A stretch of DNA of 64,000 nt from Tomocerus qinae (Eukaryota; Arthropoda; Collembola; Entomobryomorpha; Tomoceridae). The first letter of the stretch is position 1. Each line of letters begins with the position of its first letter. The notes under the pieces were generated by a model. That model ran no database searches. It saw nothing but the letters and a program-made list of their open reading frames with translations, and had not been told where the DNA came from. Below are positions 1 to 64,000 of this stretch, piece after piece. The position numbers were made by a program, and so were the translations under genes. The stretch is from the NCBI GenBank assembly GCA_020055645.1, contig CM034547.1, positions 50,284,909 through 50,348,908 on the forward strand, read 5' to 3'.

Positions 1-3000
1 GTAGGCAGGAGAAGCATTCATGATTCTTGAATGATATGTGTAGGTAAATGTGTCTTCACAGAAAAGGTCGAGATACTAGAGATACAAGCACTCGGGGAAA
101 ACTGTCTTTTGGGTCGATGCCGTCTTGAGCTACATAGATGTGCGACTTGAATGTGATGTCAGTTCCTGTTCCTTGTCACTGGCGGAGGGGAACTGGGGAA
201 ACTGTCTAACAAATGGAATGGAAATTCTATTCTAGTATTTATGTGTATACCTAAGTACCATATACTGAAATTACTTAATACACTTTCCTGTTTCTATTTT
301 ATGTACAGTGCAGAAGGCTATAAATTATTAATACAAAAAAGAGAATCACAAAAAGTGCACTTATGAAACAAATTGCCATCTACTTCACCATGCAATTTTC
401 AAAGGATATGATACGGGGTTGATAAAGAGTAAGCCAATTCGCATCAAAGGATGCATTAGCAACCTTTAGTTCTTCTCCTAATTTGGTTACTGAAAATATC
501 TCTATGCACTTAAAATTAATTGTATACAATTTACTGCTTAAACCTTTGCATAATCTGGTACCTACTATTCGTTCTAGTACCTCGCATAACACATAGAATT
601 CGAAATATTATCTCAGGATGCTCCTGTTATATTTAACAACAGATGGTTAAGCTAGGTATATACTTCCTTATTGGGACTCCCTGTTTATAATAGTCTTTGT
701 TATTTTATCGTATTGATATGCAATATTTTATTTGACCATAACAAATAATATGGTTTTTCTATGGGCAGTAAAGATTGAATTGTACTAGATAGCAGTTATT
801 GAGTTTGACATAGCTTACTTTAACGGAAGTTTGAAACTGTTGATAAGTATCCTATAATGTACTTACAGTTACTTTTATATCTCCAATATTATCTGCATAA
901 AAATTCTGTACCCTACTTTATATAAACATGGTAAAGGGCTATAAATAAGCTAGATTATACGACATTACGTGCTACTTAAAGTTTTGGTATAATGTTAAAG
1001 ATATCAATTCTGACGAACTGCTATCTCTCTAACAATATAACTTGTCGTCTTACAGTAAACATCAGTAGTTTCTGAGAGAATCTTTATCTTTAGTAGTCAA
1101 GTCGTCTGAAAAGCCACTCTGCTGAGCTTGAGCTGATCTCAGTCAGCTTATGATATCTTTATAAACCATCCTAGGACAAGATAGAAGCTGCTTAGAGTAG
1201 GGCACAGTTTTTACTTGAAACGGAGAAGTACTTAAATGTACTGGCGAAGTGAGCCACAGTTCCCATTTGTGTAGGGACATACATAATGGACTGATAGTGA
1301 GTAGGTAAGTACATTCATCTTGAGTTACCGATATACATTATTCCCATATGTGTTTATAGATTCAAGTATGGAAACTAGGGCTCAGTATATCAGTGTGTCG
1401 ACTGTAGGAGACTGTGGATCAAAGTTTAAGACGAGGAAGTAGAGACTGATGTTGATGTTGGTTTAGAGACTCTCTGCAAAGTAAGCAATGCACCACATTT
1501 CACTCCAGTTTCAGAAGGCTGCCTAGAAACTTTATCCATTATCAATGATGTTCGTTTCGGTGCATTTCATCAGACTTGCTTTCCTCCTTGTTTGCCGAGC
1601 CCTGAGCCCATTTCTGTTTCACTTCAAATTCTCACGTCTCGCTTGCCCTTTTCCCTTCTCTGTGTCAGCTTCCTTTCCTATCACTCTCCTTGACTATGAC
1701 TTCCGATCCCTTCCAGGCGAAATTGCTATACGTCCCTTATCCGTCTCCGTCAGAGACTCTACCCAACTGTTGTTTTGCAACTTTAATGTGCAAATGTATA
1801 CTGACTTTTATGTTTTATTAGGTCTCTAATATAGTGTTCCTTTGTAGATATAATATAAAAGCAAAATGCCAATTTTCTAAAAAGATAGAAGTCCCAACTG
1901 TCTACTTTATCTAATTTTGGTGACTGAAGTTGGAAAATTGTCGGTTTATTAAAAAAATACCAATGCTTTTCAGCGCAGTAGTTTTCACTTGACAATTCAT
2001 TTATCCCTAAAGAATTTCCCAGCAGCTGTTAGAGAGATACTCCCAGACTTCTAAGAAATTTTGATTATTTTCCTGTTGTAGCAGTTCAAAGGATCACTAG
2101 TTTAATAGTTAGTGTGAACTTAAAACAAATTCAACGTGAAAATTTTTTCAAGGGATAAATGACTGTGCCACTTTCAATTTGCGTTTGGGTTGAATTCTAA
2201 CAAGGTGTAACATAGGACTAGAGTAAATAGTGATTCAATTGGAAGTCAGACTGCAACGTGCACCCACGAAAGTAGAAATGGAACGAATCTCCAGTACCTA
2301 ATTGTAAATAATTGAGTATTCGAAAAGCAGGACACGTACAGTACACAGGAAGGAGCACCAATCAAGTAAAGTACCCTTAAAATAAAGATAGAAAGTAGTA
2401 AGTTAGGTTACTATTATGTTGCAAAATGTTAAAATGTTGCGTCTCTGTATGTTTTCTTCCATAATGAAATGCATAATAGATCTTTAGTATGAAAGTAGAC
2501 ACTAAATGAAAGGAAAATCATCCGTTTACTACATGAATACCTAAGGTAGATATACCTTTGTTTGCTGAAGCTGGCAGGAAAATCTGTAGTCTCTTTGTAG
2601 ACCTCTGGGGTAGATGTAATATTTATAATGCAGAAAGACAAGCACTTCCAAGGATGTAAAATGTTTGTTATGAAGTGGAAGAGAAGAAGGAGGAGAGTGA
2701 AAGCTTTCACTATGTTATCTGCATGGTCGGATGTTGATAACATGTCAAGTTCTTAAAATAAAGACAAGTATATACGGTTAAGTGATTCTTAGGTGTCTAA
2801 GTGCCCAAAAGATAGGATCTACCGTCTGTGTATAGGGCGTGGTGTAAAATGGAATTTCCTAGTAGGGCGCAATATTGAAAGTTATCTTGAATCGAGTTAA
2901 TAACTTCCTTTTAGACTATATATGCATATACATTGTTGCTATTTTAGTGTGTAGATGAGATTCTCCCGTTTACTTGCGAAGTCTCCCTGCAATGCGAAAA

Positions 3001-4837
3001 TGAAAATGACAGGCCATTTGACTCTGATGGTTAAAAGGATGTTTCCGACGTTCATTTCTTTTGCTTTGATACCTTCATGCTTCGTGCCTTGCCATTTCAA
3101 TTTTATGTTTGGTCGCCTGCAGTCTTATTATTCATTTTCTATCTTTTTTCTCATCTCAGTTCTGCTCTCGAGGGAGAAGCGCAGCTGTAGCTTGGAAGTC
3201 AAATCAGTAGCAATACAGTCGAGCCTGTAGAGCATAGCAGTAGTGTTATGGAATTTAATAATAATTCATGTCGTGCACACAGTAATCCATTATACATTAT
3301 TATACAGATGCGTCGTAATAGAAATGTAGCACTTATAAGGATATACTAACCTATAGGTGCATTTTGTATTTTGTACATTCAGAATGTAAGGACTGTTGAA
3401 TATTGTGCTCTGCTAGTGAAATTGTAAAGATGTAGTCCACCAACTAGGTAGAATCTTCCTTCCTTTTACCTTCTTCGATGACTGGCAGAGACTTCCTCTG
3501 GAGAAATTGTTTTCCCTGTCTCTATATTCAGATTCTGAGGAATTTATATAGATGCTGTCTTTCCAATCATTTCTAAATGTAGGTCGGGTTGAAAGTCTCT
3601 GTGTGAGAGAAAGAGACGAAACTTTGCTTTTGCTGTACATAATATTTTAGTTCCTTTCGACTTTCATTATGAAAAGAGAACGTACTATAGTGATTCAGAC
3701 TCTGAGATGAGAAATCTTGAGAGAAATTCCAAGTAACTCCTCCGCATCTTGAAATATATTTCCTTGAGGAGAAGGAGACTTAAGAGTAAAATAATAATAA
3801 CGATGGATCTATAGTATGCTATACAAAAGTTATTTCGATTTACCTACGTTGATAGGAATCTTGAATTGGATTGAGATTTGTTTTTGATGGAGAATTCGCA
3901 AAAAGTGTGCAATATGTATCTATAAGTGTAAGGACTTCTTACAGTTCATATAGTTCAATTTATTTGTTTTTTTCAAGTACATTGGACATTGGACACACCG
4001 TCATATGTACAGAAATGTAGTTTAGTAGGTAGTGCAAACAAATAAAGGTGGACAGTGTAAATAAAATGAAAAAAAGCTCATGGGTCCAACAAGACATTAA
4101 TTTTGGTTTCCTTCTGGTCAGAGCTTGCTCATGGAATCTTTTAGTGTGCCTTTGAAAAGTTACATGGAAAATATAGATGAATGTTTCCAAAGTTTAACCA
4201 GTCATGCATTGCATGGTTGTACCTTTACTGGTTCGTTTTTCCTTTCCTCGGCCGGTTCATTCCATTTATGGATGTTAGAGTTAGTCTCTGGGCAACTTGT
4301 ATGTATTCCCTCGCTCTATTGTATTCCAGTTTGTGTTCCTACAAATAGATTCAGGTTTTTCGAATCTATAAAAGTAGGAAAGGTACACAGTTGCAAGGAA
4401 CCATAACCTACATATACCTACTATAAAAGCAATATCTGTAGACATGCATGTACTATAGGGCAACTACGTATTTTGTAATAATTTAACCTATTCGAGGATT
4501 CGGTGCCGTCGTGCCCGTAGATCCGATATAAGATTTCTATTGTTCTGCTAGTGTGTGTATTTTGACTGGAAAAGATAGAGATCTTATAGCCACACTTATT
4601 CAGTTGACTTTGCCTTTTTATTGGTACACAGGCTGTAGTTTTTGCGCGTTACACAGATACATAGTACAATGAATGAGATAGCTAAAGCGGTTAATCCCAT
4701 AGAGAATGGAGAGAGTAAATCAATGTAGCAGAAATTGAGATCGAGGTCGAAGACGAAAAAAGATGTACCTCTTTAACTTTCTTTGTCCCGCGATCATCTC
4801 CTGGTATTTGCTAATCTAGTATGATGACTTTTTTCAG
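1..4837. other. Non-coding stretch upstream of the first recognised Unc-76 exon
   Basis: I see no exon with a recognisable protein match, no tandem array and no clear inverted-repeat element here. It is AT-rich sequence with scattered stops in all frames. The Unc-76 exon that follows begins inside a codon, so at least one more coding exon lies upstream. It may be in this stretch or before the window, but I could not find it. Confidence 0.5.
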
Positions 4838-7800
4838 AATGTGGTGGACAATTACTGGCAATTATGGGAACATCCTACCTATCGATTGGTCAAAAACGTA
4901 CGCACGGAAACTACAGATTCCTGCGCTCAATCTCAACGAGCAAGTAAGTTAATTTAATATTTGATTTGGTCCATCTATAGAGTTACTTATTCCCCGTCTG
5001 TTAACTCTCCATTACATTTCCATTCACTTAAAACAATCAGCTGGGATTTTCCTTCCGATCGCCTGCCTGTCTGCTTCTCAGGAAATATCAGTCTGTAGCT
5101 GACGAGCCAAGACTAGAAGAGTGTTTTCTATAATGTTGCAACTTTATACTCTAGCAAACAAATACCGTAATTAAATATAGATAAAGGGTAGGCGGGCGTT
5201 AGACAACGATTTGATGCATTATCCTACGATTATTCTTTCTAGAGCAACCATACACGGATTACTTATAGCAAATAAAGCTCCTAGTACTAATACCTTGTGG
5301 GAATTCAGGATTATATTCTCTCTCGGTTTTGGAGAAAGTTGGATTGCAAAGTTCTTAAGTTCTCTACACAGAGAACTAAAAGCATTAAAACCAGCACTTA
5401 CTAATTACTATTACTTCAAGGTGACTAGAAGTATAATGGCATGTAGATTCTCCGCTATATCTCTCATTATATATCCCTATATCGAGGATGTACTATAGTA
5501 CAATACATTACACAACAATTGTAATCCACTTAGCCTTAGTAGCAATTGCACTAGCATCGCAACTAGGAACAGATGATAGTGATGTGTGTAACTATTCCTT
5601 GACAAGAGAGATACATAGACTAAAACCCACCAAGTCTGTTGATGTTCATTGTCAGAAAATAAGCAAAACTGACATTACTCGTAAGGGAAGGACGATATAA
5701 AAACCAGACATGCGAAAAGTGTATAGTTTGGTGGTAGTTAGGCAGCATGCCATTCTCTAGGAACAAACCGAACAGGAACGAGAACCATTAGACAGTAGGT
5801 ACTAACTTCGAATAAAAGTCGGAAGGGTGATGATGTTGAAAGTTGACGAGTATAGAGCTTTGTTTGTTATGTAAGTCGACGTGACGTGAACCAAGCTTAG
5901 GTTCGGATTAAAGAGGAGTCGTAATCGCAAATGCCATGACCTATAACAGTTACCTATGTCTACAGTATATCTTCAGTCCAAAAAGCTTACATTAAGAGTA
6001 CTTACAAAAAATAGACAGCCAACTCAGTCTCACTGAATTAGTCAAGTACATCCTAGCCATGTGCTGTGCTTTGCGTCTTTTGACAGGGGCATTAATGAAA
6101 TCCTATTATCACAATCACAACAATGACGACTCTGCTGGTATTTCAGACAGGGGCAAGGCGAAACTTATTTGTGCACTGAAGTAATTTTTATATTGAGAAA
6201 CTTATAATTACCACTTTATCCTTAATTTCAACGTATCACCGATGATATGATCAACGATGAAATTAATTGGTTGAGAAAAGTGTCAACAATAATACTGATA
6301 AATTGTGTCTTACGGTAACTTTCATTTCTTCCAGAACAGAACCTAGTCCTCCAGAGATACCTTTGAATGCTTAGGGATAGCTCTATGTCATAATGGTATC
6401 TATTATATAAGTCAGGTTTTGATGTAATAATGGAGGAGTTCCTGACTATCTGCCACATATACCTTTGCACATTAAACAATTCATATGACTTGAATTGAGG
6501 TGAGTGAAATAAAATAGGTTGCTCTAGTTAAAGGATTGAGGATGGCACAGAAAGCTACACGATGTGAAGGCTTTGATTGACATGACATTTAGAGTCCTTT
6601 TGAATAATGTTAAGTGCCTCACTATGTTTTATGAAATTCTAGTATGCTATAAGGAGGTAGATTTTATTGTATAAGTGTTAGAGATATGAAATGAGTATTT
6701 TTTGTTAGACAGGAGAGAAGAGTTAGATAGTGGATATAGGTAATATACGGATGCAGGAGATAAGACAGGATAGATTGCGAGTCATTTAATTTGTAAGTGA
6801 AATTGAACAGGAGTTTTTATTGTTGGTTTGTTCATTTAATGCAATGGTTTATCTATGTAGGTTAAAAAAGAGGAAGACGAGTACAGCAGTTTAAGTGATG
6901 AAGACGAGGCTGTGGCAAGTGACTTGGACATGCATTCGTTGATACTGGGGAGGAATCATGAGCATGAACCGGAGCCGCCGACTGCAGAAGAAGTAATCAA
7001 GGAAATCGATTTCATTATGCAAGTGAGTATTCGCTCTTAGCTCTTTCCCTCGTTTCTTTAGCCTAGTTACGTGAGCACTTCTTAGAGAACATTAGTAGTT
7101 GGAACAACTTCTCGTTCTCCTGAATACATTTTATAAGTGACCATCTAGAGAACAAGGAGAAACAACGACGTTTGGAGTACTTACGACGAAATGACACGAC
7201 ACTACTACTGCTTTGAGTGTCTTGGTCAATAAATGTGTTGATGTCGAGGGAAAGAAAAACATGTTTGCCTCTCAGTGAATTGGATTGAAATACTTAACTC
7301 AGCCAGACAAAGAAGTTTGAAAAGAATGTTATTTTGTATTTTTACCCGAATGCAGTTAGGATGTAAGGAGGAAAGTGACATAAATTTCTTTTTGTTGGGC
7401 TATTCTACCCATGGAGCAGGTACTTGTTTTTTCTGCATGGAGAAATGGAACTTGTGTCTATTTAACTACCGTATTGTATGTAGTCTGAAATGAACTATGA
7501 ACTTTAATAGTTGTTTCTAGTTAAGTATTACACTTGAGTTTTGCACTTCGGTCCGGATCGATAAAAAGATAAAAACTCTTACTATCCCAAATAGGTTATG
7601 CTTATGTTTTTACAGACATTATTAGTACATACCTATATGACTGCAGATGAAAGTCTCCTCGCTATATTGATAAAACATAGTTAAACTAAATCTATGTAGG
7701 ATTTATTTAATATTATTATTATGTTGTATAGAAAGCCTAGTCTTTCGTTCCACCCCCTGAACATGAAGCGATTACATGTTCTTAGAGTGTAATGTAACTA

Positions 7801-10322
7801 TAAGTTATCTATGTCAGTATGAAGTTGGTTAAGTGATGGTGTTTGCCATCTAAAAGAGAAAGCACTAGATACGTAGTTCTATCTCTATCTAATGTAAGAT
7901 AAATGACACAGAAGAATGGAGTGAATTGGTGGCATAAATTTTGTTTACTTCACTTTTGTGAAGGATTCTCCCGCATCCGAATGCTGTTCTGATGACTTAG
8001 GAGCGTGCAGCTGTCAAGAGAAGAGTGAGAAAGGGAAGCTCTGCTCAGCTCCATTCTATCAAGAAAGTAATTGACCATTTCCCCTCCTCTTTCAGCTTAA
8101 TGCCTAATACATTTGGTGGCTAAATTGCCTATTTTGACTGCTTTAAAATTTATTGCGAAGCTTGTTCTGCTTGTCGGTTCTGCACGCAATAACATACATT
8201 TTTATTTTGGAGTACAATGTACAAAGCACAGTTTAAATTCCTGGATGAGACTGTTCTGCATAATTTGTTCGTAGAAATACCTCGATATTAATGTATGCTA
8301 ATTTCTCTTAGAATTGAATGAGTTATCTGTGTGCGAACTGAATGAAGTTTTGATGGAACTTGAGGCACAAATCAAAGAGAATTCCGAAGTTCTTATTGCT
8401 GAGTTGGCACTTCGTGACGAGCTGGAGTACGAGAAAGAGCTGAAGAATTCATTTATTTCCCACCTCCTGGCTGTTCAAACCAAACGGAGACAACACAATC
8501 TAGACAGGAAAAAGAATAAGGCTGGAGAAAAGAGCTCTCCCAATGGAATCCAACAGTCCAAAGTAAGTAAAATAAGGGAGAACATTAAGTCGCATTGGCT
8601 TCCTTGGGTTACCATTAGTTTTGTATGATATCACCGTGGTCTTACCAATGTCGTCTACAAAGCCGAGTTCTTGTCACTTATGTATGCCGAAAACGACATC
8701 ACACAACACAACAGAACAGAACAAGGCAGATCAGAAAGCAAGCTCTAGTAGTACATTTTTGCATTTCTAAAGAAATGTACTGAAACTGAGGCAGTAGAAA
8801 AGTACAAAGTAATACTACTAGCCCAACTACTATTCATATTCATAATAGTAGTTGTGTGTTACATTACTGTGGATGGAAGTAGAGACATGGACGAACTCAG
8901 TTTCCGTGTTTTGTTTTCGGTACCTATACTTTACTGTTATTATGGAAGAGGGAAAGAAGTCCTACACGATAGGTACTTATTCTTCTTGGCTATGAAAATT
9001 CTAGATTTCGATTCGGGAAAAGAACCTCAGAGAAAGTAGAAGTAGGTCGCTCTGCAGTTGCAAATCTTTTTTGTGCCCAAGAGAGTTTTTTGTCAACGAT
9101 CATTTATATACATATCAGATATCTGACTGGAATTGTGTAGCTTTCATGTACAGAAGAAACTGCTATGGCTAGTTCAAAACATTCTCCGTATTAAGCAGTG
9201 GTAGTGTTAGTGTTATGTTGTTTCATGAATGAACAGCACATTACATCTCTCTAGTACAGAGTGCAATCCTCGTCTCAAGCCAAGTCTTCATCATTCTGCA
9301 TTAGCTTTTAGGCATCGATGATACGTAATACAGATTATGCTCACTTTCTTTCAGAGAATTACAGAGCAATACAAAATAGAAACCAGTGTAACAGGACTTA
9401 GCTAGATATTTTAATGGCTCTTTGTAATGAAATGAATATCTTGACTGAATATGTACGAGTAAATTGAGTTCTTGTTAGATGTAGAAATCTTAATGCTCTA
9501 ATTCCCAATAAAAGCCAGTACAAATTGATATGGGCTCATATTAAATATGTACGTTTAAAGAATGAAAAGCACATTGTATAGGATTTTACTATGTATATAT
9601 CTATCTAAGGCTGGAATTTGGAATTACATCATTATTAGTATTATGCATTAGCACTATAGCTGCAGTGTTTATGTAACGAAAGCCATCATACGGGTAACAT
9701 AATGGATTTAATCATGTTCTGTTTTTTTAGTATCTGACGACAGTCATTCCATACCATGCTGCAAACGGACCTCCGGAAAATGCAACTCTTCAGGTTCTTA
9801 TCAAAAGTGAGTAATACACATCAAATAATAATATCTAGTAGGTTAGATGTACTATGTATAGGTACTTAAGTGTGTAGTGAACTGTTGTAGGCAATATCTT
9901 AGTGAAACTAGGAATTTCAGTTATTATATCTGAGGCTTTACACTTACAGTTATTTTACTACCTTGTTACACGCAAGGAAAAACGTTAAAGAAAGATAGCC
10001 TAACTCTAATGTTAACCATAAGTATAAAGCACTAAGTAATGTATGTATGACGCCTGATTTGAAAGGACTTACTTATGCTGATTTCTTTCGTATGTGTTTT
10101 ATAGTTCTGAAAGCTATCGAACAAGACAGCCCAACTGTGCCGACTTTGCTGACCGATTATATTCTCAAAGGTATGATTACAGTATTTGTATTACATTATG
10201 TTGTAAATAGGTTTGTCCTGTTGGATTTTCCAGTGGATTTATTCGAAGCAGTGTTTATCTTGTAAAGCAAATAAAAGTTAATGAATGTTTTTTTTTGTGT
10301 TTCAGTTCTTTGTCCAACGTAA
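4838..10322 (+). CDS. Unc-76: Unc-76 / FEZ1-FEZ2 family protein (3' exons, 5' part missing)
   Basis: FEZ proteins are kinesin-1 cargo adaptors needed for axon bundling and outgrowth. Exons read by eye: 4838-4943, 6861-7022, 7964-8068, 8323-8562, 9731-9806, 10105-10170, 10306-10322. The phases join without a stop. The first exon gives GNYGNILPIDWSKTYARKL, matching the FEZ block around NYGNVMPVDW. The second ends EEVIKEIDFIMQ. The fourth gives LSVCELNEVLMELEAQIKE and LALRDELEYEKELKNSFIS, the FEZ coiled coil that binds kinesin. The last three give YLTTVIPYHAANGPP and LLTDYILKVLCPT, the invariant FEZ carboxyl end. The 8323 exon uses the acceptor after GAATGAG; the earlier TTAG would break phase. 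The third exon (DSPASECCSDDLGACSCQEK) is the least conserved and is placed by splice sites and phase. The first exon starts with one base of a split codon, so the amino end lies further 5'. Confidence 0.9.
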
Positions 10323-10422
10323 ATGTAGCAGACTACAATCCTCGAGTCCTTTTTCTGTTTTTGCACATGACAACTTCTCCTATAGTTAACCGACCCTTCT
10401 GCATACATCTGACCTTCTATAA

Positions 10423-10428
10423 AATAAA
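10423..10428 (+). terminator. Candidate polyadenylation signal of Unc-76
   Basis: An AATAAA hexamer lies about 100 bases after the Unc-76 stop codon. A GT-rich downstream element is not obvious, so this is a candidate only. Confidence 0.35.
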
Positions 10429-13400
10429 TTAGCCAGAATGAAGAGAAATTGTTGCGTCAAATTGTCGAGCAAAGAAGACAACAGCGAAGGGAGCAATGAA
10501 TTCGACTTTTTAAACAGAACATGAATCACAACAGAGTACTACAATTGACATTTTCCTATTTCCCTTTACAGTTTGACGACTTTATACCATTCATTTAACT
10601 TATGTACGACCAGAAGACCAATAGTGCGACTCCTGAAATATATGAGCGCAGATTTTCCTGGAGTTGCATACAATAATAGTATTAGTGTGTACCATGATTA
10701 CTACTAAGGTTAGGGCGAAATAATGACTGCCTATAATTCTAATTAGTAGTTTAGAAAAGCTATACCTATACTTGTGAGTGACAGCATCAATTCTTGAGAT
10801 CTCACTCTCACAACCATTCTCAAGACATAACATTGCAAATTTGTCGCTGCAGGCAGACATGACGATTGGGACTGAATTTTCGTTTGTAGTGCAAGACAGC
10901 AAGACATAAAAATACCCATATACTACTGTCTCAGTACAGGAAAAAATCGAAAGACAAATGCATTAATGTTTCATGTCACACACATAGCAGTCGCTATAGT
11001 ATACTTATACGTACACATGGACGCTCTCTTCCTGTCATGCTACTATTGCTGTGGCTATTAGTTATTATAAAGTCAGTGTCGACTGCGGACACTGCACTGT
11101 CGTGTTGACCTTCGTGGATTTAACTTGACTGGACCGGACCTACATATTATATAGCATTTCTCTCTGGTCCACAACCACAACACAAAAATGTTCCACATAG
11201 TATGTACATTATGATTATTACAAACTGCTACAAATAACCTACTTAAAAATAATATACACTCCTTGTTCTGTCCTGTACGTATTTACTCCAATTACTCTAC
11301 TATATACTATGTACATACATACTGTAATGACAAAAACCAAACAGACATTTAAAGCATTAGTGTAGATGCATAGTAAAATATGGAGAATGTATGGTATGCT
11401 ATGTGTTTGCTCTTATATACATGATTATATAGTAATAATCAATAAGCTATATACCTAGCTACTACTACTCCTTCGAGCTCACTAAAAGTAATAAGTAGAA
11501 GAAAGCGGATGGAATAGTTTACAGTGAGCTGGATGATATTCTCAATGTCATGTTCATTCATGTCACACTAGTATGGTTAGAATTTAATATGATATTTTTT
11601 ATTTGCCATATGAATATGTACCTTTTTAATATCTTATTTTTTCGCTAGACAAAGCAAATAAGATACAGACAAATGTGGCCATGACTTTTGTGTTCCTCTA
11701 AAGCGGTAGTATATTATACTATGAACGTAGATTCAAATTATCTTTAGATGTTTTGTAGCTTGTTATACAATTTTTTGCATTTACATGCAAAGCTATCTAG
11801 TCAAATTGAGTTGCAATAGAAGTTTACATGATATTTAATGTTTTTAATCATTATAATAGAGTACCTTGACTTTTGAATTGCGATAATATATATTACTAGT
11901 ACTATTTACGTTTTGTATCGATAGGAAAATATTTAAATATCACAGTAAAAGTTTGCCATAATACTATTTACAGGGAAAGCTTATAAGATTATTGTTGGAA
12001 GTATTTAGTCCTTTGGCGAAATAAGTAGAACTATTTAGATATTTTAGGTTAATAAGATTATGATGGTTGAGTCGTTGAGTGAGCTATGCGTATTTAAGAA
12101 ACATCTTCGATAAAACGTTTGTGAGGAAATTCTAAAGGGAAAAATCCTAACCTAAACGAGTATATAATCTAGGTATAATAAAATTCCCAAATAGGTTCTG
12201 AGGAAATAAGAATGTAATCTAATTACAAATTCTTCAGATGTAATTCTAATGCTGTAATTTATCTATGCATAAAATACATGTAAATGTATTCACACCACGT
12301 AGAAAAGACGATCTGCAGGAAGGAAGAACCCACCCGACCGTTATAATGTAAAAAATTAAATTAGCTGTCAATAGTATTAGTATTACCACGTACTACTATA
12401 TATTACAGAAATGTAAGTGATTATATGATTAAATTTTTTGTGTATCAACTGCAAACCAAAAAAATTGACACTGGTGAGGCTTATGTAATCGTAGAGTGAC
12501 TACATCTTACATAACATGCCAGGCCATGCAAATGGAAAAAAAGACATTTCCTGGTGTAATTGCTTCCTAGAGGTATGAAACGAATACACGAAGCTTCAAT
12601 CATCGTCTTTTCAATTAAGACTTGATTTATAAATATATCCCCATGATATTCATGATTATTATGCAAAATTCAGCCGTTAACTACTAATATTAAGGTGAAG
12701 TGGTCGACGATAAAGCGGTATTGTAGCTGTATCGATCCCATTTGAAATTGGAAGTACGAACCAGATATTAATTACGTTATTAATGTTTTAACCGAGTAAT
12801 TCTCATCTGGGTGGTAATGGAATAGAAATGTTATGTAGCTTACTGTAAAAAAATTTAGACTGAATTCGCCATTTTTTGACATTGAATTCTAAAACTAGTC
12901 TGGTAGACGTGGTTAAAAGTGTAAAAGAAAGCCGCGTATATAAATAGGAGCTAATTTCTTAATTCTCCGTCGCAATTCATTTCAATTGACGGAATTAAGT
13001 ATAAGAGTCTCGGGTGTACATATACTATTATGATAAAAATATTGATAGAAACTATTTCAGTCAGCTAACGTTCCTCATGTTATACAGTTTGCTTGCTTTA
13101 ATTGCTTATCAATCCTTAAAGTGAAAAAGCGACGTATATTAATTATGTATCTCAATGTTAGCCATTTTTAAGTAAAGTGTAGCACATAAATGTAGAGGTT
13201 AGTTACACATCTCCTTTTGTAATGAAATGTAATGACCCAAATAAGCAAACATCATAAATTACAATACATTTTAATGATGGTAAATTGTAACCTATAAATA
13301 CAATTAGGTACCTAGCGTAGCTTTTTCTCATACTGTAGCTGAAAATTAAGATAAGAAAATAAGAAACATGCCTCAATCGATGTAATAGTTAGTACTGTTC

Positions 13401-14909
13401 AAGGGCATTTTAAGTCAACTTGGTAAATACAGTCATTTTGATAAAAAAGGACATGAGTTATAGTTGTACTTACTTGTCTTACTACAATTACTATAATAGT
13501 GAACCACCAACTGGGAAAGAAATATACCTACTAAATTAAAATTATATACAACTAAAGTAGGAACAGACATAATATTATGCGGAAGATATGGGAAATGGCA
13601 GGTAAAAAACTTACACACCTATTGTACATAGGTATTTTAGGTATTTAAATGACGAGAAGTGAAGGAGAAAGTTTACAGCGTCAATGCAATATGGTTGGAT
13701 TGGAATAGTTACGTTCACTTTCAATCGATTGTAAAAAAAGTATCGATTGTGTATGGATTGATACTAATGAGTATGGGCAGATAAGAATGATATTTTTCGT
13801 GATATTTTTCCTCATTGAATGTCATGTCAATACTTAATTGTTATAGAGTTTAGGAGCGAATTAGTAGCTGATCTTGTTGTTAGCATATTTAGAAATACAA
13901 AGTTATTATGACCGTGCGTCTGAATCATTATCTTTATGGGTGGCTACAATTAAGTTCTCGTTTAAGGTTTAAAGACAAATGATTATGCTACCAGAGTAAA
14001 CAAAGTCATTATCATTATTTTTTGTTTTTAAGTGTTACTGTTCAAAACACAATAAAAAATTAGGATAATTTTTTGTTATAGTGTTACTATTACATGCGTG
14101 AACGAGTCACAGCGACGTGTACTTTTAATTTGAGAAGATTATTATTTGCCACTACTTGTGAATGATATTAAACTACTGGTTATAATTACCTAACTAATCC
14201 CACATAGTCTTCGAAACGCGAGCAATCACTATTATTCAATAAGTAATCTGTGTACATTATACATAAGTAGTCTGTATCTGTAACACAAAAATATTAGTAA
14301 GCAATTATTTTAAGCCTTCCTATGATATGGTATTATAAGAATTGTACGTAAATACAGTTATTTTGAGAAAAGCTTGTGCTAATTTTCTTCTTTTTACTTT
14401 TATTTCTTAGAAATAGTTATTCTAAAACAAAAATCCTATTAAATCAATATTTGTGATTCTGTTATCAAATTTGGTTATTAATATTGATTAAATTGTATTG
14501 TAGGACGTAAAATGTAAGTGTATGCGATATGTTTTGCCACCAGAAGCAAAAGCCTTAAAAACTGGCTTAATAAGTGTAAACATTGCGAAATCCTAAATAA
14601 ATGTTTTTTAACAGCATACAATTGGTTTTCATATTTCTCCCATTGATTCCAATGGTAATCCATTAATTTAAAAATTAATATCACACTTTCATTGGTTTTA
14701 GGTCCATACATTTATTTGAATAAATCGTTTAACCAAAAGTACAATTTGTATGACATGATAGACAAGATGTTATTAGTAGTCAATAATTAATGTTCTTAAT
14801 AAAACTAAACTAATAATTTTTAATAGCTTTTTAACCAATGAGTTGACAATAGAAGATGTACACACGATAAATTGAAATTATTGTTTAATTTTATAGTTGT
14901 AATGAAGAT
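10429..14909. other. Intergenic stretch between Unc-76 and UBXN1
   Basis: AT-rich sequence with short A/T runs. I find no supported exon, RNA gene, tandem array or long inverted repeat. The short open frames here show no family motif. It probably contains the Unc-76 3' UTR at its left edge and the UBXN1 3' UTR at its right edge. Confidence 0.5.
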
Positions 14910-16453
14910 TTACGCAGTCTTTGTTACCATCAAAACAGCGGAAGGGACAAGGCCTGTAAAAACGAAGTCAGTTCTAGTAATCAATCTCAGTCACAATAAA
15001 ATCTTGATTAAAACGAAACCAAATAAATACTCACCCAGAGCTTCAAGCGGAATGTCATAATCATCTCCTTCGTATACTCTACGGGGAAAGGATGTCATTA
15101 ATTTGAAATTCCCTGTCAGTCCATCAGTTCGATTAAGTTCCACATAAAGGCGTACAGAAGCTAATGGTTCGTTAGATCCAAATGTTTGTGTTAAGGTCTT
15201 TCCATTTGGTAGTCGCAACTAAATATATACAAAAATGGATTGATTCAATTTGTTTCACAACTAAAAAATTCCAGCTTCAACATAGGCGGGCATCTAATAC
15301 TGATATGTACTGCGAACAGAATTTACTAGTAACATTTGGGTTGTCACACCTGAAGTTTGGTTTCCTTATAATCTTTCTTCGGAGGAGAAACAAAGTCATT
15401 AGAGTTAGTAGATGATGGAGGCTGTTCCAATTGTACAGATGAGGAGCTGGCCACCGGTTCGGTAGTAGTAGTGGTTGCAGCGGCGGCAGTTGCATATTTG
15501 GCTTTTCTAGCCGCTTTGTCAGCTTCAATTTGTGCTTTTACTCGTTCTCTTGCCAAGCGATCTTCAGCCTTTTCTCGCCGTCTAGCTTCCATAACATCTT
15601 TAATTTCTTGCTCCTGAAGTCGTCTTTTAGCTTCGGCCAATTCTTTACCACTTCGAACTCTGTTTTTCTCTCGTTCAATTTCTTCTTTTTTCTCCCTTTC
15701 TTCTCGTTCGGCTCTTTTCTGTTTAAGTTTTTCTTCAATTCTTTTCATCTGATCTTGCTTTTCTTCTTCTGTCAAAGGCCTTTTTTCTTCAGTTGATTCG
15801 GAGAAATTAGTGTGCTTTGTTACAGTTGCATGATACTCCATTAGTTCAGCATTTTTGAAGTGTTTATTGCAACTATTGTACACAGATATCTTTGGGTTAC
15901 TAATGAATTGATGATTGAAATTGAAACTAACTTTATTATAAAAACTGATAATGACTTACTCGTCGCATTTGTAAGATCGGACAACTTCAGCACCTTCTGC
16001 TATCGCGGGCTGTGTGGACTCCGACGAAACCTGCTCCGAAGAACCTTCTTCTTGCTGAGGTTTAGTCATTTGAGACGTTTCAGGCTCGTTAGGATGAGAT
16101 AAAATCCTAAGGCCACAAAATTAATGTTTTTGAATGCACACATTTAAAACTTTTCGTTCATGAAATACAGTATATATATTTACGCTATAAAAACAGAAAA
16201 CATAAAAATCATTGTTATACCATTCCATAGCTGTTTCAACACCGGTGTTTCCTGTAACCTCAACCGCTTTTAGTCTGTAAAAATATACAATATTTCATAT
16301 TTACAGTTGTAAATAAATACTGAATTTAGTAAAATTCATTAAAATCACAATGAAATGCGGAATGAATCAATATAAATATTAAATTTTTATTCATTATTAC
16401 GCTTTGTCCCTCTCAAATCCCATATCTACCAAACTCTCAACAAAATCGGCCAT
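14910..16453 (-). CDS. UBXN1: UBX domain-containing protein 1 (SAKS1), UBA-zinc finger-UBX
   Basis: UBXN1 links ubiquitinated clients to the AAA ATPase p97/VCP. Six coding exons, listed 5' to 3' on the minus strand: 16453-16401, 16274-16221, 16106-15960, 15872-15350, 15218-15035, 14953-14910. The start MADFVESLVDMGFERDKA followed by ALKAVEVTGNTGVETAMEW is a UBA domain (residues about 1-36). A C2H2-type finger follows: KCDDCNKHF, then YHATVTKH, formed across the exon 3/4 junction. Next is the family block STEEKRPLTEEEK, then a long charged coiled coil (EREEREKKEEIEREKNR). The UBX fold runs from LRLPNGKTLTQTF through VRLYVELNR and FPRRVYEGDDYDIPLEALG to GLVPSAVLMVTKTA and the stop. All phases close. 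The order matches human UBXN1, which as I recall lacks the finger; plant UBA/UBX relatives have one. KLHDC3 follows on the same strand, with its stop about 800 bases upstream of this start. Confidence 0.93.
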
Positions 16454-17253
16454 GTTATTTGCTAATAGCACGAGTAGGCTATAATATTATGTTACTTGTC
16501 CTGGCAGATGATTTTATCAAATATACACAAAACGCTTTCAAAATTTCAAAACGCTTAAATTTTCAACCAAATCAACTGTCAACTGTGATCTTCTATAGAT
16601 CTTCTACAGTCTACGCTACTGGATGTGGCATTTTTGATTGTTGGTGAAAACTTTCAGCTAATCATTCAGTCGTTTATATTTCCCTCTTTTTCTTACCGTC
16701 ACACAATGCTCTCAATGACCCAGAAGTATTGTAGGTTTCCTATGGTCTTCCTCATGTGCAACAAAACGAACCCAAAAATAACATAGTTTGTAAACAAATC
16801 TCATTTTCCAAATTCAGTTAATGTTTAAACATTATGACACGACTGACTGTTATTTTAAAGAAGGTTGTAGTAGTCATTGCAGTCTTGGTGGGATATCTCT
16901 GCCCAAATAAAATAACAATAGTAGTATATAGTGTAGTCAGTGCAATATATAACACAGCGCTTTATTTAGATTTCAACAAGACTTCCTTCCCTACAAATTA
17001 GACAAATGTAAGTACCCCTATAATATTAGGACATAGGAGTACCATTTTAATTAGATATTCCATTTCGTTGGTTAGAATAAGTAGTGCATGCATACAAATC
17101 GAGTTTACATTTTAAACTGAGTAATCTATTTTTCACTAAACAGTTCATTAGTTAAATTAGTTAGTATCTATGTATATAGTCTATACATCACTAAAATTGC
17201 TAGTTAGTTAGTATTCGTATTAAATGAGATTTAACAAAGACATGGAGAAAATT

Positions 17254-20200
17254 TTATCCACTGCTAAGGGGAGAAATTCGGTTAGGGGTCTTCATCCACG
17301 CTATTTCTTGCATTAGATCTTTTGGTAAACACGACCTATCAACTCCGCTTTCCAATACGCGAAGTATGCAAAGAGTTTTCAAAGTAGGTTCTGCAAAAAC
17401 AATAAAAGTTTTAGACATTGAATTCATATCTGTTTACCATTCCAGTTTATAACGAACAATGGTCAAGTCGAGGGACGATTGATATTTTTGATTTTGATAA
17501 TATCAGGATTTTCTATTTGCAGGGTGCCATGAATAAAAATGTATGTGCTCATTATAATCTCTTTGGCCATTTGAAAACGGAAATAGAAATACATACTATA
17601 AAACAACAAAAACATTAGAAAGTGATTTCTTAAGAAAATGACATAGACATAGACATGGTGCAATAGAATAATGACGAGTTGTTAATAATAAAGTGGTAGC
17701 ACACTGACCTGACCTAAGACCGTAACCGTATTACACATTCGCATACGTATTCTGTTTCCAACTTACCCATGTCTAAAACAAACATGTCATCATGATCTAT
17801 AAGATTACTTTCTTCAGAAAAGTCATTATCGGGGTCTGGAGAAACGTTTTCCAATAACGATGGACTAGTTCCTCCAAAAAAGAAAACTCTATTCTCCAGC
17901 ACAACACAACCTTGGCGTCTTCTTGGGGCAGGACCTTCACCAAAGGGAACAACTTCCTTCCATTCTCCACTTTCTACAAAAAATAAACACGAACATGTGA
18001 TGTAATTTGTACAGCATATAAAATACTATCAAACTAAGCCATATGGCTATATGCAACCATCGCGCAACGTCCGTCATGCGTCAGACTTAGGCCATTTTAA
18101 ACACAAAATCAACCAAGCCACAAAAATGTAACTAATTTGTATACATAAGAATAATTCAGCACTAGTTAAAACCAATAGACCTAAATCTCATAACACGAAT
18201 TCTTTCTTACCAGGGTCATATCGAAAAAAATCATCGTAGTGTTGATCCGAAACTCCATTATAGCCCCCAAATATATACATGTAACCGCTATGCATAACTG
18301 AAATTCAATAGTTTCCTTATGCAGTTGTTGATTATAGCGAAACGTTTTCTGTGACACATTTAATAATTTAAGAGTAATAATAACAAATAAATATACAAGC
18401 AGAGTGTGATCGACGACCCAAAGGAACTTCTCCCCTAGTCTGAGGTCGAAACCATTCTTGCCTTTCAACATCTAAGCACACTAATGTGTTACAATACATT
18501 TCAGAACGTGTGTGAAAAGGTCCGTGAAGGTCTCCTCGCCCACCGAATATAAACATATAACGATCTAAATATACGGTGGCAGTGTGAAAGTCGCGGAATG
18601 AAGGTGCCTGTCCCTGTAAAAATTATATTAAATTCATTTTAAAACAAAATTATCAGTTTGGATTGTCATTTTGGCATCAAATATCAACCTAACCCTAACT
18701 TCTAACCTCAGATTTTCCAATTCCATGCCTTACTTGAGTACTTAAGCACTATAATAAACAAACCAAACTACAACGTTCTTCTAAGAGAACGATTACTAAA
18801 GTTTTACACATTAAGAGGTAGGTATGGTTTCTAATGACGATTGGGCTTGACTATCATATTCGCTCTTAACTTTTTTTGGGAAACTTGGATCTAGTCCGAG
18901 AACATTGGTCGTAGAAAGACGAAGTTGGTCTCTAAAAACGCAGAAAATGTCAATTTATAGCAGCTTGCACTTAGATTTCTACCTTTTACCTTCGTTTGCG
19001 AGTTATTGCAATTTTAATTAATATCTTGTAACCAGAGGTAAAAATTAGGAATCTAAGTTCAAGCTGCTATAAATTAACATTTTCTGCGTTTTTAGAGACC
19101 AACTTCGTCTTTCTACGACCAATATTCTCGGACTAGATTCAAGTTTCCCAAAAAAATCGTCACTTTTATGCCCTATTCATTTTGTGGTATTGTCATGGAG
19201 TAAATTTCTATGGCTATGTGTATTTTAAATCGTAGCCATAGAGACTTCCCCATTACCTGCCCCTCATTGAATTTCCCCGTATTTTGAACCACCCCTGAAC
19301 CTTAACGTAAAAGTAACTAAAGTATAAAAGTAATTAAGTCACATCTATATAAATCGTTTATCGAGCACCTTTAACGGTAGTTTCAAAAATAGTTTAGTCA
19401 GCATCGTAGTCAACGAAATAGAGGGAAAGTCATTTTTTAGGTGTCAAGGTATCCCTTATAAGGTAGGAGGTGGCGCACCCAGGTGTTACGTAACAAGGTA
19501 GGGGGAGGCTGCGCCCCTAGGTGTCACGTGGTAAGGTAGGGGGAGGCGGCGCGCCCCGTAGGGGTTGCAAAAATTTTTAGGTGTCACGTAATAAAGGTAT
19601 AGCAAAACCGCTTTTAAAAATTTTATGAGCGATTAAAAATGCACTCATCTAAAGAAACGTAAATTAGTACCTGGAAACAAAAATAATTTTTGTACTTTTT
19701 GCCCTCGGCAACCTTATTTTTGCATTCGGGCGCCTTATTTTTGCCCTTGGCTTGGCAGCCATATTTTTGAAATCTAGCCGTCATGTTGCCATTTTTATAG
19801 CCAAACTCGCCCCCTGCAATGGCGGCTCAATGTTTAATTCCGTGTTCTATTTTAGCCGGCTGAAAATGATTTTGACCAGCCAGCCGGCTGAAAATGATTT
19901 TGACCAGCCAGCCGGCTGAAAATGATTTTGACCAGCCAGCCGGCTGAAAATGATTTTGACCAGCCAGCCGGCTGAAAATGATTTTGACCAGCCAGCCGGC
20001 TGAAAATGATTTTGACCAGCCAGCCGGCTAAAACGGCTGAAATGGCTAGTGGCCAAAAATCATGGTTTTTTAAATTTTCCGATTTACCAGGATACAAGGG
20101 TTTCTCTGCAAGCCTGATAAATACATAACAAATAGATAACATAAAAGACAGACATACCTAGACATAAAAATAAAATAATACAAATACCAATATGCCTGTG

Positions 20201-21439
20201 TAATACTTTAGTAAATCTTACTCAAATACTATGCTATTGGCTATTGAGTTCTGCAATCTCCAATAAATAATAAATACATACCTATCTATCTATATGACTT
20301 GCTTTAAAAAAAATTATTATCGTTATGGTAGGTGTATAAACAATTTCAATTTAAGCTTACAGCTGTCGGGACAAAGCTCCATGTGAGTGTATTCAAATCA
20401 AGAGCATAAACATCTTGCGAAAATAATCCGATTTCTTCTTCATAACCACCTGTAAATAACAGATTATAACTAAAATCATTACTGCATCATTATCAGCCTA
20501 TTGTGTATGTAGCTCACTTTTAAAGGCCACTTTAGACTCATCCTATTCCTATCATCATCATGCTTGGTGACGTCAAAATGACGTCATGTCTCATTGGAAA
20601 CAATTTTTAGTAGATTTAAAATCAACTGATATTACGTCACAAATCGTGATGCTGATGATGATAGGAATAGGAAGAGTATAAAGCCCAAACTAAACTATAG
20701 TTCCCGTTTCATCGTCACGTTCACGTTTGGTGACGTCAAAATGACGTCATATCACATTTCAAAATTTTTTTAAATCACTGTAGGGACGTCAAATTGACGT
20801 CACCAAACGTGAACGTGACGATGAAACGGGAAGTATAGTTTGGGCTTAAGTAGCCCTTAAAGCGACCTATGGTTCTTATATGATCATTTTATTTAGTGAT
20901 CCAATAAAGATTTTTTTTACCAAATATAAACATTTTATTTCTAATCACAACTGCAGAATGCCCATCTCTCGCCCCCGGAACAACGCCTGAAACTTGTGGC
21001 TTGTCCCAAATGTTAGTTTTAGTATCAAAACGGTACAGAGTTTTACAAGCACTTTCGTCATTTCTTCCACCCCACAGATATACGAACCGACCGAAACAAA
21101 CTGTTGTATGACCATATCGTTGAAAAGGAATACTTGGATCCGCTTCATAATTTATTACTTTCCATCTAAAGGTTACTAAACGAAAAGAAAAAAAATAAAT
21201 CCATAGAAAAATGAAGAGCCACCAGAAACTGATAAACTTTATCGAGCATAAAACTACATTAGCTTAAAATAAATAGTCAGTATACTTGGGTTGAGGATGT
21301 GTACATCTATAGGTCGTTGAATTGCATAGTTTTCTTCAGTACAGTATCCTCCAAACGAATATATTAACTGATTCTGTCCCAGTATTGAGGCTAAATTGAC
21401 CCTCTTTGGTCCTCCGTCGATGTGAACAGTCCAGTGCAT
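17254..21439 (-). CDS. KLHDC3: Kelch domain-containing protein 3 (Peas-like)
   Basis: KLHDC3 is a Kelch propeller protein. The mammalian protein is a substrate receptor of a CUL2 ubiquitin ligase that reads C-terminal glycine degrons. Seven coding exons, listed 5' to 3': 21439-21286, 21175-20921, 20449-20361, 18613-18397, 18297-18211, 17973-17767, 17390-17254. The phases all close. The start MHWTVHIDGGPKRVN and YSFGGYC match the family start. Kelch blades follow: WGGRNDESACKTLYRFD, GARDGHSAVVIRNKMFIFGG, FRDFHTATVYLDRYMFIFGG, GRRSHSAFMHSGYMYIFGG, RRRQGCVVLENRVFFFGGT. The tail LIDHDDMFVLDM, LKTLCILRVLESGVDRSCLP ends in PLSSG and a stop, much like the human tail ending SSHG. So it keeps a C-terminal glycine. 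Intron 3 (18614-20360) and intron 2 (20450-20920) are packed with small repeats described separately. Confidence 0.93.
18871..19157. repeat. Foldback (inverted-repeat) element in KLHDC3 intron 3
   Basis: Two arms of about 120 bases are reverse complements with few mismatches. The left arm runs from TTTTTTTGGGAAACTTGG, and the right arm ends CAAGTTTCCCAAAAAAA. Shared inner words include CGTAGAAAGACGAAGTTGG and AAAAACGCAGAAAATG. The loop is about 50 bases. It would fold into a long hairpin in the intron RNA. No coding capacity; family not identified. Confidence 0.8.
19440..19612. repeat. GC-rich short tandem repeat in KLHDC3 intron 3
   Basis: Three to four imperfect copies of a unit of about 40 bases. 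Each copy has GGTGTCACGT followed by AAGGTAGGGGGAGGCGGCGC. It stands out against the AT-rich surroundings. No function seen. Confidence 0.6.
19855..20030. repeat. 28-bp minisatellite, about six copies, in KLHDC3 intron 3
   Basis: The unit is 28 bases long and contains AGCCGGCTGAAAATGATTTT and GACCAGCC; the copies are nearly identical. Open frames across it are a by-product of the repeat. The right flank (GGCTAGTGGCCAAAAATCAT) and the left flank (TGTTCTATTTTAGCCGGCTG) match, in reverse, the hAT-type MITE at 62101-62369. The array therefore looks like an internal expansion of one copy of that family. Confidence 0.85.
20535..20677. mobile_element. MITE-like inverted-repeat element with CRE motifs
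   Basis: The ends are inverted: CCTATTCCTATCATCATCAT on the left and ATGATGATAGGAATAGGAAG on the right. It carries two perfect TGACGTCA palindromes at 20568-20575 and 20579-20586. It lies in KLHDC3 intron 2. No coding frame. A clean target duplication was not found. Confidence 0.65.
20681..20847. mobile_element. Palindromic MITE with CRE motifs
   Basis: A 167-base near-palindrome. The left end AAGCCCAAACTAAACTATAG is the inverse of the right end CTATAGTTTGGGCTT, allowing one or two changes. The inner arms contain CCCGTTTCATCGTCACGTTC and its inverse. Perfect TGACGTCA sites lie at 20731-20738, 20742-20749 and 20795-20802. A related fragment sits near 51950-52010. It lies directly next to the preceding element. 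Confidence 0.75.
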
Positions 21440-22320
21440 GTTAATTAAGTCTCAATTTACACCAATGTACCAAAACAACTTATAGATACGCAAGATCGCA
21501 AGAATAATTTTAATGATAGTCTCAAAGCCACCTATAAACAAAATATGTCACAATTTAAAAGTTTTGATCTTCTGAGAACAAATTAACAGTTATAAAATTT
21601 ATTATTAATTGTTTAAGAAACAAGAAAAGTTAGAATATATTACCAGTTGCTTTGCAAGATTCTTGCAGGTGAGATTCAGTAGGTTGAGAGTAGACAGAGT
21701 AGAGGTTGAAATTGAACGATCAATATAATAATAAATGAAGTTTCCAGTAAATTATTAATCACTAATGATAAAGGTAAAAATCTTTTTCTACAAGAATGAC
21801 TAGATATGTGTATAATATTATATCGTCTATATTCTCTGTCGTGTGCTTACTGTGCTTATAACATCGAATATATTATATATTCTTACATTTTTCCTGAACT
21901 AGAAACTAGGCAGGGACAAGATTCACTGACTTTGATTGGTATTGAGAATTGTGACTACTATTATATAGGTCAGAAACATTTCTTATTTCTTTGGTCACTT
22001 TAGTACCTTGATTAGTCCGTATCTAAAACCTGGCAAAAAACAATAAAACAAATTGATAATTAGTATTATTTATTATTCAGTAATTTATTATTATTATAAC
22101 AAAAGATACTATTGGGTTAAAATTGTATTGGATTGGACTTGGACCTACACAGATTTTTGATTCTGTATAAGCCTAGCCAGAATAAGGCACCTTGAAATTA
22201 AAGCAATTTAGAATACTTTTATCAACTGAATCTGATGAAGTGAATTTTAATTATTAAGTCTTACATTTTCTATGAATTTTTATAACGTATAATAAAAAAA
22301 TTAATATACATTGTATTAAA

Positions 22321-22528
22321 TCTCGTTGCCCCATTTTCTGTTGCCGCTAACCCCCGATACCCCCCAACGGCAACAGCGACAACGGCGGAGACAGTGGCAA
22401 CAAAGTACCGCTGCCTAAATTCAGCCCTAAACGGGGGTAAGAATCACTTGGGGCAACGGGGGAAATATATTAAGGTAATAGGTTAACCTAGGGCAACGGG
22501 GGCAAGAGGGGTAAATGGGGCAACGAGA
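22321..22528. mobile_element. GC-rich element with short terminal inverted repeats
   Basis: It begins TCTCGTTGCCCCATTT and ends AAATGGGGCAACGAGA, an exact 16-base inverted repeat. The interior is rich in GGCAAC and GGGGCAACGG words and holds CCGCTGCCTAAATTCAG, which recurs at about 25180. It shares words with the larger element at 24128-25195. No coding frame. Confidence 0.65.
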
Positions 22529-22911
22529 TTCTGCTGCCTACATTCAGTCTTAAATTTTTAAATATTAAAAATATTTTAAATTATTGCATAATATAAATAA
22601 TTAAATACTATTGTCACCTTTATCTTAGATGTCAATGTGGTATACAATTTAAATCACTGCAGAAAATATTCCTGGTAAAAATGCGTAGTGTAGTAATGTT
22701 GCAAATGCAAACGCCATAAGGTAATGTCCATAGTATTAAAGTGGTTATGTAGACATTTAAAAACGAGTCGAAATATTTTTATCGCTTTTTCTTTGTTCTT
22801 GTATTGTACCAAATGGACAACTAATACTCAATCAATATTATTGATTGATTATGAAATGATTTCAAAAGAAAATATAAATCGGTGGCCTTTGTTTTTAAAG
22901 GGTCTGACCCC

Positions 22912-23036
22912 AAATAGACGTTTCCCACAATTGGTGACCGGTCACTAACTAAATTAACATGAATAGGTATTGAAATGACTACAGTACCTGCCTATGTTAT
23001 CCTGGAATTGTGGGAAACGTCTATTTGTTGCATTAT
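22912..23036. mobile_element. Short MITE with 21-bp terminal inverted repeats
   Basis: The left end AAATAGACGTTTCCCACAAT is the exact inverse of the right end ATTGTGGGAAACGTCTATTT, 125 bases in all. No frame and no clear target duplication. Confidence 0.7.
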
Positions 23037-23304
23037 TGTCATATAGAGTTATTTTGTTATTTGATAGACAAATTCTTGTTATATTTCTTACTTACCTTAT
23101 ACGATGTGTCTTGTGTCCCTTTCGCAAATTGGTTCCATTTTCTTTCATCTTTATACAGCTGACACGTTGACAGTGTGTTATTTGTCACCCATTATAGTCA
23201 ATAGTCAATAAATTGATGGGATTTTGCAACTTTTGACTTTACCAATAAAAAATAGCATTTTATAAATTAAATCCCTAATTAAATAACTCAATATTATGTA
23301 CTTA

Positions 23305-23625
23305 CAGTCAAATTCTACATCGCTACTCAGACTTCACTTCAAGTCTAACTTTAGTAAGGGTTGATTCAAGTCAAGTTGAAGTCCAAGTAGGGGTGGTATT
23401 CATGAAGCCCACTTGACGAAGTGAGACCTCAAAATTATTTTGTATTGAAATTTGAGCGGGAGTTTCAAAAATTTATCAAGCTCAAGTCAAGTGCCAAGGT
23501 AGGTCTGGGGGTACCTTAGAACTTGACTTCAAGTCATTACTCAAGTGAATTCTGAATACGACTTGGGACTTGAAGAGCAAGTGAAGTTCCGATTGAAGTC
23601 TGAGTAGCGATGTAGAATTCGACTG
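23305..23625. mobile_element. MITE with long terminal inverted repeats beginning CAGTC
   Basis: The left end CAGTCAAATTCTACATCGCT and the right end AGCGATGTAGAATTCGACTG are inverse with one change, and the inner arms extend the match (ACTCAGACTTCA). Both ends are flanked by TTA, a possible 3-base target duplication. The interior repeats CAAGTC/GACTTG words. No coding frame. Confidence 0.7.
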
Positions 23626-24127
23626 TTAGTCTTACGTTCTTACGCATACGTTTTGAAAGATTTTTAATAAGTATTTTTTTAATCCATCAAAACATTTGTA
23701 GCGAAATAATAATGTTATTATTATATCATTATTATACTAGATGTAGATACTCAAGACTACATTATTTATTACACGAATTGAATTTGACCCGCTAAGAACT
23801 GGAGCATCAATTTGTGTCAGCTGTGGTCTTAGAACCAATTAAACTGGATTTCGTAAGAATAAAATTTTAGCGGCAAAAGAAGGTACACTGTACTCTGTGC
23901 TGTGCTGTGATTGTAGAGATTTAGAGAAAATAGAATACTAATTGCTCATTGTGCTCAGCTCATACTCTATCCAGACAATCCAGAGAATACTGATATTTGG
24001 TACAGATTTTTTAAAAAGATTGGAGATTTCATTCTGTTTCAAGTCATTTATAGTGGCTACAGTGGTTAGTGATTTATTGACTCTGGACTCTGGACACTAG
24101 AGTAGCTGAGGTGACAGTTGTAACCGG

Positions 24128-25195
24128 CTCCGTTGGGAGGTATCGAGGGTTAGCGGCAACAGCATAACAGCGGCGACACAGCTACAACCATACTAGCGGA
24201 CCGGCGGCAACAGAGACACCCTAATCTGATTTCCTCTGTTGCCGCTAAACCTAAAGATAGAATAAACGAGTAAGGTTACCCGTCCTACGGACGGAGTTAA
24301 TAACAGGGTGCTTGAAATTTCAAAAAAATGAAAAGAATTTTTTTTAATTTGAAAACTAATTTAAAACAAACTTAAAAAATTTATTATTTACAAAAATGTT
24401 TTAAATTTTTCTTTTAATTTTTAAATAACAAACCCTTAAACTTAGGAATTTAACTCCATATACCCGTGCATTTACTAAGTTTAGATATTTGGATTGAAGT
24501 CTCCCATCCATGCTACACAATTTAAGAATATGAGTTGGAAATCTCCCACTTATGCTACACCTTTTAGGAATATGAGTTGGAAGTCTCCCACTTATGCTAC
24601 ACCTTTCAAGAATAAGAGTTGGAAATCTCCCACTTATGCTACACCTTTTAGGAATATGAGTTTGAAGTCTTCCACTTATGCTACACCTTTTAGGAATATG
24701 AGTTGGAAGTCTCCAACCCATGCTACACAATTTAGGAATATGATTTGGATGTCTCCCACTTATGCTAGTGAATTTTAGTTGCAAGAGTCAAGCCGAGAAT
24801 ATAATATTATTTATTTTCGTTTGTGTGTTGAGAGCCTGGATTTATTTGTTACATTTCAACGCCACTGAGCCAAATTCCGGCTTTGAAATGATAACGGAAA
24901 CACACATACACACTTTACATTAATCTTATTGATAGGAATTCGAAATTAGTCGATGTGTCAATTATCAATGTCGCTGTGTTGCTCTTAGAGCATTGAGCTC
25001 AAGTCAGCAGTGCACTATCAACTATCTTTAGATTTAGCGGCAACAAAGGAAATCAGATTAGGGTGTCTCTGTTGCCGCTGGTCCGCGTTGCCGCTGTTGC
25101 CGCTAGTGGTTGTAGCTGTGTCGCCGCTGTTGCCGCTAACCCCCGATACCTCCCAATGGCAACAGCGGCAACGAAGTACCGCTGCCTAAATTCAG
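24128..25195. mobile_element. Inverted-repeat element with about 130-bp GC-rich arms
   Basis: The left arm (about 24128-24262) reads GGGTTAGCGGCAACAGC through ACACCCTAATCTGATTTCCT to CTAAACCTAAAGATAG. The right arm (about 25025-25195) is its inverse, starting CTATCTTTAGATTTAGCGGC and ending near CCCGATACCTCCCAATGG. The 760-base interior holds the 42-bp tandem array. No transposase is visible. It is probably non-autonomous. Confidence 0.65.
24483..24772. repeat. 42-bp tandem repeat, about seven copies
   Basis: The unit of 42 bases contains AATATGAGTTGGAAGTCTCC and CACTTATGCTACACC. Because 42 is divisible by three, both strands stay open, giving 14-residue peptide repeats (for example FRNMSWKSPTYATP on +). 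It has a start and a stop on + (24494-24778), but nothing outside the repeat looks coding and it lies inside an inverted-repeat element. I treat it as a minisatellite. Confidence 0.75.
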
Positions 25196-25229
25196 CCATA
25201 CAGACAAAGAGTGAAGACTGATGATTTTA

Positions 25230-25344
25230 AATGAATATCTTCATGGTACGAAGGATCCCGCCAACAAACTCACTTGTATTCACATCAAATTCACCACAAA
25301 TCGGTCTACTCACTAGATGTCAAGTGAAATACAGATATGGGCTA
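25230..25344. mobile_element. Partial MITE just upstream of TERT
   Basis: It shares ATGAATATCTTCATGGTACG and AAGGATCCCGCC with the right arm of the element at 30210-30415, in the same orientation, and ends in CAGATATGGGCTA, like that element's end. Only one half is present. It ends 77 bases before the TERT start codon, so it lies in or next to the promoter or 5' UTR. Confidence 0.7.
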
Positions 25345-25421
25345 TTATAAAGATGGCCATTCATCATTCATGATTGTGTTTAAGTTTGACTAAGAAATGT
25401 TTACTTAATTTTACAGTAAAA

Positions 25422-28400
25422 ATGATTGAAAACTATCTGAAGACTGCTTTGGAGAGCGCTACTGCCAGAGATTTGGTCTTTTACGATTTGAAAGAATTTC
25501 TGACTTCGTGTGGGTGTAAAAATATTACCACATTTATGAAGAAATGGGAAAAATATGACGTTCAGATGGAAAAAATCTCTATAGCCTATGGCAAAGGGAA
25601 CTGGACTCCAACATCGTGTAAGGAAAAATGCATTTTTAGTATTACATACTACACAGCAAGAACTAATAAACTTGAAAGATAGGACATAAGTTTTTATTGC
25701 AAATGCGAACTGAATCTTCTTGGAGTCTTGGGTTTACACATCTTGGTATATAGCGAGCTGCAGCAAAAACCCACATTATTATGTTGTATGTAAATTAATA
25801 TTTATACTATTAACTCTACTTATTTTTAGCGGAATTGGAAATAAAGAAGCAAGTGCCTTGGAAATACTTTGTAGTGGGCTATGACAAAGAGTTTGGTTCT
25901 TGTTCTATCAAAAATGAAGAGGACGATGGGAGAGACTACCAACCTTTGAACTTTGAAGAGTTAGTGCAAATGACATTTTGGGAATCAATTTATTCAGTGT
26001 TTGGCCACAAAGTGATGAAATTCATTTTTGATAAGTGCATTTTGATTTTTACAATTGAGCCAGAGATTTTCTTAATAATATCAAGTACAAAATGCTGCAT
26101 TCCCTTAAACCCCTCCCGAAGAAAAATAGCTATCACTACAACAAATAATGGAAAAGCAATTTTTTGTAAGCCTCGTAAGCGTTTTGAAACTGATAGCTTA
26201 CCAAAACCTAAGCCTACGTTGGTGACGAAAGGCCGTTCAACTTTCAATAAAGTTGAGATAAAGACAGTAATAGTTCAGCACCAAAAAATAGTAGATGAGG
26301 GCCCAACAACATCAGAAAAAATAACATGTAACTCAGTTTTAAAAACTGTGTTAGTGGGTGATTCCTCACCTTCCAACACGATGATAACGAACAGCAATTC
26401 AATTTCCGTAAACCCTGGTTTGAAAAGAAAAGGAGATTCTATATCATCAAAGTCAGATGTACCAAGCAAACGAACGAAAAGTGGTGCTGATAAAAATGCT
26501 ATCGTTCGATGGGTAACTCCAAAGGGCGAAGTACTGGAGTCCATTATTTCCGAAAGAGATAAAAATAAGCAAAAACAAAACATTTCTTCGTGTCTACCAG
26601 TAAACTCGGTGGATCGTACAGAATATGGTGTTGTAGCTATATTAAAAGACAGTTATTTCAAAGACAAGGGGATACCATTGGATATAATTGGAAAAATAAC
26701 GTTCCCAATAAACCGTCTACCAAGCGAATATGAAGGCCTTAGATTGCCAAAAGATTTGATAAGCAATGGGCAATGTTTCATGTGTGCTGTGTACAGAATG
26801 TCAGAAACTGAAGCAAAAAAACGCAAAATTAGAATTAAACCAAGAAAACGAAAGAGCAAAGAAAAACCAGTTACTGACGTAGCTTTTGGAATTGCAGACC
26901 AAGAAATTCGGGAAATTAATGGCAGTGACAGTAGCAGTGATTGTAATGTAGATTTTTCACGATACTTCTCGTATAATCCTTACAAAATACTACCAACAGA
27001 TGAAATTTTATATAACAAAAGTAGTTGGTCCAAGCTCCCCTCATCACATTTTGCTAGAAGAATTGTTTCCATGAATGAAGAAAGCGGGATAAATGTATTA
27101 ATGGCAGAAATTTTGGGTGTGGAAGAAAATCTTTATCATCAGATTGTGAAATCCAAACTTTGGGATGAATTGAGAGAACTGAGGAATATTGCAACCACCG
27201 TAGTTTCTTTTCATAAAAAAGTTAAGGATATCCATAAAATAATTAAAAACTGCTTAAGGCACTCTCTAGTCAATTACATTCAAAAATTAATGCTAAAAGC
27301 CACCAAAAAGATTCATAGAAAAAATTATCGCTACCTCAACCAAAAACCTCACAAAATGAAATTGCCTCAAAATTTGACGAGAAGTAGCATTATATGTAGT
27401 GATAATTTGATAGAAGTGGTAAAACCAACATTAGATCCTTCAAGTAGTTCCTTGGAATCAGAAAAATCACAAAATTCGCCCCCTTGCTGTATACCTCTCA
27501 ATTTGCGGCACTTGAGTCAATTCTTTCCATCTGATTCTGATGGTTGTAGTAAGTCATTATCCCATATTTCGAATGCATTGTCACAATCCAAGGTCGAAAT
27601 CCAGAAAAAAAGCAAAACTATGGTGTTCCAGAATTTGAAACAAGCTATTCCTCATATCTGTATTCTATCTACTTTGAGTCATATATTACATTTATCTGGA
27701 GCCGACAGATTTATTTCTTCGAGAAGAAATAAAAGAGGTTTCATTTCTTTTGTTAAGAAATCAATTATGATGGGTGGAAAACATTGTTCGCTGCAATTAG
27801 GACTGTTAATGGAATCCCTACATCAAGAAGATTGTTCATGGGCGAAACAAATAGAAAATGAAAACATCAGACGAAGCATATTTTCCTCTGTTGTACAGTG
27901 GCTTTTTAGAAACTACGTCTTGGCTTTCATGAAAACCAGTTTTTACGCAACTGAAGCATCGAATAGCCGCAATTCCTGTGTATTTTATTTAAGAGAGGCG
28001 TGGAAAAGCGTAACTGATAAAGTGAAAGATCGTTACTTAAAGAAAAAATCACTGAGACGAATTAGTGTTACGAAAGCGAAAGACAAGGTTCAGCCGTCTG
28101 CCATGCTTCGTTTACTTCCTAAATCAAACAACGGTATCAGAACGTTGATCTCGATTAAAAAATCTATGTAAGTATTTCAATATTTTTTTTATCTTTTACT
28201 GATTGTCATAATTTATTATGATTACAATGTTTGAGTTGGAATTGCGAATTGAAACTGATGTGTTCAGAAAATTCTTTTACAAAACTGTATTCTTATAATA
28301 TTTTCTTAGGCACAGCACTCTAAATCATAAAGACTGCAGACATTTACTTCATTATTTAAACTCGAAACTGTGTCCTCAAGGAATTCAAGATCCTAATGGT

Positions 28401-31297
28401 ATTAGGGCCAAATGGTCGGCGTTCTACCAAAGTCGTAGTAATAGCAAAAATGTACCTCTCTACTACGTACGAGCGGATATAATGGATGCCTATCCCTCCG
28501 TCGATTTAAAGCTGCTAAAGGATATTTTAATACGTTCATTTTATGAAAATGGGGACTTTACGCTGAAAACATACAGGGTAACAAGCGTTAGCTCTCCAAA
28601 GGTGCCTAAAGTATGTAATGTACACTTGATAATACGCATTTTTGGAATTTAATTGTTATTAATTAGGGATTATGAGGTTGTGTATTATAAAGTGGTTATA
28701 AATTAGGTATAATCTTTAATATTTTGCAGGTGCGGTATTCGTTGCTGAATAGAAATAATAGAACTAATTGGCATTCAGAGATATTTACACGCCCATGTAT
28801 TATTGAAGATACAAAATCGGTTCGAAACCCTGTTCATTTATTTAAACAAATTTTTTCATAAGTATTGGTATTTTGCCTTGTGTTTGTTGAGCTTTAGTGA
28901 TTAGTGATGCATCCCAAAAAAGTTTGCTGTGTATAGGTTGTAGTCAAAGTATTATAAATTATAATAAAGAACACCCATTCGATAAGTTTCGATTGTATAA
29001 TACCTCAAGGACGTATTTAGGGATGGGCTTTACGGGCTGAAGCTCCCCCCACGAAATCCAAGAAAAAGGGAATTATTGGAAATCTAGCCCCCTCGGAAAC
29101 TCAGTTCTGCATACGTGCTTGTCTACCTACCCTACTTACTACCCACTACCCTGATATACTACCTATCAGGCACGTATCCAGAAATTTTGTCAAGGGGTGC
29201 GCAATAATGTCAAAAATGGGACATATTCGCGGGAAGCGCAAAAATTTTTTGTAATTTTGGGCCTATTTTGGGAAAAATCTTCTCTTTTTCTCAGATTTAG
29301 AGGGGGGCAGCGCCCCCTAAATCCCCGCCCCCTTCTGGATACGTGCTTGCTACCTATTATGATATGAAGATTAAGATATTATATACATAGTTGATAGTCT
29401 TTGATAGATATAAAATTTAATTTTGTTTATTTTGTTCTGTATTAGGCCAAGACCCTGAATGCCCAAGACATAATTTTACATTTAGTAAAGGCTTTAGAAC
29501 CAAGCGTATTAAGTTTGGGGCAGCATAAGTTTGAATTCGAAAATGGCCTTCCTCAGGTTAGCCAATTCACGCTAAATAAATTTATTGTGGAATTCTCATT
29601 TAGTATATTTATAAGCGATTTTTTTTACTCTTTTAGGGTTGGATTATATCTCCGTATTTATGTAATTTATACTATGGATGTATGGAAGAAATTCATTTGT
29701 CAGAATTTATCGGACGCCCAGGAGAATTATTTCTACGAAATGTAGATGATTATTTTTATGTTTCCTCAGATCCACATAGGATTAAAAAATTTTGCGAAAA
29801 AATGAAGAATGGAATCGAAGAGTATAATTGTAAATTAAATCTAACGAAATTTACAAGCAACGTTGATGTTTCTTCTACAGTGCGAATGCCTATGACAATT
29901 TGCGACTGGGTTTCTTTTTGTGGTTGGAAGTTCTGTTTAACAACTGGCCATGTCTGTAGGGATTTCTCGTCCTACAAAGGATTGGATATTTCCTCTGCTG
30001 TTTCGTTTAGAATGAGTGACAAGACTAACTCAGATTTGTAAGAGTTAATTTTGTTTTCTAAAATAACATTATTAAGAGTTCCAAATTCCAACTCTGGCCA
30101 TCATTACTATTTATAATTTACTACAACCCTGGGACAGGGTTACCAAATTCATTGTCAGTTTAGTTGCAGATGTTATTATTAATATGGACTCTGTATTCTA
30201 GATTACTTGTAGTCCATATCTGTATTAGACTGGACATCTAGTGAGTATGCAGATTTTCAAGTGAATTTGATGGCGGGATCCTTCGTACCATAAAGGTATT
30301 TACTAACTACTACTATTTTAGTGATGAATATCTTCATGGTACGAAGGATCCCGCCGTCAAATTCACTAAGATCTGCATACTCACTAAATGTCCAGTCTAA
30401 TACCGATATGGACTATTTCCAAAATTACAAGAGCTTATGACTACAATATTTAGTAAACTATAATTTTCTTTTAAAATGTAGATTTATAATGAGCCGAATG
30501 GGGACGGTGATACCACTGAGGCTCTCATCGTTATTATTTGATCCTGTTGTGAACTGCAGAAGAAGAATTATAATGAATATATTCGAAGCTGCTTTAATGT
30601 TTGCCTTTCGCTTCTACGCAATTTGTCGAGTTGTATATCCAAACTCAAAATTTGCTACTACAGGCACTCGAATAAATACTTTGACGTCTGCCGTTCACAA
30701 AGCCGCAATGACTGTTACGCGGTGGGTAATATTATGCAATTTGTGTTTTTAAGAATCTCGAACTTGCTGATTTCGGTGTCTATGTTTAGATCGAATTAGT
30801 GCAGTATGCAATATATATTCATTTTTATTTAATGAAATTTGAGTTACAAATAGTATAGTATGGGTAACTTGTAAACTAATCATGTGTTCAATTGGATTTT
30901 CAGGCACGTGGTGCGAGGAAATGAATATCTATATGCAAGCAGACCTGTACATCATTGTAATCTCGAAAATCATAAAGAGTCTTGTCAAAGGCTTTTTAAG
31001 TACCCACGATGTAAACTACAGATTTTACCCTCCGCTGAAGTGCCAATGTATACCTCCACACCAAAAGAAGATATTCCAGCTTCTTCAATTTCCCACCCTG
31101 AAGTAGTCTTCCTCGTGTATCATGCGTTTATACTAAAACTTTCTAAGCATTCAGGAATTTTTAAGGATTCATTGCTTCCCATACTTAAAAAGGTTCGTTC
31201 TAATCAGCGGGCTAAGTTTTCAGAGGGAAATTATAATTTTTTAATGGAGACCGTAGGTTGTAAAATGCCTGAATGCTTTTTAGCCATAAAAAAATAG
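25422..31297 (+). CDS. TERT: Telomerase reverse transcriptase
   Basis: TERT copies telomeric repeats from its RNA template. Eight coding exons: 25422-25617, 25830-28167, 28310-28610, 28730-28861, 29446-29556, 29637-30037, 30482-30721, 30904-31297, about 1370 codons. All junction phases agree. Motifs in order: a TEN-like region (residues about 75-165, FDKCILIFTIEPEIFLI); T/CP motif ILYNKSSWSKLPSSHF (about 457); QFP block SLHQEDCSWAKQ (about 725); motif 1 WLFRNYVLAFMKTSFYATE (about 755); motif 2 LRLLPKSNNGIRTL; motif A YYVRADIMDAYPSV (about 897, catalytic Asp); B' GLPQGWIISPYLCNLYYG across exons 5/6; motif C RNVDDYFYVS (about 1060, catalytic Asp pair); motif E SFCGWKF; then DFSSYKG and a thumb extension ending CKMPECFLAIKK. 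VDDYFYVSSDPH resembles Tribolium VDDYFFCSPHPH. Oddity: coding exon 4 ends in an in-frame TAA (28859-28861) directly before the best donor. Weaker in-phase donors lie upstream (after residues KS or NP). Either one of those is used, or this copy or assembly has a premature stop. An acceptor-like TTTTACAG just before the start suggests a 5' UTR exon. Confidence 0.93.
29006..29121. mobile_element. Candidate hAT-type MITE in TERT intron 4
   Basis: It begins CAAGGACGTAT and ends ATACGTGCTTG, an inverted pair with one change. The flanks do not form a good 8-base duplication, so the call is weaker than that for its neighbour at 29167. Confidence 0.45.
29167..29349. mobile_element. hAT-type MITE in TERT intron 4, perfect 8-bp target duplication
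   Basis: It begins CAGGCACGTATCCAGAA and ends TTCTGGATACGTGCTTG. It is flanked on both sides by CTACCTAT (29159-29166 and 29350-29357). CA-type ends with an 8-base duplication are the hAT signature. 183 bases, non-coding. Confidence 0.85.
30210..30415. mobile_element. Palindromic MITE in TERT intron 6
   Basis: The left arm TAGTCCATATCTGTATTAGA and the right arm TCTAATACCGATATGGACTA are near-perfect inverses, and the match extends about 90 bases inward (GGCGGGATCCTTCGTACCAT). The TA at both ends would fit a TA-targeting (Tc1/mariner-type) element. A half copy sits upstream of TERT at 25230. Confidence 0.75.
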
Positions 31298-31594
31298 TTA
31301 GTTCATATACATGACACGAATGGGAGTATTTATTCAGTTTACGTGTTGTGTTCTTAATTTGTACAACCCGGAACAGTGTATTTATAATGGTATAGTTATT
31401 GTTTTGCAGCGATTAACATGATTAATATTTGAATTATGTGGATATAATTATGCCATCAGTATAGAATAAAATTTGGGGAGCGAGAAGCCATTTCATCCAC
31501 AAATCTAAAAATAATGACGAAACATTTTTTTCATTTAGATCACCTTTACCGAAATAAGTAATTCCACAGCTTTCAACGTTAGTATTTAATTTAA

Positions 31595-32278
31595 TTACTT
31601 GGTAAGTTCTCCGCGGACTTGAGGAAAGCGTTCTCGAGTAGTATACCATTTAGTGCAATCTAATTCTCTGAGATCTCTTATCCACCATCCATAATTCATG
31701 TTATTGGAGATGGGAACACAGAAGCGCTGTTCCGTTCCTAAATTAAATGGATTTCTTTACTTTACAAATATTATACTTCTCGGAAGAGTCTGAACTCTGA
31801 ACTGAAGATCGATTAATCGTTGTAAAATTTTTATGAGGTAAAGACAATTAGAAAGCTATATACCAAAAGGATTCCTTGTGTGTCGTTTCTTTTGGAAGTA
31901 CAGACGATTAAAGCGTCCATAGTGGACTCCATCGACAAGTCCACTGTACACATCAATGTTTCTGAAATTTTCTGCTAGTCTTCCATAGTCAATTTGCTCT
32001 TCGTCATCGGCATTCGGGTTTTTTGTCGGAGGGAGAAACTGCTCCAGTTTTGGTCTTCCATAATTAGCTTCACGGCAGCTAGGATTGACATATTCACGAA
32101 TCGGCTGTTGATATCCATGAAGTGTGTGTCCCATGAAAAACAATCGATTGTTCAAATGTGCATCAGCCTCTTTGGCAATTTCTTGTTTGGTTACTCCGCA
32201 GTAATTTCCGAAACGAATCATTTTACACTTTCCAGATGCTACTCCAGGGGTATTGCACATTGCACCTGATATCATCAT
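31595..32278 (-). CDS. Unrecognised small protein, two exons
   Basis: I do not recognise this protein. Exon 1 is 32278-31864 and exon 2 is 31737-31595, joined by a 126-base GT-AG intron in matching phase, giving about 185 residues. It starts MMISGAMCNTPGVASGKCKM and includes HLNNRLFFMGHTLHGYQQPI, YGRLAENFRNIDVYSGLVDG and, across the junction, NPFGTEQRFCVPISNNMNY, ending KWYTTRERFPQVRGELTK. It has no signal peptide or membrane segment. It is rich in Tyr, Asn, Arg and Trp, and the short aromatic motifs (NYGWW, HYGRFNR) are in the style of small ciliary or sperm microtubule inner proteins. That is only an impression. It converges on TERT, with stops about 300 bases apart. Further upstream exons are possible. 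Confidence 0.6.
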
Positions 32279-32844
32279 TTTGATAACTTGAAGTAGATGG
32301 AATCGGAATAATTTACTCAGGCACAAAAGGTTGACGATTTGTATATTTTATAACTTGCCGAACAACAGGCGCAAGATTCATGAATACATTATAATAAATT
32401 CATTCACGAATGAATGGAATAATATTATATTTTATTAATCTCCACTCCATCATCGTCCATCAACTATCAACTACTTTATGCAAATGCACGAGGAGTAACC
32501 ATGGGAATCCACGATTCCAAAATGTAAGTCCTATAAAAATCGGACTTATCGGAGGAATGGATTTTTGATATCGTTGCTCCATGATCGCTGTTCAAAAAGA
32601 AAGTGAATATCAGTTTTAGTTTTTATACAATGTTGATTTTTTTGCACCATTTGCCATTTAAAGCAAAGATATCAAAAATCCATCCGCCCTCGTGTGTTCT
32701 TTGATAGTCCAGGATTCCAAAAATGTAAGTCCCATCAAAATCGACCTTATTCTCCGGGAGTAATTAAGCCAGAAGTAAAACATTTTTTAACATGCATTTA
32801 GAGTCCCGGTTGCTATGAAGGCTTCCGTGGTGAGGTGAGCCTCC

Positions 32845-33264
32845 TTAAGAGTCCAGTTCCTTTACATTTGGAAATCTCTGATGACTATCAAAATACATGT
32901 AAAAATTGTTTTACAACTCTTGGAATTCTGTCTAAAGTTCTTACCCGATTTTCTTGTGTGGCACATTTTTGGAATCCTGGATATATTGTAGACCCCCTCA
33001 TTGTACAAAATATACAATATGTTTACTCATTAATACATCTTATTGCGATTATAATTTTGTAGACGATAAAATCTGCTAGAAAATTTAAATATCGTATATT
33101 TTGTACAATGGGGTGGTTGACAATATATTCTGGATTCCAAAAATGTGCCACACAAGAAAATCGGGTAAGAACTTTAGACAGAATTCCAAGAGTTGTAAAG
33201 CAATTTTTACATGTATTTTGATAGTCATCAGAGATTTCCAAATTTAAAGTTACTGGACCCTTAA
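32845..33264. mobile_element. TTAA-bounded foldback element
   Basis: Two arms of about 175 bases are inverse copies, so the same peptide frame appears on both strands. Shared words include GATGACTATCAAAATACATG and TCTTACCCGATTTTCTTGTG. The ends are TTAAGAGTCCAG and CTGGACCCTTAA. TTAA at each boundary would fit a piggyBac-type duplication. The loop is about 65 bases. No gene. Confidence 0.75.
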
Positions 33265-33445
33265 TAAATATAAAATTTTAGGCATTCGAATTGAATTTTT
33301 GATTCGAACTTATAGTTATTATGACGACATATCATAGGGGAGTCCGGCAAATGTTGTCATTTTTGACTACAGAGGGAAAAGGTAGTTCTAAAAACCGATA
33401 AACTTTTTGATTACGTTATGTGGATCAACTCTAAATATGTGGGTA

Positions 33446-33584
33446 CAGGGCCGCAGCAAGAAAAAAATTTCGGGAGGGGCACCGAGAAAAAATCACTAAA
33501 TTTTAGCAATTTTAGAGAAAAATTTCTTTATTTTTCTCGATTTCGGGGGGGGAGCACGTGCCCCCCTCCCTCGCTGCGGCCTTG
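33446..33584. mobile_element. hAT-type MITE
   Basis: It begins CAGGGCCGCAGCAAG and ends CTCGCTGCGGCCTTG. The flanks TGTGGGTA (33438-33445) and TGTAGGTA (33585-33592) match at seven of eight bases, as expected for an ageing 8-base duplication. The interior is rich in G and C runs near the right end. Confidence 0.75.
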
Positions 33585-34316
33585 TGTAGGTACGTTATTG
33601 CAATTTAACTCGGCCTTCTCACCGCTTCTTTGCAGTTTATTTCTTGGACTTACTGGCTACTGTGGCTTATGGCTACAACATCCAAAGAGACGCAACAATG
33701 ACCTCCACAACAATTTCAAATTTCATTGATTTCTTCTAACAACAACTATCCATCATCCATAGCTTCATATTTTTATCATTAATTTGTAAGGAGTTACGTT
33801 TCAATAATTGATAATTACAATGACGACAGCCATAGTTTCATCATTGCAGGGCCGAAACGCTAGCTGTCACCATTAAAATACGACACTAAAAATACTTTGA
33901 TTTTCGGCAACACAAACATGACTACGTTTTAATCTATCTTTAGGGTAGTCTGGGGTCGGAGTCGGAATTTAGCACCTCACTCCAGCACCTCACTCCATTT
34001 TCCCCTCAACAACCTCTTAGCATAAATTGGCACACCAAAGTATGATAATACACCGAATTGATGCCTTTGGTACCTACAGTCAAGGGCGTATCTAGAAATT
34101 GGATCTAGGGGGTGCTAATTTCTAAAAATGAGTACTGCATAAATAAAACATATTAGAACGCCACAGTATATTGAGAAAAAGAAGAGATTTTCGCGCGAAG
34201 CGCGAAAAAATTTGCGATTTTTATTCTTCTTGTTTAAAACATCCCTTTTATATCGTGATTTAGTGGGGTTGGGATTCAGTAGGATTCTTCTAAATACGTG
34301 ATTTATCTGTCATCAC

Positions 34317-34841
34317 CAGAGCCGTGATATGTATTTATTTATTGAAAATATGTAGGTAAAAACGTTCAAAAAAATGGCAAAACATATACAGAAATATGCA
34401 CAAAAAACAGCAAAATATGTAAAAAAAAAGGTACCCAAATAAAGGAAACTATGTATGAAAAAACGGAAAATATGTACGAAAATATGTACAAAAAATCCAA
34501 AAACGTCAAGGGCTAAAAACACAATTTTTTTGTAGAAATTACTAAAAATTGTTTATAAAGACAAAGATTTAGATTTAAAATGCTAAATTTTTTTCACAAT
34601 TGTGTCGAATTGAATTTTTAGTTTCTACTTTGTGTTAAAATTTGTCAAAAAAACACCAAAATATGAACTAAATTGTTCTACTTCCCAAAATGTGTATGAA
34701 AATATTTTTTAGGTTCCAAACCCTAAAATATGTAAAATAAAAGTGGGTGTCAAAATTCTTGAAACGTCGCGAAACGTTGACATCCGAAGTCTCAGGATTG
34801 AATTTTACCAAAGATAAAAAACCTAAATATCACGGCTCTGG
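34317..34841. mobile_element. hAT-type MITE, perfect 8-bp target duplication
   Basis: It begins CAGAGCCGTGATAT and ends ATATCACGGCTCTG. GTCATCAC flanks both sides (34309-34316 and 34842-34849). The 525-base body is very A-rich, with repeats of AAAATATGTA. The open frame seen on the minus strand (FGFFVHIFVHIFRFF) is low-complexity translation of those repeats. Confidence 0.85.
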
Positions 34842-35093
34842 TCATCACCCACTTAGTTGGGCCCCATTGGCGGATTTAATTTTAGGTGCTTTAAACCAAA
34901 AACCTCATTTCAAAAGCGACCCATTGCTAGGTACATTTCCATTTTGTAACCATATATTATAAGATAATCTCAGTTACTAAGATTGAATATAGCAAAAAGG
35001 GATTCGAAAATGCTCAAGCCGGTTACAGATTAAAAAATTCCCAAGCAAATTCGAAAATGCTCAAAAATTAGATAAGTACGCATGCAATTGTGT

Positions 35094-35533
35094 CATATCC
35101 CTAGCCATTGTAAGAAGCATACAGGCGTATGCAAGATATTTTAAACGCCTGCGGCTTAGTGAAACTATCGACCACACAGCCTCGAGGATTTTGCTATGCC
35201 TCAAGAATTTAATGCTCTTTCTAATGATGTATATATGAGGTTATGTGGTCGCCTATACCGGCTGTAAGAAATAAAATAATACAAAAAAGTTGCCCAAAAT
35301 AAACATTAAATACTAACATGCACACAGGTGTAGGCTCAGAGGTTTCGTAATTACCAGGGTCTGCAGCTAGATTCCTTGCTGTATTGACTATGCCATGAAA
35401 GTAGAAACCCGGAACCCTGACATTCTCACGTGTATGCAATGGCCGTCACCATACTTTTAATACATTGCCTACACCCGTGTGCATGTTAATAAGAACCGTG
35501 CAAAAAATATGTTAGTATGGCTAGGGATATACA
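35094..35533. mobile_element. Inverted-repeat element, family unclear
   Basis: The left end CATATCCCTAGCCAT and the right end ATGGCTAGGGATATA are inverse copies. Inner inverted words are short. About 440 bases, non-coding. Confidence 0.6.
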
Positions 35534-35699
35534 GATAAAAATATGTTTCTTGGAATTAAATGATTAAATAAATGGTGAAAACACGATAATATCTAGTGTG
35601 TTTTCAAAATATTTAGGGGGTGCTTAAGCACCCTAGCAACCCCCCTAAATACGTCCTTGCCTACAAAGTACAGTTTTATGCTAAGAGGAAGAAGGAAGA

Positions 35700-38600
35700 G
35701 GAAGTTTAAATTAAAATTAGCTAGTAGTTAAGGTGATTTTCAAAAATTTGACTCCGACTTTTGATTCTCTTATTATGAAATAATAAGAATAGAATACAAT
35801 AGGTATTGTCAGTTTCAATTGCGTGTTCAAAAAGTGTACATGTACCTGGCCGTTTAGTGAACATAGGAAGGTATTTGACCATTAAAGAATTTAATTGCTC
35901 TTTTTGGGGCGCTTCTAAATACTCAGGTGGCATAAGGGATGGTGGTAATGGCATGGCTTCATAAACCATGCACACATCATGCTGTTTGATAGTTTCAGCT
36001 TGAGCTAAAATAGAAGCTGGAGTATCTGTTTTATGTAAGTCATTTATAGTTAAGAGTGAGTATATTAAAGAGTCACTGATTTTAGGATTGAGTTCCAATT
36101 TAGTATTAGAATTGGAACTGTCAGTTAAATTGTCATTGTCCTCACACGTATTTACAGAATTGGTGTGAGAATTTTTATCTACCCTCTGTGGAGAGATAAT
36201 AGTATTTACATGTGTGCCAATGGTAGGAACAAAAAGACTGTCGAATGGAATTAATTTCTGTTTCTCTATTCCTACTGTCCACCCACCTAATCCTATATGC
36301 ACGCCAATTAAAGTGGGGCCAAGAAAGTCTCTGCCTAAAAGTAAGTCTTTGGACATGTTAGGTAGTAGAGTAAGATTTTGCTTTCTCTTCCCTGCTGCAT
36401 ACGTAATAGTTAAGTCTACAGCTTCAAAGGTTTGGCATGATCCAGTGATTAGGTTAAGTTGCTTAGAGTTGGTTTTAGTTTTAATGTTACGTTCATGCAA
36501 AAGTTTAATGATTTTGTCTTCCGCGAGAGACAATGAAGAACAAGAGTCAAGGTGAGCAAGAAATTGCACACCTAAAATTTTTACAAACATAGTAGGTTCC
36601 TTTTCAATGATGGAAGCTAGAAAATTGGAATGCTCTATGTTAATGGCTTCCCCCCGAGCTATAACTGTTTTGGAGAGCTCGGGCGAGGCGAGTTTAAAGT
36701 ACTACGATTGCCTGTGTTTGGGTTCGGATTGTTATCAGAACCGCCAGAATTTCTCCGTTCTCTAGTAGTCTCGTTAAAAGTTTGACCATGATTACGCGGA
36801 GACTGGTTCTCAACGTTTCTTTGCGGAGAATTCTGGTTAAAATTTCTAGGAGGTGAAGTTGGATAGTTGTACCTAGGAGGAGTGGTTTGATTAGGTACTC
36901 CATTGTTTGCAAAATTGTTACTTCTGTCGGTGGTTTGTGAAGGAGGAACTTGGAATCGTACCTCTCTTTTTTGGCTTGCATCGCTGTGATGAAAGCTAAA
37001 TGCATCCACAGCAGAACTATGCAATTTTGGGACTGTCCTAGTGTCATCTGTCCACCCTAAAGCGTTAGTCTCAACTTTTCCTATTTCTCTAGGTTTACTA
37101 ATTGGCTTCCATGCAAGTGCCGGCTCTAAGTTACCTGTAACTGGTGGAGGCTTGTATGAGCGAGAGTATTTAAGTAACTCTTGTGCTTCTTGCGCGCATT
37201 GCTTTAGTTGACGCAAATTATTAATAGTCTTTCCCTGAAGTGCCAATCTATACTCAGGGTGCATTTGACGTAATACGCGTCTAACAATATCTGCCTCTGT
37301 ATAGTTATCACCTCTCCTCTCGTAGTAGTCAGCAATGACTCTTATGAATGATGAGAGTGTTTCTGTGCTTCCTTGGGTTCTGTTCTCCAATTCTCTTTGC
37401 AGATCATCCCTATAACCTACAGACTGGAACTCTAAACGAAAGCGCCTTTTGAAATCCTCAAAATTTTCAAAATCTCCCTCATACCGAAACCAATTGAAGG
37501 CTTCTTCAATAAGGGCCAAGGGTACTACATACCTCAATAGGTCAGCCTCCGTATATCCGATAATGGAACGATATTTTTCTAGTTCCACTAGAAAATCAAA
37601 AGGAGTTTTTGAGTCTATAAAACCTTTATAAGACGGAATGGAGATATGCGCTGATTTGAGATGATGAGTTGGTAATCCCTGTCCATGTACATTAGGCTGC
37701 ATATTCCGATTAGCATGAATTTCTTCATTTCTTTGTCTATGCTGATAATCATTTTGTGGTGGTGGTAAGCGATGATCATGGACATGACAAGTGCTGGAAC
37801 TTGCTGATACATTACGTGGAGGCATATTAGACTGATTGTCTTGAGGTGGCTCAGATCTACGTTAATTTGGAACTACTGCAGCTCGTTGTGCATGTACTTG
37901 CGCTTGCATATTCTGCATTAAAATGTTCCTAAGAGCATTTACCTGTGAGTCCTGCATTTCCCTAATTGACGCTTGTAAAGCCTGCTGATTATGCAACATT
38001 GCAACTTGCATAAACTGCTGGTTTCTTTGCATAGCACGAATAAAATTTTCTTGCATTTGGTTTAACATACTTTGCATGATATTACTAGTTACATTTATGT
38101 TTGCACTAGCTGTATTAGATGACAATTGTTCTTGTCTATCTAACAAATGCTGCTCAACTTGAACCCGCCGACTAGGCGTCGGAGGATTTGGATGTGAAAA
38201 TCCTGAAGCTGATGCCTGACCTATAGGTTCACACTCAAACAAAAGATCTTGGGCAGTTCGTTGACCACCAATTGGAGGAGAGACATAAGGTGGTGGTGGA
38301 TCTAATCCAGCTACGTTAGTAGGAATAGGACTATGTAAAACTCTTGCAGCTGCATTTGGTTCGGGATCTATACTTGATTCCTCTGTACTTGCAGCACCTC
38401 GTCTACCACGCCTTGGGTTCACCATTATGAGTAGTAATTACTGGTATTGTTTTATTTAAATGAGTTTGAAACTGAGAGAGATGGAAAGAATTATTACTTT
38501 GCCCCAAATGTGCTCTCTCTGAAAAATATTATTTTACTTTGCCACGAGTTGGGAATGAAAAATGTAATTTTGAGAAATTGAACTGATAAAATATGAAATA

Positions 38601-39957
38601 TGTATTTTTTAGCAAAATAATCAGCTTAAATGGCAGGGTCGCCAACTTTTTGTAAGGAATATTGTAAGCGTTTGTATGTGAAGGATAGAATTAGAATTTT
38701 AGAGTTAGATTAGATGTATGTGGCCCGTACTTACTAATGCTCTCACAAAAATGGGTATTTATGTACGATCGAATATGACATGAATTTGATTCCAGTTCTT
38801 TACACTAGAATTATGCTAAGACACAACGGATTTAGTGATAAAGAATATGTCAAGACAAGTGAGAGATTTGCTCTTTTAGGTATGGCTCATACCTTTAGTT
38901 ATGGAATCTTAAACTCAGCTCAAAATACAACTATAAATGGGTACACACTTGATTTCTCGAATTCAGGTATCAGTAAATTACAATATTAATTTATATCATG
39001 GAAAACCACTTTAGCTTAGTCCTGTCAATGTATGCAACCTATTGGGCTTACAATAGTAAGTAACCAATGTTTATTTGACGCTTAATTTCTAGTTTTGTCT
39101 GTAGTAGACAGAAATCTTATTTTAGGAAGAGTAATTTAGATTATAAATACTAACGAATATTATTGTACCAATTCAGGAGTTTTGAATATGCACGGTATAT
39201 CAGTGCTTAAAATGCAGTCTGCTTGGCCAAAGCTAAGCGAAATAATATCGCAACTAATTGAGATATTGTATAGCTTGGCTTTCGAAGCAAAGCAAAATAA
39301 TATTATTATCTAAATTGATGGAAACCTGTTATTTGGGTGCTCGGATCCGTACGGCAAAGACGTCTGCTTGCTGTGGAGATGTCTCAGGACACAACTTGAG
39401 AGTCTTGACTGTAGCACAGTACTTTTTACAGAAAGTATAACTTGTACTTTTGACAAAAGTATAAACTAGTACTTTTGTGAAAAGTATAAACTAAATAAAA
39501 CTGTAATTCTTTCTTTTCCTGCTTGCAGTTGAAAGCGTAGAATTAGGAGACTAGACTGAAATTCAGTGTAGTCAAAATTAAAAATAATTAAGTAAGAAAA
39601 AGAAACTTGAAAAGTTTACTGGACAAAATGTAGGAGAATAATGAGTAATGAGTACTTTGTGCTACTGTCTTTTATCAACTCTGTTTCGTTGATAAGCTTT
39701 GAGTTCAGCTTAGGTCATCGGTTTGTCCAGGAGAATTGTTATGCATATCTTATTTTATGCAATTACATAATTAATATGCATCCTACCTATGACTTGGTAA
39801 TTAGGAGATGATACCTAAGCTTAATTTGTGATTTATGAAAATAGTGGGCATAATTACCTTTTAAATGATCTATTACTACTATTGTATTTGAGCTGTCTAT
39901 ACCTTATACCTTTATGCTGCAGAGCCATAAGCATGTAAAGATTTTATTCTTTACAGT
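35700..39957 (-). mobile_element. Ty3/mdg4 (gypsy)-type LTR element, broken remnant
   Basis: A fossil. In element order on the minus strand I see a candidate LTR (38651-39957), a primer-binding-site-like stretch just inside it (38631-38646, TGGCGACCCTGCCA as read on the minus strand), a gag region (about 36.7-38.4 kb) and a retropepsin region with the very beginning of the reverse transcriptase part (about 35.7-36.6 kb). The gag region has a capsid-like helical block (IPSYKGFIDSKTPFDFLVEL and FKRRFRLEFQ) followed by a Pro/Asn-rich tail. The protease region has LLLGRDFLG. The element is incomplete: the rest of pol and a second LTR are not seen. It looks old. No age can be given without a second LTR. 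Confidence 0.75.
38651..39957 (-). repeat. Candidate LTR of the Ty3-type remnant
   Basis: The ends are TGTAAGGAAT and ATTCTTTACA, which read TG...CA with about ten bases of imperfect inverted match. A primer-binding-site-like sequence lies a few bases inside on the gag side. At about 1.3 kb it would be a long LTR, and there is no second copy in the window to confirm it. Confidence 0.4.
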
Positions 39958-40221
39958 CCTAATAAGTTTCAGTCAGTGTCCGCCTCTACTAGTTTCTTTA
40001 GTGAATATATTTACGAGTTACTATTCTACATAATAACTATAAAGTGTTAACCGTTTGTTGCTGCTTTTAAATTGAACCTTTAGGTTTCAATAAAATTTAA
40101 ATATTATTTAACTAGTAAACAAAGCTTTTTTTTGTTATACAAAGTGTTTATGAACTACGATGTTACAATAACACAACGTTTTTAAGTAACACAATTTCCA
40201 AATGTCATCCTTAGTTTGATC

Positions 40222-42811
40222 CGTTTTTAGATTTAGATTAGATTTATTCACTGTTATCAAATGATAATTGCCGACATAGACAGTATTAGGATTTATACAA
40301 CAACAATAATAATAATAAAATTAATAAACATTAGCAATTATTGGAAAACAATAGAATGTCTTATAAGAAAGATGAATAGAAACTATCACTTTAAATTAAT
40401 TTTGTGATAATTTAAATGATTGTGAATGATTTTACAAGAACCTCGAAGAACGGAAACAACTATATTTTTTGTAAGATCTTTAGGAAATGAAAATCGTTTC
40501 CTGAAATCCTCGAAGAAAGATGTAATTTTTCCACGGGCCCCAATCATTATACCAATTGTTTCTATTTCTTTTAAACTGTATTTCCTTTTGAGATAAGGAA
40601 TGCATGGATCATAGATTAACTTTTTATTTAAGTGAGTATCTTTCGGTTGATGTTCATGGTTTTCAAATTGTATTGTAGGATCGACAATATATCCTTTGTC
40701 ACCGTGAAAGGCAATCATATCAATTCTTCTATTAGAACCGTCCTCAGCATTACAATGAACTTCTTCGAAAACTGAAAAACCTTTTTTCTAAATGAATTAG
40801 CTATCATTGTTCTAACTTCATGATGTCTTGAGTTGCGTAATAGAGAACCGTGATCGCAAAATCCCAATATATGACCCAAAGTTTCAATCTCGTTACAGGA
40901 ATCAATCCTACAACGGTTATACTGAGACCTGCCTGGCACGACTCTAGCTGCAACGACGTTAGCTGTCATTTTTATAGATGTTGTCCTTTCAGAATATGAT
41001 AGCTGTTCTTTGTTGAACATCCAAATGTTTGCATAAGTACATTGATTAAATAATGCAACTCCTTTTCCTTTTTGAGGTAGCAGCTTCCAAGATTCGAAGT
41101 CTCGCAATTTTAGCTCTGATCTCATGTCTTGAGTAACTTTCTTTTTATATTCTGATTCTCTAATCTTGAATTTCTGGTAGATGTTTTGGATATCCTGACT
41201 TGTAAATCCTAATCTGCTGATACAAAGATCTTTTTCTTTTTTGTAATTTCTGCAGGCAGATACAAAAAGATTCTTAATGCTTTCCAGAATACAAGTGATG
41301 TTAAAGGATTGAAGATAGGCTTCCCAGTATGCACACGTAATGCCTAGTCCTTTAAACTTTCTCGGAGAGTACAGCATATGATTATTAGCATCATGAGGAA
41401 TAGAAAGGATCTCATTCACTGTGCTCCTTATAGAATTGTCTATTTTCTTCGTGAAAGACTGGTTTAGCTTGTAAATAGGGGTAGTCTGGAGAAAATAAGT
41501 CAGAATCGGCCAGATATATTGATTTAAAATATTAATCTTTTGGTCTGATTGCAACATAGGAGTACTAGTTAAGATATTGAGCTTGTCGTTCAATTTCTTC
41601 AAAATAGAATTTTCATTAATAACTATTTCATCTTCAAATGTTACACCTAGGTATTTTATTTGTTCGTTGTGTTTTAATGCTTTAATTTTCAATCCATTGC
41701 TTAATAGTAAATCCTGTTCAGATAAGAATCCATTTTCCAAAATTATTGCGGTGGATTTACTATGGTTTATCTTATATCCAGTTTCCAACAATAAACTTTC
41801 GATCATAGAGAACAAAGTAGAAGCCGATTCTCTTGAATTACCAAATGGAGCTAGATCATCCACAAAACCCAATAAAGAAACTTTTGGTAGGTTTTTTTGA
41901 ATTTGAAATCCAAATTTATCCGCAACTTCCGGGTTCGTAATTTCGTTAAATACGTAATTAATAGACACATTAAATACGAGTGGCGAAAGTGAAGAGCCTT
42001 GGAAAATCCCTCGATTCAAAAAAATGGGTTCAGAAATTTTTGAATTGGAATAAATCCTTGTAAAGTTGTTAGTTTGAAGAGTAAGAGTAAGATTTCTTAA
42101 TACATCAGGAATTGGTAGCTCCAAAAGGGATCTTTCTATATGCAAGTGTCCTGTCGTATCATACGCTTGATGTCCATCCAGAATTAAAGGAACAAAAGTT
42201 AATTTATCCTTTTTAGCCTTTTGAAGACAGCCATTTAGAATGGAAGAATTGATGTGACAACCTGGCTCATGAATGAAACCCTTTTGAAAACTGTTAAATG
42301 TGACAAAGTTTCGTAGTTTCTTCTCAATGACTTTTTCTATAACTCTTCTAATTACGGAGGAAATTGAAATAGGTCTCCAATTACAAACATCATTAATATC
42401 ACCTTTCTTTTTAAAGACCAGGATAGTCCTTGCTTCTTTTTGACAATCAGGAATTACATTATGACGTAACATAATATTAATTAAGGTAGTAATAACTGAT
42501 TCGCACTTAGTAGATTTAATAGTCTTCGGTAATATTCCGTCAGGCCCAGTCGAAGAATCATATTTGATACTTCTGATAGCAGATTGTACCTCATTTTCAA
42601 AAACCATTGAGTTGAAAGACTTATTAATGTTATGTTGATCTACATAATCAATAGTAGAGTAATGATTGCGCACAAGATTGTTTGGAGTGCTCCAACGATT
42701 GACAAAACTAGAATGTAAGTTTTCAATAGCAATAGGACATTTAACACTATCTCCTTTGAATATTGAGTCCACACATCTCTTCCTTTGGTTGAAATAGTTA
42801 TATTGCATCAA
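40222..42811 (-). mobile_element. R2-like non-LTR retrotransposon with restriction-like endonuclease, 5' truncated
   Basis: The reading direction is minus. The main frame (42811-40715, 698 codons) holds a reverse transcriptase: TGPDGILPKTIKS, NWRPISISSVIRRVIEK, motif A LDGHQAYDTTGH, GIFQGSSLSPLVFN and motif C GFVDDLAPFG. A CCHC knuckle follows (CRIDSCNEIETLGHILGFC). The endonuclease continues in the next frame as RRIDMIAFHGDKGYIVDPTI then IGIMIGARGKITSFFEDFRK. The change of frame falls in an A run near 40785 and looks like a one-base indel. The two frames overlap by ATGA. Motif A and C residues differ from the usual LDLAKAFDT/ADDLAL, so the copy is probably inactive. The 3' UTR ends in an AATCTAAATCT-type tail near 40222-40262. 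The N-terminal DNA-binding fingers are missing. Confidence 0.8.
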
Positions 42812-43434
42812 TTCATAATTATACTTATTATACTATATATTATATTATACTATCTGGCTTTGCAACATCTACTAATCGAAAAAAAATTCCACCAATCAGA
42901 ATCGTTTTTGAGTGTAATCGGAATTTGAAAAAGTATACGAAAGCTCTGAAGCAACAGTAGGTTCTTTTTCAAAGTAAAAGCTCAAGTAAGGTTAATAAAA
43001 AGGCAATTTTTTTGAATATGTACAGAGTGCAGATTGTTAATAACCATTACCCAATTTTATATGTTTTTCACATTCCTGCCCCGAAACTGGAAACAGCCTA
43101 GCGATCATATCCAAAATGACTTTCGTACAGGGCAGTAGGGCGTGACATAGCTTTCACAGGTTAAAATCAATTTTAACACACACCGGACGGGCGACAAATC
43201 TAGGTTGAAGCCTCTCCTATCAAGACAGATAGTCGGGTATTAGTGCGATTATATTATAGAATAATAAATCAAAACACGGCATTTCATTTCAAAATTTTAT
43301 GATTTTCATAAACATTTACAGGAGGAATATTTATTGCAACATTTGATTTCTGCATTACAGTAGTTTGATCAGTATATCTATACTATATTATAATTTCCGG
43401 GAGTTTGTATTTATGTCTGTTAGTGTGTCCACCC
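42812..43434. other. Non-coding stretch beyond the 5' end of the R2-like element
   Basis: I see no supported gene or repeat here. It ends where the 31-bp minisatellite begins. Confidence 0.5.
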
Positions 43435-44100
43435 CCAGTTTCCCTATGTTGACACTAGAAGCAGTAGAATCCTATGTTGACACTTCTAGAAGCAGTAGAA
43501 CCATATGTTTACACTTCTAGAAGCAGTAAATAAACCCTATGTTGACACTTCTAGAAGCAGTAAAACCTTATGTTGACACTTTAAGAAGCAGTAAAACTCT
43601 ATTGTCAACATTTTTAATAGCAATTAATACCCATGTTGAAACTTCTAATAGCAATAAATACCTATGTTGACACTTCTAGAAGCAGTAAAACCCTATGTTG
43701 ACACTTCTAAAAGCAGTAAAACCCTATGTTGACACTTCTAGAAGCAGTAAAACCCTATGTTGACACGTCTAGAAGCAGTAAAACCCTATGTTGACACGTC
43801 TAGAAGCAGTAAAACCCTATGTTGACACTTCTAGAAACAGTAAATCCCTATGTCGACACTTCTAGAAGCAGTAAATCCCTATGTCGACACTTCTAGAAGC
43901 AGTAAAACCCTATGTTGACACTTCTAGAAGCAATAAATACCTATGTCGACACTTTTAGAAGCTTGAAAAGCCTATGTTTAAACTTTTATATGCAGTAAAA
44001 CCATATGCTGGCACTTCCAGACGCAGTAAATCTATATGTTGACACTTCCGGAAGTAGTAAATCCATGTTGACACTTCTAGAAGCAGTAGAAACCCTATGT
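43435..44100. repeat. 31-bp minisatellite, about 20 copies
   Basis: The unit is about 31 bases, CCCTATGTTGACACTTCTAG followed by AAGCAGTAAAA, with small length changes between units. Most units keep the palindrome TTCTAGAA. Units diverge toward both edges. Confidence 0.9.
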
Positions 44101-45555
44101 TATGTATATTGGGAAGGGGCGGTGAGGTTGAGATTACATGTTGATGAAACTATTATGTTATTTTGGTAGTGGCGGGTACGTGTAGACTATATGTTGTTGA
44201 AAAATTATATTATTTTGGAAGGGGCGGGGACATAGAGACTATATACATGTTGTACCATGCATGTCGATGATACAATTATATTATTTTGGAAGGGGCGGGG
44301 ACATAGAGGCTATACATGTTTTTGAAAAAATATATTATTGGGGTAGTGGCGGGGAGGTGCAGGTGGAGACCATGCATGTCGATGAAACAATTGTTATTTG
44401 GGTAGTGGTGGGGAGAAAAAAATTTTAATTGGTCTACGAGGTAGTGGAGGTAGAGGTCGATGAAAAATTGTCATTTAAGAAGGGGTGGGACGATGGATAC
44501 TACATGTTGATGAAAAATTGTTATATGAGAAGAGGCGTGGAGGTGGAGGCTACATGTCGGTGAAAACGTTATTTTGGAGGGGCGGGGAAGTGGATGCTAC
44601 AAGTCGCTGAAACAATTGTTATTTGGGAAGGGGCGGGTAAGTTGGACGGTACATGTCGGTGAAAATTTTCTATTTGGGAGGGGGCGGGGTGGTAGAGACT
44701 TCATATCTGACTTCATGTCAATCATAGAATACCGATGGTGGCTGTGAAGCTGGCGCTTCACTATAGAAGACCAGCTTCCATAAGAGAAATGGTCCATACA
44801 AGGAACAAGAGGAAGACCAGCTTAGGCTTCTATACGTCTCCCAAGTATATCTATAATCAGAGCTCCCAGAGCTCCTTGCTGTGTGCTACAAGTTCGCAGG
44901 CGTTTTGCTATTGGTCTGTCGCAGCCACTCTCTCATTGGCTCTCGTATGTACCTACGTGTATTCTAAGTGTGGACCATTTCTCTTATGGAAGCTGGTCTT
45001 CTATAGTGAAGCGCCAGCTTCACAGCCACCATCGGTATTCTATGGGTCCACACATAGAATACACGTAGGTACATACGAGAGCATAATGAGAGAGTGGCTG
45101 CGTCCGACCAATAGCAAAATGGCTTCGTACCTTGTAGAAACAGCAAGGAGCTCTTGATGAGAGATATACTTGGGAGACGTATAGAAGCCTAAGCTGGTCT
45201 TCCTCTTATTCCTTGATGTCAATGAAACAATTATGTGTTTTGGTAAGGGGCGGGTAGGTGGAGGGTACATGTCGGTGAAAATTTTCTATTTGGGAGGGGA
45301 CGGAGTGGTATAGAGACTTCATGTCTGACTTCATGTCAATGAAACAATTATGTCTTTTGGTAAGGGGCGGGTAGGTGGAGAGTACATGTCGGTGAAAATT
45401 TTCTATTTGGGAGGGGACGGGGTGGTAGAGACTTCATGTCTGACTTCATGTCAATGAAACAATTATGTGTTTTGGTAAGGGGCGGGAAGGTTGAGGCTAC
45501 ATGTCGATGAAAAATTTGTTATTTGGGAAGGGGTGGGGAGGTGGAGACTACTGAA
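44101..45555. repeat. G-rich satellite field, interrupted by a hAT-type foldback element
   Basis: Loosely periodic units of about 55-115 bases. Each has a G-rich part (GGAAGGGGCGGGGAGGTGGA) followed by CTACATGTCGATGAAAAATT and TTATTTGGG. The + strand carries most G runs. The later units (45215-45540) are longer and more alike, with ACTTCATGTCTGACTTCATG repeated. No gene. Confidence 0.8.
44723..45215. mobile_element. hAT-type foldback element with interlaced inverted repeats
   Basis: It is flanked by ATGTCAAT on both sides (44715-44722 and 45216-45223), a perfect 8-base duplication. The ends are CATAGAATACC and TTATTCCTTG. Inside are two inverted-repeat pairs in the order A (about 44726-44798), B (about 44799-44980), A' (about 44981-45050), B' (about 45050-45213). 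A contains GGTGGCTGTGAAGCTGGCGC; B contains GGCTTCTATACGTCTCCCAA and GCCACTCTCTCATT. Frames on both strands are by-products of the inverted copies. Confidence 0.8.
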
Positions 45556-45611
45556 TGGATATGGATTGGCCGAGGTTGTATAGGAAACTTTGGTATTATG
45601 AATATTCATAT

Positions 45612-45939
45612 TGGATTTCACGATGCTAGTTAGGGTGTAAGGCTAACTCGTATGTAGCTTCAAACTACCAGATTTTTGCACGAAAAAAGAACCACTAGTT
45701 TTAACACTTAAAACTAGTTTATTCAACATAAATTTTCATACAATTTTACTATTACAACCACTTTTCTACTGCTTTCCGAGACAGAGAGAAAAGTTGCGTG
45801 TCCATCCGATCAGTACGAGATGACAACTGATGATTTTAGACATTTCGACTAGACTACTATGAATAAATCAAACAACAATTTATAAGATATTAACAACTAT
45901 GGTAACGATAATTATTATGCATGAATTTCCTCCGATCCA
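45612..45939 (-). repeat. BEL/Pao 3' LTR
   Basis: A 328-base direct repeat of 51509-51836, with no difference found by eye. The end of the pol reading frame lies inside it. Confidence 0.92.
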
Positions 45940-48900
45940 TCCTCCTCCTCGTGAAGAACTAGTGGTTCTTTCACCATCGTCTTCAAAATATCCAGTACGC
46001 AGAGTTTAGAGGCTGGTCTTCGGAATGTTCCTGTTGGAGTTTTTACATCTGCCACTCGGACTTGTCCATCTTTCCCGGGATACACTTTCACAACCATTCC
46101 GCGAGGCCAATGACTCCGTTCTAGATTACCATCTGCGATAATGACTAAATCTCCTACTTTCACTGGATCTTTCTTCAGATGCCATTTTGTCCGCTTGGTG
46201 AGAGTAGGTAGATACTCGCGAATCCAACGTTGCCAGAATTTATCCGCTAGGATTTGAGCTTGTCTCCATTGTTTTCTTGAACAAAGATCCGTATCATCGA
46301 ACTTTCCTGGAAGTAGCATTCCACTAGATGATCCTAGGAGAAAATGATTTGGCGTCAGAGCTTCTGGGTCATCAGGGTCCATTGACACGTGAGTCAACGG
46401 GCGGGAGTTAACTATGTGTTCTGTTTCCAACAAGAGAGTATGAAGAGTTTCTTCACGTGGAAATCTTTCTTTAAGACATTCTCGGAGGGAGACTTTCACA
46501 GATTTTACTAAACTTTCAAAGGCTCCTCCGAAATTCGGTGCAGCAGGTGGATTGAAGATCCATTCAATACCTTTGCTTGCTAAATTAGAGATTATTTCCG
46601 TTTGATTCAAATCCAGGAGAGACTTCTTTAGTTCGTTATTGGCTCCGTGGAAATTTGTTCCGTTGTCGGAGAATATTTTCTCCGGATGTCCTCTTCTAGA
46701 TATAAATCTTCTGATCGCCATGATGGCAGAATCAGTAGAAAGACTTGCTGCTATCTCCAAGTGGATAGCTCGAGTAGACATACATGTAAACAATACAATC
46801 CATCTCTTTTCGTGTCTCCTCCCAATTGTGACAGTCAACGGTCCCATATAGTCAACACCGGTGATCACAAAGGGTCTTGCTTGTCTGGTCACACGAATAT
46901 CAGGCAGGGGTCCCATTTCAGGAGTTTCAGGCTTAGCTCTTCTGATTTTGCATATGACACAGTCATGGAATGACTTTTTTACTGCTGCTCTAAGTCCTGA
47001 TATCCAGAATCTTTGTCGTAACTCGTTACAAATTAGTTCCTGTCCATGGTGCCGTGCCAATGTGTGAAAATGACTTATTATTAACTTTGTAATTCCATGC
47101 TTTCCGTTCAAAATGACTGGAAACTTCACATCAGAATCCACTGCTGGAGATTTGCATAATCTTCCGTTTACACGCAGCAGTCCATCCTTGTCGAGGAAGG
47201 GTGACAGTTTTAGTAGACTACTTGATTTTTGTAGCTTCTTTCCTAACTTGAGAAGTTCAATTTCTGAGCCGTAGCTTTCCAATTGACTTTGCTTCCAGAG
47301 TAATTTTTCACTAATTGTATATTCAAAGGGAGCTAGTTCTGAATTTGACATTTTACCAGTGTCCTTTATTTTCGCGATACAGTTGTTCACAAAACGTAGC
47401 ATCCATGCAGTAGACCGTACTAATTTCATCCATGATCTGACATTAGCGTAATTTGGTACAATGTGAGTAAATTCGCCGATAGCATTTACAAATTCGGCTT
47501 TCAGTTCGATATCTTCAGAAACTTCATTTTCCATTGTATTTTTCGGCCATTCGATTTCTGGCAGCTTTAGAAATTCGGGTCCATTCAGCCATCGACTTTT
47601 CTCCGAAAAATCCGAAAGTTTGGAGTTTCTTGTGGCCTCATCCGAAACATTCTCAGCTGTGGGAATCCAGCTCCACTGAGAAACATCTGTCGTTTCCAGT
47701 ATCTCTCCAATCCTCACAGCTACAAATGGCTTATATTGTCTCGCATCACTTTTAATCCAACTCAGAACAGTTTTAGAATCAGACCAAAAATAATATGCGT
47801 TGATTTCTATTTCATGTCCGTTTTTCAGAGTTTCAGCTAATCTCGTGGCCATCAATGCAGCTTGAAGTTCCAGTCGTGGAATAGACATGGGTTTCAAGGG
47901 TGCTACCCGAGTTTTCGACATCACAAATGTTACAAAGATATTTTCAGGTGTCTTGACTCTTAAGTAGGCGACTGCTGCAAAGGCTTTCTCGCTAGAGTCA
48001 CAGAATGTGTGTAACTGAATTTCCTGTGCATTTTCCATGTTTGAACAATAACATCTAGGAATTTTCATTTCTTTGACATTTTGCAATTCAGATATCCACA
48101 CAATCCATTTGTCATAAATTATATCTGAGACCTCGTCATCCCATCCGAGTCCTGTTCTCCAGATATCTTGCATCAATATTTTTGCTTTTACAGTATAGTG
48201 AGCCAGAAAGCCAAGAGGGTCATACATTGACATGACAAGCCTAAGAACTTCTCGTTTTGTCGGCCTCTTCCTTCCTGTCACTATCTCACTGCTTACTTTA
48301 CTGAATTTGCATTGAAAGAAAAAGTAATCTGAATTAGGATTCCATTGTAATCCCAATACTCTTTCCGTAGGCATATCAGATTCCAAATTCAAATCCTTAT
48401 CTTCGATACAGCGAAGATCTTTGGGAATTTTCTGTAAAACTGCTTTGGAGCTGCATGTCCAGTTACGAATTTCGAATCCTCCCATTTTATGAACCAGTAT
48501 GACTTCTTGCATTATTTTTATTGCACTTTCTTCATCATGTGCAGAGTCCAAGTAGTCATCCACGTAATGCCGCGTTGTGATTGCTTTTACTGCATCTGGA
48601 AATTGTTCTTGAAATTCTAGAGCATTTCTATTTTTGATTTCTTGTGCCAGGCACGGTGAACAGGTGGCTCCAAAGGTCATCACGGGAACGACATATGTGT
48701 CTGGGGTTCGGCTCCTGTCCCTCCCCCGCCAAAGAAATCTTTGGGCTGCCAGATCCTCCTCTCTGATGTTCACCTGGTGAAACATCTCCTTAATATCGGC
48801 AGTAAACCCTATTTTCTTCTGCCGAAACTTAAACAAAACTGCAATTAGAGAGCACAAATTGTCAGGACCTTGTAACAAATGATCATTGAGGCTTGATCCA

Positions 48901-51508
48901 TGACTCTTGGCTGCCGCATCGAATACAAAGCGTAATTTTCCGGGTTTATTCGGATTAAATACTCCGAAATGAGGCAGGTACCACGTTTTACCGTTTTCAA
49001 CAGCAGCTTCCTGCGGACTCAGCTTTCTAGCGTAACCTTTCTGTTCATATTCTGTAATTTTCTCTAGGTAGAGCTTAGCAAAATTAGGATCAGCATCCAT
49101 TTTCTTCTCCATGCAGCGGAGTCTGCGGAATGCCATTGATTTACTTTCTGGAAGATTAACAACATCTTCCTTCCACAAGAGAGCTGTTTCCCATCGATCA
49201 GCAACTCTTTTTGAATATTTGTCGACAATATTCATACATCTTTCATCTTGCTTAGATCTCAGAGGTTTGTTACATACTTTTACACCAAATGCTTCTGTGC
49301 TGAATGATTCTTTCACCAATCTGTGTAGTTCATCATCATGACAGAGATGATTTACATGTGCATCTACTCGGCCGCTAAGGTGTGACGAATTTCCATGTAT
49401 TGTCCATCCTAGTCGAGTTCTCGATGCACACGGTCCGTTCGGAGGTCCCTCGATGATCTCCAACGGGTTGATTAAATGCGGATGATCTTGACCGATCAAA
49501 ATAGTCGGTTTTACATTTCGCAGATAAACTGCAGGAATATTCTTTAAATGGCTCCACTTTTCAGAGAGTCTCTTCCCATTTATTGTTTGAATAGGCAAAT
49601 CTAGCTTATCCACAGTCTTGACATTCTGCAATGCAAATGACTTCTTTTCTGCACCGATAACATCAAAATTGACTAAATAAGAATTTTTGATTTGCGTTGA
49701 CATGTTAGTTGCTCCTTATAGATGGAGACAGTGAGGAATTCCAGTCAAATTCAACTTCTTGGCTATCCAATCTTCCATCAGAGTTATTGTAGATCCGTCA
49801 TCTAGAAATGCATACGTAGAAACTTCTTTTCCGTTACTTTTCAGAGTAACTGGAATTACTTTAAGTAATATGCTATTTTCTGTATGTGCAATGTGTGATA
49901 CAGATGCAGATTCTTCAGTTTTTACTACATTTTGTCTTCGAGATTTTTTGTGAAGAAGATGGTGATGAAACTTGTCACATCCGTCGATTTCACAACCTTT
50001 TTTGTCCGGGCAATCCTCAATTCGGTGCCCAGGCTTAAGGCACCCGTAGCATACCTTCTTATCTATCACGATTTTCCAACGACTATGAATATTTTCTTTC
50101 TTGAAATCTCTACATGTTGATAGAACGTGATTTTTCACACAAAGGACACATAATTTTTCACCACAATTTTCACTTTGCGTAATAACATGTATCTTATCCT
50201 TCCTCGGTTGAACAAAATTTCCTTTCTGGGGTTCGTTCTTTTTCCAGTCGGAAAATGGCTGAGGAGTTGTGACAAAACTGGCGGCTTTGGCTAAGGGTTT
50301 CAACCAGGTGGCTAAATCCTTAAGATTTTCTTCTTCCTCCAAAGTCTGAACATATCCACCCCACATTAGTTTCAAGTTGGGTGGCAACTTTTCCACAAGT
50401 TGATCCAACAGTGAAGGATTACTCAAATATCTTTTACAATTAAGTGATTCGATGGTAGAAACTAAATTATTAATTGCATTAGAGAAATCTATAAGCATTT
50501 CTGGTTTTCTCTCATCCAGATTAGCTAAATTCATTGCTTTAGATTGTAGACTGTTAATGATCATCTTCGGTCTTCCGAAATTAACTTCTAGCGTTTCTAT
50601 AACTTGATTTAAATTTTCAGGAGTGAACATCATGCACTGAACAGCTTCTAGTGCTTTTCCTTTTAGGCATTTCAGGAAACGATCCATATTCTCCGAGTTG
50701 GAGTAGCTTCCAGCTTCAGTCGAATTCCTAAATCTCGCAATAAAATTCGGCCACTCCGTGGGGTTTCCATTGAAGATGGGCAAATCCTTTGAAATTGACT
50801 GTCTTGCCAAGAATTTCTGCATACCATCTCCGGTGCATGAGGAATTTGTAGCCAATTTTTCAAACACATTAGAAAGTACTTTTGTCAATTGATCAATAGG
50901 AGTATCTTCCTTCATACCTTCCTGACCATTGATCCATTCCGTGACTTTCTGTTCAGGATTTGTAGTGCCATGGAGATTTGAAGTATCTGCTTGTACCCTC
51001 TCCGCCTCCTCGACGAAGTTTTCTCCATCATCACTGAGATCTTGCGATTGATCATCATCAATTTCTTCGGCTATTTTCTCCTTTTCGATTGCCAGTCGTT
51101 TTTCAATTAGGAGCCTTTCCCTCTCCGCTTTCTCGTCGGCGAGTCGGGCCTTCTCCTCGTCCGCCTTCAGTTCAGCCTCTAATAGACGGCGGCGACTAGT
51201 ACTTGCGATGGATGCTTTGCTTTTAGTAGATTTTTTAGTTTTGCAGGACGAAAACTTTTCTTCGGAGTATCCGCTTCCTCCAGGGGTCCGAAAAAGAGAG
51301 TGTATGACTGAGATTCCTTCCTCCACCCCCTCCTGGTTTTCCTGGCGAGTTTTCCTAGGATTCCTTGGCAGCTCAGGGTAAATTTCGTCGAAATTTTCCG
51401 GGAGTTTCTCGCCGTGGATCCTCTTGCTCCTCCGGGCGTCTCCATACGTTTTATGATTTTTTTCAGACATTATTTCCAAGAGCTTGTTCAGTAGGTTCGA
51501 AGGACCAT

Positions 51509-51836
51509 TGGATTTCACGATGCTAGTTAGGGTGTAAGGCTAACTCGTATGTAGCTTCAAACTACCAGATTTTTGCACGAAAAAAGAACCACTAGTTTTA
51601 ACACTTAAAACTAGTTTATTCAACATAAATTTTCATACAATTTTACTATTACAACCACTTTTCTACTGCTTTCCGAGACAGAGAGAAAAGTTGCGTGTCC
51701 ATCCGATCAGTACGAGATGACAACTGATGATTTTAGACATTTCGACTAGACTACTATGAATAAATCAAACAACAATTTATAAGATATTAACAACTATGGT
51801 AACGATAATTATTATGCATGAATTTCCTCCGATCCA
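51509..51836 (-). repeat. BEL/Pao 5' LTR
   Basis: Direct repeat of 45612-45939. It is followed, in element orientation, by the primer-binding site. The first in-frame methionine of gag overlaps its inner edge. Confidence 0.92.
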
Positions 51837-51840
51837 CATA

Positions 51841-51922
51841 TTTTCAATAATGTACCCCAACCCATACCTCCATGTACTAAATTTAGCACATGAAAGTATG
51901 CGTTGGGGTACATTATTGAAAA
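51841..51922. repeat. Short perfect hairpin next to the BEL/Pao insertion
   Basis: TTTTCAATAATGTACCCCAA and its inverse TTGGGGTACATTATTGAAAA bracket a loop of about 40 bases. It abuts the BEL target duplication, so the element may have landed at the edge of a small MITE. Confidence 0.65.
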
Positions 51923-52556
51923 CATTAATAATTATGTTATTGGATTAACTTATTTTGACGTAACCAAACGTGGCGTGAACGTGAGGATGAAACGGGCAGT
52001 ACAGTCAGAGGCCTTAAACAGTGAAATGTGCATTCAAACTGCGCAACAAGCTTTCAAGCTTTCGCCAGTGAAAACAATTTAAATAAATAAATGACTTTCA
52101 AAGAGGCAATACATTGAATACATGCATGAAAAGAAAAGCAACTATAAACGGCAAGGGTTTTACCGTTAATTTACATGATTAACATATATACACAATCATT
52201 GATTTATTCCTTTTTCTATACACGTAAATAGTTGGGATTGTTACCCGCAGAGGATACAGTTTCCGATGTTTCAATTATTATTATTTTAAATCCTATAAAA
52301 TTTTTTGAATCTCTTTACTTAGTATAGTAACTGTAACTTTCTATGAATTAAAATAATTTAAATCTTGAACAAGCGTTTCTGATTAATTTACATTAACTTA
52401 CATGCATTTACGAAGAGCTGACGACGTTTGAGATTGAACGCGTAGCTAAATACTGTTCCACGCACGAAGCATTCAAAATTCCCACATGGTAAAGAATAGC
52501 AGCCATTGCAGATTGAAGACAGACCGCATTTCATTTCGTCTCCTGTCCGATTCCTG

Positions 52557-55011
52557 ATGGTAAGAAGAAATTAAATCTACATACTTTTACAAATTATGAT
52601 TTATTGAATAAATTCAACTTAGTTAATTTTATTAAGAAATAAATTATCAGTAAATGTTTTATATCCATCAATGAAATGTTTGACTATTTTCCACTCTTTC
52701 TTTTAGGCGTTTCGAAAGTTTGTAGAGGCTGGCCGCGTGGCTTTTATTGCCGACGGACCAGAGGAAGGAAAACTATGCGCTATAGTTAATATCATCGACC
52801 AAAATCGAGTAATATGTTTTAACTAATTTATCGTTTATTATTTATCATTTGGTAACTATTTAACATTTAATAGAAATAACCATTTATTTAACCAACCAAA
52901 GTTTATTGTTCTTGTTTATCATATCATTCATAGCTTATATTATTGTCTTGTTGCTCATTTCTTTTAGCAATAATCAGATAATTCTATCCAATTTTGATTA
53001 AGCTTATTCAGTTCACAGCTTTAATTATATAAATCAATCGAATAACGATGAATGAATGAGGTCCGAGCAGAGGTTGGATGTTGTTTAAAGTCAATGTTGA
53101 ATGTCAGTGTCAATAAGGACAAAGGATTAGGGATAGGGACATAACTTTAAACTTAGTAACTTGAAGTGCTATTGATAGTGTTTATTATATTGTTATGAAG
53201 TAATTAAGTTTCAAAAATTGAACAGTGAACAGTAAATATTATAGTAAGTTGATAGTGTACCAGATTTCTGTAAATGGTAAAAAGTTAAGGATTAAGTAAG
53301 GAATAGCTTGAAAGAATATCAAATCGAATAGTTAATAGTTAGTATTAAGAATATAGCTAGGAATTATTATATAGCTACTGTACTATCTTATTATTATTCT
53401 TAATTTGGCAAGCAGTAGCAATAGCAATAATTGTACTGGCATGAGTCATATCATGTGACGTGTAATATTTCATGATGTTACTGATAAAGTTATAGCTATA
53501 TAAATTAAAAGCAGTGTTAATATACGAGCTTAGTGGCCAATCATTAATCTAATTATCTTTGATTACTACCAATTAATGTTAATTGTGCATGGTTTACTAT
53601 AAGTCATAAGTTAATTTTATAAAAATATTGATGATGATCCGAATTATAGGAATTGCCGGCTGACCGATACATGAAGCCATTTGCTATCTGAAATATTTTC
53701 AATGGTGGTTAAAATGAATGGCCCAGTTATAAACTAGGTAGTCTTTAATTGAAAAATGAAAAGTTTATTTTCATTTTTAGGTTCTTATCGATGGGCCATG
53801 CTCTGGAGTAGCACGTCAAGAACTCTCATTAAAACGATTGCATTTGACGACGTTCGGCTTGAAATATCCTTTCTCCGCATCTACCAGAGTAGTACGGAAA
53901 GCCTGGACAGAAAATAAAATCGACGAGAAATGGAAAAACTCTAGATGGGCTCAGAGAGTAGAAGCTCGTAAAACGGTATTTTTAGTTTATAATTTTTAAA
54001 CAGTATTTAGCCTCTAAGCGATAATATACATTTACCGTATTAATCGATTAAGTTCCCCAGAGGAACTCATTTTTTGGTGAAAAATGGTTTTTTGGTGTTT
54101 TATGTATTAGCGACGAATTTTATTCAAAATTCTGTAAATTTTAATAAAACCATTTCTTACCAATTTTAGGTGGTTGTAAATAGCATTAAATACCAGTAAA
54201 AACCGCTTACCAATGGTAAGTGGTAACTGGTATTTTGTACACTGGTTGGCACAAATGCACTGACATCACTGACTGGGTACAGGCTAAGTGCAGATTCACT
54301 GAATTGATTCTTATACATTTAATTTAGAATTTTGGGGTGGGGAACTATTTCGATAGGGGGAATTAAACATTTAAAGAGCCATATTTCCACCAATTTATTC
54401 ATTTAGTTACCCAACTGGGGAATTATTGCGATATGGGGAACTAAATCGATTATACGGTAACTATAATAATAATCAATAATGAGAAGTATCTGTTCTTTAT
54501 AAAGTAAAATTTTGTGGTTCTAAAGATTAAAGCTATACTGCTGTTATTGTAAAGCGGATTTATTTGGTTAAATGTGTAATTTATGATGATCCATTAGATA
54601 GGAATTGCCGGCTGATCGACATATGAAGCCACTTGCTATTCTGAAATTACACACATACCTATGCATTTATGTTTGTTGGTGGATGTTTACTGTTTCCCGT
54701 GAATTACCTTGTAGAAAAAATGCATAATTTTATTTTAGTCCTCTTTGAAAGTGCAAAGCTACGGATTAAATTGGACTTTTTTAGCGTTTTTAAAAAGTTG
54801 ATCTTATTTTTAATTTGACATTTTACAGAGAGCCAACTTATCCGACTTTGATCGGTTCAAATTAAATGGAGCCCGTCGTACCCGTAACAAGATTCGTCGT
54901 AATGTTTATTTGCAATTGCTTTTAAATGCGAAAAAGAAGGGTGCCCTTAATCCACCGAAAACAAGGTATGGAAGAAAGAAGGCCTCTAAAGGACCCGCTA
55001 AGAAGAAGTAA
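52557..55011 (+). CDS. RpL14: Large-subunit ribosomal protein eL14
   Basis: A structural protein of the 60S ribosomal subunit. Four coding exons: 52557-52559 (the ATG alone), 52707-52808, 53781-53975, 54829-55011. The phases are all zero and the product is 160 residues. It starts [20 protein letters not shown], and [14 protein letters not shown] matches the KOW-like fold of eL14. Exon 3 gives [20 protein letters not shown] and exon 4 gives [20 protein letters not shown], with a Lys-rich tail ending KGPAKKK. A start codon placed alone on its exon at a splice junction fits other animal ribosomal protein genes. A pyrimidine-rich stretch just upstream may be the TOP start region. Introns 2 and 3 each carry a box C/D snoRNA candidate. 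A poly(A) signal follows at 55054-55059. Confidence 0.95.
53622..53699 (+). ncRNA. Box C/D snoRNA candidate in RpL14 intron 2
   Basis: A terminal stem (AAAATATT at 53622-53629 pairing with AATATTTT at 53692-53699) encloses box C TGATGA (53632-53637), box D' CTGA in GGCTGACC, box C' TGAAG and box D CTGA (53688-53691). The guide before D' is ATAGGAATTGCCGG. GGAATTGCCG can pair with the conserved 18S rRNA stretch CGGUAAUUCC with one G-U pair. The guide before D (AGCCATTTGC) can pair with 18S GCGAAUGGCU with one G-U pair. The length of 78 nt and a ribosomal-protein host intron are typical. The targets are inference. Confidence 0.85.
54574..54652 (+). ncRNA. Second box C/D snoRNA candidate in RpL14 intron 3 (paralogue)
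   Basis: The stem GTGTAATT (54574-54581) pairs with AATTACAC (54645-54652). Box C is TGATGA (54584-54589), followed by D' CTGA, C' TGAAG, and box D CTGA (54641-54644). The guide before D' (ATAGGAATTGCCGG) is identical to that of the intron 2 copy. The guide before D differs by a C for T and one extra base next to box D. The two stems differ in sequence but both pair, which argues for selection on structure. Confidence 0.85.
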
Positions 55012-55053
55012 ATGTAATAACCCTTTGTTTTTGAAAAAAAATTTAAAGGAACC

Positions 55054-55059
55054 AATAAA
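55054..55059 (+). terminator. RpL14 polyadenylation signal
   Basis: AATAAA 42 bases after the RpL14 stop codon. Confidence 0.7.
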
Positions 55060-55360
55060 AGATTTCCATCTTTATTCACTTCAGTATTTGTCAAAATTAT
55101 TTTATCTTAAATGACGGCTAGTAAATATTTGGAGATTTCATGATATACATACATTAAAAGTTATAAGAAATTAAGACAGTCGAAATATGACGACAGTCGT
55201 TCGTTATTTTTAATGGATTTTGCCGTTGGCCCAAAATTGTCAAATATTTTATCTAGATAAAATGAACTCCCCAGGCACACAAAATGTTAGCTGAGCTATA
55301 GATGTTACTAGAATATTATGAAATTAATAAATATTGTTACGCATTTGTGGTTGAATTTAA

Positions 55361-57223
55361 TTAAGTTTTATTAGAATTAGCTTTATTAGTTTCACTTTTA
55401 CTACTAGAACATGGTTGATTTATGAAACTACTATCATTACTGTTATCGCTATCTGTAGTCGTACGGTCACCAGTATTATTTCCTATAGCTATCTTTCTGT
55501 CCCGCATCTGAAGTAATATTTGGCTCTCAGGGTGTTCAGGTTGATGTGGCCAGTTGACAAACTTGCTGTCACTCTGAGTCCAAACACCTACATTTCTCAA
55601 ATCGGGTTTACTAGGGTTCAGTCCTAAACCTGTTCCAATGGTTCCCTCACTAATTGCCATCTGTTTCTTAGCCTCTAAATCACCGATTACTTCTAAATCA
55701 TCAGTCGGTCCAATTGGAGAGCGGAGTGTAAACAAAATGGACACATCTTTACCTAAACGAGGATTAGTATCTTCTAAAAATCTTATCCATGAAACAACAG
55801 AATCTTTCGAAGAGCTTCCAGTAGCACAAACAGCAAGAATAACTCCGTCTTCCTGCTCATGAACAGTAGGAACGGTCGCAACTTCTTTTTCAATGTAATC
55901 TTCTTCAAACAAAACTTTCAGATCGCCGACATCGTTGGGATCTTTAGATTGTACAGCAGGTTTTTGCGGCTCAGCTCTCAAAATGAAGTAATTGATACAA
56001 CTGTGGCCAAGCCACACTCTGAAAGCTCCCTCGACGTAAATTGGGCGACCAGGTGGGTGTTTTTCAATGAGATCTTGCTGGTCTGGACTTTGACCACTAA
56101 CAATCCAAGTAAGATCCACAGAATCTTCTAAATCTGCAGCATCATATATAGTAATTTTTGTTTTCATATCAGCCGAAGTTATTCGTTGAATTGCAAGTTT
56201 GGCAAGTTCTAAACAATCATCTGGTGGAGGAGAAGGAATGGGCCATGGACTCAAATTCTTAAATTTTGGCATCCAATATTGCATTCTCATAACTTTTCGC
56301 ATAGGAAAAGACAATGAACCAAATATATTAGTCAACATTGTGTGTGTTTCAGAATCTGGCATTACTGCGTACTCTTCCATTTGTTCCAGCAGATCAACAG
56401 CACACTGTTGCTGTTTAGGATAGTGCATGAATTCTACTTGAAGCCTATTCGTAGCTATCATTTTACCTTTAGGAAATACATCTATGAGTTTTTTATAAGA
56501 TTCTAAATCTCTGTGTATACCAAAATTTTTCATTTGATTTAAAGCTGAATAAATAAACTCAACGTGACCTCGTAAGCGAATATCTCGATCATTAAAAATA
56601 TCCACTGCAATAAAAAAGTTTTCCTTATTTTTTTCTTTAATATCTCGGAAAAAATCTAAAGGGACCATTGCCTTTTTGTTAATTTTCCTCTCCTGACTCT
56701 CTCTCCAATCTTTGTGTCTTTCTTCTTCTGGACCCAAGTCTTCATGTTCAGGGTGATCTTTAGATTTTGATTTGTCTTCTGTCTTTTTTACAGTAATAAT
56801 GGTAACACCTTTTCTGTGTTTAGAAGATAACACTACTGGTAAACCTTTAGTGTCCAACTCACTTTCAACATCTTGTTCTTTAGATTGATCATTTCCCAAT
56901 TCTGTTCTGACGCTTTCGCTATCATGACTATTGCTCACATTCGGTACCAGTGTGTCTTTAAAAATTGGAACATTTTTTGGAACTTGTGACTCCGCGTCTA
57001 CACTAGCTCTGAATCTTTGCACATCTGACCTCTGTTTTGTACTTGAATCTTTGATTTTACCAACAGCACCTTCCATGCCTTTACGTTTTTCAACTCCTTG
57101 CCGAATAGTACCAACAATTTTTGCTACAATTCCTTGTTTCCCTCCACTATCATTAGATGAATAAAATCTACCATGATAAGCAAGACTAATTCGAAGCAAT
57201 TTCCTTGAAAACATAGTTGCCAT
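55361..57223 (-). CDS. ECSIT: ECSIT, mitochondrial complex I assembly and Toll-signalling adaptor
   Basis: ECSIT works in mitochondrial complex I assembly (with NDUFAF1 and ACAD9) and, in mammals, bridges TRAF6 in Toll signalling. The open frame is 620 codons with no intron. The start MATMFSRKLLRISLAYHGRF is a basic amphipathic leader suited to mitochondrial import. After a low-complexity charged stretch (residues about 60-185), the PPR-like ECSIT core runs from RGHVEFIYSALNQMKNFGI through LLEQMEEYAVMPDSETHTML and SFPMRKVMRMQYWMPKF to GQSPDQQDLIEKHPPGRPIY and VEGAFRVWLGHSCINYFILR, then ILAVCATGSSSKDSVVSWIR. Human ECSIT is shorter (about 430 residues) and its gene has introns. The extra length here is in the linker and the Asn/Ser-rich tail. 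Acceptor-like TTTGCAG just upstream of the start suggests a 5' UTR intron. It converges with RpL14 (stops 350 bases apart). Confidence 0.92.
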   Translation of the reverse strand: MATMFSRKLLRISLAYHGRFYSSNDSGGKQGIVAKIVGTIRQGVEKRKGMEGAVGKIKDSSTKQRSDVQRFRASVDAESQVPKNVPIFKDTLVPNVSNSHDSESVRTELGNDQSKEQDVESELDTKGLPVVLSSKHRKGVTIITVKKTEDKSKSKDHPEHEDLGPEEERHKDWRESQERKINKKAMVPLDFFRDIKEKNKENFFIAVDIFNDRDIRLRGHVEFIYSALNQMKNFGIHRDLESYKKLIDVFPKGKMIATNRLQVEFMHYPKQQQCAVDLLEQMEEYAVMPDSETHTMLTNIFGSLSFPMRKVMRMQYWMPKFKNLSPWPIPSPPPDDCLELAKLAIQRITSADMKTKITIYDAADLEDSVDLTWIVSGQSPDQQDLIEKHPPGRPIYVEGAFRVWLGHSCINYFILRAEPQKPAVQSKDPNDVGDLKVLFEEDYIEKEVATVPTVHEQEDGVILAVCATGSSSKDSVVSWIRFLEDTNPRLGKDVSILFTLRSPIGPTDDLEVIGDLEAKKQMAISEGTIGTGLGLNPSKPDLRNVGVWTQSDSKFVNWPHQPEHPESQILLQMRDRKIAIGNNTGDRTTTDSDNSNDSSFINQPCSSSKSETNKANSNKT

Positions 57224-57239
57224 TTCAGTTATTTCCTAT

Positions 57240-58559
57240 CTGCAAAGGAATCAAGTAAGGAACTACTACTCACGAATTCCAAATTCCAAGTTACCTGTAA
57301 AATGAATTAAGAAATCAAATTTTCTGCATATGAATGAGAATCTTAGCTTAAATTAAAAGATTAAACTTGATTAAAGTTCCTATGTGGCCATAAATTTTTT
57401 TATATATATGAAATATTAGGAATAAAATAAGATAAATACTTGCTTAGACTCGTGGACAAACGCTGTCTGCTAGTACTCACTAATTCAATGACCATCATCT
57501 GGTGTCTAGGTGGGTCCACTTCCAATTCCAACAACAGTGTGCAAATACACATCAGCTTCCTCCTCCTGCAAAAAACTAAAAATACAAAATAATAAAACTT
57601 ATTAGAATATATAGGTAGGTAGTGTACAGTACATGAAACATTAATGGACATTTGATCGAATCAAAATAAATTATATGATTACGAATAACAATAAATGACT
57701 ACAAAAACAATGAACAAAATAAATATATTGGTGATTGGTAAAAGTTTGAAATTACCATACTGACTACTGACTGCCACTGATTGCAACCCCTTTAATTTGA
57801 AAGATTTTTTGGATTCTATAAAGAATAATAGACTACAACGAATTAAATGTTGGGATGTTATTTGTTATGTTGTGAATTTTGAATTTCAAAATCGGAGAAG
57901 AATGAAGCAAATAAAGAGTACAGCAGTGTCAATGTTCAATATCAATGAATTTTTCAATTTAAAATCACACCGACAATTAAATACACCCGCGCTGACTTTG
58001 TCAGAAATTAAACCCACTGTGTTACTATTTTTGAATTTCGAGGTTGGGTGACACAGAATTTACACACGTTCCATGTTGTTGGTATCTGTCGTTGATCATT
58101 AGTTATTAGGATCGAAGCTTTGCTTAGTATCCTTATGAATTTGTCGCCGTCACTCTGTCCGATCGTCTGGTCGTCCGGTCGTCTGGTCGTCCACTATTAA
58201 TAAGGAGCAACTATATCTTTGCAGTGGCATAACTTATTTCAAATCTGATTTTTGCATATGGTACCAAATGTATTCAGGAGCAACTAGTTATCATTAGAAT
58301 TCAAATTTGATGCATCCCCTGGTTTGTGGAAATTATATAAATACAGAAGGTGAGGCAGACAGTAATAGTACGGCAGGTGAGACAGACAGCGTAGTAGCAT
58401 AGAGGACTGACTACACACCGCGCTGGTATTAACATGCTCTGAAACTGCGGGAGACAAATGCAATATAAAATAGCTTCTCTTTAGTGCAACGATTAGTTGA
58501 ATACAATTTTCGTTTCATTGCAACAATATTGTCACTGCATTGTAACCCAAAAATGAAAA
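57240..58559. other. Intergenic stretch upstream of ECSIT
   Basis: It probably contains the ECSIT 5' UTR and promoter at its left end. A short GGTCGTC tandem lies near 58160-58190. I see no supported gene. Confidence 0.45.
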
Positions 58560-59690
58560 TTGGCTAAAGAAGAGGATTTTTGTCCATTGTGATTAGTTAA
58601 ATACAGTTTGAAACATTTTATAGTAAAAATTGTCAAAATATAAGAATTTGAAACATTTTAATGTGAAAATTGTCAAAATATAATGAAAATGGTTGTCCAT
58701 CTTCACTTCATTATAAATACACGTGTGGGATTCATCAGTGGTGAGTGCAGTTAACTACAATTATTACAAATCACTATTTAGGTATTGTTTAAATCACAAT
58801 AATACATTCAATTTGTATTGCAATCCAAAAATTATTAATCGGGTATAATCCTAATCGCAACACTCGATTCTTTCCAGCTTTACAGTCTCTGGTGCGGAAT
58901 TGATTGGGTTGGGATTAGTTTGAAACATTTTATCGTAAAAATTGTCAAAATATAATGGAAATGGTTGTCCATCGTCATTTCATTATAAATACACGTGTGG
59001 GATTCATCAGTGCGGGTTGTGATTAGTTTGAAACATTTTATCGTAAAAATTGTCAAAATATAATGGAAATGGTCGTCCATCGTCACTTCATTATAAATAC
59101 ACGTGTGGGATTCATCAGTGGTGAGTGAAGTTAACTACAGTTGTCACAAATCATTATTTAGGTATTGTTTAAATCACAATACTATATTCAATTTATATTG
59201 AAACCCAAAAAATTATTAATCGGGTATAAACCTAATCGTGATACTCGATTCTTTCCAGCTTTACAGTCACCTGGTGCGGAATTGATTGAGTTCTGCATGT
59301 TGACTCCAAACTTATATGAATACTCTAATACCAATACCATTAACTCCCGCCCAGACTGTTGGACCAAAGACTCTCCTACTATAACCCTAGATGGTAGATG
59401 GCGTAGTGAGTGGAATCTACAAAATCAACAAGATATTACTATTTAGGTATTGTTTTAGTCACGTTACTATATTGAATTTGTATTTCCAGCTGACTTGCCG
59501 AATGCATCGCTACTCATTATTAAATGACATATTCCATTCTTTCCAGCTTTACAGTCTACTAGGAATTGATTGAGTTCTGCATGTTGACAAATGGTGAAGA
59601 ATTGAAGTTCACTATTTGGAATAAACATTTTATCGTGGAATCTACAAAATCGACAAGATATCACTATTTAGCTTGGTGTTAATTGACTCC
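58560..59690. repeat. Complex satellite-like repeat upstream of zw10
   Basis: The block GAAACATTTTATCGTAAAAA, TTGTCAAAATATAATGGAAA and AAATACACGTGTGGGATTCA occurs at about 58611-58742, 58919-59015 and 59029-59124. It is followed by TATTTAGGTATTGTTTAAAT and by CTCGATTCTTTCCAGCTTTA with GGTGCGGAATTGATTG, seen at about 58870, 59250 and 59540. The period is roughly 300-400 bases with a nested shorter duplication. No coding signal. Confidence 0.75.
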
Positions 59691-60275
59691 TGAAGGGTGG
59701 ATATTCATGACTACCAGCAGTTTGATCTGGAACAGGAATGGAATTCCGGAATGGGGCTAATTCAAAAGAAAGTCCCATATAAAATTTCAAACTATTTGAT
59801 AGGACTTTCTCTACAGAACCCAGCTGATACGGGCAGGGGAAGGAAGGGGCGGGAATCTATCTATTTGCCTTGATTCTAATGGTAACTGATTGTGGCTGAA
59901 TACATGTGCTACCATATGCAAAAAGCAGATTTGAAACAAGTTATGTCGTTCCAAAATATGCGTGCATTTTATTATCGAAGGACAACCAGACCATCAGAAT
60001 TTTTTTTAAATCTCCCGCTTCGATCCTGCGTATACGCCTGTTGCCAACAGTTTATTTTTGTTTATTTACCTTTAAAAAATTCAGTCAGCGGTTGAGATGC
60101 AAAGGCGGCAAATGAAATAGAAGAAGAGGCACTCTACTCGTCTACCCAACAAAATTGCCTATTGCATTTTGATTTTGAAAGTTGGACGTATATTTCATTT
60201 CATTCATACTCTTTATCGTTTTCCAAAACAGTTTTATTTTTCCTGTCGACTGAGGCTGACAAGAAAAGTTAAATA

Positions 60276-63200
60276 ATGGCCAACATACTAGCTGAAGTTC
60301 TCAACGTAAACTGTAAGCATTTTCCATATTTTTATTGTCTGTGGCCTGTGGTGGTTGACCTTGGGAGCTCTTCCAATTAGTGTTACATACATGATGATGA
60401 TGATGTTAAATGTTATTAATTTGCTTTAGATAATACCCAGCAGTCGCATTTTCGCGATCAAATAAATAAAGTAACTGGAAGGATTGCTGCATTGAAAACT
60501 GAGTTAATAGAAGCTTCGGAAACTGTTTTTGTACTTGCGGATGCTGATATTGATCGAGTTACATCATGGAGTGTGGAATTAACGGATGTCCATAAAACCC
60601 TGCAATGTTTGTCGGACCAGTTTGATAAAGATGTAATCTGTAATTATCATATTACATGGATAAATATATTGAGTTCTTTATTTATTTATTCAAAATTTTT
60701 CTGTGTTGAATGAATGTTTTGAAAGCTCATTTTTAATTGCAGAAAAAGGCTCTGGAAAACTCCTCGGAAGAAATGGACACCACTGTAGAAGAACTGGATG
60801 ATTGTACGAAAAACATAGACATTTTACAAAAGCTCGTGGAGGTCGTTAGAAATATCGAGATTGCTGTACCAGATGTTGACGTCCATCAAGTATGCATAAT
60901 ATTTGTTTAACATGTATGTTCAAGTAGTATGGTATTATGGTATATATCCGTCTATGTATTTTGACTTCGAATGTAATTTCGATATTTCAGGCTGGAAGAG
61001 CACTAAGTAGAGCCGGTGACATTTTACAAGATTTAAAATATAGTTTCCCTGCTGTAGAAGATAAAATATGGTATAAGTGCCTTCATGTATATGTACAAGA
61101 GAAAGTGGCAAACGCACAAAATTATGCGATGAAGCAATGGAATGCTGTGTTTAGATTTGAGACCAATGGATTGGTCATAAATCAAGGTTCTTATGACATT
61201 CCTGAATTAGTGGATACTATTGAAAATACTCAAGGGTTTAAAAAGATGTGGACAAAGTTCTGTGACCAAATTTGGCAAGAACTACTCTCGAAAATTTGTT
61301 CCCTTGATTATACTGTTCAAATCTCTACAAATGCCAGTAATAATATTCACCGGTCATTTCCTAACAAAACATTGGACAAAACAAAATATTACGATTGTGA
61401 CTATCTCCCAACCAAAGACAATTCTGAAGACAATTTATCACTGAGTGACGAAAATTTGAATGCTGCAGACAAGCGGCCAATGCCTATTGGTTGTTGTGTT
61501 ATCAGATGCAAAAGGTTGCCTACACCAGTTCAGCAAGCAAAAGATGTCTTCAGATCTATTACAAATATAATTTCTTCTTTTAAAGATGTCTTTGAAGATA
61601 AGGTTTATATTTTACCATTTTTAATTTTGTCCGTGGAGAATCTTGTTTCACGTCTAATTTTCATCTTTATTGGTTATATTTTTCAGTATGAAGTGATGAA
61701 TAAAATGGGCGAGACGCTTTCGTCAAGGCTGTGTGAGTCATTATCCACGAAATGTCTCAAAACCTTAATTTTGAAAAATTCCAATGGGGATATGAATAAA
61801 GCTCGCCAAGATTTAGAAGCGATGCATAATTTTGTTGGAAATCTCTCGACTGTTTATTGTAATTATCTTATTATCTTCATGTCCTATACAATACATCTTG
61901 TTTGAATGATTTATTCTCTTGTCCAAAATTAATATTTTAGGTTTCAGTGTCGATGCTAGTGTTTTTGATAATATCAAGTTAAATTTTGATGGAGCGTTTA
62001 TTGAACAGCTTCGGGAAGACTTAATAGTTCGTATTCGCAGTTTAATCAAATCAGATGTGGTTCTTCATACTGTTGAAGTCGGTCCAAAGGTACTACTAAC
62101 CAGTGTTCGATGACCAGCCGGCTGGTTGGTTAAAATGGCTGGCTAAAATGGCCGGCCGGCTGGTTGAAATTCTTTGTTAGCCAGTGGTTGAAATGGCCAA
62201 AATGGCTGAAATGGCCAAAAATAGTCAAATGGGGCTATATGAACTGAGACAATCATCCTTGATTTGGCGGGAAATTTAAAAAACCATGATTTTTGGTCAT
62301 TTTGGCCACTAGCCATTTTAGCCGGCTGGCTGGTCAAAATCCTTTTCAGCCGGCTAAAATAGAACACTGCTACTAACATACCCTGTCACTCTGTCACTAT
62401 CAGTTTTTCTTTTTTCGACATGAATTACATATTTTTTATCGTGTACAATTCGTAAAACGATTGATTATTTTTATTTACAAGGAGTCTACAAACGAAGTGG
62501 CAGGACCTGTAGATGAAATTGCTGCGTTTCACAGAAATCCAATGAAGTTCCCTAGATGTGTCATAAGGTCCGCTTTCTACAGTAAAAACACATAGTTTAG
62601 AATGTAGTATGATGATAGAAAAACTACTAAACAAAGTAATATATTATAGAAATATTGGAAATAATATAGGAAATCACTCTTTTCACTTACAGCAAGTCGA
62701 TTATCGAAATTGTAACCTTAATAAAAAGTCATTTGGTAAACTATACCAATGATTTGCATTTGACCGATAATGCCTATAATTTGTATTTGTCTCTTGTAAC
62801 TGTACCAAAGAATGAATCCGAAGCTGGTGACTTAATTCCACTCTCTGCAGGTAAATAAATGTGTTGCCTTTCTATACTACGAATACGAATACCTAAAAGT
62901 CAAAGACATTTTTTACCATTTCATTACAGTTCTAATCCACAACAACTCATTATTTCTCTCCCATCATGCAAGTGTTTCATTTATGAGTGAAGATAAAATT
63001 CCACTTCTTCGCTATAAAGCCAGTCAAGCGTATTCATTTATGATGAGAAGCATTCGTACAAAGTTAAATGGAATGATATCAGAAGCTATGCGAGGGTTGG
63101 ATGAAAGGGTTAAAGCATCAGTTGGTGTGTCCATCCCCTTTGTTATTCTCTAGTACTTGTAGTTTCAGTTAATTTCTAAAAAAGGAAGGTTCTTTGTGTT

Positions 63201-63877
63201 GTTTTCAAAAATTATTGTGTATTTGAATGAAGTTTAATATGTTATAGATGATGTGCACGTCAAGTTTCAACTGATTGCTTCCGAATTCGTGCGACTGGAC
63301 AATCTTTTTAAAGGTATATTACCTCCTCGGGTTTGGAAGAAAACATTAGCTACTTTAGTTGACCATACAGTAAACGAGATGTGCTCAAAAGTGCTTTCAT
63401 GGGATGATATTTCTGCTGCAACTGCTCAAGAGCTGGCGGAATCTTTTACTCGATTTAGTGTGTCTGTCTCTGAGTTATTTAAGGTAAAAAGTCAATGATT
63501 GATTCTCGATAATGAACTGACTTATTGAATTAATGCCTTATTTGGATTTTTTTAAAATAGGGAGCCGCAACTTCTGTTAGAGAAATTGATGTACTTACTT
63601 CCCAAATAGTGTCGAAATGGCAAAGATTTCGGTTGTTGACTTTTGTTATCACAGCTTCAATGAAAGAGATAGAAGACAAGTTAGTGAACTTCATCTATGG
63701 TTAAAGAAAGTATGGACTTTATGTGCACTTTATCATTTCATTAACTTCTTTTTCAGATGGGTTGATGGTTGTGGACCCTTAGCTGTGGCCTTTAGTGGTG
63801 AAGAAGTTCGGCGACTTGTACGAGCCCTGTTTCAAAATACTGATCGTCGTGCGGCCTTTCTTGCTTCTATAAAATAA
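60276..63877 (+). CDS. Zw10: Centromere/kinetochore protein zw10 homologue
   Basis: ZW10 is part of the RZZ kinetochore complex in mitosis and, with RINT1 and NAG (Dsl1 complex), of the ER-Golgi tether in interphase. Twelve coding exons: 60276-60312, 60430-60632, 60743-60889, 60991-61602, 61687-61858, 61941-62089, 62482-62567, 62693-62850, 62930-63124, 63248-63483, 63561-63679, 63757-63877. The phases all close, giving 744 residues (human 779). The amino half is helical (coiled coil around [20 protein letters not shown] and [20 protein letters not shown]). The carboxyl end is diagnostic: [18 protein letters not shown], then [20 protein letters not shown] and [20 protein letters not shown], matching human [20 protein letters not shown]. 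The donor of exon 5 was chosen for phase; alternatives are weaker. A hAT-type MITE lies in intron 6, its target duplication starting 3 bases after the donor. No AATAAA is visible before the window ends. Confidence 0.93.
62101..62369. mobile_element. hAT-type MITE in zw10 intron 6, perfect 8-bp target duplication
   Basis: It begins CAGTGTTC and ends GAACACTG. CTACTAAC flanks both sides (62093-62100 and 62370-62377). The interior repeats GCCGGCTGG and AAAATGGC words and shares AAACCATGATTTTTGG and TTTTAGCCGGCT with the KLHDC3 intron minisatellite region. 269 bases, non-coding. Confidence 0.88.
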
Positions 63878-64000
63878 GTTTGTACCCTAAATTTTTAACA
63901 ATAGGTTAATTACGTAAATAAGTTATGGGTTTACTGTAAGTATAAATTATTCGTTCTTGTAAGTAAAGTGTAATCATCTGTTTATTTGACTTATCGTTCT

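Follow-up and report, generated by a model that had tools for sequence, protein, structure and literature searches.

Paralogous putative box C/D snoRNAs in consecutive RpL14 introns of Tomocerus qinae, with a D' guide predicted to address 18S Um578/Um627 and a possible second target in 28S rRNA

Two consecutive introns of the ribosomal protein gene RpL14 of the collembolan Tomocerus qinae carry short units with box C/D motifs, which raises the question of whether these units are methylation guides and, if so, which rRNA nucleotide they would address. The locus was analyzed within a window of 64,000 nucleotides, the whole stretch of DNA considered here. RpL14 (eL14) occupies 52557..55011 on the + strand. 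Its four coding segments (52557-52559, 52707-52808, 53781-53975 and 54829-55011), joined across GT..AG introns, give an intact ORF of 160 aa, and the protein matches the eL14 chains of PDB with a best E of 2.1e-45. Intron 1 (52560-52706, GT..AG) is followed by intron 2 (52809..53780, GTAATA...TTTTAG), which carries unit 1, and by intron 3 (53976..54828, GTATTT...TTACAG), which carries unit 2, all on the + strand. About 350 bases past the RpL14 stop codon, on the opposite strand, lies the ECSIT gene (55361-57235, -; ECSIT_N E 1.1e-72, ECSIT_C E 1.2e-37).

Unit 1 is 78 nt long (53622..53699, +) and unit 2 is 79 nt long (54574..54652, +). An earlier sequence-only reading of this DNA had described a paralogous box C/D pair in consecutive RpL14 introns, and its coordinates, lengths and host gene were correct. 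In unit 1 the C box ATGATGA (53631..53637) is followed by the D' guide ATAGGAATTGCCGG (53646..53659), the D' box CTGA (53660..53663), the C' box ATGAAGC (53671..53677) and the D box CTGA (53688..53691). Unit 2 has the same elements, all on the + strand as in unit 1: the C box ATGATGA at 54583..54589, the same guide ATAGGAATTGCCGG at 54598..54611, the D' box CTGA at 54612..54615, the C' box ATGAAGC at 54623..54629 and the D box CTGA at 54641..54644. Both units therefore combine the RUGAUGA C box, the CUGA D box and the closing terminal stem that define box C/D RNAs. Of the internal boxes, the D' box is an exact CUGA in both units, and the C' box, assigned by eye around TGAAG (53672-53676 and 54624-54628), is degenerate, AUGAAGC matching five of the seven letters.

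The relation between the two units was determined by alignment and by a direct-repeat search of the gene. They share 84% identity over a 61-nt ungapped core, and the mean column identity of the whole-unit alignment is also 84%. The 14-nt guide and the CTGA D' box, 18 nt together, are identical in both units, confirming the frozen guide reported earlier and extending it to the D' box, whereas the five letters directly 5' of the guide all differ. The terminal stems, said in the same reading to differ and still pair, do so: unit 1 is closed by AAAATATT/AATATTTT, 8 bp at 53622-53629/53692-53699, and unit 2 by TGTGTAATT/AATTACACA, which reaches 9 bp at 54573-54581/54645-54653. Both stems pair perfectly, and among the eight innermost pairs the five that changed between the units are compensated in every case. 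The only other repeat common to introns 2 and 3 is a single AT-rich pair of 23 nt at 78% identity, indicating that the likeness of the units does not come from freshly copied introns.

Both strands of the 64 kb were scanned for RTGATGA...CTGA enclosed by a terminal stem of 5 bp or longer, a pattern that weaker boxes escape; units 1 and 2 were the only two structures obtained. The same scan on 60 first-order Markov simulations of the window gave a mean of 0.22 structures, falling to 0.017 per window under the stricter demand of 7 bp or longer for the stem together with an inner CTGA. Searched with up to three mismatches, the guide has six matches in the window against 3.55 expected, and is exact only in the two units. 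That the units are a chance likeness, or decayed duplicates of snoRNAs that yield no product, would agree with the degenerate C' box. Nevertheless, the fully covarying stems, the identical guide beside a diverged flank, the two structures found against the simulated mean and the lack of any other repeat between the introns beyond the 23-nt pair make this highly improbable. Units 1 and 2 look like paralogous intron-encoded box C/D snoRNAs and real methylation guides. In IMG/VR, a search with the 18-mer of guide and D' box returned one contig (L001), with no snoRNA context in a stretch of 301 bases there, and a gapped pattern of C box plus guide returned none.

No Rfam family matched the window at gathering thresholds. 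In a relaxed scan of the window, which gave 12 rows with the other families of the snoR77Y clan masked by overlap, snoR77Y (RF01178) matched unit 2 with 38.3 bits (E 4.4e-5) and unit 1 with 38.1 bits (E 4.9e-5), the whole model being covered; its gathering score of 52 bits was not reached by either. SNORD49 (RF00277) matched unit 1 with 28.3 bits (E 7e-4) and unit 2 with 25.3 bits (E 4.5e-3), below its gathering score of 37 bits. Since these scores lie under the curated limits, the units are not filed as formal members of either family. Judged from the sequence, they probably work like, and descend from, snoRNAs of the snoR77Y type, the SNORD49 type or both; the two families belong to separate Rfam clans, CL00057 and CL00062. 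The rows for SNORD79 and snoZ266, which overlap unit 2, were taken as general C/D likeness, and those for mir-9418, mir-759, FTX_4, Telomerase-cil, ceN80 and STnc540 were set aside, their scores being far under the cut-offs.

To place the guide on rRNA, we scanned 8535 bases, from the 18S start, of a eukaryotic rDNA contig of another species that is a contaminant in a bacterial MAG (L012). Its first 8000 bases (as L004) match the Rfam eukaryotic SSU, 5.8S and LSU models and three group I introns. The best place of the D' guide in this rDNA is 18S GCGGUAAUUCCAGC, where positions 2-11 pair with no mismatch and with a G-U at position 5. Guide position 5, counted from the D' box, faces the 18S U in the 530-loop stretch CGGUAAUUCC. 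This is the pairing of 10 bp with one G-U that the sequence-only reading had proposed, and it is confirmed here. The target U has number 578, counting from the start of 18S, in three of the seven contaminant contigs whose 18S 5' end was located (eight were examined) and 545, 551, 572 or 577 in the others; the motif was the search key, so its presence in them is by construction.

The same reading knew of no 2'-O-methyl site at this place and raised a new or lineage-specific guide. The first point is not supported: PMC8817022 assigns 18S Um578 to yeast snR77, Um627 to human HBII-135 and Um580 to Arabidopsis snoR77Y, with Um571 as the Dictyostelium position, and the Neurospora equivalent of yeast Um578 is given as Um575 (PMC2780460). 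With the predicted site already published from yeast to human, and common to these two, Arabidopsis and Dictyostelium, a new or lineage-specific mark is unsupported. The reading is thus corrected to a predicted mark common to yeast, human, plant and amoeba, at the decoding centre: yeast snR77 18S-578 is assigned to the A site there (PMC8307265), and the snR77 family appears in a table, with the traced families set in bold, that belongs to a section on which modifications guide families of the last common eukaryotic ancestor targeted (PMC3511168). In a fly preprint with 18 annotated 18S sites, the sections consulted do not name an equivalent of Um578/Um627 (PMC13228274). Passages of PMC3412847, PMC8522698, PMC8393311 and PMC6171561 add nothing on this site or on the 28S site described below; the last employs snR77 purely as a donor sequence and mentions a yeast strain that lacks the SNR72-78 cluster.

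The complementarity score of the D' guide was reached somewhere in the rDNA by 47 of 200 shuffled guides; it is unremarkable, and the raw score was not used alone as evidence. When 3000 shuffled guides were placed on the rDNA, the 18S site was in the top two for one, the 28S site described below for one, and both for none. The D side was rejected as a guide. The C'-to-D spacers, 10 nt and 11 nt in the two units, are short for a guide and out of register with each other, indicating that only the D' side looks like one, and the best rRNA sites of the D side differ between the units. Within the L012 18S, the D side of unit 2 does pair fairly strongly at one place (score 24.5 vs 23.5 for D'), in a stretch that we take to be poorly conserved across eukaryotes. 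The eukaryotic 18S motif that served as search key is present in nine contigs filed under bacterial genomes (L002-L010, L012). L004 is filed as a Thermodesulfobacteriota MAG, yet by Rfam it holds eukaryotic SSU, 5.8S and LSU rRNA with three group I introns, indicating contamination. IMG/VR searches with 18S and 28S probes gave no matches.

We infer that the RpL14-intron units are expressed, assembled into snoRNPs and active in methylation. The RpL14 pre-mRNA would be spliced and each unit then trimmed to its terminal stem; the trimmed units would join the fibrillarin snoRNP, and the common D' guide would pair with 18S CGGUAAUUCC and direct a 2'-O-methyl to the U that faces guide position 5. 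In yeast and human this nucleotide is Um578 and Um627, the known site of snR77/SNORD65. That the units are paralogous intronic C/D snoRNAs whose D' guide directs this mark is the reading we favour, with moderate confidence. It is supported by two complete units, the sole pair in the window by the scan used, with perfect stems of unlike sequence, and by the 18S site being the top rDNA place of the guide, a site in the top two for only one of the 3000 shuffles. The snR77-type snoRNAs of Neurospora and chicken likewise use the D' side (PMC2780460, PMC2653536). Like snR77, SNORD65 (HBII-135) and snoR77Y, the RpL14-intron units share the predicted target nucleotide, a guide on the D' side, the core GGAAUU-CCG and a match to the whole snoR77Y model. 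They differ from them in having G for A at guide position 5, an AUA rather than an extended 18S match upstream of their core, RpL14 as host and a score below gathering. Several points speak against directing of the 18S mark: the Rfam scores are under gathering (38 vs 52), the methylated nucleotide would face a G-U pair where the snoR77Y consensus has A-U, SNORD49, with a different target, also matches the units, and the scanned rRNA is from another species. In archaeal guides, a G-U pair at the methylated nucleotide may lower methylation.

The second-best rDNA place of the guide, overlooked in the earlier note, is 28S UCGGCUCUUCCUAU, where 12 of the 14 positions are paired, among them a Watson-Crick G-C at the target position, and 6 and 7 are mismatched. 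We take this stretch, which the SNORD49 consensus guide matches, to contain C4426. SNORD49A/B are reported to guide 28S Cm4426 (PMC9941101, where the site is numbered Cm4456 and 4426 is added in brackets), and U49 is listed with Cm4426 and Cm2409 (PMC3511168). The units could therefore be U49 (SNORD49) orthologues that guide 28S Cm4426 only, the 18S pairing being a by-product of the likeness between CGGUAAUUCC and CGGCUCUUCC. In agreement with this, SNORD49 matches both units at the E values given above, and 12 of the 14 guide letters equal its consensus, among them the AUA of positions 12-14; these three pair with 28S, whereas with 18S only U13 does, by G-U. The units also share with SNORD49/U49 the use of the D' side and the two intronic copies, and a paper on fly RpL14 has Enerly et al. 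2003, on the U49 snoRNA gene, among its references (PMC4028297). On the other hand, the guide has U for the consensus G at position 7, which makes the second 28S mismatch and fits 18S, and G for U at position 1, and the units score below the SNORD49 gathering limit. The adjacent mismatches at 6 and 7 break the criterion of PMC8817022, which allows one mismatch, with a looser view cited alongside that allows a few. The 18S pairing has no mismatch, and snoR77Y scores above SNORD49, a rough guide only as the models differ. We regard a U49 orthologue restricted to 28S as unlikely.

The duplex energies of the guides place the RpL14-intron guide between the two families. For 18S and 28S respectively, they were -13.3 and -18.6 kcal/mol for the SNORD49 consensus, -18.7 and -7.4 kcal/mol for the snoR77Y consensus, and -16.6 and -16.2 kcal/mol for the RpL14-intron guide (-16.1 with a shorter 28S string), which is balanced between the two duplexes. 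Guide positions 6-7 fit 18S only and positions 1, 12 and 14 fit 28S only; at position 5 no base but G could pair with the 18S U as well as with the 28S C. Of the 42 single changes to the guide, all but two make the weaker duplex less stable. The G at position 5 and the energy balance would suit one guide with two targets. We suggest, tentatively and as something short of probable, that one D' guide serves both 18S Um578/Um627 and 28S Cm4426, sites that elsewhere fall to the separate families snR77/SNORD65 and SNORD49, either as a compromise or as a relic of the common ancestor of both families, with two copies to supply both. Against it, the G at position 5 and the AUA are also expected as leftovers of a U49 ancestor, and neither fit is perfect, with a G-U at the 18S target and two mismatches in 28S. 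Among literature titles and abstract openings covering both families, none states a shared guide. If true, one guide for both subunits would link families kept in separate Rfam clans, CL00057 and CL00062, and would be a testable case of guide families splitting or merging. With the site and the host arrangement already known, this possible second target in 28S is the point of special interest.

Since both duplexes depart from the ideal, either at the catalytic position or in the core, the units might also be expressed C/D snoRNAs that methylate neither site and have another role, such as assisting rRNA folding or that of an orphan snoRNA. C/D snoRNAs without a methylation role exist, snR4 and snR45 guiding acetylation (PMC5464676). 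The D' box and the +5 spacing are nevertheless intact, and the two best rRNA sites of the guide both carry published marks, a combination of top-two places that none of the 3000 shuffles gave; we consider such a role very unlikely.

The fly snoRNA genes in RpL14 are presumably those named U49 at 66D. The Drosophila gene, at 66D8, is described as carrying two intronic snoRNAs (PMC4028297), and the units share with these the host gene and the count. RpL14 is among the host genes of snoRNAs expressed in S2 cells (PMC13228274), and 27 fly ribosomal-protein genes have snoRNA-hosting introns (PMC2246290). By analogy with the two intronic snoRNAs of fly RpL14, the arrangement may be old in insects. 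Both guide types also occur together elsewhere: the chicken snR77-type and U49-type snoRNAs lie in introns 4 and 2 of one host transcript, both using the 5' (D') side (PMC2653536), and a figure in PMC9622897 places the human SNORD65 and SNORD49A/B at the SNHG29 locus.

Intron 3 of RpL14 also contains inverted repeats within 54027-54465, a 19-nt pair at 95% identity (54041-54059/54434-54452) and an outer pair of 14 nt at 86% (54027-54040/54452-54465). They resemble the termini of a small non-autonomous DNA transposon, about 110 bases upstream of unit 2; with up to three mismatches allowed, the window has a single occurrence of the right end.

Elsewhere in the window, pieces of a telomerase reverse transcriptase gene lie at 25814-30041 (+), where ORF 25814-28168 matches Telomerase_RBD (E 4.5e-17) and 29637-30038 contains a reverse-transcriptase stretch (RVT_1 E 6.9e-6, under the cut-off); the part between them at 28299-28649 had no Pfam match and is TERT-like by eye. 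A BEL/Pao-type retrotransposon occupies 45915-51539 (-), its ORF 45918-49715 carrying Pao peptidase, reverse transcriptase, integrase zinc-binding and DUF5641 domains and its ORF 49716-51539 being gag-like by eye. A LINE-like reverse transcriptase was found at 40715-42832 (-; RVT_1 E 3.7e-26), and the ORFs at 35721-38437 (-) resemble LTR retrotransposon gag and protease by eye. A single ORF at 31859-32347 (-) matches the sperm microtubule inner protein SPMIP11 marginally, at 26.6 bits vs a cut-off of 25.9.
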